Origin: Pseudomonas chlororaphis subsp. aurantiaca
GTDB lineage: Bacteria; Pseudomonadota; Gammaproteobacteria; Pseudomonadales; Pseudomonadaceae
Direction: 5' to 3'
Length of the DNA stretch: 64,000 nucleotides
Assembly: GCF_013466605.1 (NCBI RefSeq)
Contig: NZ_CP059162.1
Span: forward strand, 4,526,001 to 4,590,000
The translations under genes and the position numbers were made by a program. Shown here piece by piece: positions 1 to 64,000 of this stretch. The notes below the pieces were generated by a model. That model searched no databases and had not been told where the DNA came from. It was given only the letters and a program-made list of their open reading frames with translations. Every line of letters starts with the position of its first letter. The first letter of the stretch is position 1.

Positions 1-51
1 GAACTGCTGGATACGGCGGTCACCCAGATCATGATGGCCCGGGATGCCTAG
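1..51 (+). CDS. 3' end of an unidentified gene
   Basis: The first 16 codons of the window stay open on the plus strand and end at a TAG at 49-51; the C-terminus reads ELLDTAVTQIMMARDA. The gene starts outside the window, so its family cannot be judged. It converges on the chemoreceptor gene, with two hairpins in the gap, which fits the end of a real gene. Confidence 0.4.
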   Translation, partial: ELLDTAVTQIMMARDA

Positions 52-67
52 AGTGCGTCCATGGATC

Positions 68-104
68 GGCGCTGAGTCGACTCAGCGCCGGCCTGAAAGC
101 CGGC
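68..104. terminator. Twin hairpins between convergent genes
   Basis: A perfect 9-bp inverted repeat (GGCGCTGAG/CTCAGCGCC, 68-76 and 81-89) partly overlaps a second one (GCCGGC/GCCGGC, 87-92 and 99-104). They lie between the gene ending at 51 and the convergent chemoreceptor stop at 118. No T-run follows on either strand, so this could be a terminator or a REP-like hairpin. Confidence 0.4.
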
Positions 105-117
105 ACCGCTGCCCCCG

Positions 118-1614
118 TTACTTATGAAACGTCTGCCCCAACGCCTCCAGCCGGATCGCGATCGGTGGCAGGCGCTGGCTGCTCAGGGCCAGGTTGCCCA
201 TGTCGTCGGCGGTGTTCTGGGCGATGGCCTGGACCGAGTGCAGGCGGCCGACTATGTCGAGGCTGGCGCTGGATTGCTCGCGGGTGGTGCTGACGATGCG
301 GCCGTTGAGTTGGTCGATATGCGAGATGTCGGCGCCGACGGCCTGGAACATCGCGGAGGCCTGGCGGCTGTCTTCGACGCAGCGCTGGGCGCCTTCGCGG
401 CTGTCGTGCATGGCTTCGGCGGCCTGGCGGCTGCCCTGTTGCAGGGCTTCGATGATGGTCTTGATTTCCTGGGTGGACAGCGCGGTGCGCTGGGCCAGGT
501 TGCGCACCTCATCGGCGACCACGGCGAAACCACGGCCCTGCTCGCCGGCACGGGCGGCCTCGATGGCGGCGTTGAGGGCCAGCAGGTTGGTCTGGGCGGC
601 GATGCTGCCGATCACTTCCAGCACGTTGCCGATCTGCTGCGCCTGCCCCGCCAGGCGCTGCACGGTTTCGTTGGTGCCGTTGATGCGTGACGCCAGCTGG
701 GTGATTTCCGCCTGGGCGCGATCGACACTTTGCTGGCCGAGGCTGATTTGCGCGCTGGCCTGGCCGGCGCGCTCGACCGCCTGCTCGACGTGCACGGCGA
801 TGTCGCCCATGGCATCGCCCATGCGCTGCATGGAGCCGGTCATCTGGGTGATTTCCGTCAACTGATGCTGGGCCCCCTGCTCCAGGGTCTGGCTGGTTTT
901 CGCCAGGTCCTGGCCCAGTTCGCGCAGGCCGTGGGTGTCGCGCACCACGCCATCCACCAGCGCGGTGATCTGCTGCATGAAATGGTCGAAACGCTGGGCC
1001 AGCGACACATGCACCTTGCCGCTCTCGCCCTGATGAACCTCGACGGTCAACTGGGAGGTGGCGGCGAGCATCTTGTCCAGCATGTCCTGGCTCTCCACCG
1101 CGTCGGCATGGCTGTGCACCGCCAGGTACAGCAGGATCACCGTCTCCACCACCACATAGAAGGCGTGCACCGCCACCATGCCGAAACCGCCGTGATGGGC
1201 CATGACGTAGACAGGAAAACCTTGGTGCTGCAGCACATGAAACACCACGTGATGCAGGGCGATGGTCACCGCCGCCAGGAGAATCGGCAGCCAGTCGCGA
1301 TAGAAGGTCAGCACCGCCAGCAGCACGAAAATACCGAAGTGCGCTTCGATCAAACCCTTGGCCTGGTTGATGTGCAACGCCGCCATGAGCATGAAGCCGA
1401 TGGCGATGCAGCAGCGCATCAGGCGCGTGCCGCTGATGGCGCGGTACAGCAGGCTCAGCACCAGGGTCGTGCCGCCGCCCACCAGCAGCGCCTGGGTGAA
1501 GGTGTCGTGCCAGAACGCCAGGCCCAGCGCATAGGCGAACATCAGCCAGATCAGGCCCATCATGATGCGGTCGGCTTTGCGGTAATGCTCGAGAAAACGC
1601 GGGGGGAAAGCCAT
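118..1614 (-). CDS. Methyl-accepting chemotaxis protein with multi-pass N-terminal sensor
   Basis: This 498-residue chemoreceptor would pass a signal to CheW/CheA at the inner membrane. Residues 1-175 hold about six hydrophobic segments with almost no periplasmic loop, so sensing probably occurs within the membrane or at short loops rather than in a PAS or four-helix periplasmic domain. The C-terminal half is the MCP signalling coiled coil, with the conserved hairpin tip ([20 protein letters not shown], then [17 protein letters not shown]). No clear HAMP domain is seen; a linker of about 30 residues joins the two parts. A GGAG about 9 nt upstream supports the ATG at 1614. The ligand is unknown. 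The family call is secure. Confidence 0.93.
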
Positions 1615-1917
1615 GCACTCTTACTCCATGTACGTGACGGGAAGAAAAACGGCAGAGGGCAAAACGGGATGACCGCCTTCGGCGAGCGGTTCAGTCAGCA
1701 ACGATAGTGGCAAATAGCCAAGTTCGCCTTTCAACTATCGACATGGCCACAGCTTTCTTGACGCCGGGCCGCGGGGAATCGGGCCGCAGGTGGGCAAAGT
1801 CGGGAGATTGGCGGGAATGCCATGAAGGGCGGAATGGGCGGGGGACGAGCGACAGCGGCGAGACGGATCCCGCCGACGCGCCACCCGGCAGGGCGACGCG
1901 CAGCGGTCCGCGTGTTG
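1615..1917. other. Intergenic, no gene seen
   Basis: This 303-bp stretch lies between the 3' end of the TonB receptor and the start of the chemoreceptor, both on the minus strand. It should carry the receptor's terminator and the chemoreceptor promoter. I could not pick out a convincing example of either. Confidence 0.5.
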
Positions 1918-4053
1918 TCAGAAGGTCACGCTGGCGCTCAGGCGTGCGGTGCGTGGTTCGCCGACGTTGACCTGCAGCTGGCTGCCGGTGGACGACGGGT
2001 AGTACTGCTTGTCGAACAGGTTGTCGACGTTGAACTGCAGGCTGGTTTTGTAACCGAACAGCGGCGCTTCCCAGCGCACGAAGGCATCGGCCACGGTGTA
2101 GCTGCTGAGCCAGAAATCGTTGGCGTTGTTGGCCGCGCGCTCGCCGACATAACGGGCACCGCCGCCCGCGTGCCAGGCGCCGAACTCCGCGGGCACGTTG
2201 AGGTGGTGGCTCAGGTACAGGCTGGCGGTGTGCTTGGGGGCGTTGGCCAGACGGTGACCTTCGTTGCTCGGGTCGTCGAGGATTTCCGTGTGGTTGTAGG
2301 CGTAGGTGCCGATCAGGTCCCAGCGCTCGGCGATGCGCCCGGTGACGTCCAGCTCCACGCCCTGGGAACCGACCTTGCCGGCGGCTTCAGAAAGGCTCAC
2401 GCCATTGACCGTGGTGGTGGTCACCACGTTCTTCTTCTCGATGTCGTACAGCGCCAGGTTGATGTTCAGGCCCGGCAGCGGATCGTACTTGGCCCCCACC
2501 TCGTAGCTGCGGCCTTCTTCCGGATCGAAGGTCTTGCCGGCGTCGTCTACATCGGTGTTGGGCTTGAACGAACGGCTGTAGTTGCCGTACAGCGACAGGC
2601 TGTCGGTGGCCTTGAACACCAGGCCGAGGAACGGCACGAAGGTGTCGCCATTGCTGTCGCGGTTGACCTTGTAGCTGCGGCCCAGGCCCTGGTCGCTGTA
2701 CTGGTCGTAATGCTGCTGGCGACCGCCGAAGACCAGGATCCACTGGTCGTCCAGGTGCCAATTGTCCTTGAAATACACCGAGCTCGAGGTCAGCTGGTTG
2801 CGCAGGTTGCTTTGGGTGGCGCTGACCAGGCTCGGCTCGGCCAGCTTGCCGTAGACCGGCGAGGTGATGTTGAAACCACCCTGGGCGGTGTTGCGGTAGG
2901 TCTTGCCGCGGTACTGGTCGGAGTGCTCGCTGTCGACGCCCACCAGCAGGTCATGGCGCTGGCCGAACAGTTCCTGCTGGCCGATGAAGTCCCAGCTGGC
3001 GTAGCGGGTCTCGTCGTCGTAGTGGGCACCGTTGGCGGCTCGGCGCAGGGTGTTGCCGGTCAAGCTGTTGGGCTGGGCGATCGACAGGCTGTAGCGGTCG
3101 TTGTTCCAGCCGTAGGTGACGCGGGTTTTCCAGGCGTCGCTCAGCTGGTACTCGAAGCGCGCGCTGGCCACTTCGCGGATGCCGACGCTTTTCGCCCAGC
3201 GTTCGTCCAGGCGCTTGTCGTAGTCGATGTCCGCCGGATGCCCGTTGGTGAACACGGTGCCACGGTCGAAGGGGCTGGAGTAGTCGCTGTATTCGTAGTT
3301 CAGGGTCAGGCTGGCGCGCTCGCCGGTCCAGGTCAGCGACGGCGCCACCAGGGTATGCTCGTTGACCCCGTAGTTGCGCCAGTAGTCTTCATGGCCGCGC
3401 TCGGCGATCAGGCGGTAGGCCAGGCCGGTATCGCCCAGGGGCCCGGTGGTGTCCAGGGCCATGGTGCCGCCGCCTTCGCTGTAGGCCGAGCCGCTGAGTG
3501 TGGTGCTTTGGGTGTATTCCGGCTGTTTGCTGATGATGTTGATCAGCCCGCCCGGCTCCAGCGCGCCGTAGAGCATCGACGCCGGGCCCTTGAGCACTTC
3601 GACCCGCTCGGTGGTGGCGCTGAAGTTCTGCCCCAGGTTGGAGCGCACGCCGTCGCGCAGGATCGAGCCGTCGTCGTTGGTGCCGAAACCGCGCTTGACC
3701 AGCGAGTCCCTGGAACCGCCCAGAGTGTTGCCCTGGCTGACGCCGCTGACGAACTTCATGGCGTCGTTCAGCGAGCGCACCTGATAGTCGGCCAGGGTCT
3801 GCTGGGTCACCACGTTGATCGACTGCGCCTCCTCCTTGATCGGCACATTGCTTTTGCTCGCCGTGCTGGCTTGCGACGTGGTGTAGCCGGTGTCCTGGCT
3901 GAGGCGATCGGCCTGGATATCGGTGGTCGGCAGTTCGACTGCCTCCTGTGCCCACAGCGGGCTGGCGACCAGACAGCAGGACAGTGTCGGCAACATGCGT
4001 TTGATCAGGGTGTTACGGCGGGCACGCGGACAGGATGACTTCAAGGTGTGCAC
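1918..4053 (-). CDS. TonB-dependent ferric-siderophore receptor
   Basis: Outer-membrane beta-barrel of about 711 residues that would import a ferric siderophore using TonB/ExbBD energy. After a signal peptide ending near SPLWA-QE comes the plug domain (INVVTQQTLADYQVRSLNDA, then RGFGTNDDGSILRDGVR and VEVLKGPASMLYGALEPGG), followed by a long barrel ending in an aromatic C-terminus (SASVTF). The order and motifs are those of the TonB-siderophore receptor subfamily (ferrichrome/ferrioxamine-like). No N-terminal FecA-type signalling extension is visible, so it should not drive an ECF sigma factor. The start is uncertain: GTG at 4053 or ATG at 3996, neither with a good ribosome binding site. A Fur box lies upstream. 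The ligand cannot be told. Confidence 0.92.
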   Translation of the reverse strand: MHTLKSSCPRARRNTLIKRMLPTLSCCLVASPLWAQEAVELPTTDIQADRLSQDTGYTTSQASTASKSNVPIKEEAQSINVVTQQTLADYQVRSLNDAMKFVSGVSQGNTLGGSRDSLVKRGFGTNDDGSILRDGVRSNLGQNFSATTERVEVLKGPASMLYGALEPGGLINIISKQPEYTQSTTLSGSAYSEGGGTMALDTTGPLGDTGLAYRLIAERGHEDYWRNYGVNEHTLVAPSLTWTGERASLTLNYEYSDYSSPFDRGTVFTNGHPADIDYDKRLDERWAKSVGIREVASARFEYQLSDAWKTRVTYGWNNDRYSLSIAQPNSLTGNTLRRAANGAHYDDETRYASWDFIGQQELFGQRHDLLVGVDSEHSDQYRGKTYRNTAQGGFNITSPVYGKLAEPSLVSATQSNLRNQLTSSSVYFKDNWHLDDQWILVFGGRQQHYDQYSDQGLGRSYKVNRDSNGDTFVPFLGLVFKATDSLSLYGNYSRSFKPNTDVDDAGKTFDPEEGRSYEVGAKYDPLPGLNINLALYDIEKKNVVTTTTVNGVSLSEAAGKVGSQGVELDVTGRIAERWDLIGTYAYNHTEILDDPSNEGHRLANAPKHTASLYLSHHLNVPAEFGAWHAGGGARYVGERAANNANDFWLSSYTVADAFVRWEAPLFGYKTSLQFNVDNLFDKQYYPSSTGSQLQVNVGEPRTARLSASVTF

Positions 4054-4076
4054 TCAAGGGAGGGAAGGATATTAAT

Positions 4077-4095
4077 AGCAATGATTATCATTGTA
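4077..4095 (-). promoter_or_regulatory. Fur box upstream of the siderophore receptor
   Basis: The core CAATGAT-T-ATCATTG (4079-4093) is a perfect 7-1-7 palindrome. Its central 13 bases match 12 of 13 in the Fur 19-mer consensus. It lies 24 bp before the receptor's first possible start codon, in an AT-rich patch. Iron-dependent repression by Fur is the natural reading. Confidence 0.85.
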
Positions 4096-4194
4096 ATCAG
4101 CGCCCGATTCTCAGTAAATCCCCTTGCCCACGGGAGTTGGCGCTTTTTTAATCCTCCTCCCGAGCAACACCGGGGCTGATGGCCAGTCGGCCTG

Positions 4195-5100
4195 TCACTG
4201 CGCCACGGCCTGGGTCAGATGATCGATCAGGGCCCGCGCCGCCGCCGACAGCTGGCGATGCGGCGGGTAGATCACCGAGAACGGCCGCGAACGACCGCCC
4301 GCCTCCGGCAGCAGCGCCACCAGGCGGCCGCTGGCGATCCGTTCGCGGACGATGAATTCATAGGTCTGGCAGATGCCCATGCCGTGCTCGGCCAGGGACA
4401 CGATGCCCAGCACATCGTCGGCCACCTGGATATTCGCCTGGGGTGTCCACTCCAGGTCCCGCCCGTGCTCGCGCAGCAGCCAGGCACCGACCCGGCCGCT
4501 GCTGGGCATGATGAACGGCAGGCAGGCATGGGCCGCCAGGTCCTCCAGGCGCCGTGGCGTGCCGGCGCGTCGCAGGTAGTCGAGGGACGCCACCAGGCAC
4601 AGCGGCGCGTCCTCCAGCTTGCGCCCGATCAGGCCGCTGTCGGGCAACTGGCCGAGGCGGATCGCCAGGTCGTAACCTTCGGCCACCAGGTCGACATTGC
4701 GGTTACTGATGCTCAGCTCGATGCGCACCTGCGGGTATTGCCGGGCAAAGCCGCCAAGCAGCGCCGGCAGCCGGTAATGGCCGTAGGTAGTCGGCACGCT
4801 CAGGCGCACCCGGCCGTTCAGCTCGCCCTCCTGGCCCTGGATGCTGCGTTCCGCGCCGTCGATCAACTCGAACGCCGCGCGCGACTGTTCCAGGTACAAC
4901 AGGCCGGCCTCAGTCAGGCTCAAGCGCCTTGTGGTGCGGCGCAGCAGTTGCACGCCCAGGCGCGCCTCCAGCCGGGAAATCGCCCGGCTGACCACCGACG
5001 GGGTGGTGCCCAGCGCCACCGCGCCGGCACTCAACGAGCCCTTCTCCACCACGCTGACGAACACCTCGACGTCAGCCAGATAATCGAATCGGCGACTCAC
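4195..5100 (-). CDS. LysR-family transcriptional regulator
   Basis: A 301-residue LTTR with an N-terminal winged helix (FVSVVEKGSLSAGAVALG, then SRAISRLEARLGVQLLRRTT) and a C-terminal substrate-binding domain. The sub-type (RLSLTEAG, LNGRVRLSVPTTYG, IELSISNRNVDLVAEGYDLAIR) is the common AaeR/DmlR-like group. The GTG at 5100 is chosen because GGAGG sits 5 nt upstream at 5106-5110; the frame stays open far upstream but without coding character. It is divergent from the DJ-1/PfpI gene at 5221, its most likely target. The inducer is unknown. Confidence 0.9.
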   Translation of the reverse strand: MSRRFDYLADVEVFVSVVEKGSLSAGAVALGTTPSVVSRAISRLEARLGVQLLRRTTRRLSLTEAGLLYLEQSRAAFELIDGAERSIQGQEGELNGRVRLSVPTTYGHYRLPALLGGFARQYPQVRIELSISNRNVDLVAEGYDLAIRLGQLPDSGLIGRKLEDAPLCLVASLDYLRRAGTPRRLEDLAAHACLPFIMPSSGRVGAWLLREHGRDLEWTPQANIQVADDVLGIVSLAEHGMGICQTYEFIVRERIASGRLVALLPEAGGRSRPFSVIYPPHRQLSAAARALIDHLTQAVAQ

Positions 5101-5220
5101 CTTAACCTCCAGGGAACAAGTGATTTCCAGTGGCGCGAGTTTATCGCCCACAGGGGCATGAATACAGTGAATCACCCGTCGGCTACCGCCGGCTCCCTGA
5201 CCTACACCCTGGAAACCAAC

Positions 5221-6081
5221 ATGCGCCCACTCAGTACCCTCGCTCTTGCCATGAGCATCACCGCCGCCACCTTCAACGCCCAGGCCGGAAACGTCCTGGT
5301 GATGCTCTCGGACTCCGACCACCTCGACCTCAAGGACGGCAAGGTGTTTTCCACCGGTTTCTATCTCAACGAACTGATGCAGCCGGTGAAACAGCTGCTC
5401 GACGCCGGCCACTCGGTAACCTTCGCCACCCCGCAGGGCAAGGCGCCGACCCTGGACCGCTCCTCCACCGACAAGATGTACTTCAACAACGATGTCGCCG
5501 CGCTGCAGGCGCACCAGGCGCTGCTCGACCAGTTGAAAATCACCTCCCCCGGCGAATCGCCGGTGATCAGCCTGGCCCGGGTCGAGCAGATCGGCTACGA
5601 GCATTTCGATGCGTTGTACGTGCCCGGTGGCCACGCGCCGATGCAGGACCTGCTGCACAGCCCCGAGCTGGGCCGGCTGCTGAGCAACTTCCACCAGAAC
5701 AACAAGACCACCGCCCTGGTCTGCCACGGCCCGATCGCCCTGCTGTCGACCCTGCCCCAGGCGCAAGACTTCACCCGACAACTGGCCAGCGGCGGCAAGG
5801 CCAGCGCCCAGGGCTGGATCTACGCCGGCTACCAGTTCACGGTGATCAGCAACCAGGAAGAGGAATTGGCCAAGGGTCTGCTGGACGGCGGCGCCATGCG
5901 TTTCTATCCGCAAACCGCCCTGGAGCAGGCCGGCGGCCTGTACCGCAGCAACCGCTCGCCGTGGAGCGAAAACGTGGTGATTGACCGCGAGCTGGTGACC
6001 GGGCAGAACCCGGGCTCGGCCCAGGGCGTGGCCAAGGTGTTGCTCGAACGCTTGCAGGAGCGCGCCGGCAAAGGCGCATAA
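5221..6081 (+). CDS. Exported DJ-1/PfpI-family protein
   Basis: A 286-residue protein of the class I glutamine amidotransferase-like/DJ-1 superfamily. It begins with a signal peptide (residues 1 to about 22, cleaved near NAQA-GN), then a flavodoxin-like fold containing the nucleophile elbow ALVCHGPIALL, whose Cys is the predicted catalytic residue, preceded by DALYVPGGHAPM. Members act as chaperones/glyoxalases or isonitrile hydratase-like enzymes; periplasmic location is unusual for the family. It is divergently transcribed from the LysR regulator, with 120 bp between. The exact reaction is unknown. The ATG at 5221 fits the signal peptide but has no strong ribosome binding site. Confidence 0.85.
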   Translation: MRPLSTLALAMSITAATFNAQAGNVLVMLSDSDHLDLKDGKVFSTGFYLNELMQPVKQLLDAGHSVTFATPQGKAPTLDRSSTDKMYFNNDVAALQAHQALLDQLKITSPGESPVISLARVEQIGYEHFDALYVPGGHAPMQDLLHSPELGRLLSNFHQNNKTTALVCHGPIALLSTLPQAQDFTRQLASGGKASAQGWIYAGYQFTVISNQEEELAKGLLDGGAMRFYPQTALEQAGGLYRSNRSPWSENVVIDRELVTGQNPGSAQGVAKVLLERLQERAGKGA

Positions 6082-6192
6082 AGAGCGGCGGATCCGACGA
6101 GCTGGCATGACGCCAGCCGTCTGCCGCCGCACTTGTTGTCTACGCTCAAATCGACAGCCCGAAAGGAATCCCGTACTCGCCAGGAGGTGCCC

Positions 6193-8367
6193 ATGAGCAA
6201 GACACCAGATGCCGTTGCCAGTGCCCGTAGAAGCAACATGGCCAAAGCCCTGGAGCGCTGGAACCGACAAGCCGGCACCCGCACCGCATCGCTGTCGCGC
6301 ATCCGCGAACTGGGCCCGGGCGCCGGCGATTCACCGCAGCAACTGGCCAAGTGGGTCGCCCGCGAGAACGCCCGTGCCATGTTGACCCGGGCCGGGCTGG
6401 AACGCCGGATCGGCACCTGGGACCCGACCTTCTACGCCCCCAGCGAGGCCGCCCGCCAGGCGGCAAGGCCGGTGGCGCGGCTGGTCAACGCACCACGCCC
6501 GGGCACGGTGGTCGAGGGTTTCGCCACCGGTTTCCTGGTCTCGCCCAGCCTGTTGCTGACCAACCAGCATGTGTTTCCCCGGTATGTGGATGCGGTGGAC
6601 TGCGCCGCCAATTTTCTCTACGAAAGGCAGGAGCGCGGCATCAACGAAGGCACCTACTTCAACCTGCAGCCGGACCAGTTCTACTTCGCCGACGAGGCGC
6701 TGGACTTCTGCCTGGTGGCCATTTCCGCGCAGGGCACGCGCGGCGAGGCACTGTCGGACTACGGCTGCATCCGCCTGATCGAAGCCACCGGCAAGACCTT
6801 GCGTGGCCGGCCGATGAACATCATTCAGCACCCCGATGGCGGCCCGCGCCAGTACGCCACCACCCACAACCGGCTGCTGGACATTCTCGACCAGGGTTTC
6901 CTGCACTACGAAACCGACACCACCGAAGGCGCCTCCGGCTCCCCGGTGTTCAGCGACAACTGGGAGCTGATCGCCCTGCACCACTGCGGCATTCCCAGGA
7001 CCGACGAAGCCGGCAACATCCTCAAGACCGACCACAGCCTCTGGAACCCCGAGGGGGACGAGGAAAGCACGGTGGACTGGGTGGCCAACGAGGGCACCCG
7101 GGTCAGCAGCATCGTCGGCGCGCTCAAGGCCCTGCAACTGAGCGGCAGGCCGGCCGAACTGCTGGCCCAGCTCATGGAGCAGACCGCCGACCCGCTGGCC
7201 GCGCTCAGCGTCAACGAAGCGGTGACCGTTACGCCGCACCGCCCAGGCATGGCCGATAGGTCGCAGAACATCTTTCATATCTCCGGCCCCACCACCATCA
7301 ACATCGTCAGCCAAGCCGCGGACAGCCCGGCAAGCATTACCTCTACCCTGAGCGTGGCGCCGGCCGAGCCGGTATCAACCGACCCCGCTCCGGCAGTCGC
7401 GGCCCTGGAAAAGACCCTGACCTTCGACCTCGACTACGAGGCCCGCCCCGGCTACGACCCGGGCTTTCTCGGGGTGCCGGTCCCGCCGCCCTTCGTCGAG
7501 GGCGACCAGCTGACCCAGCTCTACCGCGTCGGCGACTACCGCGAACATGCCGCCTCGGCGCGCAATGTGCCGGCCATGAGGCTCTCCCACCTGGACGACG
7601 ACGCCCCGCTGGAGCTGCCTTATCACCGCTATTCGCTGGTGATGAACAAGAAGTACCGCATGCCGATGTGGGCTGCCTCCAATGCCGACTACCGGCCCGA
7701 GGTCCGTGGCGATGCGCGGGGCCGCCGGGGCTTCGGCGGCGAAAGCTGGCGCCTCGACCGCCGGGTGCCGAGCCGCTACCAACTGACCAACAGCGACATC
7801 TACGCGCCGGCCGGCAACTTCGATCGCGGCCATATCGTGCGCCGCGAAGACAGCTGTTGGGGCCAGCCGGGGATCGACACCGAGTACGCCAACGCCGACA
7901 CCTACCACTGGACCAACTGCACGCCGCAGCATGAGCTATTCAACCAGGAGTCGCCCGACGGCGCCCAATACCGCAATCGCAAAGGCATCTGGGGGTACTT
8001 CGAGGGCGAGCTGGCCGAACAGATCGAGGCCGGGGGCGGCCAGGCCGTCATCTTTGCCGGCCCGGTGCTGGGGGACTCCTGCGTCGAGCAGGACTTCGGC
8101 AAGGGCCCGGTGCATTACCCGACCCGCTTCTGGAAAATCGTCATCGTGCCCAAGGACGAATCGCGAACCCCGGAACTGTTGGCCTATGGCTTCCTGTTCG
8201 ATCAGAGCGAGGTGATCAAGGAGTTCGGTCTCGACGTTCAGGAAGCCGCGCTGGACCTGGCCAAGGCCTTCCAGAAGCAGAGGGCGACGCTGGCGGACAT
8301 CTGCCAGATGGCGGGCATTTCCCTGGCCCCCTCGATCATGGCCGCCGACCAGCACAAGCCGGGCTGA
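6193..8367 (+). CDS. Trypsin-like serine protease fused to DNA/RNA non-specific endonuclease (NUC)
   Basis: A 724-residue two-enzyme protein. Residues 1-100 are charged and mostly helical. Residues about 105-310 form a trypsin-like fold with a full apparent triad: His126 (LLLTNQHVF), Asp171 (EALDFCLVAI) and Ser248 (TEGASGSPVF). Residues about 340-405 are a low-complexity linker holding a short beta-prone stretch (about 358-373). Residues about 410-700 are an Endonuclease_NS/NUC domain with the catalytic DRGH motif (544-547) and a Mg-site-like TNCTPQ (N575). No signal peptide or membrane segment is present, so a secreted digestive role is unlikely. AGGAGG 6 nt before the ATG fixes the start. 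Neighbours suggest no pathway. A cytoplasmic conflict effector (for example anti-phage) is inference only. Confidence 0.88.
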   Translation: MSKTPDAVASARRSNMAKALERWNRQAGTRTASLSRIRELGPGAGDSPQQLAKWVARENARAMLTRAGLERRIGTWDPTFYAPSEAARQAARPVARLVNAPRPGTVVEGFATGFLVSPSLLLTNQHVFPRYVDAVDCAANFLYERQERGINEGTYFNLQPDQFYFADEALDFCLVAISAQGTRGEALSDYGCIRLIEATGKTLRGRPMNIIQHPDGGPRQYATTHNRLLDILDQGFLHYETDTTEGASGSPVFSDNWELIALHHCGIPRTDEAGNILKTDHSLWNPEGDEESTVDWVANEGTRVSSIVGALKALQLSGRPAELLAQLMEQTADPLAALSVNEAVTVTPHRPGMADRSQNIFHISGPTTINIVSQAADSPASITSTLSVAPAEPVSTDPAPAVAALEKTLTFDLDYEARPGYDPGFLGVPVPPPFVEGDQLTQLYRVGDYREHAASARNVPAMRLSHLDDDAPLELPYHRYSLVMNKKYRMPMWAASNADYRPEVRGDARGRRGFGGESWRLDRRVPSRYQLTNSDIYAPAGNFDRGHIVRREDSCWGQPGIDTEYANADTYHWTNCTPQHELFNQESPDGAQYRNRKGIWGYFEGELAEQIEAGGGQAVIFAGPVLGDSCVEQDFGKGPVHYPTRFWKIVIVPKDESRTPELLAYGFLFDQSEVIKEFGLDVQEAALDLAKAFQKQRATLADICQMAGISLAPSIMAADQHKPG

Positions 8368-8393
8368 GCGTGCGGCTCAAGGGCTGAGCGGCC

Positions 8394-9080
8394 TCAGTCC
8401 TGTCCCAGGCGCTCGCGGACCAGCGCCTGGGCGTTGCGGGTCATCTGGTCCAGGTGGCGGTCGCGCTGTTTTTCGGCATCGAGCATCGCCCGCTTGCCAT
8501 GCTTTTGCAGCAGGTAGCTGTGAATCTGCCGCACCTCCAGCGAGCGATAGATCGGCGCCGCGTCCAGCAGGCCCATCAAACCGTCGGTGGCGTGATCGCG
8601 GGTGTTCATCAGCACCTGCGGACCGCGCACGCCCAGCACCTGGAAGCCCAGCGCTTCGAACCAGGGCACCTTGCCCGCCGCGCAGGTCAGTTCGGCATGG
8701 GGGTAGCGCTCGCGCATCCGTGCCAGCAGCGAACGGGCGATCCCCTGCCGGCGATGGCTGGCACGCACCGCCATATAGGCCACGCCGCACGCCTCGGGAT
8801 CGTCCTTGACCGGCAGGTACAGCACAAAACCCAGCACCTGTTCTGGATCGTCATCGTCGCTGGCCACCAGCAGCTCCACGGCGATGCCCCGGGAGCCGTC
8901 CAGGGCCTGCAGGTACAGATGCACTTCGTAGCCGATGGCGTACTGGTAGATGTTGTACAGCAGGTTGCTGGGCGGGATCGCTACCGCGCTGATGTCGGTC
9001 AGGTAATCAACCACCATCTGCAGGATCTGGCTGTTGACGGCCTCCGGGCACGGGGTCTGAAAGTGGTTGATAGTGGGCAT
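8394..9080 (-). CDS. GNAT-family N-acetyltransferase
   Basis: A 228-residue protein with a GNAT core in its middle. VLGFVLYLP and GVAYMAVRASHRRQGIARSL (about residues 105-145) form beta-4 and the acetyl-CoA pyrophosphate loop (motif A, RRQGIA), followed by the WFEALGFQVLGVRGP motif B region. The first ~60 residues and the charged C-terminal ~60 residues lie outside the core. The substrate is unknown. The ATG at 9080 was preferred to longer frames because the upstream stretch lacks family character. It converges on the protease-nuclease gene with only 26 bp between. Confidence 0.82.
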   Translation of the reverse strand: MPTINHFQTPCPEAVNSQILQMVVDYLTDISAVAIPPSNLLYNIYQYAIGYEVHLYLQALDGSRGIAVELLVASDDDDPEQVLGFVLYLPVKDDPEACGVAYMAVRASHRRQGIARSLLARMRERYPHAELTCAAGKVPWFEALGFQVLGVRGPQVLMNTRDHATDGLMGLLDAAPIYRSLEVRQIHSYLLQKHGKRAMLDAEKQRDRHLDQMTRNAQALVRERLGQD

Positions 9081-9185
9081 TGCGCGGAGGGCTCCAAAGG
9101 TTGAGGCACGCCTGGACAGCAGGTGTCGGCGGCGGGCCGGGCATGATACCTGTTGTCGCACTATGGCCGTACCGCGATCTGCTTC

Positions 9186-9797
9186 TTAACGGGCGCTGTC
9201 GCCTTGTGGCTTGTAGAACAGAAACTTGCCGGTCTCGGCGGTCTTGCGGTATTGCCTGGCCCAAGCGGGCCGCACGCGCCGGTCATGGAAATACAGGGCG
9301 CCGTGGCTGCGGTCCGGGAGTTGCTGGTTGAGCGCCTTGCGCGCGATTTCCTTGGCCACGATGTAGGGCTCATCTTCCTTCACCTGGTCCGCACGTCCGT
9401 CGCACCACCAGGAAAACTGGCAGGCGCGCTGCTCCGAACCCTGCTTGACCACCGCGCACACCGTATCGGGAAACCCCTCGTGGCCGAGCCGGTTGAGCAC
9501 CACGCTGGCCACGGCTTCCATGTCGGCGGCGGCCCCGCCCTTGGCTTCCCAGTAGATGGAGCGCGCCAGGCAGGTGATGGCGTCGTCCAGCGGCGCGGCG
9601 CCGGCCGGGTCCACCGCCTGGGCTTCGGGAGGGGTAATGGTTTCGCTGCGGGGCGCAGGCTGCTGGTCCGCGGCTTTCTGTTCCAGGACCTGGGCCTTGT
9701 CCTCCGCCACCTCAGGGTTCGCTCTTTCACCCGCGGCCATCGCCAGCCCCCCGCACAGGAGGATCAGGAGACCGCCGGAAATCGCTGTCGGGCGCAT
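9186..9797 (-). CDS. SleB-like cell wall hydrolase (Hydrolase_2)
   Basis: A 203-residue exported protein. A signal peptide (residues 1 to about 22) is followed by a Pro/Ala/Glu-rich linker (about 23-70) and a C-terminal Hydrolase_2 domain of the SleB/CwlJ type. The catalytic Glu is expected in ARSIYWEAKG; VVLNRL and GALYFHD are further family signatures. It would cleave peptidoglycan glycan strands in the periplasm. In non-sporing Pseudomonas such proteins are housekeeping wall-remodelling enzymes. It lies divergent from the CAP-domain gene at 10023. The start at 9797 is supported by the signal peptide and an AAGG upstream. Confidence 0.87.
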   Translation of the reverse strand: MRPTAISGGLLILLCGGLAMAAGERANPEVAEDKAQVLEQKAADQQPAPRSETITPPEAQAVDPAGAAPLDDAITCLARSIYWEAKGGAAADMEAVASVVLNRLGHEGFPDTVCAVVKQGSEQRACQFSWWCDGRADQVKEDEPYIVAKEIARKALNQQLPDRSHGALYFHDRRVRPAWARQYRKTAETGKFLFYKPQGDSAR

Positions 9798-10022
9798 GCT
9801 CGCACCTTCGCCAAAAGCCCGATCCGGGCAAGGGAAAGCCGCCGCCAGCCTGGCGGCTGGCGGCGACTGGAGCTGAGTGTAGTTCGCCGCCGTCCGCCCG
9901 TAACCGGCGCCGCGCCGGCAACAGCAAGAATGGATAACGGCGCCCGTTTTCGGCAAAAAGACCTTGCGCCGACCGGGGCGAAATCGCGCATCATGGGCGC
10001 AATTCGCTCAAGGGAGACCTCC

Positions 10023-10874
10023 ATGCGCTGCCTATCCTCCGCTCTGCCACTGCCCCTGCTGTCGTTGACCCTGGCGTTCGCCACCACCGCCGTGGCGAGC
10101 GACGAGACGCAACTGGTGACATCGATCAACAGCTACCGCAGCCAGGTCCAGCGTTGCGCCGGCCAGGTGTCCCAGGAGCTGCCGCCGCTGGCCGCCGACC
10201 CGCGCCTGGTGCTGCCCGCCAACAGCATCGGCAACCTGCAGCAGGCCCTGGCCAGCAGCGCCTACCCGATGGTCAATGTGCAGGCCATCAGCCTGTCCGG
10301 GCCGCGCGATGCCCAGGCGGCCATGAAGGCGGTGCGGGAAAGTTTCTGCCAGGTGGTGCTGGACCCGCAGTTCGTCGATATCGGCGTCAGCCGCACCGGC
10401 CAGGATTGGCGCATCGTCCTCGCCCGACCGCTGCTCACCGCACGCCTCGGCGACTGGCAGGCGGAGGGCCAGAAGCTCCTGGAAAGCCTCAACAGCGCCC
10501 GCGCGCAGCCACGCCAGTGCGGCAACCAGATCTTCGCCGCCGCCACCCCGCTGGCCTGGAACGCCACCCTGGCCAGCGCGGCCCAGGACCATACCCGGGA
10601 CATGGCCAACCACAACTTCTTCGATCACAAGGACCGCGATGGCCGCACTCCCGGCGACCGCGCCGAACTGGCGGGTTACGCCGGCCAGCAGATCGGCGAG
10701 AATATCGCCGCCGGCCAGGACAGCGTGCGCAAGGTGGTCGATGGCTGGTTGGCCAGCCCCGGCCATTGCGCCAACCTGATGAACCCGCAATACCGCGAGC
10801 TGGGCGCGGCCTATGCGGTCGATCCGAAAAGCGATGCCGGTATCTACTGGACCGCCATGTTCGGCACCCCTTGA
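10023..10874 (+). CDS. Exported CAP-domain (SCP/PR-1-like) protein
   Basis: A 283-residue secreted or periplasmic protein. It has a signal peptide ending near AVAS-DE and an N-terminal region (about 30-150) ending in VSRTGQDWRIVLARPL, itself similar to a degenerate CAP-associated unit. The C-terminal CAP domain (about 160-283) carries the family signatures HTRDMANHNFFDHKDRDG, IGENIAAGQ and WLASPGHCANLMNPQYRELGAA, which provide the His/Glu putative metal site. The biochemical role of bacterial CAP proteins is generally unknown. AGGGAGA upstream supports the ATG at 10023. Confidence 0.88.
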   Translation: MRCLSSALPLPLLSLTLAFATTAVASDETQLVTSINSYRSQVQRCAGQVSQELPPLAADPRLVLPANSIGNLQQALASSAYPMVNVQAISLSGPRDAQAAMKAVRESFCQVVLDPQFVDIGVSRTGQDWRIVLARPLLTARLGDWQAEGQKLLESLNSARAQPRQCGNQIFAAATPLAWNATLASAAQDHTRDMANHNFFDHKDRDGRTPGDRAELAGYAGQQIGENIAAGQDSVRKVVDGWLASPGHCANLMNPQYRELGAAYAVDPKSDAGIYWTAMFGTP

Positions 10875-11267
10875 AGGCCTGACCGACCTTGCCCAGGGGC
10901 GCTCTCAGCGGCGCCCTGCCCCCTTATCGGCCAGCCCCGCGACGCCCCCGCCGGGGAACTAAACTGACTCATCTACCGACCAGGAATCGCTTGCTCCGGG
11001 CGCCCCCGGAACCTGCGCGCAGCCTCGCCTGCCGCCATGGGTTCGACGCCCAGGCCCGATGACCTGCCTCACCTTCCTTAACGGTAGGCATGCCCCCCGC
11101 CCCACGCGGGAGGCGTCCGTGCGTCAGCTCTTCAAAGCACGGGCCTGCCCTGCCAGGCCCACTCATTCGGCAGCGCCGGGACACGGCCTCCCCTCGCGTG
11201 CGCGTGTACCCATCTGGCCACTGCCGGGCTGTCTGCGACAGTGACCCTCACAGCGGAGGACAAGGCC
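10875..11267. other. Intergenic with weak hairpin
   Basis: A GGGCGC/GCGCCC hairpin (10897-10902, 10911-10916) lies just after the CAP gene and may end its transcript, though the following tract is C-rich with few T residues. The remaining ~350 bp show no convincing gene. The methyltransferase promoter must be here but no clear -35/-10 pair was found. Confidence 0.4.
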
Positions 11268-12314
11268 ATGGACGAAGCCAAGCTCAACGATTTCATGGGC
11301 AAACTGGTGTCAGACATGGGCGGCGCAGCCATGCTCGCCAATATGATTCTCGGCGAAGAACTGGGCCTGTACCGGGCCATGGCCGACAGTCGTTTCGTCA
11401 GCCCCGAGGCGCTGGCCGCCAAGACTGGCTGCAACGCGCGGCTGCTGCGCGAATGGCTGAGCGCCCATGCCGCGTCCGGCTACATGGAACACCTCGACGG
11501 CCAGTTCCGCCTGCCGGAAGAACAGGCCCAGGCGCTGGCCATCGAGGATTCGCCGGTGTACGTGGCCGGTGGCGCCGTGGTGGTCTCCGCGCTGTTTCAC
11601 GACAAGGACAAACTGCTGGCGGCAATGCGCGGCGACGGCGCCCTGGCCTGGGGCGATCACCACCCCTGCATGTTCAGCGGCACCGAGCGCTTCTTCCGCC
11701 CCGGCTATCGGGCGCACCTGGTGGCCGAGTGGCTGCCGGCCCTGGACGGCGTGGTGGAAAAACTGCAGGCCGGGGCCAAGGTGGCGGACGTCGGCTGCGG
11801 CCATGGCGCGTCGACGGTGATCATGGCCCAGGCCTATCCCGCCTCGCAGTTTTTCGGCTTCGACTACCACCAGCCCTCAGTCACTACCGCGACGCAACGG
11901 GCCGAGGAAGCCGGGGTGACCGGCCGCGTGCAGTTCTCCCAGGCCAGCGCCAAGACCTACCCCGGCAACGACTACGACCTGATCTGCTTCTTCGACTGCC
12001 TGCATGACATGGGCGACCCGGTGGGTGCCGCGCAACATGCCTTCCAGGCGCTGAAAGACGACGGCAGCGTGCTGCTGGTCGAGCCGTTCGCCAACGACCG
12101 ACTGGACCAGAACATCACCCCGGTCGGCCGGCTGTTCTATGCCGCCTCGACCTTTATCTGCACGCCCAACTCGCTGTCCCAGGAAGTTGGCCTCGGCCTC
12201 GGTGCCCAGGCCGGCGAAGCACGCCTGCGCCAGGTCTTCAGCGAAGCCGGCTTCAGCCAGTTCCGCCGGGCCGCAGAGACGCCGTTCAACCTGATTCTCG
12301 AAGCGCGTAAATGA
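11268..12314 (+). CDS. SAM-dependent methyltransferase with N-terminal winged-helix domain
   Basis: A 348-residue class I methyltransferase. The N-terminal ~100 residues form a winged-helix dimerisation-like region (ALAAKTGCNARLLREWLSAHAASGYM) as in Rv2258c-type enzymes. The Rossmann core starts at AKVADVGCGHGASTVIMAQAY (SAM motif I, GCGHG), followed by FGFDYHQPSV and DLICFFDCLHDMGDP, the usual acidic and HDM loop. The substrate is unknown; the family methylates small molecules. GGAGGA at 11255-11260 fixes the ATG at 11268 rather than a GTG at 11241. A strong hairpin follows the gene. Confidence 0.87.
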   Translation: MDEAKLNDFMGKLVSDMGGAAMLANMILGEELGLYRAMADSRFVSPEALAAKTGCNARLLREWLSAHAASGYMEHLDGQFRLPEEQAQALAIEDSPVYVAGGAVVVSALFHDKDKLLAAMRGDGALAWGDHHPCMFSGTERFFRPGYRAHLVAEWLPALDGVVEKLQAGAKVADVGCGHGASTVIMAQAYPASQFFGFDYHQPSVTTATQRAEEAGVTGRVQFSQASAKTYPGNDYDLICFFDCLHDMGDPVGAAQHAFQALKDDGSVLLVEPFANDRLDQNITPVGRLFYAASTFICTPNSLSQEVGLGLGAQAGEARLRQVFSEAGFSQFRRAAETPFNLILEARK

Positions 12315-12370
12315 AGGAGGATCGGGCGAGCAACAGGGTCATGTAGACGTCGTGCCGTGGAACGCAAAAC

Positions 12371-12394
12371 GGCACCCGGGAAACCCCGGGTGCC
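12371..12394. terminator. Bidirectional terminator hairpin
   Basis: A perfect 10-bp stem, GGCACCCGGG / CCCGGGTGCC, with a 4-nt loop sits between two convergent genes. On the minus strand it is followed by GTTTTGCG, on the plus strand by a weaker T-tract, so it can serve both. Confidence 0.8.
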
Positions 12395-12422
12395 GTGCTT
12401 CTGTACCGCTATGGATAGCGCC

Positions 12423-12872
12423 TTACGCCGCCGGCAGATCCACCAGCACCACCGCCTGTTGCCCTACGCACAACAGCCGGCCGCCATGATGGGCCACGTA
12501 CTCCCGGGCCTCGTCCGGCGACGAGAACCAGCAGTTGAGATGGCCCGCCTGGCGGTAGACCAGTTCGAAGTGCTGCAACTGCTCGGGCGCCAGCTCGTCG
12601 AGGACCTGGCGGTAGCTCTCCCAATGGGCAAAACCGGCCTCACTGGCCAGGGTACGCAACAGGTGTTTGCGCTGCACCTTGTCGCGCTGCCGATACAACT
12701 CGGGCAACGACAGGCCAGGCAAACTGTTGCTCGCCAGCAAGCGTCGCAGGATCGGCAAGGCGCTGGGCAGCGAACCGCAGGTTGCAGTGCGATGCAGGCG
12801 CTTGGCTTCGCGCAGTACCAGGCTGGCGGCCTGACTGGCGGGTGAACGGGGAACGGATTTGTTGATAGGCAT
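12423..12872 (-). CDS. Conserved hypothetical protein
   Basis: A 149-residue soluble protein of unknown function. The ATG at 12872 is preferred because GGAG lies a few nt upstream. The protein is basic in its N-terminal half (SLVLREAKRLHRTATCGSLP, then RRLLASNSLPGLSLPELYRQRD) and has a C-terminal ~60 residues reading like a small alpha/beta unit (HFELVYRQAGHLNCWFSSPDEA). No signal peptide, membrane segment or known catalytic motif is visible. It has the base use of neighbouring chromosomal genes. I do not recognise the family. Confidence 0.7.
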   Translation of the reverse strand: MPINKSVPRSPASQAASLVLREAKRLHRTATCGSLPSALPILRRLLASNSLPGLSLPELYRQRDKVQRKHLLRTLASEAGFAHWESYRQVLDELAPEQLQHFELVYRQAGHLNCWFSSPDEAREYVAHHGGRLLCVGQQAVVLVDLPAA

Positions 12873-13078
12873 ACCAACTCCAAGAGAATCGGCCTGCTCG
12901 CTATTGGCCCGGAGGGGGTATGCAAGCGTGGTGCTTGCGGGAATTGAAGGTGCTTGCGCTTTCGCGAGGTGGGCGCCCAGGAAGCCCGGCCGCCATACTA
13001 ACCAATCCATCCCGGGCTGCCCACCCCCGCTTCAGGCCTGCCAGCCCGGCTGTTTCTCCAGCAGGAAATCGATAACGG

Positions 13079-13192
13079 GTGCTGAACAAGGCCCCGGAAC
13101 TGACCCACACCGTCATCGAGGAAGTCGACACCGACAACTGGGGCTACGCCGGCATGACCACCACCGAATACCGCCAGCGAACGGCGCAATGA
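13079..13192 (+). pseudogene. 3' remnant of a 4-oxalocrotonate tautomerase-like gene
   Basis: From 13082 the plus strand encodes LNKAPELTHTVIEEVDTDNW then GYAGMTTTEYRQRTAQ and a stop at 13190-13192. The T-x-V-x-I-E-E-V-x-T-D-N-W-G pattern is the C-terminal half of the tautomerase superfamily. An in-frame TAA at 13073-13075 cuts it off upstream, and no Met-Pro catalytic N-terminus is found in any frame nearby. It is therefore a decayed or truncated copy. Confidence 0.7.
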
Positions 13193-13305
13193 AAAAGGGC
13201 GGAGCGCCATACGCTGCGCCCTATTAACCGCATATCTTCTGTAGACGCGAGCAGGCGGCGATCCAACTGGCCCGCGATAGCGTCCGTTTGATACACCGCG
13301 GCGTC

Positions 13306-13333
13306 CGCATCGCCGGCAAGCCGGCTCCTACGT
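13306..13333. repeat. REP-type element
   Basis: CATCGCCGGCAAGCCGGCTC followed by CTACG is a typical Pseudomonas REP sequence with a GCCGGCAAGCCGGC hairpin. It sits between the tautomerase remnant and the HD-domain gene. Confidence 0.75.
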
Positions 13334-13398
13334 ACCCGCATCCTCAAGCCCTGCGCCGAGCTTTATACTGTCGCCCTTCCAGCCCCGGAGCAGACCAC

Positions 13399-13938
13399 AT
13401 GGACGTCGTTCTCGAATGCCCGCTCACCGAACAGATCCTTGCCTCTTACGCCACGGTGATCGGCAAGGACCTGCCCGGCTATCGTAATCATATATATCGC
13501 GTGCTGAGCTTCTACACCGCGCTCAATCCGCAGGACCGGCCGCTGTCCTGCGCGGTGCAGATCGCCGCGGCCTTTCATGACCTGGGTATCTGGACCCACG
13601 GCACCCTCGACTACCTGGCCCCGTCGATCCAACTGGCCCGGGCCTTTCTGGCCGAGCGCGGCGAGTCGCAGCTGGATGAGCAGGTCAGTGCGCTGATCGA
13701 GCAGCATCACAAACTGCGCCCCTATCGCCAGGCCCACGCCGCGAGCGTCGAACCGTTCCGGCAGGCCGACACGATCGACGTCTCCCTGGGCCTGCTCAGC
13801 TTCGGCCTGCCCCGCCCGTTTATCCGCAAGGTGCAGGCACGCTACCCCGACCAGGGGTTTCACTGGATGCTGGTGCGCGCCTCGGCCTGGCAGTTGCTGC
13901 GTACGCCGCTGCGGCCGTTGCCGATGTTCCGCTGGTAA
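13399..13938 (+). CDS. HD-domain protein (putative phosphohydrolase)
   Basis: A 179-residue soluble protein. The segment AVQIAAAFHDLGIW (about residues 48-61) supplies the HD dyad, and upstream GYRNHIYRVLSFY and downstream LIEQHHKLRPY supply the further His residues expected of an HD metal site. Such small HD proteins hydrolyse nucleotides or other phosphoesters; the substrate here is unknown. GGAG 9 nt upstream supports the ATG at 13399. It ends 4 bp before the convergent DUF1428 gene. Confidence 0.8.
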   Translation: MDVVLECPLTEQILASYATVIGKDLPGYRNHIYRVLSFYTALNPQDRPLSCAVQIAAAFHDLGIWTHGTLDYLAPSIQLARAFLAERGESQLDEQVSALIEQHHKLRPYRQAHAASVEPFRQADTIDVSLGLLSFGLPRPFIRKVQARYPDQGFHWMLVRASAWQLLRTPLRPLPMFRW

Positions 13939-13942
13939 CGCC

Positions 13943-14296
13943 TCAGGCATTCACCAGCATCTTGAACCCACCATAAATCATGCGCTGGCCGTCGAATGGC
14001 ATCGGGCAGACGTCGGGCTTGAGCCGCGGGTCTTCCATGGCTTTTTGCATGCCTGCGTCGCGGATTTCGCGGGACGGCCAGATGATCCAGCTGAACACCA
14101 CGGTCTCCTCCGCCTTGAGCTTGACCGCCATGGGGAACGAGGTCAGCTTGCCCTCGGGCACATCGTCGCCCCAGCAATCGACCACGCTCAGGGCGCCGAA
14201 CTCCTTGAACACTTTCGCCGCGGTCTCTGCATGCTGCTTGAAGGCCTCACGGTTGGCGGTGGGTACCGCCAGGACACAACCATCGACATAAGACAT
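13943..14296 (-). CDS. DUF1428-family protein
   Basis: A 117-residue protein with the DUF1428 signatures MSYVDGCVLAVP, VVDCWGDDVPEGKLTSFP, VVFSWIIWPSREIRDAG and MPFDGQRMIYGGFK at the C-terminus. The family is a ferredoxin-like dimeric alpha/beta-barrel fold of unknown function, full length here. A purine-rich GGAGCAGGA upstream supports the ATG at 14296. Confidence 0.9.
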   Translation of the reverse strand: MSYVDGCVLAVPTANREAFKQHAETAAKVFKEFGALSVVDCWGDDVPEGKLTSFPMAVKLKAEETVVFSWIIWPSREIRDAGMQKAMEDPRLKPDVCPMPFDGQRMIYGGFKMLVNA

Positions 14297-14430
14297 GATC
14301 CTGCTCCTGCTGATTGGGGTTGAACATCCGGGGCCGAACCGGGTGTCGGCCCTTCTGTGAACTGGTCGATTCGCATCGTCGACAATCGACAGGCCGGCGC
14401 GAAAAAAGCCGGGAGGCCGACCGGCGGCCT

Positions 14431-15516
14431 TCATGGTTCCGGCTGCCAGCCGGTTTCCGGGGCACTCAGGCCCGGCGTGGCAGGCGGATGCACGGTGCCT
14501 TGCACGGTCTCGAGCGGGGGCTCCGGTACCGCGCTTTTGCCCAGCTCGCCCTCGACCTGCCCGGCCAGGTAATACACCCCGGCCATCACCCCGTTGCCGG
14601 TGTTATTCAACAGCTTGAACCAGGCCTGGTCGAACGCCTTGCCCAGGCTCTGGCGAATCTGCGCCTCGGTCTCGGCCCGGTCGCTCTCATGGGCAATCGC
14701 GCGAAAACCCGCGGCACCCAGGGAGATCACCGCACCGGCGACCTTGCCGGCCACCGCCGACGCGGCGCCGGCAATGCCACGGCCGGCCATCTGCGCTTCG
14801 AATTTTTCGCTGGCCTGTTTGGCCACCGAGACAATCCCCGCCTCGGACGACACCTCGCCGGTGCCCGCGGGGGCGCTATGGATCTGCTGGTACAGCGCCG
14901 AGTAGGCCGGCAGCGTGGTCAAGGGCTTGGCGTGCAGCACCTGGTACAACGACGCATCGCGCGCTGGCGGCGGCCCCAGGCGAATCGCCTGGATGCCGTT
15001 GAGCCGTTGATCGAGCTGCCTGGCCGGCAGCCGATAACGCTGGGCGATAACCTGCACCTGCTTGTCCAGCAGCTCGACATAGAACTCCGTGGCCTGGTTG
15101 AGAATCGCATCCGGGTCGATCTCCACCGCCACCGGTGCCAGCACCTGTTCCTGATACTGCTCCTTGAGGTAGGCCGCCAGTCGCTTGGCCGCCACGTCCT
15201 TCTCGTCGCCGGCGGTGAGGCTGTACCAACTGACTTTCATGGCCATCCATTCCTGGGTCCAGTAACTGCTGAACCAGGGGATGAAGTTTTCTTCGGTGAC
15301 CGCATAGACCCGCACCCGCCAGTGCTCCATGGAGCCGCGGGCAAACACCTTGACCTGGATCACCGCCTGTTGCGAAGCCTCGGCGATCTCGCGGTCCACC
15401 TGGCGCCAAGTGCTGGGTGGAATCACCACTGGCGCCACCGCCTCGCGGACACGCTGGGTCGCGGTGCATCCGGCCAGCACCAGCAGCATCACGACGATCA
15501 GCGCACGCAGGTACAA
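14431..15516 (-). CDS. Hypothetical lipoprotein
   Basis: A 361-residue putative lipoprotein. Residues 1-17 form a signal peptide with the lipobox LVLAGC. The body is mostly helical and hydrophilic, with an Ala/Gly-rich stretch (GRGIAGAASAVAGKVAGAVI, about 245-270) that could be membrane-active or a glycine zipper, and a Pro-rich tail. The start appears to be TTG at 15516 with GAGGG about 8 nt upstream. No enzymatic motif is seen. It follows REP elements and stands alone. Function unknown. Confidence 0.75.
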   Translation of the reverse strand: MYLRALIVVMLLVLAGCTATQRVREAVAPVVIPPSTWRQVDREIAEASQQAVIQVKVFARGSMEHWRVRVYAVTEENFIPWFSSYWTQEWMAMKVSWYSLTAGDEKDVAAKRLAAYLKEQYQEQVLAPVAVEIDPDAILNQATEFYVELLDKQVQVIAQRYRLPARQLDQRLNGIQAIRLGPPPARDASLYQVLHAKPLTTLPAYSALYQQIHSAPAGTGEVSSEAGIVSVAKQASEKFEAQMAGRGIAGAASAVAGKVAGAVISLGAAGFRAIAHESDRAETEAQIRQSLGKAFDQAWFKLLNNTGNGVMAGVYYLAGQVEGELGKSAVPEPPLETVQGTVHPPATPGLSAPETGWQPEP

Positions 15517-15715
15517 GATGGCAACCCTCGCACAGCGTCGACCACGGCCACCCGCTCACGACGGGGCAGGCTCCAACCGGGTACCGCACGACCATGCCTG
15601 GGTTGAGTATAGGTGCTGGGGTCTGCGCCCCAGGCTCAAGAAGGGATTGGGAACGCCGCAGCCGACCAGCCGCATGCCTGCGGCGGTTCAGCCATACCAC
15701 GCTACCGCATTATTT

Positions 15716-15791
15716 GCAGGAGCGAGCCTGCTCGCGATGGCGTCCGCTCTGGCCCCGCGCAGTGCCTGCATCGCCAGCAAGCTGGCTACAG
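15716..15791. repeat. Inverted REP pair (BIME-like)
   Basis: GCAGGAGCGAGCCTGCTCGC plus GATGGCG at 15716-15742 is mirrored by CATCGCCAGCAAGCTGGCTA at 15769-15788. The inverted pair with a short spacer is typical of a Pseudomonas BIME in intergenic DNA. Confidence 0.75.
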
Positions 15792-15859
15792 GGGCCGCGC
15801 CAGCCACATGGCTTGTGAATGTCACGACCCCAGGCAGGAGCGGATCGGGTCAGTCGCGG

Positions 15860-16036
15860 TCAGCGTGGACCGCCACCGCCGGGACCTCCGCCAAAACCAC
15901 CACGCTGGCCACCGCCACCGCCACCGCCGCCATGCCCACCACCGCCGCCACCCGGCGGGGAGAACATCCAGCAGCCCGACAAGGACGACAACAAGGCAAT
16001 CACTACCGCCACTTTTGCAACTCGACTCAACATCAT
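15860..16036 (-). CDS. Small glycine-rich lipoprotein
   Basis: A 58-residue protein with a signal peptide ending in the lipobox LSSLSGC. The mature part is almost only Gly with a few His, Arg, Gln, Phe and Pro residues. The start is one of two adjacent ATGs (16036 or 16033), with AGAGAG upstream. The lipid-anchored poly-Gly tail suggests a surface or envelope role, but none is known to me. The extreme GGC/CCG repetition makes it prone to slippage, so its length may vary among strains. Confidence 0.7.
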   Translation of the reverse strand: MMLSRVAKVAVVIALLSSLSGCWMFSPPGGGGGGHGGGGGGGGQRGGFGGGPGGGGPR

Positions 16037-16277
16037 CGCTTCACTCTCTTTCAGGACAAGAACCACAAGTTTCTCGCAGCTTCAGACAGCGTTTGCGCGA
16101 CATCGAGCACCGCACGAAGGTAAAGAGTGGGTAAGGGTTGTATCGAAAAACCCACAGGTTTCCGGGGATCTATGCGTTTATTTCAGCAGCAGTGAACGGC
16201 AGACCCGCAAGCACAGGCCGTGCCGGTGGTGATTCGCCTGTGCAAGGTTTTCGATACATGGCGGGCGCCTGGCGCTG

Positions 16278-16856
16278 TCAATTACGTGCCTGGGCCGGTG
16301 CCTCCCCCACCGCAGGTAATGCTTGCGGACAACGCAGGGTCAGCACGCCATGGGCCACCGGGCCGAACAGCAGCCCCCAGAAAGCCGCCGACAAGCCGAA
16401 CAACGACATGCCCGACGCCGTCACCAGGAAAGTGATCAGCGCCGCTTCGCGATCCCGCGGTACGGCCATGGCGCTGCTCAGGGCGCCGCCGATGGCGGCG
16501 AACAGCGCGAGCCCGGACAGGGCCGCGATCAACGCCCGGGGGAAGGCGCTGAACAGCGAAACCAGGGTCGCGCCGAAGATCCACAGCAACAGGTAGAACA
16601 GCCAGCCCATGACCCCGGCCACATACCGCTTGCCCGGGTCTTCGTGGGCTTCGCGGCCGGTGCAGATGGCCGCGGTGATCGCCGCCAGGTTCAGCCCGTG
16701 GCAGCCGAATGGTGCCAACAGCAGGCTGGCGAAGGCACTGCTGGCGAGGATCGGGCTGGCCGGCGTGCGGTAGCCGTCATTGCGCAGCACAGCGATGCCC
16801 GGCACGAATGGCCCGGTCAAGGCCACCACCACCAGCGGCAGCACGACGTTGAGCAC
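16278..16856 (-). pseudogene. benE: 5'-truncated benE (benzoate/H+ symporter)
   Basis: The 192 encoded residues match only the C-terminal half of BenE (usually near 400 residues). Recognisable are FVPGIAVLRNDGYRTPASP, LLLAPFGCHGLNLAAITAAI and ALITFLVTASGMSLFG, with about five to six membrane segments. The N-terminal half is absent: upstream of the first plausible codon the frame hits a TGA within about 30 bp, and the benK stop lies 30 bp away. It is therefore a deletion remnant, probably non-functional, at the end of the ben operon. BenK would carry benzoate uptake instead. Confidence 0.8.
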
Positions 16857-16886
16857 AGCGTGGCGCCCGCGCCGGTCATGGCATCA

Positions 16887-18224
16887 CTACAGCGATGGCG
16901 CATTGGCCTGGTTGACCGGCAGCGCCTCGGCGGGCCGCTGGTAGACGAAACACATCGCCAGCGCCGCCACCGCCCCCGGAATGGCAAAGGCCATGAAGTT
17001 ATAGTGCAGCGGCAGCTCGACGCTCACCAAGGCACCGCCCAGCAGCGGCCCGACTATGGCCCCGCTGCGGCCGATACCCGAGGCCCAGCCAATGCCGGTG
17101 GAGCGGATCGTCACCGGATAGAACTGGGCGACGCAGGCGAAGGCCAGGATCTGCGTGCCGATGGTGGTGGCCCCGGCAATCGCGATCAGGGCATACAGCA
17201 GCCCGTGCGGGCTCTTGAAACCGAGCAGGCTGATGGACAGCGCCGCCACGATAAAAAACGCTACCAGGACCTTTTGCAGCTGCAGGCGATCGCCGATCCA
17301 GCCGCCGCCCACGGCGCCGAAGATCGCGCCGAGGTTCAGCACCAGCAGGAACATCAGGCTCGAGCCCAGGCTGTAGCCGGCGCTGGCCATCAGCTTGGGC
17401 AGCCAGGAGTTGAGCGCGTAGACCATCAGCAGGCAGCAGAAGAATACGACCCAGAGCATCAAGGTACTCAGCGCCCGACCTTCGCGGAACAACTGCACCA
17501 CAGGCGCGCCGGCGGTCTTGAGGTTGGCCTTGACGAACGAGTCGCCGGGTTGCGCGACGAAGCCCAGCTCGACTAATTGCAGCACCTGACGCGCCTCGTC
17601 TTCCCGCCCCTGGCGCAGCAAGAAGCCCAGGGATTCGGGCAGGAACCTGAGAATCAGCGGCAGCAGCAACAACGGAATCGCCGCCACATAAAACACCGCC
17701 TGCCAGCCGAAACTCGGCAGCAGCACGATGCCCAGCCCGGCGGACAGCGTGCCGCCCACCGAGTAGCCGCTGAGCATGATCGCCACCAGGGTGCTGCGGA
17801 TTTTCTTCGGCGCGTATTCGTTCATCAGCGCCACCACGTTGGGCATCACCCCGCCGATGCCAAGGCCGGCGATAAAGCGGCAGATGCCGAACTGGGTGGG
17901 CGTGGTGGTGAAGCCGTTGAGCAGGGTGAAACCGCTGAACAGCACCACGCAGATGGCGATGACTTTCTTGCAGCCGATACGCTCCGACAGCGAGCCGAAA
18001 AACAGCGCGCCGAACATCATGCCGAACAGCGCATAGCTGCCCAGTGCTCCGGCCTGCAGCGGGCTCAGGCCCCACTCCTGCATCAGCACCGGCAGCACCA
18101 CGCCGTAGATCACCAGGTCGTAGCCGTCGAAGATGATGATCAGCGCGCACCAGAACAGCACGCGCCAGTGAAAGGCATTGAAGCGTGCGTCGTCGATCAA
18201 TTGATTGCTGTCTATGTTTCGCAT
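16887..18224 (-). CDS. benK: Benzoate MFS transporter BenK
   Basis: A 445-residue inner-membrane proton symporter of the aromatic acid:H+ symporter (AAHS) family. Twelve hydrophobic segments are visible, with the family motif ALIIIFDGYDLVIYGVVLPV in TM1 (the conserved DGxD), GSLSERIGCKK in the 2-3 loop and GGGWIGDRLQ in the 8-9 loop. Its place directly after benD, ahead of the benE remnant, identifies it as BenK rather than PcaK. It would import benzoate delivered by the BenF porin. It shares the benABCD transcript unless the REP pair at 18280-18372 interrupts it. Confidence 0.93.
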   Translation of the reverse strand: MRNIDSNQLIDDARFNAFHWRVLFWCALIIIFDGYDLVIYGVVLPVLMQEWGLSPLQAGALGSYALFGMMFGALFFGSLSERIGCKKVIAICVVLFSGFTLLNGFTTTPTQFGICRFIAGLGIGGVMPNVVALMNEYAPKKIRSTLVAIMLSGYSVGGTLSAGLGIVLLPSFGWQAVFYVAAIPLLLLPLILRFLPESLGFLLRQGREDEARQVLQLVELGFVAQPGDSFVKANLKTAGAPVVQLFREGRALSTLMLWVVFFCCLLMVYALNSWLPKLMASAGYSLGSSLMFLLVLNLGAIFGAVGGGWIGDRLQLQKVLVAFFIVAALSISLLGFKSPHGLLYALIAIAGATTIGTQILAFACVAQFYPVTIRSTGIGWASGIGRSGAIVGPLLGGALVSVELPLHYNFMAFAIPGAVAALAMCFVYQRPAEALPVNQANAPSL

Positions 18225-18279
18225 GGCATCTGACTCTTGTTGTTGTTTTATGAGAAACCGGATGTGCGTTTGCGCGCTT

Positions 18280-18372
18280 CTGTAGGAGCCAGGCTTGCCG
18301 GCGATGGAGGTGCTGCGGCGTGTCAGGCCGGACGCCATCGCGGGCAAGCCGGATCGCCGCCCGCTCCTACAG
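18280..18372. repeat. REP pair between benD and benK
   Basis: The block opens with CTGTAGGAGC and closes with GCTCCTACAG. Inside are GCTTGCCGGCGATGG and CCATCGCGGGCAAGC, an inverted pair. It is a 93-bp BIME inside the ben operon and could form a long stem in the transcript. Confidence 0.8.
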
Positions 18373-18383
18373 TTCGTGGTGTT

Positions 18384-19157
18384 TCAGCCCTGGTCGCCAC
18401 CGCCTACCGGCATGACCATGCCGGTGATGTAGGACGCCTCGTCGGAGGCCAGGAACAGGATCGCCGCGGCCTGCTCGTCGATGGTGCCGTAGCGTTTCAT
18501 CAGGGTGCTGTCGACGGTCTGGTCGACGATCTGCTGGTACCAGACCTTTTCCTCGGCGCTCTGCTCGGCGCTGTTGCGCGGAATGCGCCGTGGCGGCGCT
18601 TCGGTGCCGCCGGGGGCGGTGGCGTTGACCCGCACCCCACGGCCGGCGGTCTCGAACGCCAGGCAGGCGGTCAGGGCATTCACCCCGCCCTTGGCCGCGC
18701 CGTACGGCACGCGGTTGATGCTGCGGGTGGCGATGGACGACACGTTGACGATGGCGCCGCTGCCCTGCTCCAGCATGTACGGCAGCGCCGCGTGGCAGCA
18801 CCACAAGGTGGGGAACAGCGAGCGGCGCACTTCGGCTTCGATCTGCTGTTCTTCATAGTGCTCGAACGGCTTGGCCCAGATAGTGCCGCCGACGTTGTTG
18901 ACCAGCACGTCGAGGCGCCCGAAACGCTCGACGGCGGCGGCCATCGCCCGGCTGCATTCGGCGTACTGTTCGAGGTCGGCGGTCAGCGCCAGCACCTCGA
19001 ACCTGGGGGCCAGTTCGGCCTGCAACTCGAACACCAGTTCGGAGCGATCCACCAGCACCAGCCACGCGCCCTCCTCGGCCAGCCGCTCGGCAACCCGCCG
19101 GCCGATGCCCTGCGCCGCGCCGGTGACCAGGGCGACTTTCTTCTCGAATCTGCTCAT
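18384..19157 (-). CDS. benD: Benzoate cis-diol dehydrogenase BenD
   Basis: A 257-residue short-chain dehydrogenase that oxidises and decarboxylates 1,6-dihydroxycyclohexa-2,4-diene-1-carboxylate to catechol, making NADH. Visible are the dinucleotide motif TGAAQGIG near the N-terminus, VNNVGGTIW, and the catalytic YGAAKGG (Tyr-x-x-x-Lys) in the middle. Length matches BenD/XylL. A GAGG about 8 nt upstream supports the start at 19157. It follows benC after a gap holding a 15-bp hairpin. Confidence 0.96.
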   Translation of the reverse strand: MSRFEKKVALVTGAAQGIGRRVAERLAEEGAWLVLVDRSELVFELQAELAPRFEVLALTADLEQYAECSRAMAAAVERFGRLDVLVNNVGGTIWAKPFEHYEEQQIEAEVRRSLFPTLWCCHAALPYMLEQGSGAIVNVSSIATRSINRVPYGAAKGGVNALTACLAFETAGRGVRVNATAPGGTEAPPRRIPRNSAEQSAEEKVWYQQIVDQTVDSTLMKRYGTIDEQAAAILFLASDEASYITGMVMPVGGGDQG

Positions 19158-19198
19158 CTCAAAACCTCATACCGATAGGCCCGATCCACCACCGTCTC

Positions 19199-19233
19199 TT
19201 CTGTAGGAGCGTCCGGTCGACGCTCCTACAGAA
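19199..19233. repeat. Perfect 15-bp hairpin between benC and benD
   Basis: TTCTGTAGGAGCGTC and GACGCTCCTACAGAA are perfect inverted arms separated by a 5-nt loop. The element shares the TGTAGGAGC core with the other REP hairpins of the window. It stands 12 bp after the benC stop and could slow transcription or protect upstream mRNA. Confidence 0.85.
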
Positions 19234-19245
19234 GCCGCTGTGGTT

Positions 19246-20259
19246 TCAGGCCGCGCTGGCGGCGAATTTTTCGTAGTAGAAATTGGCCGGGGCGATGCCC
19301 TGGTCGCGGATGAACTGGCTGACCGCCTCGACCATCGGCGGCGGGCCGCACAGGTACACGTCCACATCGCCGTCGTTCAGGTGCTTGGGCTCGATATGCT
19401 GGGTCACGTAGCCCTTGAGTGGGTGGCGGCTCTCGGGGTTGGCCACGCAGGCGCTGAAGCTGAAGTTGGGGATGCGCGCGGCGAAGGCTTCCAGGCGATC
19501 AATTTCCACCAGGTCGAAGTCGTTGGTCACCCCGTAGATCAGGTGCAGCGGATGCTCGCTGCCCTGCTCGGCGATTTTCTCCAGCATCGCGGTGAACGGC
19601 GCCAGCCCGGTGCCGCCGGCCAGCAGCAACAGCGGCCGGCGAATGTCCCGCAGGTAGAAGCTGCCCAATGGCCCGGCCAGGCTCATGTGGTCGCCGGCTT
19701 TCGCCAGGCCGGTGAGGAAGCTGCTCATCAGCCCGCCCGGCACGTTGCGGATCAAGAAGCTGACCTCGCCGTCGCGCTGCAGCGAGCTGAAGGAGTAGGC
19801 GCGGGTCTGTTCGCTGCCGGGCACGCCGAGGTTGACGTACTGCCCCGGCAGAAATGCCAGCTTGCTCAGGGCCTCGCCCTTGATCGACAAGGCGATGGTG
19901 CTGTCGGACAGCTGGCGCACCGCGCTGATGGTGGCGTCGAAGGTGGCCTGCGCCGTGCGGCAGACTTCCGAGGAAGCCGGCACCCGCACCACGCAATCGC
20001 TCAAGGCGCGCATCTGGCAGGTCAGCACGAAGCCCTGCTCGGCTTCATCCGCGGTCAGCGCGTCGTCGATGTATTCCTCGCCGAGGTCGTAACGCCCGGC
20101 TTCGGCGAAACACTTGCAGGTGCCGCAGGCGCCGTCGCGGCAGTCCAGGGGGATGTTGATGCCCTGGCGGTAGGCGGCATCGGCCACGGTTTCGCCGGTG
20201 TTGGCGGCGACGAAGCGGGTCACCCCGTCTTCGAAATTGAGTGCGATTTGATGAGTCAT
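19246..20259 (-). CDS. benC: Benzoate 1,2-dioxygenase electron-transfer reductase BenC
   Basis: A 337-residue reductase that passes electrons from NADH through FAD and a [2Fe-2S] cluster to the BenAB oxygenase. Residues about 1-95 form a plant-type ferredoxin with the cluster cysteines in CRDGACGTCKC plus the distal Cys of FVLTCQM. Residues about 105-200 form the FAD domain (RAYSFSS). The rest is the NAD domain (LLAGGTGLAPF, VYLCGPPPMV). The start at 20259 has GAGG 8 nt upstream and lies 10 bp after benB. Confidence 0.97.
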   Translation of the reverse strand: MTHQIALNFEDGVTRFVAANTGETVADAAYRQGINIPLDCRDGACGTCKCFAEAGRYDLGEEYIDDALTADEAEQGFVLTCQMRALSDCVVRVPASSEVCRTAQATFDATISAVRQLSDSTIALSIKGEALSKLAFLPGQYVNLGVPGSEQTRAYSFSSLQRDGEVSFLIRNVPGGLMSSFLTGLAKAGDHMSLAGPLGSFYLRDIRRPLLLLAGGTGLAPFTAMLEKIAEQGSEHPLHLIYGVTNDFDLVEIDRLEAFAARIPNFSFSACVANPESRHPLKGYVTQHIEPKHLNDGDVDVYLCGPPPMVEAVSQFIRDQGIAPANFYYEKFAASAA

Positions 20260-20269
20260 GGCAGTCGCC

Positions 20270-20758
20270 TCAGAGGTGGTAGACATCGACGACCTGACGA
20301 ACGTAATCGTTCTTCAGGATGACTTTCTTGGCCCTGATCAGCGGGTTCTCGCCCCGCACGTCGAGGGTGTAGAAGCTGGTGCCGAAGTAGCTGTCGACGG
20401 TCTTGTAGCGAAAGCTCAGGGTGTGCCAGTTGAAGCGTACCTGGCACAGGCCGTCGACCTGCTCCAGCACCTCGATGTTGCTCAGGTTGTGCGAGGTGCG
20501 GGTGTCTGGAATGCTCGCGCTGGAGCGCTCGGTCTTGATCCGGAACACCCGGTCTTCCAGGCCGCAGCGGCTGCCGTACCAGATCAGCGAGATCTCCCGC
20601 TGCGGGTCTTCGGTGAGCTCGTCGTTGTCGTCCCAGGACGGCATCCAGAAGGTCGCGTCGGGAGCGTAGAGCTCCAGCCAGCTGTCCCAGTCCTTGTCGT
20701 CCAGGTAGCGCGCTTCGCGGTAGAGAAAGTCGCGCACGGTGTCATGGGAAACGCTCAT
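20270..20758 (-). CDS. benB: Benzoate 1,2-dioxygenase small (beta) subunit BenB
   Basis: A 162-residue structural subunit of the alpha3-beta3 oxygenase, with an NTF2-like/cystatin fold. Signatures are VRDFLYREARYLDDKDWDSW, YAPDATFWMPSWDD and the C-terminal NPLIRAKKVILKNDYV. The start ATG at 20758 overlaps the benA TGA by one base, so translation is probably coupled to benA. Confidence 0.97.
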   Translation of the reverse strand: MSVSHDTVRDFLYREARYLDDKDWDSWLELYAPDATFWMPSWDDNDELTEDPQREISLIWYGSRCGLEDRVFRIKTERSSASIPDTRTSHNLSNIEVLEQVDGLCQVRFNWHTLSFRYKTVDSYFGTSFYTLDVRGENPLIRAKKVILKNDYVRQVVDVYHL

Positions 20759-22119
20759 CACACAGCCTCCACGGCAATGGTTCGCGCGGCTTCGGCGGCA
20801 AGCGCCTTGAGCATGGTTTGCTGCCAGTACTTGTGCTGCATCACGAACAGGCCCTCGTCTTCGGTGCGCACGCCACTGAGGATCGGTTGCAGGTCGATTT
20901 CCCGGGCCGCGTCGTCCGCGCCCTCGACCCAGTGTTCGGCGCCGCGGGACATGTCGTTCCAGGCGCTGTTGCAGCCCTGGTAGCCCATCTGGCAGGAACG
21001 GAATTCCTCCAGGTCGTCCGGGGTGGCCATGCCGCTGACGTTGAAGAAGTCCTCGTACTGGCGGATGCGCATGGCCCGGGCTTCGTCGCTTTCGCCCCTG
21101 GGCGCGATGCAGTAGATGGTGATCTCGGTACGGTCCACCGAGATCGGCCGGGCGATGCGGATCTGCGAGCTGAACTGGTCCATCAGGTAGACGTTGGGGT
21201 ACAGGCACAGGTTGCGCGAGTTCTCGATCATCCAGTCGGCGCGGGCCTGGCCGAAGTCCCGGGCCAGATCAAAGCGGCGCTCGTAGAGCGGACGGTCCTC
21301 GGGGTTGGACCAGCGGGTCCAGAGCAGCATGTGGCCCTTGTCGAAGGAGTAGAAACCACCGCCCTGCTTGGCCCAGCTGCCGGCGCTCATGGTCTTGATC
21401 TCTTCGCCGGCTTCGCGCTGCTTGCGCTGGCTCTGGGTGGCCGCGTAGTTCCAGTGCACTGAGCTGACGTGGTAGCCGTCGGCGCCGTTTTCCGCGGTGA
21501 GCTTCCAGTTGCCTTCGTAGATGTAGCTCGAGGAACCGCGCAGCACTTCCAGGCCGTCGGCGGACTGGTCGACGATCATGTCGATGATCTTCGCCGACTC
21601 GCCCAGGTGCTCCACCAGGGGCAGCACGTCGGGGTTGAGGCTGCCGAACAGGAAACCGCGATAGGACTCGAAGCGCGCGACCCTGGTCAGGTCGTGGGAG
21701 CCTTCGCAGTTGAAACTCGACGGGTAACCCGCGGCGGCCGGGTCCTTGACCTTGAGCAGCTTGCCGGAGTTGTTGAAGGTCCAGCCGTGGAACGGGCAGG
21801 TGTAGGACGACTTGTTGCCGGTCTTGTGCCGGCAGAGCATGGCGCCACGGTGGCTGCAGGCATTGAGGAAGGCATTGAGTTCGCCGTCCTTGTTGCGCGC
21901 GATGAAGACCGACTGCCGGCCCATGGTGGTGGTGTAGTAGTCGTTGTTGTTGGGGATCTGGCTCTCGTGGGCGAGGTACAGCCAGTTGCCCTCGAAGATG
22001 TGCTGCATTTCCAGCTCGAACAGCCGGGGGTCGGTGAACATCTCCCGCTTGCAGCGGTAGACACCCCGGTCACGGTCTTCTTCAAGCAGGGAGTGAAGGT
22101 ATTCGGGTCGCAGGGTCAT
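20758..22119 (-). CDS. benA: Benzoate 1,2-dioxygenase large (alpha) subunit BenA
   Basis: A 453-residue Rieske non-heme iron oxygenase subunit converting benzoate to its cis-1,2-diol. The Rieske [2Fe-2S] ligands are C88-x-H90 (NACSHRG) and C108-x-x-H111 (CPFHGW). The mononuclear iron site lies in [15 protein letters not shown], with the bridging Asp. The ATG at 22119 is chosen over 22134 since GGAGG stands 8 nt before it and the product then begins MTLRPEY, as in known BenA. It is the first gene of benABCDK(E'), driven by the BenR-type promoter upstream. Confidence 0.97.
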
Positions 22120-22156
22120 GGCCGCCGCCTCCATTGTTTTTATTCAGGCAAGGCTC

Positions 22157-22219
22157 ATGCTAGGGCGGGGTGCGCGGGGGCAATATCCGTTGCGTGCAGA
22201 CCACTATCCGTTTTCTGCA
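22157..22219 (-). promoter_or_regulatory. BenR/XylS-type promoter of the ben operon
   Basis: Read on the minus strand, two direct repeats match the XylS/BenR consensus TGCA-N6-GGNTA. The distal one is TGCAGAAAACGGATA (22205-22219) and the proximal one TGCACGCAACGGATA (22184-22198). They lie 21 bp apart centre to centre, two helical turns, as at the xyl Pm promoter. A likely -10, TAGCAT (22157-22162), follows the proximal box after 21 bp, the geometry of Pm, where the box replaces the -35. Confidence 0.9.
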
Positions 22220-22436
22220 GAGTTTTGTAGGGCAAGTCCTACAGGGGTAGCCGCTGCCGAGCAGGCGAGGCAGTGACCGGGCTGGGCGGCATTCCGACGT
22301 AGCGACCGCCACTCGGGCCTCGCATGTTTATCCAGAACGATCGCGGTTTCAGGTTTTGCGACTGCTGCGCAGTCGATCGCAGCCTCGCGGGCTCGGCAGC
22401 GGCTACGGATAACGCGGAGGATCAGGACGAATGCAG

Positions 22437-22473
22437 CCTCTGTAGGAGCGTCGACCGGCTGCTCCTACAGAGG
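22437..22473. repeat. REP-type hairpin downstream of benR
   Basis: CCTCTGTAGGAGC and GCTCCTACAGAGG form 13-bp arms around an 11-nt loop, 14 bp after the benR stop. It may terminate or stabilise the benR transcript ahead of the ben promoter. The rest of the benR-benA gap (22220-22436) holds further short palindromes (for example TGTAGG/CCTACA at 22226-22243) but no gene. Confidence 0.8.
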
Positions 22474-22487
22474 CAAATGCATCGATA

Positions 22488-23444
22488 TCAGTGCCGGCGT
22501 CTGAGGGTATCGGACGGCAATTCGCCGAACTGTTTGCGGTAGCTTTCCGAGAAGCGTCCCAGGTGCAGGAAACCGAAGTCCATGGCCAGTTCGGTGATGT
22601 TGCGTACGTTGCAGCTGGGGTCGCGGAGGCAGGCGTGGATCCGCTCGAGTTTCTTCTGGCGAATGTAGCGCATGGGCGTGGTGCGGGCGTTGCGCTCGAA
22701 CAACGCATAGAGCGAACGCAGGCTCATCTGCGCCTGCTGCGCCAGTTCCTCGCAGCCAATGTCCTGCTTGAGGTTGCGCTCGATGTAATCGGCAATCGTC
22801 TCGAAGGTCGCCGACGACGAACCCAGGCCCGCGCGTCGGATGTTGGTCTTCATCAGGCTGAGCATCTTGCTCGCGACGATCTGCGCGTAATGCTCTTGCA
22901 CCCGGGGGATGCACTCGGCGGCTTCGGCTTCGCGGCAGACCACGCTCATCAGGTTGATGAAACCTTCCAGCTCATCCAGCTGGTAGCGGTTGCCCACGAA
23001 GCGCACGCCCTGCCCCGGATACAGCCAGCGCTGCTCCTGGCACACCGATTCCAGCAGGCGGGTGGGCACCTTGATGATGAATTTCTCGCAATCGTCGGAG
23101 TAGGTCAGGTCCACCGGATCGTCGGGGTTGATCAGCAGCAGCTCGCCCGGGGCGAAGTAATGTTCCTGGCGATGGCCGCGCCACAGGCAGTGGCCACGCA
23201 GCAACACTTGCAGGTGATAGATGGTTTCCAGCGCCGGCGAGGTGACCCGCACGCTGGCGCCGTAGCTGATCGAGCACAGGTCGAGGCTGGCGAACTGCCG
23301 ATGATTGAGGCTGGCCTGGGGACTGCCGGCCTTGGGCAAACGGATGCAGTGGCTGCCCACATGCTGGTTGACATAGCCGGACACGGCATAGGGATCGGCC
23401 TGGTCGAATACCCTGCTGCGCTCACTCAACAGATGCGTTTCCAT
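22488..23444 (-). CDS. benR: AraC/XylS-family activator BenR
   Basis: A 318-residue transcriptional activator, the usual BenR length. The N-terminal ~200 residues are the effector-binding/dimerisation region typical of XylS (ending near EHYAQIVASKMLSLMKTNI). The C-terminal ~100 residues hold the two AraC helix-turn-helix units (CEELAQQAQMSLRSLYALFE, then ITELAMDFGFLHLGRFSESY with RKQFGELPSDTLRR). The ATG at 23444 has GGGAG upstream. It should respond to benzoate and bind the tandem boxes before benA and benF. Confidence 0.94.
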   Translation of the reverse strand: METHLLSERSRVFDQADPYAVSGYVNQHVGSHCIRLPKAGSPQASLNHRQFASLDLCSISYGASVRVTSPALETIYHLQVLLRGHCLWRGHRQEHYFAPGELLLINPDDPVDLTYSDDCEKFIIKVPTRLLESVCQEQRWLYPGQGVRFVGNRYQLDELEGFINLMSVVCREAEAAECIPRVQEHYAQIVASKMLSLMKTNIRRAGLGSSSATFETIADYIERNLKQDIGCEELAQQAQMSLRSLYALFERNARTTPMRYIRQKKLERIHACLRDPSCNVRNITELAMDFGFLHLGRFSESYRKQFGELPSDTLRRRH

Positions 23445-23554
23445 AAGCGGGTCACTCCCAGTTCTAATTATTGGGATTGTTATTATCGGGCGGTGCTCGT
23501 TCGTCACCGCGGGCACATCACGCAAAACATCGACCACGACTCACAATGGCAAAA

Positions 23555-23586
23555 GCCACGGGATAACCGTCAAGTCATCCCGTGGC
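23555..23586 (-). terminator. Rho-independent terminator of catBCA
   Basis: GCCACGGGAT and ATCCCGTGGC form a 10-bp stem with a 12-nt loop, followed on the minus strand by TTTTGCCATTGTG. It lies 25 bp past the catA stop codon. Confidence 0.88.
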
Positions 23587-23610
23587 CCCGATTCGGGATC
23601 TGCCGTCGCC

Positions 23611-24540
23611 TCAGCTCTCCAGCGCTCGTACTCGCTCCATGCGCTGCTGCTCCTCGGGCTGGGCCGACGACTGCAGGGTGAAGTCGAAGTCGATCTCGGC
23701 AAAACGCCCGCCGACCCCATGCTGCGCCGCACGCTGCTGATCGTCGCTGAAGGTGATCTTGGCGATCAGCTCGTCGCGGGTGGCGTAGGCGAAATCGTCG
23801 TGCAGGTATTCATCGCCATCGAGGTTGATCTGGGTGGTCAGGTGACGGTGGTCGTCGGCCGAGATGAAGAAGTGGATATGTGCCGGACGCTGGCCATGGC
23901 GGCCCAGCTGGTCGAGCAACTGCTGGGTCGGACCGTCCGGTGGGCAGCCGTAGCCCGAAGGCACGATGCTGCGGAAACGGTAGCGGCCTTCGGCATCGGT
24001 GACGATGCGTCGACGCAGGTTGAACTCCGACTGGGTGGTGTCGAAGTAGGAGTAGGTACCGCCGGTGTTGGCGTGCCAGACATCGACAATGGCCCCGGCC
24101 AGCGGTTCGCCGGCGGTGTTGCGCACCTGGCCCTGCATGAACAGCACCACGCCCGGATCGAGGCCATCGTCGAGGCGCGCTTCACCCTGGCTCAGCGGCG
24201 CACCGGCCACGTACAGCGGGCCTTCGATGGTGCGTGGGGTGCCGCCGGTCTTGCCGGCCTGTTCGTCGGCGGCGTCCATCAGCAGGTCCAGGTAATGCTC
24301 CAGGCCCAGGCCAGCCACCAGCAGCCCGGCTTCCTGGCGGGCGCCGAGCACGTTGAGGTAGTTGACCGCCCTCCAGAATTCTTCCGGAGTCACGTCGAGG
24401 TCTTCGATGATGTTCACCGTGTCACGCAGGATGCGGTACACCAGGGCCTTGGTACGCGGGTTGCCCTGGTCGTTGAACTGGCCGCTGACTTCTTCGAGAA
24501 ATTTCTGGGCGCTGGCAGTGTGGGAAATTCGGACGTTCAT
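23611..24540 (-). CDS. catA: Catechol 1,2-dioxygenase CatA
   Basis: A 309-residue intradiol dioxygenase that opens catechol to cis,cis-muconate. The N-terminal helical linker domain (1 to about 100) mediates dimerisation. The catalytic beta-sandwich carries the Fe(III) ligands: one Tyr in GTYSYFD (163-165), Tyr197 in PSGYGCP, His221 and His223 in RPAHIHFF. GAGGAA upstream supports the start. It is the last gene of catBCA and is followed by a clear terminator. Length and motifs are complete. Confidence 0.96.
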   Translation of the reverse strand: MNVRISHTASAQKFLEEVSGQFNDQGNPRTKALVYRILRDTVNIIEDLDVTPEEFWRAVNYLNVLGARQEAGLLVAGLGLEHYLDLLMDAADEQAGKTGGTPRTIEGPLYVAGAPLSQGEARLDDGLDPGVVLFMQGQVRNTAGEPLAGAIVDVWHANTGGTYSYFDTTQSEFNLRRRIVTDAEGRYRFRSIVPSGYGCPPDGPTQQLLDQLGRHGQRPAHIHFFISADDHRHLTTQINLDGDEYLHDDFAYATRDELIAKITFSDDQQRAAQHGVGGRFAEIDFDFTLQSSAQPEEQQRMERVRALES

Positions 24541-24591
24541 GGTTATTCCTCATCTTGTATTTATTAGAGTGTGCAGCGGGCTGGCGAGGGC

Positions 24592-24882
24592 TCAGCGGTC
24601 ATCCGCATGAATGGACGAAGGATGCCTGCACAGCGCGTTCACTTCGATAGCCATGTACGGGTACAGCGGCAGTTGCATCAGCAGGTCGTGCAGTTCCTGC
24701 ACGCTGTCGACGTCGAACACGCTGTAGTTGGCATACAGGCCGGCGATGCGCCACAAGTGCCGCCACTTGCCCTGCTCCTGCAGGCGCTGGGCCAGGGCCT
24801 TTTCGTCGGCCTTGAGCTGGGCTGCGCGCTCGGGGTTCATGTCGACCGGCAACTTCACGGTCATTTTGACGTGGAACAGCAT
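24592..24882 (-). CDS. catC: Muconolactone delta-isomerase CatC
   Basis: A 96-residue enzyme isomerising muconolactone to the beta-ketoadipate enol-lactone. It has the standard CatC length and start (MLFHVKMTVKLPVDMNPE) and the conserved KWRHLWRIAGLYANYSVFDV core with LPLYPYM. AAGGAG lies 7 nt before the ATG at 24882. It lies between catB (32 bp upstream) and catA (51 bp downstream). Confidence 0.97.
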   Translation of the reverse strand: MLFHVKMTVKLPVDMNPERAAQLKADEKALAQRLQEQGKWRHLWRIAGLYANYSVFDVDSVQELHDLLMQLPLYPYMAIEVNALCRHPSSIHADDR

Positions 24883-24914
24883 GGTGCACTCCTTAAGACG
24901 TGATGAATGGCGGT

Positions 24915-26054
24915 TCAGGCTTTGTCGCGGCGGAAGAACGCCAGGCGCTCCTCGTCCAGGCTCAGGCCGAGGCCCGGCGCCTGGGATACGTGCAATTGGA
25001 AATCGCGGTACAGCGGCGGCTCAGCGAGGATGTCCTCGGTCAGCAGCAGCGGGCCGAACAGTTCGGTGTCCCAGCTCAAGGTATTGAGAGTGAGGAAGGC
25101 ATGGGCCGACGCCAGGGTGCCGATGCCGCCTTCGAGCATGGTGCCGCCGTACAGGCCGATGCCCGCCGCCTCGGCGATCGCCGCGGTGCGCAATACCGCG
25201 CGCGGGCCGCCGTTCTTGGCGATCTTCAGGGCGAACACCGAGGCCGCGCCTTCGCGGGCCAGGTTGAAGGCGTCTTCCACGCATTCGATGGATTCGTCGG
25301 CCATGATCGGCGCCGGGCTGATGGCATTGAGGCGCACCATACCGGCGCGGTTGTTGCGCGAGATCGGCTGTTCGATCAGGTCGATGCCGTTGCCGCCCAG
25401 GACCCGGCAGGCACGCACCGCCACCGCTTCGTCCCACGCCTGATTGACGTCGACCCGCACGCTGGCGCGGTCGCCCAGGGCCTTCTTGATCGCGATCACG
25501 TGGGCCAGGTCGCGATCTACCTCGCCGGCGCCGATCTTCAACTTGAAGATGCGGTGACGACGCAGGTCGAGCATCTTTTGCGCTTCGGCGATGTCCTTGG
25601 CGGTATCGCCGCTGGCCAGGGTCCAGGCCACTGGCAAGGCGTCGCGCACCCGGCCGCCGAGCAGCTCGCTGACCGGCAGCCCCAGGCGCTTGCCCTGGGC
25701 GTCGAGCAAGGCGCTTTCGATACCGGATTTGGCGAAGGTGTTGCCGCGGATGCTGCGCTCCAGGCGCTGCATGGCGGCATTGATATTGGCGCCGTCCTGG
25801 CCGAGCAGCAGCGGCGTGAAGAAACGGTCGATGTTGGTCTTGATGCTGTCCGGGCTTTCATTGCCATAGGCCAGGCCGCCGATGGTGGTGGCTTCGCCCA
25901 GGCCTTCGATGCCGTCGGCGCAGCGCAGGCGGATCAGCACCAGGGTCTGGTTCTGCATGGTGTGCATCGCCAGCTTGTGCGGGCGGATGGTTGGCAGATC
26001 GACGATGATCGTTTCGATCGATTCAATGGCACTCGAAAGCATTTCCATACCCAT
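24915..26054 (-). CDS. catB: Muconate cycloisomerase CatB
   Basis: Enolase-superfamily enzyme turning cis,cis-muconate into muconolactone. Family blocks are complete: DLPTIRPHKLAMHTM, GEATTIGGLAYG, NTFAKSGIESALLDAQGKRL, the KLKIGAG lysine pair, RVDVNQAWDE (metal Asp), IEQP (metal Glu) and PIMADES (metal Asp), with the acid/base Lys in FALKIAKNGG. Three in-frame ATGs (26054, 26048, 26042) are possible; homologues start near MLSSAIES. The frame runs on to 26147 but that segment is the promoter. It is divergent from catR. Confidence 0.95.
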   Translation of the reverse strand: MGMEMLSSAIESIETIIVDLPTIRPHKLAMHTMQNQTLVLIRLRCADGIEGLGEATTIGGLAYGNESPDSIKTNIDRFFTPLLLGQDGANINAAMQRLERSIRGNTFAKSGIESALLDAQGKRLGLPVSELLGGRVRDALPVAWTLASGDTAKDIAEAQKMLDLRRHRIFKLKIGAGEVDRDLAHVIAIKKALGDRASVRVDVNQAWDEAVAVRACRVLGGNGIDLIEQPISRNNRAGMVRLNAISPAPIMADESIECVEDAFNLAREGAASVFALKIAKNGGPRAVLRTAAIAEAAGIGLYGGTMLEGGIGTLASAHAFLTLNTLSWDTELFGPLLLTEDILAEPPLYRDFQLHVSQAPGLGLSLDEERLAFFRRDKA

Positions 26055-26106
26055 CAGGTTCTTGAAGTTATGGACCTGATTCTCGTACGGCTTTTTCCGG
26101 GGTTCC

Positions 26107-26143
26107 AATATAGAATTGGTCTGGCTCGATACCTTTAAGGTAT
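26107..26143 (-). promoter_or_regulatory. CatR operator and catB promoter
   Basis: ATACCTT-T-AAGGTAT (26129-26143) is a perfect palindrome of the LysR form T-N11-A, placed between catB and catR, 24 bp before the catR start codon. On the minus strand a -10-like TATATT (26107-26112) lies 16 bp past the palindrome, so CatR bound here would sit at the -35 side of catB. CatR should bind muconate and switch on catBCA while repressing itself. Confidence 0.82.
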
Positions 26144-26167
26144 CCAACCTTTGTCTGCGGAGGCCTT

Positions 26168-27061
26168 ATGGAACTGCGTCATCTGCGTTACTTCCAGGTG
26201 CTGGGCCAGACCCTCAACTTCACCAAGGCCGCCGAGCGCCTGCACATCGCCCAGCCGCCCCTGAGCCGGCAGATCCAGCAACTGGAAGAGGAACTCGGGG
26301 TATTGCTGCTGGAGCGCGGCCGGCCGTTGCGCCTGACCGAGGCCGGGCGGTTTTTCTATGAGCATTCCAGCGTGCTGCTGGAGCAGTTGGCCAAGATCTG
26401 TGACAACACCCGGCGCATCGGCCACGGCGAAAAGACCTGGCTCGGCATCGGTTTTGCCCCCTCGACCCTGTACGGCCTGCTGCCGGAACTGATCCGCCGC
26501 CTGCGCAGCCACGAGACCCTGGCCCTGGAACTGGGACTGTCGGAGATGACCACCCTGCAACAGGTGGAAGCGCTCAAGGCCGGGCGCATCGACATCGGCT
26601 TCGGGCGGATTCGCATCGACGACCCGGCCATCGTGCAGAGGGTACAGACTGAGGATCGCCTGGTGGCCGCCCTGCCCGCCGGGCATCCGCTGATCGGCCA
26701 GCCGGTGAGCCTGGCGCAACTGGCCGACGAACCCTTTGTGCTCTACCCCGGCAACCCACGCCCGAGCTACGCCGACCACGTGATCGCGCTGTTCAATACC
26801 CACGGCCTGAACATCCGCATCGTGCAATGGACCAACGAACTGCAGACCGCCATCGGCCTGGTGGGCGCCGGCATCGGCATCACCCTGGTGCCGGCCTCGG
26901 TGCAATTGCTGCACCGCGACGACATCGGCTTCAGCCCGCTGCTGGAAGCCAACGCCACCTCGCCGATCATCATCAGCCGGCGGGTCGGCGACGTCTCCGC
27001 GGGGCTCAATCACTGCCTGCGCATGATCGACGAACTGCGCGCCGAACACCCCGACGCCTGA
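26168..27061 (+). CDS. catR: LysR-family regulator CatR
   Basis: A 297-residue LTTR of the CatR/CatM/BenM group. It has the N-terminal winged helix MELRHLRYFQVLGQTLNFTK, then AAERLHIAQPPLSRQIQQLE, and an effector domain with LGIGFAPSTLYGLLPELIRR and PASVQLLHRDDIGFSPL, as in muconate-sensing members. GGAGG 5 nt before the ATG. It is divergent from catB with the palindromic operator between. It should respond to cis,cis-muconate. Confidence 0.93.
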   Translation: MELRHLRYFQVLGQTLNFTKAAERLHIAQPPLSRQIQQLEEELGVLLLERGRPLRLTEAGRFFYEHSSVLLEQLAKICDNTRRIGHGEKTWLGIGFAPSTLYGLLPELIRRLRSHETLALELGLSEMTTLQQVEALKAGRIDIGFGRIRIDDPAIVQRVQTEDRLVAALPAGHPLIGQPVSLAQLADEPFVLYPGNPRPSYADHVIALFNTHGLNIRIVQWTNELQTAIGLVGAGIGITLVPASVQLLHRDDIGFSPLLEANATSPIIISRRVGDVSAGLNHCLRMIDELRAEHPDA

Positions 27062-27122
27062 CTCCTCGCGCGCAACCGACTCGCGGTTGCGCCCACCTCC
27101 CCTTGTTGCAAAAAAGCATGCC

Positions 27123-27186
27123 TGCAGAAAAGGGATACAGGTCTGCACGCAACGGATAGCCCCCGCCCCACGCCCCCCCATAGCCT
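27123..27186 (+). promoter_or_regulatory. BenR/XylS-type promoter of benF
   Basis: TGCAGAAAAGGGATA (27123-27137) and TGCACGCAACGGATA (27144-27158) form the same tandem TGCA-N6-GGNTA pair as at benA, again 21 bp apart. The proximal half is identical and the 36-bp block differs at three positions. A -10-like TAGCCT follows at 27181-27186. It places the porin under BenR. Confidence 0.9.
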
Positions 27187-27229
27187 GCCGGGCAGTGAAC
27201 TGCTTTCCATAACAATAAGAGTAAAAGCA

Positions 27230-28492
27230 ATGAAACCTGCAAAGACCCTCGCCGTGCTGGGCGCCAGCGCGGTGTGCCTGAGCGCGCCCCAGCCGCTGCG
27301 AGCCGAAGAAGGCGGTTTTATCAAGGACGCCACCGCCACCCTCCAGGCCCGCAACTACGTCTTCAGCCGCGACTATTCGGATATCCGCGGCACCGAGCAG
27401 TCCATGGCCCAGGAATGGGCCCAGGGTTTTATCCTCAACTTCAAGTCCGGTTACACCCCCGGCACCCTCGGCGTGGGCCTGGATGCCATCGGCACCCTGG
27501 GGCTCAAGCTCGACAGCGGCAAGGGCCGGGTCAACAGCGGCCTGCTGCCGGTGCAGGAGGACGGCGAAGCCGCCGACGACTACAGTCGCCTCGGCCTGGC
27601 GCTGAAACTGCGCCTGGCGAAAAGCGAGCTGCGCATCGGCGAACTGCAACCCAACCTGCCAGTACTCAGCTTCAGCGACATCCGCCTGCTGCCGCCGTCC
27701 TACCAGGGCGCGAGCATCGTCTCCAACGACATCGACGGCCTGACCCTGCAAGGCGGCCGCCTGCGCTCCACCAGCCTGCGCAACGAGTCCGGCGACGACA
27801 AACTGCAAGCCATGCTCGGCCACATGCCGAAACGCGCGGTCAGCAGCGATGCCTTCAACTACGCCGGCGCCGACTACGCCTTCAACGACCAGCGCACCAG
27901 CGTCAGCGCTTGGTACGGACAGTTGGAAGACATCTACCACCAGCGCTTCCTCGGCCTGAAACACAGCCAGCCGATGGGCGACTGGATACTCGGCGCCAAC
28001 CTCGGCTATTACAACAGCGAAGAAGACGGCAAACAGCTGCTCGGCGCCATCGACAACCAGGCCTTCTTCTCCCTGCTGTCGGCCAAACGCGGCGGCCATA
28101 CCTTCTATGTCGGCTACCAGGGCATGTTCGGCGACAGCGCCTTCCCCCGGGTCTTCGCCAACATCACCCCACTGGGCAACGAAGTGCCCACCTACGAGTT
28201 CGCCTACACCGACGAACGCTCCTGGCAACTGCGCTACGACTACGACTTCGCCGCCAGCGGCCTCCCCGGCCTGACCAGCACCGTGCGTTATATCCGCGGC
28301 GACAACGTCGACACCGGCAAGGGCTTTGAGGGCAAGGACTGGGAACGCGACCTGGATATCGGTTACGTGATCCAGTCCGGCCCGTTGGGCGGGCTGGGGA
28401 TCAAGGTGCGTAATGTGGTGGCGAGGTCGAATTATCGGACCGATATCAATGAGAACCGATTGTTGCTGAGTTATAGCTGGAAGTTGTTTTAA
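27230..28492 (+). CDS. benF: BenF-like benzoate porin (OprD family)
   Basis: A 420-residue outer-membrane 18-stranded channel of the OprD/OpdK group for aromatic carboxylates. It has a signal peptide ending near PLRA-EE, then [40 protein letters not shown] and the C-terminal SYSWKLF. It is separated from benABCDK by catR and catBCA but carries the BenR tandem box upstream. It would let benzoate into the periplasm for BenK. The ribosome binding site is weak (AAGAGTAAAAGC). Confidence 0.93.
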
Positions 28493-28502
28493 GGCAGGGT
28501 AG

Positions 28503-28529
28503 CGAGCGCGATATTGGACATCGCGCTCG
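28503..28529. terminator. Hairpin between convergent benF and tai4
   Basis: CGAGCGCGAT and ATCGCGCTCG form a 10-bp stem with a 7-nt loop, 10 bp after the porin stop. There is no long T-run, so termination is likely but not certain. Confidence 0.6.
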
Positions 28530-28545
28530 GCCAGCTCTTTACCCA

Positions 28546-28962
28546 TCATTGTGTAATGTACGGGTCCTGCGTCTTGATAAAATCGTCAAACGCCTTGGAG
28601 TTATAGATATCGAGGCAGGCATAAAATACAACTTTCCTATCCGTATATTTGCTACTGGCTTGGGTTTTTTCATACATGGAAAATACAAAATCCGTCGTTG
28701 CATCATAAGGATTATGCAGAGTCTCCAGGGTGTCTTCATTCTGAAGAATGCTGTGCATACCACTCCCCATGAAGGAATAGGCGCCAATAGCCGACTCGAT
28801 ATCGCTCTTCACATCGGACTCATCTTTAAACTGATTAACGATGCAATAGCCAAGACCATAATTCTTCAACGACTGCCGGGCCGCTGCAACATCAACCCCA
28901 GCGTAAGCGACGCTACCCATATTGCCTGCGGTCAAAAGCAATACCGCTAAAATCCGTTTCAT
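28546..28962 (-). CDS. tai4: T6SS immunity protein Tai4
   Basis: A 138-residue periplasmic protein that should neutralise the neighbouring Tae4 amidase. A signal peptide (1 to about 20, ending VAYA) precedes a small helical domain with SLKNYGLGYCIVNQF and VVFYACLDIYNS, the two Cys positions typical of Tai4. The ATG at 28962 overlaps the tae4 TGA as ATGA, the classic toxin-immunity coupling. The gene is AT-rich compared with the surrounding DNA. Confidence 0.85.
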   Translation of the reverse strand: MKRILAVLLLTAGNMGSVAYAGVDVAAARQSLKNYGLGYCIVNQFKDESDVKSDIESAIGAYSFMGSGMHSILQNEDTLETLHNPYDATTDFVFSMYEKTQASSKYTDRKVVFYACLDIYNSKAFDDFIKTQDPYITQ

Positions 28963-29531
28963 CCTTTCAATTCCCAATAATTGGTCTTTACCAGTGACGC
29001 CGTGGAGTTTTCATAGGCATGACTGTCCAGACGCTGGTAGTCAGAACCGTCACTAGTCTCTTTTCCATTCCAAAGAACGACGTGCCCCCTGGCATCATTC
29101 CAGCCAGAAACCTCGACAATGATCAATCCCTTTTTCCCGGATATATCCTTATCCTTACCGGGAGCCATAACCAGATCCGGCTTCCCCCAATTAAACTCCA
29201 GGAAATCGATCATGTCATGGACCCGTAGAATGTAGGGCATCCCATCGTCCCCGCGCACCCTATAAATGGCCTTATTCTTAATGATCGTACCCCGTGGAAT
29301 CCTGTAACCTCCATTGTTGAAAGCCCTGCTCATTCTAAGAGCGCAAGCGTTTGAATAATCAATAGGCTTTTGCCTTCTCAATGCAGCAGCCTCACCTCCA
29401 ACAAGCTCATATACAGCCCCCGCCTCCCTATACCCTACTTCAGCATAGGCAGACCACAAGTCACTGAAACGTGGTCTTTTGATCGTAGCCGTAGAGGACA
29501 CTTCTCCCGAGTTCATGACTATCCTGGCCAT
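28959..29531 (-). CDS. tae4: T6SS amidase effector Tae4
   Basis: A 190-residue peptidoglycan amidase (NlpC/P60-like) delivered by the type VI system into the periplasm of rivals, where it cuts the D-Glu-mDAP bond. The catalytic Cys is C63 (YSNACALRMSRAFNNGG) and the His is H150 (DARGHVVLWNG). The N-terminal FSDLWSAY motif is also family-specific. No signal peptide, as expected for a T6SS cargo. Its ATG overlaps the PAAR TAA (TAATG). Lower GC than neighbours suggests acquisition by transfer. Confidence 0.9.
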   Translation of the reverse strand: MARIVMNSGEVSSTATIKRPRFSDLWSAYAEVGYREAGAVYELVGGEAAALRRQKPIDYSNACALRMSRAFNNGGYRIPRGTIIKNKAIYRVRGDDGMPYILRVHDMIDFLEFNWGKPDLVMAPGKDKDISGKKGLIIVEVSGWNDARGHVVLWNGKETSDGSDYQRLDSHAYENSTASLVKTNYWELKG

Positions 29532-30115
29532 TACATCTCCCCTTCCATGTCAATTCGCTCACCGGCGAAAGCCTCAGAAATAACAGCGACACCATCCTCT
29601 CCAACTACTGCCGACAAGGTCCGCTCAATATCGCCGCTTAAATCCACAGTCACTATCTCGCCAGCTGCATACCCTGAAGTCTCTACATGAATATTTAAGT
29701 CAACATAAAATCGCGAAACCGCATCAAGCGGTATCCGCTCACTTCCATATGACAAAGAAATTCTTCTGATCAACCTCGGCTTTTTCAGAACCCCGGCAAT
29801 GGCCATGAAGCCGGCACTATTATGCTCAGCCCCACCATACACAGAGGACTGTGCAGAAATTAAAGTATTAACAAGAGGTGGGCAGCCACAGGCAACGTAG
29901 TCACCTTCCAAAGCGACCAATCCAGCAGGCAAGGTAATCGTTCTGGGTCCCACGGCTACTATGGGCCCTTTGCCTTTACTACAAGCAGAGCAGCTTGCGA
30001 TATGTCCTACTGACGCCGTACTGACCGAGCCATCGATATCAATACCTACGTTACCTTCCAGTACACGCCCTCCAGTCGATGTTGGCGCTCCAAGCCCAAT
30101 CATTTTCCGCCCCAC
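29531..30115 (-). CDS. PAAR-domain T6SS spike protein with C-terminal beta domain
   Basis: A 194-residue protein. Residues about 1-90 form the PAAR cone that caps VgrG (IGLGAPTSTGGRVLEG, VGHIASCSACSKGKGP, VALEGDYVACGCPPLVNTLI). Residues about 110-194 form a beta-rich extension (VSRFYVDLNIHVETSGYAAG) of the kind that in other PAAR proteins leads directly into a fused toxin. Here translation stops and the Tae4 effector follows as a separate, overlapping gene. The GTG at 30115 is supported by GGAG 7 nt upstream; an ATG at 30103 is the alternative. Confidence 0.85.
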   Translation of the reverse strand: MGRKMIGLGAPTSTGGRVLEGNVGIDIDGSVSTASVGHIASCSACSKGKGPIVAVGPRTITLPAGLVALEGDYVACGCPPLVNTLISAQSSVYGGAEHNSAGFMAIAGVLKKPRLIRRISLSYGSERIPLDAVSRFYVDLNIHVETSGYAAGEIVTVDLSGDIERTLSAVVGEDGVAVISEAFAGERIDMEGEM

Positions 30116-30370
30116 ATTAAGTCTCCTTTATTTACAAAAAAGTCGCGTTCAAACCAAAACAGCAACCTCTTCATAAATTATTTATTCGGGACAGAAATCA
30201 ATCGGAACAATCTGAAAGCCAACCAGGATATATCCAAAGCAGCCATCTATTATCAGCATACTCTTGGTATAACGCTGCCCTTCGATATCCAAACGGAGAA
30301 CTCACAACAAAGGCCATAATTAAGAAAATGGATAATCTTCCCGCCAAATGGAGAAAAGGAATTCAGATCC
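30116..30370. other. AT-rich intergenic upstream of the PAAR-tae4-tai4 operon
   Basis: About 255 bp of unusually AT-rich DNA likely carrying the PAAR-tae4-tai4 promoter on the minus strand. No gene is seen. The base composition change here marks the right end of the presumed transferred cassette. Confidence 0.5.
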
Positions 30371-30505
30371 ATGAATGTAAATAAACGTCAGCCGTTCTAA
30401 ATCTGGCGCCAACTGTTCATCCTGACAGTGCTCACGTACCTGATCTGGTACGTGGCGGTCCCAAGAGTAGGCATTCACTTATTCGAAGCAGGACATTGGT
30501 GCTAG
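30371..30505 (+). pseudogene. Small membrane-protein reading frame broken by a nonsense codon
   Basis: Starting at ATG 30371 (AAGGA about 10 nt upstream) the frame reads MNVNKRQPF, then TAA (30398-30400), then continues open as IWRQLFILTVLTYLIWYVAV and PRVGIHLFEAGHWC to TAG 30503-30505. The part after the stop contains a clear single membrane helix. It may be a decayed 44-residue membrane protein, or chance. Confidence 0.35.
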
Positions 30506-30576
30506 TAGCACCTTGGCAAGGTCCGATAACCCTTAGGCCCCCCCTGGAAGCTCACTTCAAGAATGAGGACTCACCC

Positions 30577-30948
30577 ATGATCGACTTCAACAACAAAGGC
30601 TTCTTCAAGCTCAAGCAAAACGACGAATACGCGGAACGGGTCAGCGACCTGTTGCTGGAAGGCGAACAGGTGATCGATGCCTATAAAGCCATGCGCGACG
30701 GTGTGGTGTTTACCAACAAGCGCATCATCGCGGTCAACGTGCAGGGCATCACCGGCAGTAAAAAGGACTTCACCTCCCTGCCCTACAAAAACATCGTCGC
30801 TTACTCGGTGGAAACCTCCGGCACTTTCGACCTGGACTCCGAGCTGGAGATCTATTTTTCGTCGCTGGGCCAGGTGAAGTTCGAATTCACCGGCAAGACT
30901 TCGATGGTGGAAATCTCGAAGCACATTTCCAGGCATCTGCTGGGCTAG
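30577..30948 (+). CDS. PH-domain (bPH) protein
   Basis: A 123-residue protein of the bacterial pleckstrin-homology type. The core is EGEQVIDAYKAMRDGVVFTN, KRIIAVNVQGITGSKKDFTS, LPYKNIVAYSVETSGTFDLD and a final helix (SMVEISKHISRHLLG). The ATG at 30577 has GAGG upstream. The family forms oligomeric rings and has no settled function; members are stress-related in some bacteria. It stands alone between the T6SS cassette and the LysR gene. Confidence 0.88.
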   Translation: MIDFNNKGFFKLKQNDEYAERVSDLLLEGEQVIDAYKAMRDGVVFTNKRIIAVNVQGITGSKKDFTSLPYKNIVAYSVETSGTFDLDSELEIYFSSLGQVKFEFTGKTSMVEISKHISRHLLG

Positions 30949-30960
30949 AACGCCGAGGCG

Positions 30961-31845
30961 TCAATCGGCGCTCAGCCCCCACAACACCTCCAGCACATGC
31001 TGGGTCGAGCGCTCCACCTCGCCGTCCCGATGGGCAATGCCCAACTGGCGCCACAGCGGCGGCAACAACGGGCGCATGGCGATCCGCGTATCGGGCAGCG
31101 GCGTGGCGGCTTCGTGGGGCAGCAAGGTGGCGCCATAACCGGCGGCCACCAGGCTCTTGATCGCGTCGTTGTAGTTGAGCTGGATGCGCGCCGTGGGCTG
31201 CTGCCCGCCCAGGGCGAACCACTCCGAGGTCAGGCGCGACAACCGGGTGCTGTGGTCGTTGAGGATCAGCGGTTGGGCCGCCAGCCACTGCGGGGTTACC
31301 GGGTCGGGGCACTGCCAGCGGGCCGGCAGGAAAGCCATGACCGGGTCCTTGCGCCAGGGCTCGATGCGCAAACCCTTGACCGGGGTTTGCGGCAAGGCCA
31401 CCAGGCCGATGTCCAGCGAACCTTCGGCGAGCTTCTTCAAGCTCTCCTGGGAAGTCAGCACCGCCACCTGCAGGTCGATGCCCGGGTGCCGCTGGCCGAG
31501 GGTTTCCAGGGCCTGGGGCAGCAATTGGGCGATGGCGCCGGTGGAGGCCCCCAGGCGCACCCGCCCGGCCAGACCCAACACTTGGTGCTGCACATCCTCC
31601 AGCGCCTGCTCGGCATCGGCCAACAAGCGCCGCGCGCGCTCCACCAGGGTTTCGCCAATGGCCGTGGGCTGCACCCGGCCGCGGGTGCGTGACAACAGCG
31701 AACCGCCCACCCGCGTCTCCAGGTCGGCGATATGCAGGCTGACCGTGGGCGGCGCCAGGTTCAGCGCGCGGGCCGCCTCGGCAAAGGAGCCGAGGTCGAC
31801 AATCGCCACCAGGGTGCGCAACCGGTCGAGGCTGATTTCACGCAT
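30961..31845 (-). CDS. LysR-family transcriptional regulator
   Basis: A 294-residue LTTR with helix-turn-helix LVAIVDLGSFAEAARALNLA plus PPTVSLHIADLE and the usual two-lobed effector domain (GRVRLGASTGAIAQLLPQAL, AGYGATLLPHEAA). It is divergent from argC-like 31958 with 112 bp between, so that gene is its probable target. The stop lies 12 bp from the convergent PH-domain gene. The inducer is unknown. Confidence 0.9.
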   Translation of the reverse strand: MREISLDRLRTLVAIVDLGSFAEAARALNLAPPTVSLHIADLETRVGGSLLSRTRGRVQPTAIGETLVERARRLLADAEQALEDVQHQVLGLAGRVRLGASTGAIAQLLPQALETLGQRHPGIDLQVAVLTSQESLKKLAEGSLDIGLVALPQTPVKGLRIEPWRKDPVMAFLPARWQCPDPVTPQWLAAQPLILNDHSTRLSRLTSEWFALGGQQPTARIQLNYNDAIKSLVAAGYGATLLPHEAATPLPDTRIAMRPLLPPLWRQLGIAHRDGEVERSTQHVLEVLWGLSAD

Positions 31846-31957
31846 GGCTCGCTCCAGATTCAGAAAAACTGAAGCTTAGCGTTATTAAATTCAACTTTCT
31901 CTATTTCAGCTTCCGCCGGAAGATTTGCTCAACTTTTCCGGCTTGCGAGCACACAGC

Positions 31958-32884
31958 ATGAGCACACCCCTCGTATTTATCGACGGCGACCAGGGCACCA
32001 CCGGGTTGCAGATCCATCAACGCCTGCGCGGCCGCAGCGATCTGCACCTGCTGACCCTCGCCGCCGACCAGCGCAAAGACCCGCAACGCCGCGCCGAAGC
32101 CATCAACGCCTGCGACATCGCCCTGCTCTGCCTGCCCGACGATGCCGCCCGCGACGCCGTCGCCAGCATCCGCAACCCGGCCGTGCGGGTGATCGACGCC
32201 AGCTCGGCGCACCGCACCCACCCCCACTGGACCTACGGCTTCGCCCAGATGCACCCGCAACAGGCACAACGCATCGCCACCTCCAAACGCGTGAGCAACC
32301 CCGGCTGCTACCCCACCGGCGCGATCGGTCTGCTCCGTCCGTTACTGCAAGCCGGGCTGATGCCGCAGGACTACCCGATCAGCATCAACGCCATCTCCGG
32401 CTACTCCGGCGGCGGCCGCGCCGCGGTCGAAACACACGAAGGGCCGGATGCTTCCAAAGCCGCCCCTTTCCAGATCTACGGCCTGAGCCTGGCCCACAAA
32501 CATGTGCCGGAGATCCAGCAACACAGCGGCCTGAGCGAACGGCCGCTGTTTGTCCCGGCCTACGGTGCGTTTCGCCAGGGCATTGTGCTGACCGTTCCAC
32601 TGCAACTACGCCTGCTCGCCCCCGGCGTGGATGCCGCGCGTATCCATGCCTGCCTGGAGCAGCATTACGCCGGAAGCGGTTGTGTACAGGTGATGTCGCT
32701 TCGGCATGCACAAGAACTCACGGGCCTTGATCCCCAGGCGCTGAACGATACGGACGGTATGCGCTTGATGGTGTTTGAGGGCGAGGGGCAGGTGCTGTTG
32801 GCAGCGGTGTTCGACAACCTGGGCAAAGGCGCGGCGGGGGCGGCGGTAGAGAATCTGGATTTGATGCTGGCCGCGCAGGGCTGA
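31958..32884 (+). CDS. argC: N-acetyl-gamma-glutamyl-phosphate reductase, short type
   Basis: A 308-residue NADPH-dependent reductase of arginine synthesis, of the shorter ArgC type 2. Visible are the nucleotide-binding start [24 protein letters not shown], the catalytic Cys in [11 protein letters not shown], and [12 protein letters not shown]. Pseudomonas normally carries another, longer ArgC elsewhere, so this may be a paralogue controlled by the divergent LysR regulator. The ATG at 31958 gives the expected N-terminus. Confidence 0.9.
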
Positions 32885-32953
32885 AGGGATTGCCTGCGCG
32901 TTGCAACTGGCCGGATATAGCCTGGTTTCATGCTGCCTTTGGTGCCTGATAAA

Positions 32954-32981
32954 AAAGCCCCACCGGCTGAGGTGGGGCTTT
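32954..32981. terminator. Bidirectional Rho-independent terminator
   Basis: AAAGCCCCACC and GGTGGGGCTTT pair perfectly over 11 bp around a 6-nt loop, with an A-run before it and T residues after it. It ends argC and can also serve the convergent BON gene. Confidence 0.9.
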
Positions 32982-33077
32982 CTGCGTGCTGATGATCCTC
33001 CTGAGACCCTGCAAAAAGGGCTATCGAACCCAGCGCCGGCCAGTTTTCCCGGCGCGACGCTCAAGCAATCACCTTCG

Positions 33078-33431
33078 TCATTTGTTGTCGTCCTTCTTCG
33101 TCGACGACGGCGAAGGGTATTCGCTGCTTTCTTCAGCGTTGGGCGCTTCAGGCGTGCTTCCCGGCCTGAACATATGGGTCAGCAAGTCACTGGCATCGAT
33201 ATCGACGACGCCCTGCACCGCACGAGTCAGGCTGACGGCTTGCTCACACTGTTTATGGGTGTTGAGCCGACCACTCAAGGCGACCCTGCCCGCATGGGTT
33301 TTGACATTGATATGCAGGCCGCGGGTCGGCTCGGCAAAGGCCAGGGCCGACTTCACCTTGGTGGTGATCCAGGCATCGTGAACGGCCATTTCCAGGCCAT
33401 GGGAGTAATGCTGGAAGGAATGAAGTTTCAT
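33078..33431 (-). CDS. BON-domain protein
   Basis: A 117-residue protein with one BON domain (about 20-85: AWITTKVKSALAFAEP, GRVALSGRLNTHKQCEQAVS, LTRAVQGVVDIDASDLL) and a charged, disordered tail. Unlike OsmY-type BON proteins it has no obvious signal peptide with the start used here (ATG 33431, GAGGGG upstream). BON domains bind membranes or phospholipids; the exact role is unknown. Confidence 0.82.
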   Translation of the reverse strand: MKLHSFQHYSHGLEMAVHDAWITTKVKSALAFAEPTRGLHINVKTHAGRVALSGRLNTHKQCEQAVSLTRAVQGVVDIDASDLLTHMFRPGSTPEAPNAEESSEYPSPSSTKKDDNK

Positions 33432-33659
33432 GGCGGGCCCCTCTCGCGTAATCAGTTGGGCGTCCCGTCCCATTGGTTGGACTGCCCTCTGCCTGGCGGG
33501 TGAGCGTGGTGGGTAACAGATGGGCGTAGCGGTACTCGCCGGGCAAATGAGGTGCTTGTTAATTATAGTTCGGGGGTGGGGTACGCTCAGGGGCCGTGTG
33601 CGAGGGCTGCCCGATGGTGCTGCTGATGGACGCAAGCATCATCAAAAGAACCTTAACCA

Positions 33660-34025
33660 CTACGCGACAAGCTCGACGTAGTTCGACTCCCCTCCCCCAG
33701 TCGCGCCCGACAACCAACCCCATACGAAGCTCAGCGTGGTACGTCCTGCCTGATCAACACCCACCGTGCCACGCGACCAGCCGGCAAGCATCTCGCCGTC
33801 CGTCGTCAAGCACTGATAAAGAAGCTCGATGGTATCGGGGCCTGTCACGCGCCCGACTTGATTCCCCATGCGAATCCGCCCACCTTGGTAAGTGCTGAAA
33901 ATGGCATCTTCCTCGACACGGTAATGAAATACCGTGCCTGCGCCGGATAGCCCTTGGGCGTTGTTCGCGACAGTAAACCGACGATTGTTCAAACGCTCGC
34001 TGACTTGAGAAAAGGGAGTTTCCAT
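33660..34025 (-). CDS. Conserved hypothetical protein at the end of the T6SS operon
   Basis: A 121-residue soluble beta-rich protein. Features are FHYRVEEDAIFSTYQGGRIR, MGNQVGRVTGPDTIELLYQC and GEMLAGWSRGTVGVDQ. This pattern belongs to a small family sometimes labelled 'n-acetylglutamate synthase' without good reason; no acetyltransferase motif is present. It is the last gene in the row vgrG-tle4-tli4-tli4-PAAR and may simply share the island. Function unknown. Confidence 0.7.
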   Translation of the reverse strand: METPFSQVSERLNNRRFTVANNAQGLSGAGTVFHYRVEEDAIFSTYQGGRIRMGNQVGRVTGPDTIELLYQCLTTDGEMLAGWSRGTVGVDQAGRTTLSFVWGWLSGATGGGESNYVELVA

Positions 34026-34206
34026 AAATGTGCGTCCTGTTAGTCGAGATGTTCAGTTCCAGCCTTCGATTACCTAAGCCATTTTGCCGCAACCGATGAA
34101 GGCGCAGCGAATTGCCACTCACATCACCCGAAGCGCCAGAAAGTCTGCGCTCACCCAACAGTCACTACGCCCTTCATACAAACAAAAAACGCCCACCTTT
34201 ATCTGA

Positions 34207-34467
34207 CTAACTCTCAGCGTCTCCTTTCGGACCGCTGGCGATCAGGTTGGCTCCACAGGCAGTTTTCATCCCATCGAGCGCCACGGGAATACCGCCAACA
34301 TCCAGCAGTGCGCTGCCCTCGGAAATAGGAAACACGCCTTTACATAAAGGGCATGTGACCTTGTGCCCGACGCCGGCCATGGGTTTGCCATTCAGGTCGG
34401 TTTGGTTGAACGCTTCAATCACAGTGCCGCCGTGACTGGTGGAATCACCGAGTCGAATGATGTCCAT
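34207..34467 (-). CDS. PAAR-domain T6SS spike tip protein
   Basis: An 86-residue single-domain PAAR protein like PA1508. It has the opening MDIIRLGDSTSHGGTVIEAF, MAGVGHKVTCPLCKGVFPIS and VALDGMKTACGANLIASG; the His and Cys residues would hold the zinc at the cone tip. It lies 76 bp after the second tli4 gene. GGAG stands before the ATG. It would cap the VgrG trimer encoded at the other end of the operon. Confidence 0.9.
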   Translation of the reverse strand: MDIIRLGDSTSHGGTVIEAFNQTDLNGKPMAGVGHKVTCPLCKGVFPISEGSALLDVGGIPVALDGMKTACGANLIASGPKGDAES

Positions 34468-34543
34468 ATCTGCTCCTTTCTTTCCGTTGCATAACCAGAC
34501 ACTTCTCCCTCAGCGGGCATTGTGCCTACCGAAGGATGAGTAT

Positions 34544-35581
34544 TCAGGAACCTCCTGCATTACCGCCACGCGTAGCAGAAGACACAGGGCGCAGGCGGAC
34601 GGAGCCGATGACGGTGTCCCATAGCGCCAGCGCTTCTTTATCTGATTTGAATGGAGGCGCTGGCAGCTTGCCGCTGCTGTCGGGGCTACGTTCGAGTACG
34701 CCAAGCGCGGCGGAGATGTTTGGCTCGGTGATCGAACCATCTTTGCCCTGGGCTTCCCAGGCGAACGTATAGATGCGCTGACCCTTGTCGGTACTGGCCA
34801 ACAGGTATTCGTCGGCTGGAACCGCGCCGCCACGTTCTCTTTTGCGCAGGGTCTCGATCCCTAACACCATCCTGGCGGCACCTGCCAGGAAACCACTTGC
34901 CCGATCCAACAGGCGATCTTCTTCGGCACCGGTGCTGGAGGTGAATTCGAAATGAACCCCAGGATACTCAGGAAAAGTTACGCCAATATCGAACCGCTCT
35001 CCTTGAAAGCTGTTACCCGCGATATAGGCTCGCTCAATACAAAAGCCAGGCTCTGAGGGAATTTCATTGGCTTCGCGAGAACGTAGGCTGTGGGCTAGAG
35101 AAGTGGCACTTTCAATGCCCTGCGGTTCACGATCTTTCGATACACCTCCCATCCACCGGTAAGCACGCCATGTCGGTCTGGAAATAGCGTAAGCATCCAA
35201 CAGATACATCGCTGTGCTGGCATTGGATTTCCAGGAAAGCAGCCCTGTCGAATTCCCCCCAAGGTCTAGTCGGCGAAGAAACAGGCTACCTTGTTGCCTT
35301 CTATGTGGTTGTGCCTTCAGTTCCTGCTCACGCTGATCAACCCTGGCAGCCAGAGTGACTGGCGTTTCGTCGAGCGCTTCGATGTTATCACCCCAGAGGT
35401 AGTACCCCGCTCTAACTTCCGCTTGGGGTGGTAAATCAATTAGAAATCTGCCAAAGCAATGCGTGATCCACCCAGTCTTGTCCATGGAAGGGTTCCGAGA
35501 ATAAGGAAGTAATGCGCAACTGGTTATACCGGTCAGGGCGACGATGCCCAGAACCGTGAAGAACTGATGCATGCGCATCAT
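34544..35581 (-). CDS. tli4: Tli4-type T6SS immunity lipoprotein (second copy)
   Basis: About 345 residues; a paralogue of the neighbouring gene at 35846. A signal peptide with lipobox-like GITSC is followed by the shared block GWITHCFGRFLIDLPPQAE. The middle third differs (for example ALDETPVTLAARVDQREQEL) while the C-terminal half is almost the same (FEFTSSTGAEEDRLLDR, GIETLRKRERGG, GQRIYTFAWEAQGKDGS). It lacks the ~35-residue tail of the other copy. Start ATG 35581 or 35578. It should protect the periplasm against a Tle4 lipase, perhaps a variant one, since the effector beside it is gone. Confidence 0.85.
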   Translation of the reverse strand: MMRMHQFFTVLGIVALTGITSCALLPYSRNPSMDKTGWITHCFGRFLIDLPPQAEVRAGYYLWGDNIEALDETPVTLAARVDQREQELKAQPHRRQQGSLFLRRLDLGGNSTGLLSWKSNASTAMYLLDAYAISRPTWRAYRWMGGVSKDREPQGIESATSLAHSLRSREANEIPSEPGFCIERAYIAGNSFQGERFDIGVTFPEYPGVHFEFTSSTGAEEDRLLDRASGFLAGAARMVLGIETLRKRERGGAVPADEYLLASTDKGQRIYTFAWEAQGKDGSITEPNISAALGVLERSPDSSGKLPAPPFKSDKEALALWDTVIGSVRLRPVSSATRGGNAGGS

Positions 35582-35700
35582 GAATCTTCTACCCAGCCAG
35601 CCCTCTGGGTAGACCACAAAGGGACTTTGACAATCGATGGCAAGTCTTGGCTAAACCGGTTGTTACCCCTGCGGTTCTCATCGTCTCGAATGATGTCCAC
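35582..35700 (-). pseudogene. Scar: PAAR start joined to an internal tle4 fragment
   Basis: On the minus strand 35700-35686 reads GTGGACATCATTCGA, matching the first five codons of the PAAR gene at 34467. The bases before it (35701-35770) also resemble those before that PAAR gene. Directly after, GACGATGAGAAC and the following ~85 bp encode DDENRRGNNRFSQDLPSIVK, matching tle4 DDENGSYNGWFRRGLPAVVE, and then a copy of the tle4 3' end (GGCTGGGTAGAAGATTC against GACTGGGCAGGAGGTTC). It is the residue of a deleted PAAR-vgrG-tle4 stretch between two tli4 copies. Confidence 0.8.
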
Positions 35701-35845
35701 ACCTGTTCCTTTTCTGTGGCCTAACCAGACACCTCTCCCTCGACAGGTTTTATGCCCGCCGAAGGAAAAGTGTCGGGTATGAAGAGCAATGATCCAGAGA
35801 GGCAAGTGCCCTCTGTCACAACAAGTCCTGATGCCTACGAAGCTC

Positions 35846-36985
35846 TTACAGCTCATCCATCCAGCTGTTGTTCGGCTTCAAGTCGGCCAGGAATTTCTCG
35901 ATGGCGTAATCGTCATCCATCGCTTTCGTACTCCCCGCTGGGGCAGCCGGAGAGGGGCTGCCGGCGTTACTGCCACGCGGAGCAGAAGACACTGGGCGCA
36001 AGCGGACGGAGTCAATGATGGTGTCCCATAACTCCAGCGCTTCCCGGTCTGACTTGAATGGAGGCGCTGGCAGCTTGCCGCTGCTGTCAGGGCTACGTTC
36101 GAGTACGCCAAGCGCAGCTGAGATATTTGGCTCGGAGACAGAGCCGTCTTTCCCCTGGGCTTCCCAGGCGAACGTATAGATGCGTTGCCCCTTGTCGGTG
36201 CCAGCCAACAGGTACTCGTCAGCGGGAACCGGCCCGCCCCGCTCCCTTTTACGCAGGGTCTCGATACCCGTAACAGCCCTGGCAGCACCTGCCAGGAAAC
36301 CACCCACTCGATCCAACAGGCGATCCTCTTCGGCACCGGTGCTGGAAGTGAATTCGAAATGAGCACCGGGATGATCCGGGAAGGTCACGCCAATATCGAA
36401 ACGCTCGCTCTGGAAGTGACTGCCTGCGATATAACCACGATCCATACAAAATCCAGGCTCGGAGGGAATTTCATTGGGTTCGCGGGAACGAAGATCGCGT
36501 ACCAGATTCTTCGCGACCTCAATGCCACGAGGCTCGCGGTCTGGCTCCATCTCAATCCTCCAGTAATAAGGCTGCCACACCGGTTCTGAAACAGCATAGG
36601 CGTACAGGTAATACGACTCGATGCTGGCATCGGAAGCCCATGACAATATCCCGGTTGAACCTCTGCCCAGATCATACCGGCGCACAAACATGCTCCCCTT
36701 CGTATCATGCTGCTGCCGTTTAAGCTCCTGCTCGTGCTGATCGATCCTGGATATGAGTCCAGCGAGATCGTCCTTTAGTGGCTCAATAACCTGCCCACGC
36801 AAGTAATACCCCGCTCTGATTTCCGCTTGGGGCGGTAAATCGATCAAAAATCTGCCAAAGCAATGAGTGATCCATCCGGTCTTGTCCATGGAAGGGTTCC
36901 GAGAAGAGGAGAATGATGTGCAACTAGTGATACTGGCCAAGGCAACCATGCCGAGAGCAGTGAAAATCTGGCGTAGGCGCATCAC
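35846..36985 (-). CDS. tli4: Tli4-type T6SS immunity lipoprotein (cognate copy)
   Basis: A 379-residue PA1509-like protein. It has a lipoprotein signal (ALASITSC), then GWITHCFGRFLIDLPPQAE, and a two-part fold ending SVRLRPVSSAPRGSNAG, plus an extra ~35-residue Pro/Ala-rich and acidic tail (TKAMDDDYAIEKFLADL) missing from the second copy. Its ATG overlaps the tle4 stop (ATGA), marking it as the cognate immunity gene. It should bind and block the Tle4 phospholipase in the periplasm. Confidence 0.9.
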   Translation of the reverse strand: MMRLRQIFTALGMVALASITSCTSFSSSRNPSMDKTGWITHCFGRFLIDLPPQAEIRAGYYLRGQVIEPLKDDLAGLISRIDQHEQELKRQQHDTKGSMFVRRYDLGRGSTGILSWASDASIESYYLYAYAVSEPVWQPYYWRIEMEPDREPRGIEVAKNLVRDLRSREPNEIPSEPGFCMDRGYIAGSHFQSERFDIGVTFPDHPGAHFEFTSSTGAEEDRLLDRVGGFLAGAARAVTGIETLRKRERGGPVPADEYLLAGTDKGQRIYTFAWEAQGKDGSVSEPNISAALGVLERSPDSSGKLPAPPFKSDREALELWDTIIDSVRLRPVSSAPRGSNAGSPSPAAPAGSTKAMDDDYAIEKFLADLKPNNSWMDEL

Positions 36986-38682
36986 GAACCTCCTGCCCAG
37001 TCAGCGTTCTGGGCGATCTTGATAACGCCATAGAGCGTGGCCCATTGAGCACGCTTGTCGTTGTAGCTGTTTTGATGGTCGTAGCCTTTGTCGGTGTTGT
37101 ACTGCCCGACACCCTTGCCGCCCTGGCGGAAGCTGGCCTTGATGCCGGCTTTGCCGGGGGCCAGGCCCGAGTCGGTCGGTACGGTTCCGTCCCCACCGCT
37201 GCCGGATGATTCCTGTGTCATGGCAAACCGCAGTGGACCTTCGACGACAGCAGGCAGGCCACGGCGGAACCAACCGTTGTAACTGCCGTTCTCATCGTCC
37301 TTGACGGTAGAGCCGGACGACTCCAGGGACGATGAATCGCCTTGCCAAATCATGTCCCGCCAACTGTGCCTGTCAGGGGAGTCATCGGCACCATAGTGAG
37401 CGTAGGTTTCGGGGTAATACCCTACCGTCGCAAGTTCACGATGGAATTTGGCTACAGAGTCAATCAGCCTTCTGAAAACTACTCGTGGTCCCATCACGTC
37501 GTCATTACTGGCGTTATCCGACATGTTGAGGTACTTGGTATTTTGCGCTGGCACCAACCCATACCAAGCCGAACTCTTATAAATCTCCTCATAAGGGTCC
37601 CCATGCTGAGGGTAAGCCCGGGGGTTGCCATCGATGTCCTTCATGACCTGCCCTTGGGTATCGCACAGGAACAGCCAGGGACGCCCCCCTCGGTATTCCG
37701 CGGAGGGTGTCAGCTCCAGCGCGCCGGGTGAATTGGCCACGACCGCCGTCACTTCACCGGCATTGGCGCCCAGGACAACCTGGGCCACCCCTTCGTAGCC
37801 ACAGCGCACGTGATGATAGATGGCCGATGAGCCAAGGGCAGGTAGCACGCCATGAACCACGCCCAGCACCCGCGTATAGCCATGGAGCTGGGTCAGGGAC
37901 CGGGCAACCAGACCGCCCATTGAGTGGGTGACCAGAATGACCTTGGTCCGGGCCAGTTGCTCAGGATCGACCCCGCCCTTCTCGCGATAGAAAGGCAGCA
38001 CTGTGTTCTCGATATAGTCGCGCACGTCCTGGCCGGATTGGCGGTTGGATTGCAGCCAGTTGTAGCCCCCGCACCAGACATCGAACTGATACTTGCCCGC
38101 GATAGTCAGCTCTTCGCTGCTAAGGGGAGCGGCACTGCCCAACTCTTCGCCATAGTCGGAAGGCGAGCGCAGGCTTTCAGCTTTCCACCATCCCTGAAGC
38201 TCGCGTTGTTTGACGATATGGTCCAGCCGGCTTTCCAGCAAAGCCATGATCGGGTTGTAGGAGGTGCGCATGACCTTGCCCCAGCCGCGCATCCGTGCGG
38301 CCTCTTCGCTCAGCCCCGATGCGCCGGGGTCGACAGTTCCGCGATCATCGACCTCCACATCATCGGCCTTGAGCAACTCCTGTCGTCTTTTCGGACCTCG
38401 GAATCCCCAGACAAACAATGCCCCTAGAGCACCCGCGATATCGCCAAAGCTGAACGACGCATTGGGCGGACTCCAGACACTGTTCAAGGTTTTCTTGTTG
38501 CGCAGATTGGTCCCCATGATGCCGGGAATGAAAATCACCGGAATGGTGACCTGCTGCTTCACCAGCAACACCTTGTCGCGCTGATCCTCGGTGCGGGTGA
38601 GCTGACTGGTGTAGATGGGACGCCCCAGGTTGTCGCGCGCGCGCGGGACTATCACTTCCTGGGTATTCGCTTCGCTGCTCAT
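36982..38682 (-). CDS. tle4: T6SS phospholipase effector Tle4
   Basis: A 566-residue alpha/beta-hydrolase like PA1510 (TplE). The nucleophile is Ser254 in the elbow VTHSMGGLVARS. The oxyanion region is VIFIPGIMGTNLRN (50-63), and the acid is probably the Asp of GGDGTVPTDSG near residue 500. It would be carried by the VgrG next to it into the target periplasm to degrade phospholipids. ATGA overlaps link it to vgrG upstream and to tli4 downstream. No signal peptide, as expected. Confidence 0.92.
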   Translation of the reverse strand: MSSEANTQEVIVPRARDNLGRPIYTSQLTRTEDQRDKVLLVKQQVTIPVIFIPGIMGTNLRNKKTLNSVWSPPNASFSFGDIAGALGALFVWGFRGPKRRQELLKADDVEVDDRGTVDPGASGLSEEAARMRGWGKVMRTSYNPIMALLESRLDHIVKQRELQGWWKAESLRSPSDYGEELGSAAPLSSEELTIAGKYQFDVWCGGYNWLQSNRQSGQDVRDYIENTVLPFYREKGGVDPEQLARTKVILVTHSMGGLVARSLTQLHGYTRVLGVVHGVLPALGSSAIYHHVRCGYEGVAQVVLGANAGEVTAVVANSPGALELTPSAEYRGGRPWLFLCDTQGQVMKDIDGNPRAYPQHGDPYEEIYKSSAWYGLVPAQNTKYLNMSDNASNDDVMGPRVVFRRLIDSVAKFHRELATVGYYPETYAHYGADDSPDRHSWRDMIWQGDSSSLESSGSTVKDDENGSYNGWFRRGLPAVVEGPLRFAMTQESSGSGGDGTVPTDSGLAPGKAGIKASFRQGGKGVGQYNTDKGYDHQNSYNDKRAQWATLYGVIKIAQNADWAGGS

Positions 38683-41210
38683 GTGGTGGACTCCCTGTCA
38701 CCCTTGGTACTGGCTCCCTTGGCCAGAACCCGCATCTGAACCCGATCCATTGCCAGGTCCTGTTGTCTCGGCAAACGACCCTGGGCATCGGTAGTGAGCT
38801 TAAGCGGGGCTCCGTCGCCACGCAGCAGCTCCACAGCCGTATTGGCCAGGGGCTCCAAGGTGTTTTCGTCACGCAGGACAAAGGCATCGTCAAACGGCGT
38901 GGAGTCCCAGGTGTTGAAGGTGGTCGAGGCGTGTGCAGGACCAATCAGGCTGTGCTTGGCCGCCTTGACAATGAAGTTGCCTGGCATGCCCAGCTCGATG
39001 TTGCCGCCCTTGAGGGTAAGGTAGGCGCCACCACACATCAGCGTGATGTGCTCCTTTGCCGCAATCAGCACGTGTTGCTTGCTCGCGCTGACTTCCACGC
39101 TCTGATCCGCCTCCACGCGGATGTTGTTCTTCTGGGCCTGCACTAACATTGGCCCCTGGTGAGCGATATGGCGCATCTCGCCACTTTGCGCGAACAACCC
39201 CAGGTCGGTGCCGGCGTTGACCACAAACTTCTGCCCTGACGTCAGTTGCTGGTTCTGCTGGGCCACGCTGTCGATATGCTCGCCAGCCGCCAGGGTGACG
39301 CTGTTAGGAGACACGGCAGCGATACCGGCCTGACCACTCAGGGCAATGGCGGGGTTACCACCGTTGGTTTTGCCCGATTCATCGTTGGCCCCATGCCCCA
39401 GATCGCGAACCGCGTCACTGAGCGTCTTTTGAGGCGCGGTGTCATGACCTACACCCTCATGGTCCGCAGCATAGTCACCCAAGTCCTTGGCCAGCTGCAG
39501 AGCCGCCTCCAATACCTGAACAGCAACCGCCCGGTTCAAATGCCCACCATTGGCATTCAACTGCTCTTCAGTGCTGAGCAGCAGCCCCTTGGCCGCGCGC
39601 AACGCACCATGCTCGTCGGTACGCAGCTCGAAACCTTCACCCCGCGGCGCGCCACCGTCGGGGCGCGGGTGAGTCAGGTACCCCAGGTGCAGTGCGGTAC
39701 TGCCGTGGTCGCTCATCAGCGCGGCGCTGATCTCCTTGGTGGTGTCGTCGATACGCAATTCGTTGGCGCGGCTGCCTTTGTATTCCTTACTCTTGATGGT
39801 GCTGAGGATCTTGTGATTTGGCAGTTGGTACGGCGGCATGTTGCTCGCACGGTAAGTACGGCCGGTGATGATCGGTTGGTCACAGTCGCCATCGAGGTAG
39901 TCGACTATGACTTCCTGGCCAATGCGCGGGATCGCCATGTGGCCCCAGTCAGCACCGGCCCAGTTCTGTGATACCCGGATCCAGCAGGAGCTGAACTCGT
40001 TGTCCTTACCCTCTCGGTCCCAGGGGAACTGAACCTTTACTCGGCCAAACTCGTCGGTGTGGATCTCCTCGCCTTCCGGGCCCACCACGCTGGCGATCTG
40101 CGGCCCGTCGATACGGGGCCTGGGCAGAGGTACCGGGCGCCACTCCATTTGCTCGGGAATGATCTCGGCGGTGAAGTCGTAACTCACGCCCATTTCAGCG
40201 TCGGCGGACTCTTCTTGCTGGCTGGCGTGCTGCACGCCTCTGTGGGTGATTCGGACCGATCGCCACCAGCGGTTGAAGTCTTCCCGGGGGTGGCCGGTCA
40301 GTTGGAAGGAAAGGCCTGGAATCAGGCGCGGATCGTCACCTTCGACCATCGCGACCTGGGCATCTCGACGGTGGCCCCGCAGGCGGTTTTCAGTGAAGGG
40401 TTTACCTGCTGCGCTGGCCTTGTAGCGTCCTGGATAGTCGTAGCGCTCATAGTGTGGAGCCTGGTGTTCCAGATCCTCGCCGACCAGGCGTTGTTGCTGG
40501 TTGAACGCGGGACGCTTGAAGGTGTAGTCGCGCTGAGTCTGTTCGGCCGTGCGGACGTTTTCCGTGTAGCTGAACGCGTACAGCACAGGCCGTTCAGCGT
40601 CTCCAGCCGGCTGCGTGCTGTACAGCACCGGCTCACCCTGGATGCGTTCCTGAACGTAGAGCTTGTCGCTCTGGATCAGCGTGTGAGAGGTCGCGTCGGA
40701 TTTGAAGTAGTAGAACAAACCTTCTTCCGTAGAAAGCCTGTCAAACCAGTAAAGGTCAGTGTCCCCCGCCTGGGTACAGTATTCGCGAGGCAGGTGCTCG
40801 GTATGGGTGTTCTGCTGATAGTCCAGGATGCCGTGCTCGGCCAACACCGACTTGAGTATTTCGGGCACGCTTTTCTGCTGGAAGATGCGCCAATTGGAAC
40901 TCAGGCCAAGCCGGGCAAGCTGCGGCTCGACCACGACGCGGTAGCGGGTACGCCGAAAGCCGGTTTTGCCCTGGGTGAAGCTGGAGACCAAACCGTGGAC
41001 ATGGCGGACAGCCGTGGAGCCTTGCCAGATAGTCAGCAACGCCGGCTGATCGAGGATCTGGGCAAAATCGATGGCGGGGTTGTCACTGGCCAGTTCGAGC
41101 GTCAGCCGATAAGGCTCGCTAATGGCTTCTTCCAGGGTGAACGCTACGACCTCGAACTCCATCCGGCCGGACGGCACGGAGAAGGTGAATCTCAAATCCC
41201 TTTGACGCAT
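38679..41210 (-). CDS. vgrG: T6SS spike protein VgrG
   Basis: An 843-residue VgrG. The N-terminal gp27-like region begins MRQRDLRFTFSVPSGRM, the gp5 OB-fold includes VVGPEGEEIHTDEFGRVKVQ and FSSCWIRVSQNWAG, and the DUF2345 beta-helix spans about 500-750. A C-terminal extension of ~80 residues (FVLRDENTLEPLANTAVELL, LTTDAQGRLPRQ) reads like a transthyretin-type beta sandwich, a known adaptor for effector loading. The ATG at 41210 is preferred over 41219: AGGA is well placed and homologues start MRQRDL. First gene of the cassette. Confidence 0.93.
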   Translation of the reverse strand: MRQRDLRFTFSVPSGRMEFEVVAFTLEEAISEPYRLTLELASDNPAIDFAQILDQPALLTIWQGSTAVRHVHGLVSSFTQGKTGFRRTRYRVVVEPQLARLGLSSNWRIFQQKSVPEILKSVLAEHGILDYQQNTHTEHLPREYCTQAGDTDLYWFDRLSTEEGLFYYFKSDATSHTLIQSDKLYVQERIQGEPVLYSTQPAGDAERPVLYAFSYTENVRTAEQTQRDYTFKRPAFNQQQRLVGEDLEHQAPHYERYDYPGRYKASAAGKPFTENRLRGHRRDAQVAMVEGDDPRLIPGLSFQLTGHPREDFNRWWRSVRITHRGVQHASQQEESADAEMGVSYDFTAEIIPEQMEWRPVPLPRPRIDGPQIASVVGPEGEEIHTDEFGRVKVQFPWDREGKDNEFSSCWIRVSQNWAGADWGHMAIPRIGQEVIVDYLDGDCDQPIITGRTYRASNMPPYQLPNHKILSTIKSKEYKGSRANELRIDDTTKEISAALMSDHGSTALHLGYLTHPRPDGGAPRGEGFELRTDEHGALRAAKGLLLSTEEQLNANGGHLNRAVAVQVLEAALQLAKDLGDYAADHEGVGHDTAPQKTLSDAVRDLGHGANDESGKTNGGNPAIALSGQAGIAAVSPNSVTLAAGEHIDSVAQQNQQLTSGQKFVVNAGTDLGLFAQSGEMRHIAHQGPMLVQAQKNNIRVEADQSVEVSASKQHVLIAAKEHITLMCGGAYLTLKGGNIELGMPGNFIVKAAKHSLIGPAHASTTFNTWDSTPFDDAFVLRDENTLEPLANTAVELLRGDGAPLKLTTDAQGRLPRQQDLAMDRVQMRVLAKGASTKGDRESTT

Positions 41211-41669
41211 ATGACTCATCCTTGGTCAATGTATTGAGGCGTCAGGTATGAAGATGGCGTCCAATGCCGAGCGCCAACCGCGCCTTGTACTACCTGGACG
41301 GATACCTGGGCCTGGTCTGGCTACGGCTGAACATTCCAGCCCGGTTCGTATGCCCGGGTAACTCGTCAGGGCAGTAGCCTATTTGCAAAAGTGCGCGAAG
41401 ATCAACTCTACGCTCGCACCATCTGCATGTTCTCGAAGCCTGGTTTGCTGGACGTGTGGCCATCCAATGAGGCGTCCAGATCAGGCTTGCCACCATACCC
41501 AAAGAGACGAAAGGATAGGGATAGGAATTATCCAAAACTGCGGTAAGAAAAGCCTGATCCGGATCACATCAAATGCACTTGAGTGGTCAGGTTGTCGACG
41601 TCTATAAGAAGCGGATATCCCCTGCACTGTCCAAAATGCCCAGGCAATCGCCACCCCGCGAACAGAAAA
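41211..41669. other. Intergenic of lower GC, no gene seen
   Basis: The ~460 bp upstream of vgrG have no reading frame with coding character on either strand. The GC content is lower than in the neighbouring catalase gene. The vgrG operon promoter should lie near 41211-41350. No IS ends or repeats were recognised. Confidence 0.5.
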
Positions 41670-41691
41670 ACGCCTCCACACTGGGAGGCGT
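41670..41691 (-). terminator. Rho-independent terminator of katG
   Basis: ACGCCTCC and GGAGGCGT form an 8-bp stem around a 6-nt loop, followed on the minus strand by TTTTCTGTTCG. It lies about 110 bp past the katG stop. Confidence 0.85.
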
Positions 41692-41799
41692 CAGAAACGT
41701 TCAAAACAAGGGTTATAACGCGGCTCCCTGGTCTGTGGCCCCCAACCTGAATCATCAGGTCGAGAGCCCTGTTTCCAGACCACAAAAGCGCCCTCCCCC

Positions 41800-44420
<2,621 letters not shown>

Positions 44421-44453
44421 GCGCCCGCGGGGGGCGCCACAGGCGGTTTTTTT
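44421..44453 (+). terminator. Orphan intrinsic terminator-like element in the leader of the M41 gene
   Basis: GCGCCC/GGGCGC (44421-44426, 44432-44437) or the alternative CGCC-ACA-GGCG (44435-44445) is followed by seven T residues (44447-44453). No plus-strand gene precedes it, so it may end a small RNA or attenuate the gene at 44511. Confidence 0.55.
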
Positions 44454-44510
44454 CCGATTGCTGCCCCGCCTTTTCGTCCGCCCGACGCGTACCGAGCACG
44501 GGAGAAGACC

Positions 44511-45101
44511 ATGAACCAGCGCCCGCGTTGCACGGCCATCCATGAAGCCGGCCACGCCCTGGCCTTTTGGTGGAACGGTCAGCCGATCGCCCGCGTCAGC
44601 GTGCGTACCAGGGCCGAAGCTGCCGCTGGTCCGATGCTCGACCTGCGCGGCAACCCGCGCTATGTAGAGGGGTTGGTGGAAGCCGATTACCTGGTCCCGC
44701 GCCCCGCCTTCGATGCCCCGGGGATCGCCGAATACCTGCCGTCGATGGTCGAGTCCATCGAGCGCGACCTGCTGCATTGCTTTGCCGGCCCGGTGGCCGA
44801 AGCGATCTACCGCCATGGCCGATCCGACAGGCTGATAAAAGGCAGCGGCCGCGGCGACCTGAGTCGCGGTCATGAGTTGATCAGCCTGCTGCCGCCGCGC
44901 AAGCTGCTCGACGCCGAATCCCGGGCCATGGCCCGCGCCAGCTGCCTGGTGCATCGCTACTGGCCGGCGGTCGGCGCGGTGGCGGACCTGCTGCAAGAAC
45001 ACGGCACGGTCGAGGGGCAAACCATCAGCGCATTGCTGTGCGCGATCAGCGGCGAGTCGCCGACGCCGCTCGGTAACGATCTGGCGAGCCTCGACCCGTG
45101 A
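44511..45101 (+). CDS. Stand-alone M41 (FtsH-type) metallopeptidase
   Basis: A 196-residue protein made of the FtsH protease domain only. The zinc motif HEAGHALAFWW is at residues 11-21, and GSGRGDLSRGHELI (about 109-122) matches the FtsH G-x-x-N-D-L region that gives the third ligand Asp. There is no AAA+ ATPase domain, no membrane segment and no signal peptide. GGAGAAG before the ATG at 44511 is a good ribosome binding site. Without an ATPase partner it may act on unfolded or small substrates, or with a partner from elsewhere. Role unknown. Confidence 0.82.
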   Translation: MNQRPRCTAIHEAGHALAFWWNGQPIARVSVRTRAEAAAGPMLDLRGNPRYVEGLVEADYLVPRPAFDAPGIAEYLPSMVESIERDLLHCFAGPVAEAIYRHGRSDRLIKGSGRGDLSRGHELISLLPPRKLLDAESRAMARASCLVHRYWPAVGAVADLLQEHGTVEGQTISALLCAISGESPTPLGNDLASLDP

Positions 45102-45214
45102 TGGCGTGGCGCTGAACCGCGCTGGCTTGCGCGATCCGTGAAGTCAGCCAGACTGTCTGCCAACCGCCCGCCTGGCCGGGCTGCTTTCATCGCCATTGCC
45201 CCATCGAGATCACC

Positions 45215-45994
45215 ATGTCGCAGTACCCAGGCGTCGACGCCGAAGGTTTTATCCAGTCCCTGCCCGACCAGCCGTTGCAACCGGCGTTCAGCCCTCTGGT
45301 GGATGAGCTGTGCGCGATGCTCTCGCGGCGTTTTCCGGCGCTGCTCGATGGCCTGTACCTGTACGGCAGCGTGGCCCGTGGCGATGCGCGGCCGGATACT
45401 TCCGACCTGGATGCGACCCTGGTCCTGGCCTGGGCGCCGAGCCCCGAGGAACGCCAGCGGCTGGAGGAAACTCGGCAAGCGCTGGAGGCGCGGCACCCGG
45501 AGGTGTCGAAGATCGATTTCGATATCGGCGTGCTCAGCGAGGTGCTGGCGCCCGACAATCGCTACCGCTGGGGGTTCTGGCTCAAGCATCAGTGCCGCTG
45601 CATCTGGGGCAATGACCTGGGGCTGCGCTTCGAACCCTTCCGCCCGAGCCGGACCATCGCCCTGGCGCTCAATGGCGATTTCCCCCAGGTGCTGGAAGGC
45701 TACGCGCAACAGCTGGAGCAGAGCCGCGAACCTTTGCAGCAACAACGCCTGCAACGGGCCGCGGCGCGCAAGGCGCTGCGCTCGGCCAACCTGCTGCGCG
45801 GCGAGCAGGAACGCGGCTGGCCGACCACCCTGGAGGAGCATGCGCAGCTGCTGACCGCGGCCGAACCGGGAATGGCCGAGTACGCCGCGTTCTTCCTCAA
45901 ACAGGCCTATGTGCCCCAGGGTTCGGTAAATGAGTTCGTGCAGCGGCTGCGGGCTTACAGTGCGTTGCTGGCGGGGGAAAGCGCTCAGGCTTGA
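45215..45994 (+). CDS. Nucleotidyltransferase-domain protein
   Basis: A 259-residue protein of the DNA polymerase beta-like nucleotidyltransferase superfamily. The motif YLYGSVARGDARPDTSDLD (about residues 48-66) gives the GS and D-x-D metal-binding residues, and a third carboxylate is likely in KIDFDIGVLS. The C-terminal half is helical (AARKALRSANLLRGEQERGW), as in KNTase- or HEPN-like partners. It might modify a small molecule such as an aminoglycoside, but it differs from the known resistance enzymes I recognise. Start at 45215 with a weak GAG upstream. Confidence 0.82.
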   Translation: MSQYPGVDAEGFIQSLPDQPLQPAFSPLVDELCAMLSRRFPALLDGLYLYGSVARGDARPDTSDLDATLVLAWAPSPEERQRLEETRQALEARHPEVSKIDFDIGVLSEVLAPDNRYRWGFWLKHQCRCIWGNDLGLRFEPFRPSRTIALALNGDFPQVLEGYAQQLEQSREPLQQQRLQRAAARKALRSANLLRGEQERGWPTTLEEHAQLLTAAEPGMAEYAAFFLKQAYVPQGSVNEFVQRLRAYSALLAGESAQA

Positions 45995-46062
45995 ACGGCC
46001 TATCTGTAGCGGCCGATAGGTGGCTCGCGACAGGGTCGACCTTCTGCGTCGAATGACATGAC

Positions 46063-46080
46063 GTCATCGCGGGCAAGCCT
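46063..46080. repeat. Half REP element
   Basis: GTCATCGCGGGCAAGCCT matches half of the REP pair at 18280-18372. It lies between the convergent nucleotidyltransferase and MFS genes. Confidence 0.55.
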
Positions 46081-46100
46081 ATGCTGATGCTGCCTCCGGG

Positions 46101-47507
46101 CTAGGCCGCCGAATCCACCGCCCGCCGCCAGCCCAGCTGGCTGGCCAGCGCCACCAGCCCCGCCGCCAGGGCAAAGGTGAACCCCATGCCGCTGGCGACA
46201 GCCTCGGCGCTTGCCGTGGCGAGGTCGCCGGCCACCGCGGCGAACACCGCGCCCATCAGCGAGGCGCCGGTGATCAGCCCGAGGTTGCGCGACAGGTTGA
46301 GCAGGCCGGAGATCACCCCGCGCTGTTCGGCGCCCACCTCGCTCATCACCGCGGTGTTATTGGCAGTCTGAAACATTGCATAGCCCAGGGTGGTGACAAC
46401 GATAGGCGCCAGATAACCGCCAATGCCCAGGCTCGCGGGCAGCAACGCCAGCATCAGGCAACCGAGGGCCATGGCGCCGAGACCGGCGAGGATCATCGGT
46501 CGCACGCCAAAACGATCGGCGATGCGTCCGGCCGGTACGCCACTCAATGCGGTGACACAGGGGCCGAGCGACATCGCCAGGCCCACCCCGAGCGCCTCCA
46601 GCCCGAGCCCGTGGGCCAGGTAAAAAGGCCCGACCACCAGCGTCGCCATCATCACCGTCGAGACCAGCGCGCTCATGGCCAGGCTGCCGCTCAAGGCCGC
46701 GTCGCGAAACAGCGCCAGGCGTATCAGCGGCGCGGCCACCCGCGCCTCCACCCAGACAAACAGGCCAGCCGCCACCAGCGCCATTACCAGCAGCCCAACG
46801 TTGAGCAGGCCGAAATGGCCGCGCCCCAGGGTCATGGCCAGCCCGTAGGCCAGCAATGTGAAGGCCAGCAGCAAGGTGCCCAGGGGGTCGAAAGCGCCTC
46901 GTTCAAGGGCCCGCGCCTGAATACCAACCGGCAGATACCGATAAGCCAGCGCCCAAGTCAGCCCGCCCAACGGTACGCAGACCAGGAACAGCGCCTGCCA
47001 GCCGAACCCGGCGATCAACACCCCACCCAGGGACGGGCCGAGGGCGGTGCCGATCGCCGACATCGTGCCCAGAAGGCCCATGGCGCTGCCGGTGCGGGCC
47101 TTGCTGACCGTCTCGCCGACCAGGGCCAGGGTCAGCGCCATCATGATCGCCGCGCCAAGGCCCTGCAGCGCCCGGGCGCCGATCAGCAACCCCAGCGTCG
47201 GGGCGGCGGCGCAAAGCATCGAGGCCAGGGTGAACAGCAGGATCCCGATCAGCAGCAGGCGCCGTCGTCCCAGCAAATCGCCGAGCCGACCGACACTGAC
47301 GATCAGCGCGGTCATCGCCAGCAGGTAGGCCAGGACCACCCACTGCACCTGCTGGAAGCTCGCCCCGAACGCCTGCACCAGGGTCGGCAAGCCGACGTTG
47401 GCGATGCTGGTGCCCAGCGACGCCAGCAACATCGACAGCGACAGGCTGGCCAGCGCCCAGCTGACTGACACCGTTTCCGGCTCTGCTCCGGCATTGACTG
47501 GCTTCAC
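46101..47507 (-). CDS. MFS drug-efflux transporter (DHA2/EmrB-QacA type)
   Basis: A 468-residue inner-membrane pump with about 14 hydrophobic segments. Signatures are SIANVGLPTLVQAFGASFQQ, QWVVLAYLLAMTALIVSVGR, LGDLLGRRRLLLIG (motif A) and GPSLGGVLIAGFGWQALF (motif C, antiporter). It would extrude drugs or other hydrophobic compounds using the proton gradient. The start is GTG at 47507 with GGGAG about 7 nt upstream. A LysR regulator is divergent from it across 141 bp, and probably controls it. Confidence 0.9.
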   Translation of the reverse strand: MKPVNAGAEPETVSVSWALASLSLSMLLASLGTSIANVGLPTLVQAFGASFQQVQWVVLAYLLAMTALIVSVGRLGDLLGRRRLLLIGILLFTLASMLCAAAPTLGLLIGARALQGLGAAIMMALTLALVGETVSKARTGSAMGLLGTMSAIGTALGPSLGGVLIAGFGWQALFLVCVPLGGLTWALAYRYLPVGIQARALERGAFDPLGTLLLAFTLLAYGLAMTLGRGHFGLLNVGLLVMALVAAGLFVWVEARVAAPLIRLALFRDAALSGSLAMSALVSTVMMATLVVGPFYLAHGLGLEALGVGLAMSLGPCVTALSGVPAGRIADRFGVRPMILAGLGAMALGCLMLALLPASLGIGGYLAPIVVTTLGYAMFQTANNTAVMSEVGAEQRGVISGLLNLSRNLGLITGASLMGAVFAAVAGDLATASAEAVASGMGFTFALAAGLVALASQLGWRRAVDSAA

Positions 47508-47648
47508 GTTGCACTCCCTCTCTGACCTGCGCGAAACGGCGCTGTCGCCAATCTAGCCCACGGTCTAACATGGCGGAAGGCGCAGCCCTTGCAGGTTATT
47601 CGTGCGTCTGACGCCATATCACTTTCTACGCCAGACGGGGCCGCCGCC

Positions 47649-48596
<948 letters not shown>

Positions 48597-48796
48597 AATT
48601 GGCGGTGAAGTACTTGTCGATCAGCACCATTCAGTTGGTCGCCCTGGGCCGAACACCGACATTGGCAAGCAGCAACACCGGCCTGCCTGCAAACCATCGT
48701 GACCCAAGACTTTCTCTGCAAGCGATAAGCCCCGCGCCTGCGGCCGCTCTCCTTGTCCTGGCAAGGGATGCGGCCAGGGCTCGCTGAACCGCGCCA

Positions 48797-50437
48797 TCAC
48801 GCCTCGGGCATGACCCCCGCCACCGATGCCGACGCAGACTGCTGGCGCAGCGCACGCAAGCTGCCGCGCAGTTCGGCCGGCCGCACCGGCTTGGACAGGA
48901 TGGCGATATTGCGGTCGTGCAACGCGGCCTGGATCTTCTCGACCTCATGGCCGGTGAGGATCAGCGCCGGCACCGCCCAGCCGCGCTGCCGGCGCAGGCT
49001 GTCGATGCATTCGATGCCCGTGGCGTGGTTGCCCAGGTCATAGTCGGCGACGATGATGTCGCAGTCGCTGACCAGATCCTTACCGGAAAGCTCGGCCTGG
49101 ACCACACAGCCCCAGCGCTCGAGCAAGGCCGAGGTGGCCAGCAGCACATTGCGATCATCCTCCACCAGGCACACCTTCAAACCAGTCAACAGCCCCGCCT
49201 GACGCGCCTCGTCGAGGCTGGCCGCCTGCAGCTGCGGTGGCACCAGGGGCAACCCGTACAGGCTCACCGCGGTGCCGTGGCCAAGCCGCGAACGGATCGC
49301 CACCTCGAGCCCCATCAACTGCCCCAGGCGCTTGACGATAGACAGGCCCAGGCCCACGCCTTCAACGTCCTTGTCCCGTTGCTCGCGCACCCGGTAGAAC
49401 TCCTCGAACAGGTTCGGCAGATGCTCCTCGGCAATCCCCCGGCCCCGGTCATAGATGACGATGGCCAGCCCCGCACCGCGCTTGCGCACACCGATCAGCA
49501 CCGGTCGCCGCGCTGCGTACTTGAAGCAGTTGGACAACACGTTCTGGACCATGGTGGCGAGCAGCGCCGGGTCTGCCCGGACCCAGTGCGAACAGGGGCG
49601 CAGGCGCAGCTCGACCCCGGCCCAGCGCGCGGCTTCGGCGTTCTGCCGCAGCTGGTCGGCGAGGAATTCGCCCAGGTGCAAGGCCTGGTAACTGGGTTGC
49701 ACCCGTCCGTTGTCCAGGGTGTAGAGGTCGAGAATCGAGCGGAACAGCTGCGAGACGTTGAGCAGCGAACGGTCGATGTTGTCCACCAGACGCCGCTCCT
49801 CGTCGCCCAGGCGCGCCTCGCGCAGGCAGGCGGTGAACAGGCCGATGGAATGGATCGGCTGGCGCAGGTCGTGGCTGGCCTGGGCGAGAAAACGCGACTT
49901 TTCCAGGTTGGCGGCAATCGCCTCCTCCGACGCCTTGCGCGTGCGTTCCAGCAATATATGGGCGTAGGCCGGGATCACCGTGCTGGTGATCAACAGCATC
50001 AGCACCATGAAGGGTTGCGCCTGCCACAGCGGCGTCAGGCGATAGATGGCCAGCAGTGCCACCAACGCCAGGATCGTGGCAATCGCCAGGTAACGCGAAC
50101 CAAAGCGCATGCCGTTGCCCAGGTTGACCCAGACCATCACCGCGTACAGCGGCAGCGCTGCTTCCCCGCCGACCACCAGGCCGAACGAAGTGCCGGTATA
50201 GTCATAGACCATGCCCAGGACCCGCCGCGCCGGATAATGCCCGGGCCAGCGCACGATGGCCTGACGCAGGACAATCGACAGCAGCAGGAACAGGACGATA
50301 TAGATCACGATCGGCAGATAGGTATCGACCCGCTGCCCGGGCAGGAAACCCAGCACGCTGATATAGGCCAAGGCGCAGCTGCCCACGATGGTGCGCAGGT
50401 TGGCCTGGTCGAGTTCGGTGTTTTTCTCGAATTTCAT
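48797..50437 (-). CDS. Hybrid histidine kinase with multi-pass membrane sensor
   Basis: A 546-residue membrane kinase. Residues about 20-165 hold six hydrophobic segments with tiny loops. The HisKA box is [19 protein letters not shown], with phospho-acceptor His. The ATPase domain carries [12 protein letters not shown] (N box), [20 protein letters not shown] (G1/F boxes) and [13 protein letters not shown] (G2). The C-terminal receiver domain has the acidic VEDD pair and the phosphorylatable Asp in [15 protein letters not shown] 8 nt before ATG 50437 fixes the start. It is divergent from the NarL-type regulator at 50551, its likely partner. The signal is unknown. Confidence 0.93.
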
Positions 50438-50550
50438 GGGGAACATCCTTGTGCGGCAGTCGTCGTATCCAGCACGAATCACGGGCAGTTGCCTGGCCCG
50501 CTGCTAAAGTAGCTGCCTCAAGGAAAGCTCGACCCAAGGAGAGTCACCCC

Positions 50551-51156
50551 ATGGCATGCCGGATTATCATAGCCGACGATCACCCGCTGTTTCGCGAGGG
50601 CATGTTGCGCACGGTCCAGCGCCTGCTGCCGGAGGCGCTGATCGAACAGGCCGGCGACCTGGACAGGGTACTCGCCTTGACCCAGGCCGGCGACGAGCTG
50701 GACACGCTGATCCTCGACCTGCGTTTTCCGGGCCTGACCTGCGTCAGCCAGCTGGCCGAACTGCGCCAGCAATTGCCGCGCACCACCCTGATCGTGGTGT
50801 CGATGGTCGATGACCAGGCGCTGATCGGCGAGGTCATGGCCGCTGGTGTCGACGGTTTTATCGGCAAGAACATCGCCCCGGACGAGATCGGCCAGGCCGT
50901 CCTGGCCATTCGCGAAGGCGAGGTGCTGGTCAAGTTCGCCCCTTCCGGCCTGCTGCCCCTGGGCACCGGCGTCACCCTGACCACGCGCCAGCTCGAGGTG
51001 CTGCGCCTGATCGCCCAGGGCAAGACCAACAAGGAAATCGCCCGCGAACTGGAGATCTCGCCCTTCACCGTGCGTATCCATGTGTCTTCGCTGCTGCGCA
51101 TCCTCAACGTGCCGTCGCGGGCCGCGGCGGCGGTGAAATATTCCGGGGGGCTGTAG
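50551..51156 (+). CDS. NarL/LuxR-type response regulator
   Basis: A 201-residue regulator. The receiver domain (about 1-120) has the acidic pair in [14 protein letters not shown], the phospho-acceptor Asp in [11 protein letters not shown], and the conserved Lys in [10 protein letters not shown]. The C-terminal LuxR helix-turn-helix is [48 protein letters not shown] precedes the ATG. Divergent pairing with the hybrid kinase suggests a phosphotransfer pair. Confidence 0.93.
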
Positions 51157-51239
51157 CCCGGCTCGTCGCCTGCCAGCGCGTGGCCACCCAGGCAGGCCGA
51201 TACTGTGTGGGTTTCCCTGCTTCACCGAGGAACCGGAAA

Positions 51240-51902
51240 ATGCCGCTGACCCTGTATTTCCATCCGCTGTCGTCGTTCTGCCACAAGGTGCTGATCGCCC
51301 TGTACGAACACGGTGTCGCCTTTGAAAAGCGCATCATCGATCTGGCCAACGACGCCGACCGGGCCGAGCTGCAAAGCCTGTGGCCACTGGGCAAGTTCCC
51401 GGTCATCCGCGATCACGCCCGGCAGCGCGATGTGCCGGAATCGAGTGTGATCATCGAGTATCTGGATCGGTTCTATGGCGGCCAGCAGCCGTTGATTCCC
51501 CATGATTGGGAGAGTGCGCTGGAGGTCCGGCTGTGGGACCGTTTTTTCGACAGCTACGTCCAGGGGCCGATGCAGCGGATAGTCGCCGATCGCCTGTATG
51601 GCGCCAACGGCGACCTGAGCCGGGAACGCGCAGCCCTGCTGAGCGCATACGCCATGCTCGAGCGGCGCCTGGCCTCGAGGACCTGGGTGGCCAGCCCGGA
51701 CTTCAGCCTGGCCGACTGCGCCGCCGCCCCGGCCTTGTTCTATGCCAGCACGCTCGTGGCCTTTACCGACGACCACCGCCACCTGAGCGCCTATTTCGAG
51801 CGGCTGATACAGCGCCCCTCGTTCCAGCGAGTCATCGACGAAGCCCGCCCCTACTTTGTCCATTACCCGTTTGCCGAGGCCATCCCACAGCGCTTTCGCT
51901 AG
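51240..51902 (+). CDS. Glutathione S-transferase family protein
   Basis: A 220-residue cytosolic enzyme. The N-terminal thioredoxin-like domain begins LTLYFHPLSSFCHKVLIALY, with the likely catalytic Ser/Cys in SSFC, and includes LGKFPVIRD and the glutathione-binding VPESSVIIEYLD. The C-terminal helical domain carries FSLADCAAAPALFYAS, the conserved N-capping motif. GAGG precedes the ATG at 51240. The electrophilic substrate is unknown. Confidence 0.92.
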   Translation: MPLTLYFHPLSSFCHKVLIALYEHGVAFEKRIIDLANDADRAELQSLWPLGKFPVIRDHARQRDVPESSVIIEYLDRFYGGQQPLIPHDWESALEVRLWDRFFDSYVQGPMQRIVADRLYGANGDLSRERAALLSAYAMLERRLASRTWVASPDFSLADCAAAPALFYASTLVAFTDDHRHLSAYFERLIQRPSFQRVIDEARPYFVHYPFAEAIPQRFR

Positions 51903-52076
51903 CAGTCGGGCAAAGGCGAGATAACGAGATGATCCGGGCACAGGAAAAGCGGCCACTTGAGCATCCACACGGATACCGGGGCATTACGGGAGCGTTTGAT
52001 AAAACAGAAGGATGGGTGTTTCGGGAGGACTCGCCTCATGCCTGGCGGCTGAGGGGTACCTGGATGGGTAGGAAAA

Positions 52077-52151
52077 TGGCAGGGGCGGCTGGATTCGAAC
52101 CAACGCATGGCAGGATCAAAACCTGCTGCCTTACCGCTTGGCGACGCCCCT
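52077..52151 (-). tRNA. tRNA-Gln (anticodon TTG)
   Basis: On the minus strand the acceptor arms AGGGGCG and CGCCCCT pair over 7 bp, followed by G-CCA. The D arm is GCCAAGCGGTAAGGC. The anticodon stem is GCAGG/CCTGC around the loop TTTTGAT, giving anticodon TTG. The T arm is GTTGG-TTCGAAT-CCAGC. CCA is encoded. No direct repeat of its 3' end, and so no att duplication, is visible elsewhere in the window. Confidence 0.95.
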
Positions 52152-52580
52152 ATGGCTGATGTTGCTTGCCTTCACTGCAAGCCCCGGGGGGGACTCTGCA
52201 AGAACGCGCGGAAATTTATCAACTTTTTCGTCGTTTGTGAAGCCACAAATGCATAAATTTGTTTTTAAAACAGCTACTTACTTTTTGGGCCAGGACTGAG
52301 GTAAAAACCGCCGATGCTTGGGGACCCCTACACGACGGGCGCCAGACCCCGATCAGCAGCCAACAACGACGGCGAAGCGTTTAGCGATTCCCCCGCCGGC
52401 AACTTGGTGCAAAATACCCCGCTCAGGTTGTAGCCCAGCCCCAGTCGCGTCGTGCCGCGCAACGAGAACCGATATGAAAACCCATTGTGAGATAAGCGAT
52501 GTGCCCAAGCCGCCCAAACCCCAGCGCCAGTGTGATGGCAACCTTCACCACATCACCCATCAGCAGCCGGCGATAACAGC
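52152..52580. other. Intergenic with AT-rich patch
   Basis: Between the tRNA and the amidase lies ~430 bp. An AT-rich patch at about 52211-52285 probably carries promoters for the tRNA on the minus strand. No coding frame is convincing. The amidase promoter should lie in the right half, but no clear boxes were found. Confidence 0.45.
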
Positions 52581-54293
52581 ATGATCGAAGTCACCGAGGT
52601 TTCCATTGCCCAACTGCGCGCCGCGCTCGAATCTGGCCAGACCACGGCGGTCGAACTGGTCCAGGCCTATCTGGCCAGGATCGATGCCTACGACGGCCCC
52701 GACACCCCCACCGCCCTCAACGCGGTGGTGGTGCGCAACCCCGACGCGCTCAAGGAAGCCCAGGCCTCCGATGCCCGCCGGGCCAGGGGCGAAACCCTGG
52801 GTCCGCTCGATGGCATTCCCTACACGGCCAAGGACAGCTACCTGGTCAAGGGCCTCACCGCGGCCTCCGGCAGCCCTGCCTTCGCCAACCTGATCGCCTA
52901 TCGCGATGCCTTCACCATCGAACGGCTGCGCGCCGCCGGGGCGATATGCCTGGGCAAGACCAATATGCCGCCGATGGCCAACGGCGGCATGCAACGCGGG
53001 GTCTATGGCCGTGCGGAAAGCCCGTACAACGCCGACTACCTCACCGCGCCCTTCGCCTCGGGCTCGTCGAACGGCGCAGGTACCGCCACCGCCGCCAGCT
53101 TCGCCGCCTTCGGCCTGGCGGAAGAAACCTGGTCGAGCGGCCGCGGCCCGGCCTCGAACAATGGCTTGTGTGCCTACACCCCTTCGCGCGGGGTGATCTC
53201 GGTGCGCGGCAACTGGCCGCTGACCCCGACCATGGACGTGGTGGTGCCCTATGCCCGGACCATGGCCGACCTGCTCGAAGTGCTCGACGTGGTGGTCGCC
53301 GAAGACCCGGACACCCGTGGCGATCTGTGGCGCCTGCAACCCTGGGTGCCGATCCCCAGCGTGGCCTCGGTACGCCCGGCGTCCTATCAGGAACTGGCCG
53401 TCGGCAGCAGCGCCCTGGCCGGCAAGCGCTTCGGTGTGCCGCGCATGTACATCAACGCCGACCCCGAGGCGGGCACCAGCGAAGCACCGGGGATCGGTGG
53501 CCCGACCGGGCAACGCATCAACACCCGCCCTTCGGTGATCGGCCTCTGGCAGCAGGCGCGCCAGGCGCTCGAAGCCGCCGGCGCCGATGTGCTCGAAGTG
53601 GATTTCCCCCTGGTGTCCAATTGCGAGGGCGATCGCCCCGGCGCGCCGACGGTGTTCAACCGCGGCCTGGTGTCCAAGGAGTTCCTGCATCACGAGTTGT
53701 GGGACCTGACCGCCTGGGCCTTCGATGATTTCCTGCGGGCCAACGGCGACCCGAAGCTCAATCGCCTGGTGGACGTCGACGGCCCGCTGATTTTCCCTCA
53801 CGACCCCGGCACCCTGCCCAACCGCGAAGGCGACCTGGCCGCCGGCATGGACGAGTACGTGAAGATGGCCGAACGCGGCATCACCCCCTGGGACCAGATC
53901 CCCACCGTGCCCGACGGCCTGCGCGGCCTGGAGCAAACCCGCAAGATCGACCTCGAGGACTGGATGGACACGCTGGGGCTCGATGCGGTGATCTTCCCGA
54001 CGGTGGCCGACGTCGGCCCGGCCAATGCCGATGTCGACCCTGCCTCCGCAGATATCGCCTGGAGCAACGGCGTCTGGGTGGCCAACGGCAACCTCGCCAT
54101 CCGCCACCTGGGCGTGCCCACGGTCACCGTGCCGATGGGCGTCATGCCGGACATCGGCATGCCCATCGGCCTGACCTTCGCCGGCCGCGCCTACGACGAC
54201 TCGAACCTGCTGCGCCTGGCGGCGGCCTACGAGTCCACCGGCAGCAAACGCCTGATCCCGCCGCGCACACCGGCGTTGGTGGCAGGCAAGTAA
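52581..54293 (+). CDS. Amidase-signature family hydrolase
   Basis: A 570-residue AS-family amidase. The catalytic Lys is K84 (LDGIPYTAKDSYLVKG). The serine-rich signature is altered: GSSNGAG (161-167) replaces the usual GGSSGGS, giving the cis-Ser near 162-163, and the nucleophile stretch ETWSSGRGPASNNG (182-195) replaces the usual DTGGSIR-x-PA, with Ser186 as nucleophile. No signal peptide. It would hydrolyse an unknown amide. It stands alone with a poor ribosome binding site at ATG 52581. Confidence 0.87.
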   Translation: MIEVTEVSIAQLRAALESGQTTAVELVQAYLARIDAYDGPDTPTALNAVVVRNPDALKEAQASDARRARGETLGPLDGIPYTAKDSYLVKGLTAASGSPAFANLIAYRDAFTIERLRAAGAICLGKTNMPPMANGGMQRGVYGRAESPYNADYLTAPFASGSSNGAGTATAASFAAFGLAEETWSSGRGPASNNGLCAYTPSRGVISVRGNWPLTPTMDVVVPYARTMADLLEVLDVVVAEDPDTRGDLWRLQPWVPIPSVASVRPASYQELAVGSSALAGKRFGVPRMYINADPEAGTSEAPGIGGPTGQRINTRPSVIGLWQQARQALEAAGADVLEVDFPLVSNCEGDRPGAPTVFNRGLVSKEFLHHELWDLTAWAFDDFLRANGDPKLNRLVDVDGPLIFPHDPGTLPNREGDLAAGMDEYVKMAERGITPWDQIPTVPDGLRGLEQTRKIDLEDWMDTLGLDAVIFPTVADVGPANADVDPASADIAWSNGVWVANGNLAIRHLGVPTVTVPMGVMPDIGMPIGLTFAGRAYDDSNLLRLAAAYESTGSKRLIPPRTPALVAGK

Positions 54294-54495
54294 ACGGCAG
54301 GTAACCCTGAGCGGCGGGATTGGAGCATTACCAGCACCCATCCCGCCCGCCAACGGCAAGCCTGGGCAATCCGGCCTGCGCAAACTCATCGCCCGCAGGC
54401 ATCGCCCGCAGTCGATCTCGCCAGGGCTCGAACCCGGGCTGGCGGCATCCCCCTCAAGACGCAGAACAGTGCATCCCGGCAATGCGCAACTGGGC

Positions 54496-55902
54496 TCATA
54501 ACCAGTATTCCCAAAGTCGCGCCATCTGCTCCTTGGCTCTCATACCCAGCGAACGGCGCTGCCACTGTTCCAGCTTGATTTCGTTCGACTTGGCCAGGTC
54601 AGCCATGAATGCCGCCTGCATCTTTTTTGCAAACCCGGTGCCCAGCACCACGACGTTGACTTCATCGTTATGCAGGAAGCTGCGCCAGTCGAGGTTGGTG
54701 GAACCGACACTCGACCACACACCATCGATTACCGCAGTCTTGACGTGGAGTAGCGCGTCGCGGCGTTCGTAAAGCTTGACGTTGGCCTTCAGCAGCTCGC
54801 TGTAGTAAGCGCGTCCAGCATGGAGCACCAGCCACGAATCGGTGCTGCTGGGTAGCACCAGCTTGACGTCGACTCCACGTGCCGCCGCTTCCTTGAGGAC
54901 CGCTAGCAACTGCGGGTCGGGCACAAAGTAGGCGTTGGTCAGCCATATCTCGGTCTGTGCGCTACGCAGCGCCGAAATCAGCGTGGCGTAGATCAGGCTG
55001 AACGGTTCATCTGGCGAACTGCCGATGGCGCGCACCACCTCGCTGCCCTTGCGCTCAGGGGGTGGAAAGTACCGCCTGGCCGCGAGTGGTTCGCCTTTCT
55101 GGGCGGTCCAGGTTCCGATGAACAGCTTCTGCAGTTCCGCCACCACGGGCCCCTCGATACGCAGGTCGGTGTCGCGCCAGGGCAAATCGCCACTGGGCCG
55201 AGTCTTCGAGTGAGAGCTGAACGAGCCCCCCGAATAGACGCTGCTGATGTTGATCCCGCCGAGAAAGGCAATGCGGCCGTCCACTATCAGCAGCTTCCGA
55301 TGGTCGCGCTGGTTCACGTCCCACCCCGCTTTGGCCGTCATCGGATTGACGGGGTTGTACTCCAGCACCTTGACGCCCGCTTCGGTCAATCGAGAGAAAA
55401 ACCCTGACGATGTTCCGAGGGTTCCGACGCTGTCACGGATCAGGTTGACCTGTACGCCTTGCTGTTGCCGGGCAATCAATGCGGCGGCGAAGCGCTGACC
55501 GACCTCGTCATCGTCAAAGATATAGGTCTCCATGTTGATGTGGTCGCGTGCAGCCTCCACGGCCTTGATCATCGACTGGTAGGTGCTGGGGCCGTCCTGC
55601 AGCAAGTCGACCTTGTTGCCTTCCGTCAGCGGGCTGCCGACGATGGACTCTTCGATTGCGAGGTGCACATCGAAGATGTCGGTCTCTGCGCCGGAGGACT
55701 TGAGCCGGTCGAGAATGGCTTTGCTGCGCTCGGCAGACAGCGGTCCATGTGCCCCGTCGAGCTGCACTGGCGCAGAGGGCGCGCGGGCCATGTCGGGCAC
55801 TATCCTGGGCAATGTGCTGCAGGAGATCATGAATGCCAGGAGCACAATCACGCATAGCGCCAGGGGAATACATGCCCCCTTGCATGGGTTTAGAAGGTTC
55901 AT
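54496..55902 (-). CDS. Phospholipase D-like / cardiolipin synthase-like lipoprotein
   Basis: A 468-residue protein with an N-terminal lipoprotein or membrane anchor (LAFMISC) and two PLD HKD motifs: DHRKLLIVDGRIAFLGG and HVKTAVIDGVWSSVGSTN. This two-motif layout is shared with ClsA/B-type cardiolipin synthases, which are usually multi-pass at the N-terminus; here only one anchor exists, so it may be a periplasmic transphosphatidylase. GAGGGG upstream supports the start at 55902. The downstream SYLF gene on the same strand is 208 bp away. Confidence 0.88.
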   Translation of the reverse strand: MNLLNPCKGACIPLALCVIVLLAFMISCSTLPRIVPDMARAPSAPVQLDGAHGPLSAERSKAILDRLKSSGAETDIFDVHLAIEESIVGSPLTEGNKVDLLQDGPSTYQSMIKAVEAARDHINMETYIFDDDEVGQRFAAALIARQQQGVQVNLIRDSVGTLGTSSGFFSRLTEAGVKVLEYNPVNPMTAKAGWDVNQRDHRKLLIVDGRIAFLGGINISSVYSGGSFSSHSKTRPSGDLPWRDTDLRIEGPVVAELQKLFIGTWTAQKGEPLAARRYFPPPERKGSEVVRAIGSSPDEPFSLIYATLISALRSAQTEIWLTNAYFVPDPQLLAVLKEAAARGVDVKLVLPSSTDSWLVLHAGRAYYSELLKANVKLYERRDALLHVKTAVIDGVWSSVGSTNLDWRSFLHNDEVNVVVLGTGFAKKMQAAFMADLAKSNEIKLEQWQRRSLGMRAKEQMARLWEYWL

Positions 55903-56109
55903 TGGCCCCCCTCATGGCGAGGACGGTGATAGCGCTCAACAATTCTGGAGATTTCGTCGCGCATCCTGCCCCAAAAGCGGCTGGGGCACAGGCGCTCGAG
56001 CCAGGCGTCTTGCTTGCCAAGCAAGGCGCCTTGGTGGAGCCCCCACTGGAGCGTGTTCACCGCACAGACGCGACACGCTTGAAAAGATCAAAACCCTTGT
56101 AAGGCAGTT

Positions 56110-56670
56110 TCAGCGCTTGATCAGGGAAATCTTTGTTCCTTCGATGCTGACCCCGGCCATCAACCCTTGCTGGTCGAAGATGAACGCGTAGGCATCGTCC
56201 TTCAGCGTCGAGCTCGACAGATTTTTCGCTATCCCTTCGTCGACCACGACAATGGTTGGCCCCACGCCGACTTCCCAGCCCTTGGTCTCGCGCACATAGT
56301 TCAGCGCTTTTTCGGTCATCAGGAACACCGCATAACCGTAAGACTGGGCGCCTGCCTGCAGCCCCCATGACCCGGTGACGGAGTTGTAATAACCCTCCAC
56401 TTTCTGGCCTTTCATCAGCACGCCTTCGCCATAGCTGCCACCAAACACAAGGCCTGCCTTGACGATTTTCGGAAAGACGAGCACCGCTTTGGCATCGCGC
56501 GAAAGGGTTTCGGCAAACGGAGTGGCCTTATAGAGGATTTGCAAGGCTTGCTGGGAATCGGCATTCAAGTCCTCGGCGGTTGCCGCACCAGCATTGTTCA
56601 ACAGGCTTGCCGATGTCAGGGATACTGCCGCCAGGACGATCGATAGGAAGAACCGCATTGATTGAGTCAT
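56110..56670 (-). CDS. Exported SYLF/YSC84-domain lipid-binding protein
   Basis: A 186-residue protein with a signal peptide (1 to about 29, ending NNAGA). The SYLF domain follows: AKAVLVFPKIVKAGLVFGGS, YGEGVLMKGQKVEGYYNSVT and GSWGLQAGAQSYGYAVFLMT, ending in AYAFIFDQQGLMAGVSIEGT. SYLF domains bind phosphoinositide-like lipids in eukaryotes; the bacterial role is unclear, probably envelope-linked. GGAG 8 nt before the ATG. It may form a loose unit with the PLD-like gene. Confidence 0.9.
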   Translation of the reverse strand: MTQSMRFFLSIVLAAVSLTSASLLNNAGAATAEDLNADSQQALQILYKATPFAETLSRDAKAVLVFPKIVKAGLVFGGSYGEGVLMKGQKVEGYYNSVTGSWGLQAGAQSYGYAVFLMTEKALNYVRETKGWEVGVGPTIVVVDEGIAKNLSSSTLKDDAYAFIFDQQGLMAGVSIEGTKISLIKR

Positions 56671-56975
56671 TTTCGTACTCCTACGCGAGAGGAGCGGATG
56701 TGATCAACGGTCAGCGCCTGCACCAGGCAGGACCCGAACCTGCTTGAAGTTCTCCGGCTCCCCCTGAAGTGTGCTGCATGGACTGTCGGCAGAATCACCA
56801 CCAGCCCTACAGCCAGCAGGATGGGAGTGAATCCGTTTATCAAGGGTCGCCGGCCGGAATGAAGCAGCCTGGAGGCCCTTGATCGGTTGACCATTGCGTA
56901 TCGGCAGGGTTCGCCGCCAGCGGCTGCTTTTTTATTGGTTGCGGCCTGGCATGAATGGCCGGGATCGACTGAGCC
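56671..56975. other. Intergenic, no gene seen
   Basis: About 305 bp upstream of the SYLF gene, likely carrying its promoter. A frame remains open on the minus strand, continuing from the LysR remnant, but it loses all family resemblance. Confidence 0.45.
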
Positions 56976-57131
56976 TTGCGCCAGCACGGCGATGCCCGGA
57001 TCGAGCGTCGCCAGGCGGCGGATCAAGCCCACACTGTTGAGCCGGAAGCGACCGCCCACCTCGACTTCAAGCGTTTCGCCGGCACGCGACAGCATCCAGT
57101 TGTCGATCCCGGCAAAGAGAACGCCAGGGCT
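56976..57131 (-). pseudogene. LysR effector-domain fragment
   Basis: Directly after and in frame with the phzF stop the minus strand encodes SPGVLFAGIDNWMLSRAGET, then LEVEVGGRFRLNSVGLIRRL and ATLDPGIAVLAQ. This is the GRF-x-x-N-x-VGLIRxLA-x-x-GIAVL signature of LTTR effector domains. No helix-turn-helix part is present, and resemblance ends after GIAVLAQ. It is a remnant of a lost regulator. Confidence 0.65.
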
Positions 57132-57917
57132 TCAGATAAAAATCGTGCCCTTCAGATACAGCGCGCCCTGGCCGCTGATCAGCACCCGTCCGTTATCCAG
57201 CACCTCGCACCACAGCTGGCCCTTGCGCGCCCCGCCCTGCTCCGCGCTCAGCCGGGTTTTGCCCAGGCGTTGGGCCCAGTACGGGGCCAGGGAGGTGTGG
57301 GCCGAGCCGGTGACCGGGTCTTCGTTGACCCCGACGCTCGGGCCGAACCAGCGGGAGACGAAATCGAACTGCTTGCCCGGCGCGGTGACGGCGATGCCGC
57401 GCACATCGAACTTGGCCAGGGCGGCGAAATCGGGCTTGAGGCCGGCGATGATCGCTTCGTCCTCGACCACCAGCAAATAGTCGTCGGTGCGGTACAGGGC
57501 TTCGGCGCGCGGCAGGCCGAGGGCGTGCAGCAGGCTCGGTGCAATCTCCACGGCCGCCGGTTGCCTGGTCGGGAAGTCCATGGACAGCCGCTCGCCGTCG
57601 CGGCGTACACGCAACTCGCCGCTGCGGGTGCTGAAGCGCAGCAGTTCGCTGGGCTCGTTCAGTTGTTCGAACAGCACCCAGGCCGCCGCCAGGGTGGCGT
57701 GGCCACAGAGGTCGACTTCCACGGTCGGGGTGAACCAGCGCAATTCGAACAGCTCGCCATTGCGCACGAAGTAGGCGGTTTCCGAGAGGTTGTTCTCTTC
57801 GGCGATCCGTTGCAGCGTGGCGTCGGGCAGCCACGCGTCCAGCGGGCAGACCGCCGCCGGGTTGCCGCCGAAAGGCGTGGAGGAAAAGGCATCCACCTGA
57901 AAGATATCGAGCTGCAT
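57132..57917 (-). CDS. PhzF-family isomerase/epimerase
   Basis: A 261-residue protein with the two-lobed diaminopimelate-epimerase-like fold of the PhzF family. Motifs are QVDAFSSTPFGGNPAAVCPL, AEENNLSETAYFVRN (the Glu catalytic in PhzF), RWFTPTVEVDLCGHATLAAA and VNEDPVTGSAHTSLAPYW. It is not part of a phenazine operon, so the substrate is unknown. Start 57917 has AGGA 9 nt upstream; an ATG at 57926 overlaps the upstream stop as ATGA, so coupling with the YheO-like gene is likely either way. Confidence 0.9.
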   Translation of the reverse strand: MQLDIFQVDAFSSTPFGGNPAAVCPLDAWLPDATLQRIAEENNLSETAYFVRNGELFELRWFTPTVEVDLCGHATLAAAWVLFEQLNEPSELLRFSTRSGELRVRRDGERLSMDFPTRQPAAVEIAPSLLHALGLPRAEALYRTDDYLLVVEDEAIIAGLKPDFAALAKFDVRGIAVTAPGKQFDFVSRWFGPSVGVNEDPVTGSAHTSLAPYWAQRLGKTRLSAEQGGARKGQLWCEVLDNGRVLISGQGALYLKGTIFI

Positions 57918-57922
57918 CGGCT

Positions 57923-58639
57923 TCATTCCTGTTGGCTGGCTTGGTCTGTGGCCCGGATCTGTTCCAGGTAGTTGTAGATGGTGTAGCGGGTGACGCCCAG
58001 GGCTGCGGCGGCCTTCTCGATGCCGCCCTTGACGATGAACAGCCCGCGGTCCTGCATCTGGCGCACGGCTTCGAGCTTCTGGGTCTTCTTCATCAAGGCC
58101 CGGCCGCCGGGGCAGGCTTGCTGAATGATCTGTGCCATCAACTGCTCCATGTCCTGGGGCTCGTCGTGGCGTGGTTCGGGGGCTGCGCCCAGGCCCAGCA
58201 ACTCGCCGAGGCAGGCATGGGCGGCGGCGATGCCGCTGAGGTCGGCGTTGGTGCACAGGGTGGCGAAGGGCTGGCCGCTGCTGTCGCGATACACCACCGT
58301 CGAGCTGCGCAACGGGCGACCGTCGGGGGCGGTGGTCGGGTAGTTCTCCACCAGTACCGGCTCGCTGCCGGAGCGATCCTCCATGGCCCTGCGCACGGCG
58401 ATGAACCCCAGGTCCTCGCGCGGCCCGGCCAGCACCGGGCTGCCGACCCGGCGACCGGTGACATGACCATTGGCGATGGCGACGATGGAGGACTCGGGCC
58501 GGCTCAGGTCATGCAGGACGATTTCGGTGTGCCGGCCAACCACGCTGCCGAGCATGTTCAGGGTGCTGTGCAGCACCTTGAATACCAGCTGGCGTTCGGC
58601 GGCACTCTCAGGGGACAAACGGCTGTCGGGGCTGTTCAT
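57923..58639 (-). CDS. YheO-like PAS/HTH transcriptional regulator (DauR type)
   Basis: A 238-residue regulator. The N-terminal ~130 residues form a YheO-like PAS domain (VVGRHTEIVLHDLSRPESSI, VVYRDSSGQPFATLCTNADL). The C-terminus holds a HTH_22 helix-turn-helix (FIVKGGIEKAAAALGVTRYT, IYNYLEQI), as in DauR of D-arginine catabolism. It overlaps or abuts the phzF-like gene, which it may control together with itself. The start at ATG 58639 is uncertain; a TTG at 58654 is possible. Confidence 0.88.
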   Translation of the reverse strand: MNSPDSRLSPESAAERQLVFKVLHSTLNMLGSVVGRHTEIVLHDLSRPESSIVAIANGHVTGRRVGSPVLAGPREDLGFIAVRRAMEDRSGSEPVLVENYPTTAPDGRPLRSSTVVYRDSSGQPFATLCTNADLSGIAAAHACLGELLGLGAAPEPRHDEPQDMEQLMAQIIQQACPGGRALMKKTQKLEAVRQMQDRGLFIVKGGIEKAAAALGVTRYTIYNYLEQIRATDQASQQE

Positions 58640-58717
58640 GGCGGTTTCGCGCAAAAAGAATCAAGCGAAAATATCAACCAATAGTTGAATATTCAACTTA
58701 ATGTTGATTAAAGCCAT

Positions 58718-59596
58718 TCAGCCTTCCTGCACGGTCCCCAACAACCATTCCTTGAACGCCTGCATCGCCGGGCTCTGCGCCCGTGACTGCAAGCGGGTCA
58801 ACCAGTAGCTGCCGGTGGTGATGCCCACCGCGAACGGCTGGACGATGCTGCCGGCGTGCAACTGCCGGGCGAACATCAGTGGCGGCGCCAGGGCCACGCC
58901 TATGCCCTGCTGCGCGGCTTCCATCATGCCCAGGGACGAGTCGAAGACGATGCTGCGCGACGGCAGGGTGCTGGCCGGCAGGCCGGCGGCGCTGAACCAT
59001 TCCGGCCATTCGTCGGTGCGGTAGGAGCGCAGCAGGGTCTGGCCGAGCAGGTCGGCGGGGCTGTGCAGCTGTCGTGCCAGTTCCGGCACGCAGAGTACTG
59101 ACAGCGGCGCCTCCAGCAGCTGGACGGCATCGGTGCCGTGCCAGGCGCCGCTGCCGAAACGGATGGCGTAGTCCAGGCCTTCGGCGGCGACGTCGACCCG
59201 GTTGTTATGGGTCGACAGGCGCAGGTCGATAAACGGGTGGCGGGCCTGGAAGTCCTCCAGGCGCGGCAGCAACCAGCCGACGGCAAAGGTACCGACAGCG
59301 CCGACGCTGAGCATTTCACGGTAGTGCCCGCCTTCGAAGCGGCCGAGGGTTTCAGCGATGCGGTCGAAACACTCACACAGCACCGGCAACAGGGTTTCGC
59401 CCTCGCTGGTCAGCATCAGCCCACGGGGCAGGCGCTTGAACAGGGTGACGTTGAGCTGGGCCTCGAGGCTTTTCACCTGATGACTGACCGCCGCCTGGGT
59501 CACGCACAGCTCGATGGCCGCGCGGGTAAAACTCAAATGCCGCGCCGAGGCCTCGAAGGCCCGCAGGGCATTCAGCGGCAAATGGGGTCGGATCAT
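58718..59596 (-). CDS. ampR: LysR-family beta-lactamase regulator AmpR
   Basis: A 292-residue LTTR. It begins MIRPHLPLNALRAFEASARH, LSFTRAAIELCVTQAAVSHQ, VKSLEAQLNVTLFKRLPRGL, nearly the P. aeruginosa AmpR sequence. The effector domain binds cell-wall muropeptides (1,6-anhydroMurNAc-peptides inducing, UDP-MurNAc-pentapeptide repressing). AGGGAG 6 nt before ATG 59596 sets the start. It is divergent from ampC with 182 bp between, the standard inducible arrangement. Confidence 0.94.
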   Translation of the reverse strand: MIRPHLPLNALRAFEASARHLSFTRAAIELCVTQAAVSHQVKSLEAQLNVTLFKRLPRGLMLTSEGETLLPVLCECFDRIAETLGRFEGGHYREMLSVGAVGTFAVGWLLPRLEDFQARHPFIDLRLSTHNNRVDVAAEGLDYAIRFGSGAWHGTDAVQLLEAPLSVLCVPELARQLHSPADLLGQTLLRSYRTDEWPEWFSAAGLPASTLPSRSIVFDSSLGMMEAAQQGIGVALAPPLMFARQLHAGSIVQPFAVGITTGSYWLTRLQSRAQSPAMQAFKEWLLGTVQEG

Positions 59597-59739
59597 GACC
59601 ACTCCCTAGTTTCTCTAATGGCTCCTGCGAAATATCGTCGTTTGTCGATCCTTCGCCGGCCGCCTACATTGAGCCGGCTCGCAGCGCCCTGCCCCCTGAC
59701 TGCAAGGGCAGGCGCTGGCAAAAGCCGCTCGGAGTGTAG

Positions 59740-60969
<1,230 letters not shown>

Positions 60970-60975
60970 GAAAAA

Positions 60976-61009
60976 CAGCGACCGGGTCGGTTAACAGGCC
61001 CGGTCGCTG
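60976..61009. terminator. Hairpin downstream of ampC
   Basis: CAGCGACCGGG and CCCGGTCGCTG pair perfectly over 11 bp around a 12-nt loop, 6 bp after the ampC stop. T residues follow it only on the minus strand, so its efficiency for ampC is uncertain. Confidence 0.65.
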
Positions 61010-61150
61010 GACCGGCCGGGAACGCGTCGCCGCCATGACAAGCCGCTCCGCGACGATGATCGGCGCTGGATAAAAGCCGCGGAACGCGCCATCCTCCGCG
61101 TCTTTTTCCGCGCAGCCCCTGGGGCGCACGTTTTTCCAAGGAAGCCATCC

Positions 61151-61705
61151 ATGCACAACCAGCCGCTCAGCCCCGCCGAGTTCGAATTCATCGAAGACAC
61201 CCTGCTCAAGTACGGTGACGACCACTCCGTGCTCAACCTGGCCGAGCTGGACGGTTTCTGTACAGCCCTGGTGTCCGGACCAACCCAGGTGGACATCGCC
61301 GAATGGTTCCCGGCCATCTGGGGCGGGCAGAACCCGGACTGGCAGGCCCCCGAGGAATGCAAGCGCTTCATCGAGCTGAGCGTGCGCCACCTGAACGCCC
61401 TCGCCACGGCACTGGCGAGCGACTCGGCGAGCTTTCAGCCGCGCTTCGAACAGACCGAGCATCAGGACCAGCCGCTGACGCTGGCGGAAGAATGGTGCTT
61501 CGGCTACCTGCGCGCCATGGCCGTAAGCAACTGGCCCGAACTGCCCACAGCCCAGGCCGCCCAACTGCAAGCCATCGTCACCTGCGCCGAACAGGACAAC
61601 TTCGAACTGCCGGCCGACCTGGATCTGGTTCAGCATCGCCAGACGGTAGCCAACGTCGAACAGGCAGCGCGTGGGCTGCACGATTACTGGTTGGCGCAAC
61701 GCTGA
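61151..61705 (+). CDS. UPF0149 / YecA-family protein
   Basis: A 184-residue soluble helical protein. It has the family start LSPAEFEFIEDTLLKYGDDH, VLNLAELDGFCTALVSGP, and EWCFGYLRAMAVSNW in the middle. It lacks the C-terminal SEC-C zinc motif found in longer YecA proteins. AAGGAAG precedes the ATG. Function unknown; YecA members associate with the ribosome or Sec pathway in some cases only when they carry SEC-C. Confidence 0.88.
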   Translation: MHNQPLSPAEFEFIEDTLLKYGDDHSVLNLAELDGFCTALVSGPTQVDIAEWFPAIWGGQNPDWQAPEECKRFIELSVRHLNALATALASDSASFQPRFEQTEHQDQPLTLAEEWCFGYLRAMAVSNWPELPTAQAAQLQAIVTCAEQDNFELPADLDLVQHRQTVANVEQAARGLHDYWLAQR

Positions 61706-61768
61706 GAGTGGCCTGGAGGCAGGTCTGCCAGGACCTGACTCAATCTGCACAAACTCCAAAAACACAAA

Positions 61769-61786
61769 AGCCTCCCGCAGGAGGCT
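61769..61786 (-). terminator. Rho-independent terminator of the TSUP gene
   Basis: AGCCTCC and GGAGGCT pair around a 4-nt loop; on the minus strand TTTTGTGTTTTTGG follows. It lies about 25 bp past the permease stop. Confidence 0.85.
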
Positions 61787-61811
61787 CTTGGCTCGGCCCG
61801 CCAGCGCGGGT

Positions 61812-62597
61812 TCAGAACGCCAGCTTGTAACCGATGGAAAACAGCATGAGCGCCAGGAACGGCCGCAGCAGTTCGTCCGAGACGCGGCCGGTCATGTGGC
61901 TGCCGAGCCAGATCCCCGGCAGCGAGCCCATCAGCAGGAAACCCAGCAGTTGCCAGTCCATGTTGCCCATGCTCGCATGCCCCAGGCCGGCGACCAGGGT
62001 CAGGGGCACGGCGTGGGCGATTTCGGTGCCTACCAGGCGCTTGGTGGCCAGGAACGGGTACAGGATGAACAGCGCCACGGTGCCCAGGGCGCCGGCGCCG
62101 ATGGAAGTCAGGGCGACCATGGTGCCGAGGACTACGCCGGTCACCACTGTCAGCCCGTTGAGGCTGGAATCCTTCAGGTGGTAGTGATCGCCGGCATGCT
62201 TCTGGGCAAACGCCAGGAGCTTTTTCTTGAACAGGATCGCCAACGCGGTAAGCAGCAGCACAAAGCCCAGGGCCTGCTTGATCACGCTGTTCAGCGCTTG
62301 CGGGTCGGTGTCCAGGCTCTTGAGGAACCACAGGGTGGCCAACACCGCGGGCACGCTGCCCAGGGTCAGCCAGCCGGTGATCTTCCAGTCGATGTTTCGG
62401 TTTTTCTGATGGACCAGCACACCACCGGACTTGGTGATGGCGGCATACAGCAGGTCGGTCCCCACAGCGGTCGCCGGGTTGATACCAAACCACAACAGGA
62501 TCGGGGTCATCAGCGAACCGCCTCCCACCCCCGTCATCCCAACAATGAAACCCACCAACAGGCCCGCGATTACAAAACCAAAATTACCCACATCCAT
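61812..62597 (-). CDS. TSUP-family permease (TauE/SafE-like)
   Basis: A 261-residue inner-membrane protein with about eight hydrophobic segments in two repeats. The repeat signatures are GFIVGMTGVGGGSLMTPILL, followed by GINPATAVGTDLLYAAITK, and in the second half GTMVALTSIGAGALGTVALF, followed by GTEIAHAVPLTL. The family exports or imports sulfite, sulfoacetate or other sulfur-containing anions. ATG 62597 has AGGG 8 nt upstream. Stand-alone; the substrate is unknown. Confidence 0.92.
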   Translation of the reverse strand: MDVGNFGFVIAGLLVGFIVGMTGVGGGSLMTPILLWFGINPATAVGTDLLYAAITKSGGVLVHQKNRNIDWKITGWLTLGSVPAVLATLWFLKSLDTDPQALNSVIKQALGFVLLLTALAILFKKKLLAFAQKHAGDHYHLKDSSLNGLTVVTGVVLGTMVALTSIGAGALGTVALFILYPFLATKRLVGTEIAHAVPLTLVAGLGHASMGNMDWQLLGFLLMGSLPGIWLGSHMTGRVSDELLRPFLALMLFSIGYKLAF

Positions 62598-62816
62598 CAA
62601 TAAGCCCTACGCATCAACCGCGGCCAGGTAAAAAACTGGCGGCAGCATAGCGCTAATGCTTATGTCCATTTATATAAATAAAATCTAACGTTATAACTCT
62701 TTGCCTTTTTGCCATGTATCCAGCGCATATAACCCTTGGATTTCATGCAGCAGTCACATGGCGAAAATGGCTCGGAAGCAGCCGGGGAAAACCTTGGAAG
62801 CCGCGCCCTTTTCAGC

Positions 62817-63350
62817 TCACTTTTTTACCGGGATCCGCTTCACCGCTTCGATCCAGTCCGGATTCAAACGGTTCTGCTCGGTGTCCATACCCAGGGCTTG
62901 CATCCGTTCCTTGTGCCGGTCGATCTCATGCACCACCTGGCTCAGCGCACTGGAGTTGGCGTCCAGCTGGTACATCTGGGTCAGGCCCAGGTGGTAGAAG
63001 CGCAGCAGCTTCATCGCTGTCAGGTCTGCGGCCTCGACGCCGGCGGTGACGTGGTGCATGACGTTGGTCACGCTCATCAGGCTGCGCTTGAGCTGCCAGC
63101 CGTAGACCGCCGCGGCCATCCACGGCTGCGACCAGAAACGCACGCGCATCAGCACGATGCTCACCACCAGAGCGGCCAGCACGCCGGCGACATTCAGGCG
63201 GAAGTTGTCGCCACCCGGCTCACCGAACAGCAGCACCGCGGCGCTGGAAAACAGCATGGCCAGGGACAGGAAGATCAGGGCGATAAACAGGGTGCTACGA
63301 CGGGTCTGCTGGCGAAAAAGCTCGGGGTTCTGCGGCTGGATCTCGAACAT
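62817..63350 (-). CDS. DUF3087 membrane protein
   Basis: A 177-residue inner-membrane protein. Two membrane helices (STLFIALIFLSLAMLFSSAA and NVAGVLAALVVSIVLMRVRF, about 18-40 and 52-72) are followed by a cytoplasmic helical domain with LMSVTNVMHHVTAGVEAADL and HEIDRHKERMQALGMDTEQN. This is the DUF3087 layout, common in gamma-proteobacteria, function unknown. Start ATG 63350. Confidence 0.85.
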   Translation of the reverse strand: MFEIQPQNPELFRQQTRRSTLFIALIFLSLAMLFSSAAVLLFGEPGGDNFRLNVAGVLAALVVSIVLMRVRFWSQPWMAAAVYGWQLKRSLMSVTNVMHHVTAGVEAADLTAMKLLRFYHLGLTQMYQLDANSSALSQVVHEIDRHKERMQALGMDTEQNRLNPDWIEAVKRIPVKK

Positions 63351-63544
63351 GGCGACGGTGCGCTCGCATGATGAACAGGTCGGCATTATCACCCTGCCCG
63401 CACCGGGAGATGGCGAATAAATCCGCGCTGCGACAATCCACCTCGGCCCTGGGCGGTCGCACTGTCGAAACGACTCAGAGATAGGGAGTGATACGGATGC
63501 GGGATTGCCGGGCATCGAATGACGAGCCCGGCACGGTCAATGAA

Positions 63545-63564
63545 CCGGCCCCCGCGGGGGCCGG
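63545..63564. terminator. GC-rich palindrome downstream of the edge gene
   Basis: CCGGCCCCCG and CGGGGGCCGG form a perfect 20-bp palindrome 11 bp after the DUF533-like stop. It is a likely terminator stem on the minus strand, with a poor T-tract. Confidence 0.6.
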
Positions 63565-63574
63565 CTCTTGTGGG

Positions 63575-64000
63575 TCAGGCCACCCCGCCCTTGGCCTGTT
63601 GCTCCAGGTGCAGTTGCAACTCGGGGTCGATCCGCAGCGCCGCCGCCAGCTCGTCCAGGTAACTGCGCTCGGCGTCCTGCTGGTCGTCCACCAGCATCAC
63701 GCTGGCCAGGTACATTTCCGCTGCCATGCCCGGCTCGCCGGCGGCCGACTGGGCCACGTCGGCGGCGTCCAGGGGACGCGCGACTTCGTCGTCGAGCCAT
63801 TGCTGCAATTGCGGGTCATCGGTGTGACGACCGATCTCGGCGCTGATCAGTTGTTTTTCCTGCTCGTCGATGCGGCCATCGGCCTTGGCTGCGGCGATCA
63901 GCGCGCGCAGGATCGCATGGCTGTGTTCTTCGACTTCCGGGCCGGCCAACTGGTCGACGGTACGCAACGCCTGTTGCGGGGCCGCCGATTGCTGCTGTTG
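63575..64000 (-). CDS. DUF533 / TerB-like protein, 5' end outside the window
   Basis: At least 141 residues, reaching the edge in frame (QQQQSAAPQQALRTVDQLAG at the edge). The C-terminal TerB-like helical domain is visible: AILRALIAAAKADGRIDEQE, KQLISAEIGRH, MAAEMYLASVMLVDDQQDAE, RSYLDELAAALRIDPEL. This matches YebE-type DUF533 proteins, whose N-terminus (missing here) is usually Gly/Ala-rich with a membrane segment. Role unknown, induced by envelope stress in some bacteria. Confidence 0.85.
   Translation of the reverse strand, partial: QQQQSAAPQQALRTVDQLAGPEVEEHSHAILRALIAAAKADGRIDEQEKQLISAEIGRHTDDPQLQQWLDDEVARPLDAADVAQSAAGEPGMAAEMYLASVMLVDDQQDAERSYLDELAAALRIDPELQLHLEQQAKGGVA

What the first reader, a model, noticed from the sequence alone, without database searches (positions are those of the whole stretch)
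6193..8367. Single-chain protease-nuclease: trypsin-like domain fused to a NUC endonuclease
One polypeptide carries an apparently intact serine protease triad (His126, Asp171, Ser248) and an intact DRGH nuclease motif, without a secretion signal. Two destructive enzymes kept in the cytoplasm need control. An attractive reading is a conflict or abortive-infection effector in which the protease is triggered by an invader and frees or activates the nuclease. Seen: domains and motifs. Inferred: role.
Basis: partly seen in the sequence, partly recalled or inferred. Interest (0 to 1): 0.75.

Follow-up and report, generated by a model that had tools for sequence, protein, structure and literature searches.

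The report
Fused protease and DNA-cutting enzyme
A Pseudomonas gene encodes one protein that joins a protein-cutting and a DNA-cutting enzyme; such fusions were already predicted to be bacterial suicide or defence proteins, and relatives carry the same protease joined to other destructive enzymes, which makes the idea testable.

Summary
Confirmed: window 6193-8367 (+) encodes one 724-aa protein with an intact trypsin-like protease and an intact NucA/EndoG-type nuclease and no evident export signal. The fusion is known: Kaur et al. 2020 (PMC7159879) predicted NucA-trypsin conflict systems in which proteolysis releases the nuclease, and Caulobacter LypC has the same domain order (PMC13236601). 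The window gene stands alone: no defence genes among 10 neighbours, no LypA/LypB-like gene found. It is rare (4 of 398 genomes of the genus); its nearest fetched outside relative is on a conjugative plasmid. New here: in other plasmids the same protease head (triad 40 of 40) is fused to unrelated enzymes: Endonuclease I, an EEP nuclease, subtilisin, lipase-like hydrolases. The protease thus looks like a chassis carrying swappable destructive effectors. It resembles glutamyl endopeptidases, and a Glu recurs just before the nuclease, suggesting self-release. Cell death or defence is likely but untested; in LypC the nuclease was dispensable. No structure model could be obtained.

The parts
6193..8367 (+). 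CDS, 724 aa, trypsin-like protease fused to NucA/EndoG-type endonuclease
6182..6187 (+). AGGAGG ribosome-binding site, 5 bases before the ATG
   Evidence: sequence
6523..6978 (+). Trypsin_2 domain, residues 111-262 (core of the protease head)
6568..6570 (+). His126 of the triad, 27 of 27; 40 of 40 protease heads
6703..6705 (+). Asp171 of the triad, 27 of 27; 40 of 40
6934..6936 (+). Ser248 of the triad, 27 of 27; 40 of 40
6979..6981 (+). His263, 40 of 40; aligned by phmmer with a His of SplB; possible S1-pocket His of Glu/Gln-preferring proteases (that role is recalled)
7108..7443 (+). variable linker, residues 306-417
7408..7410 (+). Glu406, candidate self-cleavage position (inferred) just before the nuclease module
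7615..8319 (+). Endonuclease_NS domain, residues 475-709
7831..7833 (+). nuclease His547 (DRGH), 27 of 27
7915..7917 (+). nuclease Asn575, 27 of 27
8002..8004 (+). nuclease Glu604, 27 of 27
5221..6081 (+). upstream same-strand DJ-1/PfpI-family gene with an export-signal-like N-terminus, 111 bases before the ATG; not shown to be a partner

Best explanation
A stand-alone, horizontally spread protein in which a conserved V8/Spl-like protease head controls a destructive enzyme on the same chain, here a NucA/EndoG-type nuclease. In the resting cell the cytoplasmic protein is latent. A signal not identified here (an infection product, damaged DNA or another protease) switches on the protease, which cuts its own linker, most plausibly after Glu406. 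This frees or unlocks the nuclease, which degrades nucleic acid and kills the cell or clears invading DNA. Shown: two intact catalytic domains, their conservation, no export signal, patchy distribution, the same head fused to other enzymes, and some relatives beside EAD or STAND-type genes. Inferred: latency, trigger, self-cleavage, cell death and any role in defence.
For: All catalytic residues of both enzymes intact in 27 of 27. The same head is fused to other effectors: Endonuclease_1 in L018; Exo_endo_phos plus Endonuclease_1 in L082; Peptidase_S8 in L083; an LCAT/PGAP1-like hydrolase, N-terminal, in L084; GDSL hydrolase plus Exo_endo_phos in L090. Triad and His263 are 40 of 40 heads. In the protease tree the effector label changes at least 6 times; strongly supported branches force 3. 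Published prediction that proteolysis releases the nuclease, and proof of protease-activated nucleases in HamM/HamA and Avs, with a different fold on a separate chain. Nearest solved relatives: EndoG/NucA and SplB/V8/glutamyl endopeptidase. Glu in the 5 residues 12-16 before invariant Gly420: 25 of 31 fused proteins, 1 of 8 nuclease-only proteins; thinned 21 of 27, shuffle mean 7.8, 0 of 5000 as high. Rare and mobile. Links to conflict genes in some relatives.
Against: LypC nuclease mutants still lysed, and C. endophyticus LypC lacks the nuclease. The LypABC-like relative L065 has a protease head in a different, strongly separated clade, so its context transfers only weakly to the window gene. 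No sensor or NLR partner found: three Trypsin_2 genes in the genome, no L065-ATPase-like gene (the search's only positive control is the query's own genome), two NACHT hits under the cut-off. No defence genes among 10 neighbours (one hit to mad2 that Pfam reads as a generic methyltransferase). Exported-looking hydrolases near some relatives. The Glu window was chosen after seeing the alignment; rows are related; Lys is also enriched there (10 against 4.0); 6 of 8 controls are close Pseudomonas relatives, and L030, L033 and L034 were left out because too little sequence precedes the motif. No structure, expression or phage data.
Confidence: 0.53

Rival explanations
1. The protease is the business end, as reported for LypC: it cleaves host or invader proteins or a downstream lytic factor, and the fused enzyme is a secondary effector or a structural/stability element.
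For: LypC S296A abolished lysis, H471A and N505A did not, and deleting the nuclease domain destabilised LypC. The protease is the constant part, the fused enzyme the variable part; L088 is protease only.
Against: Nuclease residues H547, N575 and E604 are invariant in 27 of 27, so nuclease activity is under selection; the swapped partners are themselves hydrolases or nucleases, not structural domains.
Confidence: 0.17
2. Not immunity: enzymes for breaking down nucleic acids, lipids and proteins outside the cell or after lysis (scavenging or competition), leaving the cell by lysis or an unrecognised route.
For: Near some relatives are S1/P1 nucleases, a DUF3616 protein and an endonuclease/exonuclease/phosphatase-type protein (below Pfam cut-off) with export-signal-like starts; the L086 head lies beside GH19, amidase and murein endopeptidase genes; one homologue lies in a T2SS cluster. 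A mixed set of nucleases, lipases and proteases also suits digestion.
Against: 24 of 25 family rows lack a hydrophobic N-terminus over 1.5; the window locus has no such operon; L057 has an EAD5-trypsin neighbour; the matrixin-type neighbour in L014 shows no export signal.
Confidence: 0.2
3. A plasmid- or island-borne toxin with a small unrecognised inhibitor, acting in stabilisation or exclusion of other DNA rather than in phage defence.
For: 108 plasmid records match, 22 over at least 80% of the query; the R. etli homologue follows repABC directly. Cyanobacterial NucA has a dedicated inhibitor, NuiA (recalled).
Against: No inhibitor-like gene adjoins the window gene: its neighbours are a DJ-1/PfpI gene and a convergent GNAT gene.
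Confidence: 0.1

Closest known systems
NucA-trypsin systems ('System 3'), Kaur et al. 2020, PMC7159879
   Same: NucA-type (Endonuclease_NS) nuclease and trypsin-like peptidase in one protein; proteolysis predicted to release the effector
   Different: Published set mostly alphaproteobacterial, often with EAD1, extra peptidases or STAND genes; here a single gene in Pseudomonas with none of these adjacent, and a head that in relatives carries other effectors. Of those, the passages read mention only subtilisin, beside NucA
LypC of the LypABC CARD-NLR-like system, Caulobacter crescentus, PMC13236601
   Same: N-terminal trypsin-like protease, linker, C-terminal endonuclease
   Different: LypC works with LypA and LypB, not found here. 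LypC itself was not compared; L065, from an LypABC-like gene run, stood in for it, and its protease head falls in another clade
HamM/protease-HamA and Avs1 nuclease-protease pairs, Tuck et al. 2025, PMC12799240
   Same: A trypsin-like protease activates a latent nuclease
   Different: There the nuclease is MBL-fold on a separate chain and the protease is fused to a defence enzyme; the mapped cuts are after Ile
Mitochondrial endonuclease G and cyanobacterial NucA
   Same: Nearest solved relatives of the nuclease module
   Different: Not fused to a protease (recalled)
V8 / Spl / glutamyl endopeptidase family
   Same: Nearest solved relatives of the protease module
   Different: Secreted single-domain enzymes (recalled)

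Membership tests
NucA-trypsin conflict systems (Kaur 2020, System 3) | NucA/Endonuclease_NS domain | tested here: met
   E 2.5e-31; 25 of 25 family rows
NucA-trypsin conflict systems (Kaur 2020, System 3) | trypsin-like peptidase fused or in the same operon | tested here: met
   E 1.7e-17; 25 of 25
NucA-trypsin conflict systems (Kaur 2020, System 3) | EAD1, STAND or further peptidase partners at the locus (published for a subset only, so not strictly defining) | tested here: not met
   none among the scanned neighbours
NucA-trypsin conflict systems (Kaur 2020, System 3) | proteolytic cascade deploys the nuclease | not testable with these tools
   needs biochemistry
LypABC / CARD-NLR systems | LypC-like trypsin-nuclease protein | tested here: inconclusive
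   27% identity to L065 over residues 112-720; nuclease regions grouped (92/82), protease heads in separate clades (100/100); LypC sequence not compared
LypABC / CARD-NLR systems | LypA-like and LypB-like partner genes at the locus | tested here: not met
   not among the neighbours scanned; genome-wide nothing found, but with a weak positive control
Gated nuclease-protease pairs (HamM, Avs) | MBL-fold nuclease on a separate chain, protease fused to a defence enzyme | tested here: not met
   nuclease is Endonuclease_NS and on the same chain
Glutamyl endopeptidase-like (V8/Spl) proteases | sequence similarity and S1 histidine | tested here: inconclusive
   similarity met; His263 40 of 40 and aligned with a SplB His, but the role of that His is recalled and cleavage preference untested

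The most novel reading that the evidence does not exclude
A family of single-protein suicide devices built on one chassis: a cytoplasmic Glu-preferring protease head fused to interchangeable executioners (three kinds of nuclease, subtilisin, lipase-like hydrolases), each held as a zymogen and released by the head's own cut, at Glu406|Lys407 in the window protein. One chain would be both initiator and executioner, without an NLR sensor gene.
Probability: 0.28. Interest if true: 0.75.

Novelty: new variant of a known kind. Interest (0 to 1): 0.5.

Why it matters
Kaur et al. predicted the NucA-trypsin fusion in 2020, but I found no report of an assayed stand-alone member, nor of the same head on Endonuclease I, EEP nuclease or lipase-like partners, in the searches made (open-licence papers only). 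A constant protease with swapped executioners would show how bacteria reuse one trigger for many ways of killing. The lone window gene is a minimal test of whether the head activates its partner, which the LypABC work leaves open.

Tried and rejected
Structure prediction could not be run: 13 submissions all met a full queue, so there is no model and no fold search; whether the nuclease site is occluded remains unknown.

Phage origin: no match in 50,697 phage records at E 1e-5 and no relative in three viral-contig scans.

Known defence system: PADLOC gives only weak hits to the protease part of the query (RT-Protease_XI, LmuA); across the family RT-Protease_XI is hit by 25 of 25 rows, best E 4.8e-11, which I read as the shared trypsin fold.

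Empty-site comparison: in 8 relatives the region matches the window only at the downstream GNAT gene (L074 also at 14552-15500), so a clean insertion site could not be shown.

My first view that L018 is a diverged trypsin-NucA protein was wrong: its nuclease is Endonuclease I. It had been put in the full-length tree, where it is the longest end branch.

My first view that the window protein and LypABC-like L065 share one ancestral fusion is not supported: nuclease and protease trees disagree.

A linker segment 'NIFHISGPTTINIV' looked like a possible amyloid-type motif; other alternating hydrophobic stretches occur there in 10 of 27 rows by pattern, not in the query. I could not give it a function. 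Sigma-70 promoter scan: none found. Neighbour enrichment: no background set, so none is claimed.

Full report
What is there. The gene at 6193-8367 (+) encodes 724 aa with a good ribosome-binding site. Pfam finds Trypsin_2 (111-262) and Endonuclease_NS (475-709). A profile of 25 relatives has EndoG, NucA and Serratia-type nuclease as nearest solved nucleases and SplB, V8 and glutamyl endopeptidases as nearest solved proteases. The genus is taken as Pseudomonas because a same-genus genome (G614, contig of 55,748 bases) appears to be the NFIX28 record found by name.

Conservation. H126, D171, S248, G246, G249, R550, H547, N575 and E604 are 27 of 27. They were selected by BLAST cover of both domains and include near-duplicates. 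Four more trypsin-Endonuclease_NS proteins confirmed by Pfam (L057, L066, L068, L069) entered the trees and later counts only. Conserved blocks outside the catalytic cores are N-E-G-x-R303-x-S305 at the end of the protease (R303 and S305 27 of 27) and R-x-G420-Y-D-P-x-F425-L before the nuclease (G420 and F425 27 of 27); the latter also occurs in nuclease-only proteins, so it belongs to the nuclease module. Between them lies a linker of variable length.

Effector swapping. A late check showed that L018 (Streptomyces), 42% identical to the window protease (residues 68-351), carries Endonuclease_1, not Endonuclease_NS. Searching plasmids with L018 and with residues 1-305 of the window protein (82 records matched the latter, 60 listed) and fetching nine further places, chosen because they were annotated as something else or not at all, gave: L082 Exo_endo_phos plus Endonuclease_1; L083 Peptidase_S8; L084 an LCAT/PGAP1-like hydrolase N-terminal to the protease; L086 a GDSL-like domain (below cut-off); L090 a GDSL hydrolase before and Exo_endo_phos after the protease; L085 and L087 a tail that looks like an alpha/beta hydrolase by eye, without a Pfam hit; L088 protease only; L089 a trypsin-NucA copy that appears to be interrupted by a transposase. 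Because they were picked as exceptions, no frequency follows. The triad and His263 are 40 of 40 in an alignment of 31 trypsin-NucA heads and nine others. In the protease tree the window head lies in a 35-row clade with all nine others (100/100); the five heads of L057, L065, L066, L068 and L069 form a separate clade. The NucA/other label changes at least 6 times (bootstrap 6-7; starred branches force 3; shuffles mean 8.2, 18 of 500 as low), so effectors were exchanged repeatedly on one kind of head. The nuclease-region tree instead groups the window with L065/L066 (92/82, below the tool's star). Nuclease and protease modules therefore have partly separate histories, and the LypABC-like fusion may be an independent one.

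A possible cleavage site. The protease resembles glutamyl endopeptidases; His263 aligns with a His of SplB. That this is the S1 His of Glu-preferring enzymes is recalled, not tested. In 22 of 27 rows a Glu lies 12-16 residues before Gly420; with the four extra proteins 25 of 31; with four near-duplicates removed 21 of 27 against a within-linker shuffle mean of 7.8, and 0 of 5000 shuffles reach it; nuclease-only proteins 1 of 8, three more being left out because too little sequence precedes the motif. In the window protein this is Glu406|Lys407. The window was chosen after looking, rows are related, Lys is enriched there too, and most controls are one Pseudomonas lineage, so this is a lead, not a result. 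The Glu could instead be structural.

Relatives and spread. Plasmids: 108 of 72,556 records match the whole protein in part or whole, 22 with at least 80% cover; the five rhizobial genera among the ten listed genera make 52 of 108. Phages: none; viral contigs: none in three scans. Same genus: 4 of 398 genomes including its own at E<=1e-25; this cut-off leaves out more distant types such as L069, seen at 7.5e-20. Class of G253: 3 of 337, G253 included, at E<=1e-60, again strict. The window gene groups with one same-genus relative (90% identical) and an R. etli conjugative-plasmid gene (100/100; 100/99 and 100/94 in the domain trees); L060/L061 and L069, also same genus, lie on separate branches, which suggests more than one acquisition. 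The R. etli gene follows repABC.

Neighbours. Of 20 plasmid stretches fetched carry annotation (L048, L050 and L053 have none). Counting by hand from those tables, 9 of 17 have a same-strand annotated gene within 150 bases and 8 of 17 do not; the gene table is incomplete, and L018 among them is the Endonuclease I member. Within about 8 kb: S1/P1 nuclease in 3 of 17 (L016, L057, L058), PLD-like protein in 3 (L052, L057, L058), conflict-type genes in 5 (NACHT in L015; patatin with pYEATS in L052; SIR2 with an ATP-binding protein in L056; EAD5-trypsin and DNA 7-deazaguanine genes in L057; CHAT in L058), a T2SS cluster in 1 (L013) and type I secretion genes in 1 (L049); toxin-antitoxin genes in L049 and L055 were not counted. 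No background was measured. L066 has a divergent subtilisin protein (with a sub-threshold trypsin match) next door. Against a cytoplasmic role, the S1/P1 nucleases of L016 and L057, DUF3616 of L057 and the endonuclease/exonuclease/phosphatase-type protein of L062 have export-signal-like N-termini.

The window locus. Upstream on the same strand, 111 bases away, is a DJ-1/PfpI-family gene with an export-signal-like start; downstream a convergent GNAT gene. L059 shares this stretch of DNA; L060 and L061 give no blastn match to window 1-16000, so DJ-1/PfpI is not a conserved partner. Ten neighbours scanned against PADLOC gave one hit (mad2) that Pfam reads as a generic methyltransferase. The genome holds 3 Trypsin_2 genes in all, nothing like the L065 ATPase (the query's own genome G084 matches itself, five others do not), nothing but the window gene itself like the L065 644-aa protein, and two NACHT matches under the cut-off.

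Literature. Kaur et al. 2020 (section 32 read, other passages seen; [quoted passage not shown] a follow-up names it again (PMC8195603, passages). The LypABC paper (passages read) reports that LypC protease activity is required for lysis while nuclease mutants H471A/N505A have no effect, and that lypABC lies outside any defence island. Tuck et al. 2025 (part 1 of 6 and passages read) prove protease activation of a different, MBL-fold nuclease.

Verdict. A real, intact, stand-alone trypsin-NucA protein. The cell-death or defence role is the best-supported reading but unproven, and one published result in a relative speaks against the nuclease being the killer.

Noticed in passing
window 28959-41219: A lower-G+C stretch (0.51-0.62 in 2-kb bins) with a VgrG gene (38682-41219; T6SS_Vgr, Phage_GPD domains), a PGAP1-like hydrolase, two similar lipoprotein-like ORFs and, by eye, PAAR-like and amidase-like ORFs: looks like a type VI secretion effector/immunity island.
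   Followed up: partly
L058, L057, L016 (rhizobial plasmids): S1/P1 nuclease genes recur near the trypsin-nuclease gene, with PLD-like genes in two of the three; export-signal-like starts in L016 and L057.
   Followed up: partly
L065 5528-15344: LypABC-like gene run with an added weakly lysozyme-like gene and an extra trypsin gene.
   Followed up: partly
L013 7878-9983: A trypsin-nuclease gene sits between gspF and gspG of a type II secretion cluster on a Cupriavidus plasmid.
   Followed up: no
L086 1468-6424: Geminocystis plasmid gene run: protease head with a GDSL-like tail, then GH19, TPR, amidase and murein endopeptidase genes.
   Followed up: no
L089 3791-7661: R. leguminosarum plasmid: trypsin part and Endonuclease_NS part annotated on either side of an ISNCY transposase gene, apparently a copy broken by an insertion.
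   Followed up: no
about window 7255-7317 (protein residues 355-375): Linker segment NIFHISGPTTINIV, kept in the 90% relative but for its last residue and similar in R. etli (FTFTGPVTINV); function unexplained.
   Followed up: partly
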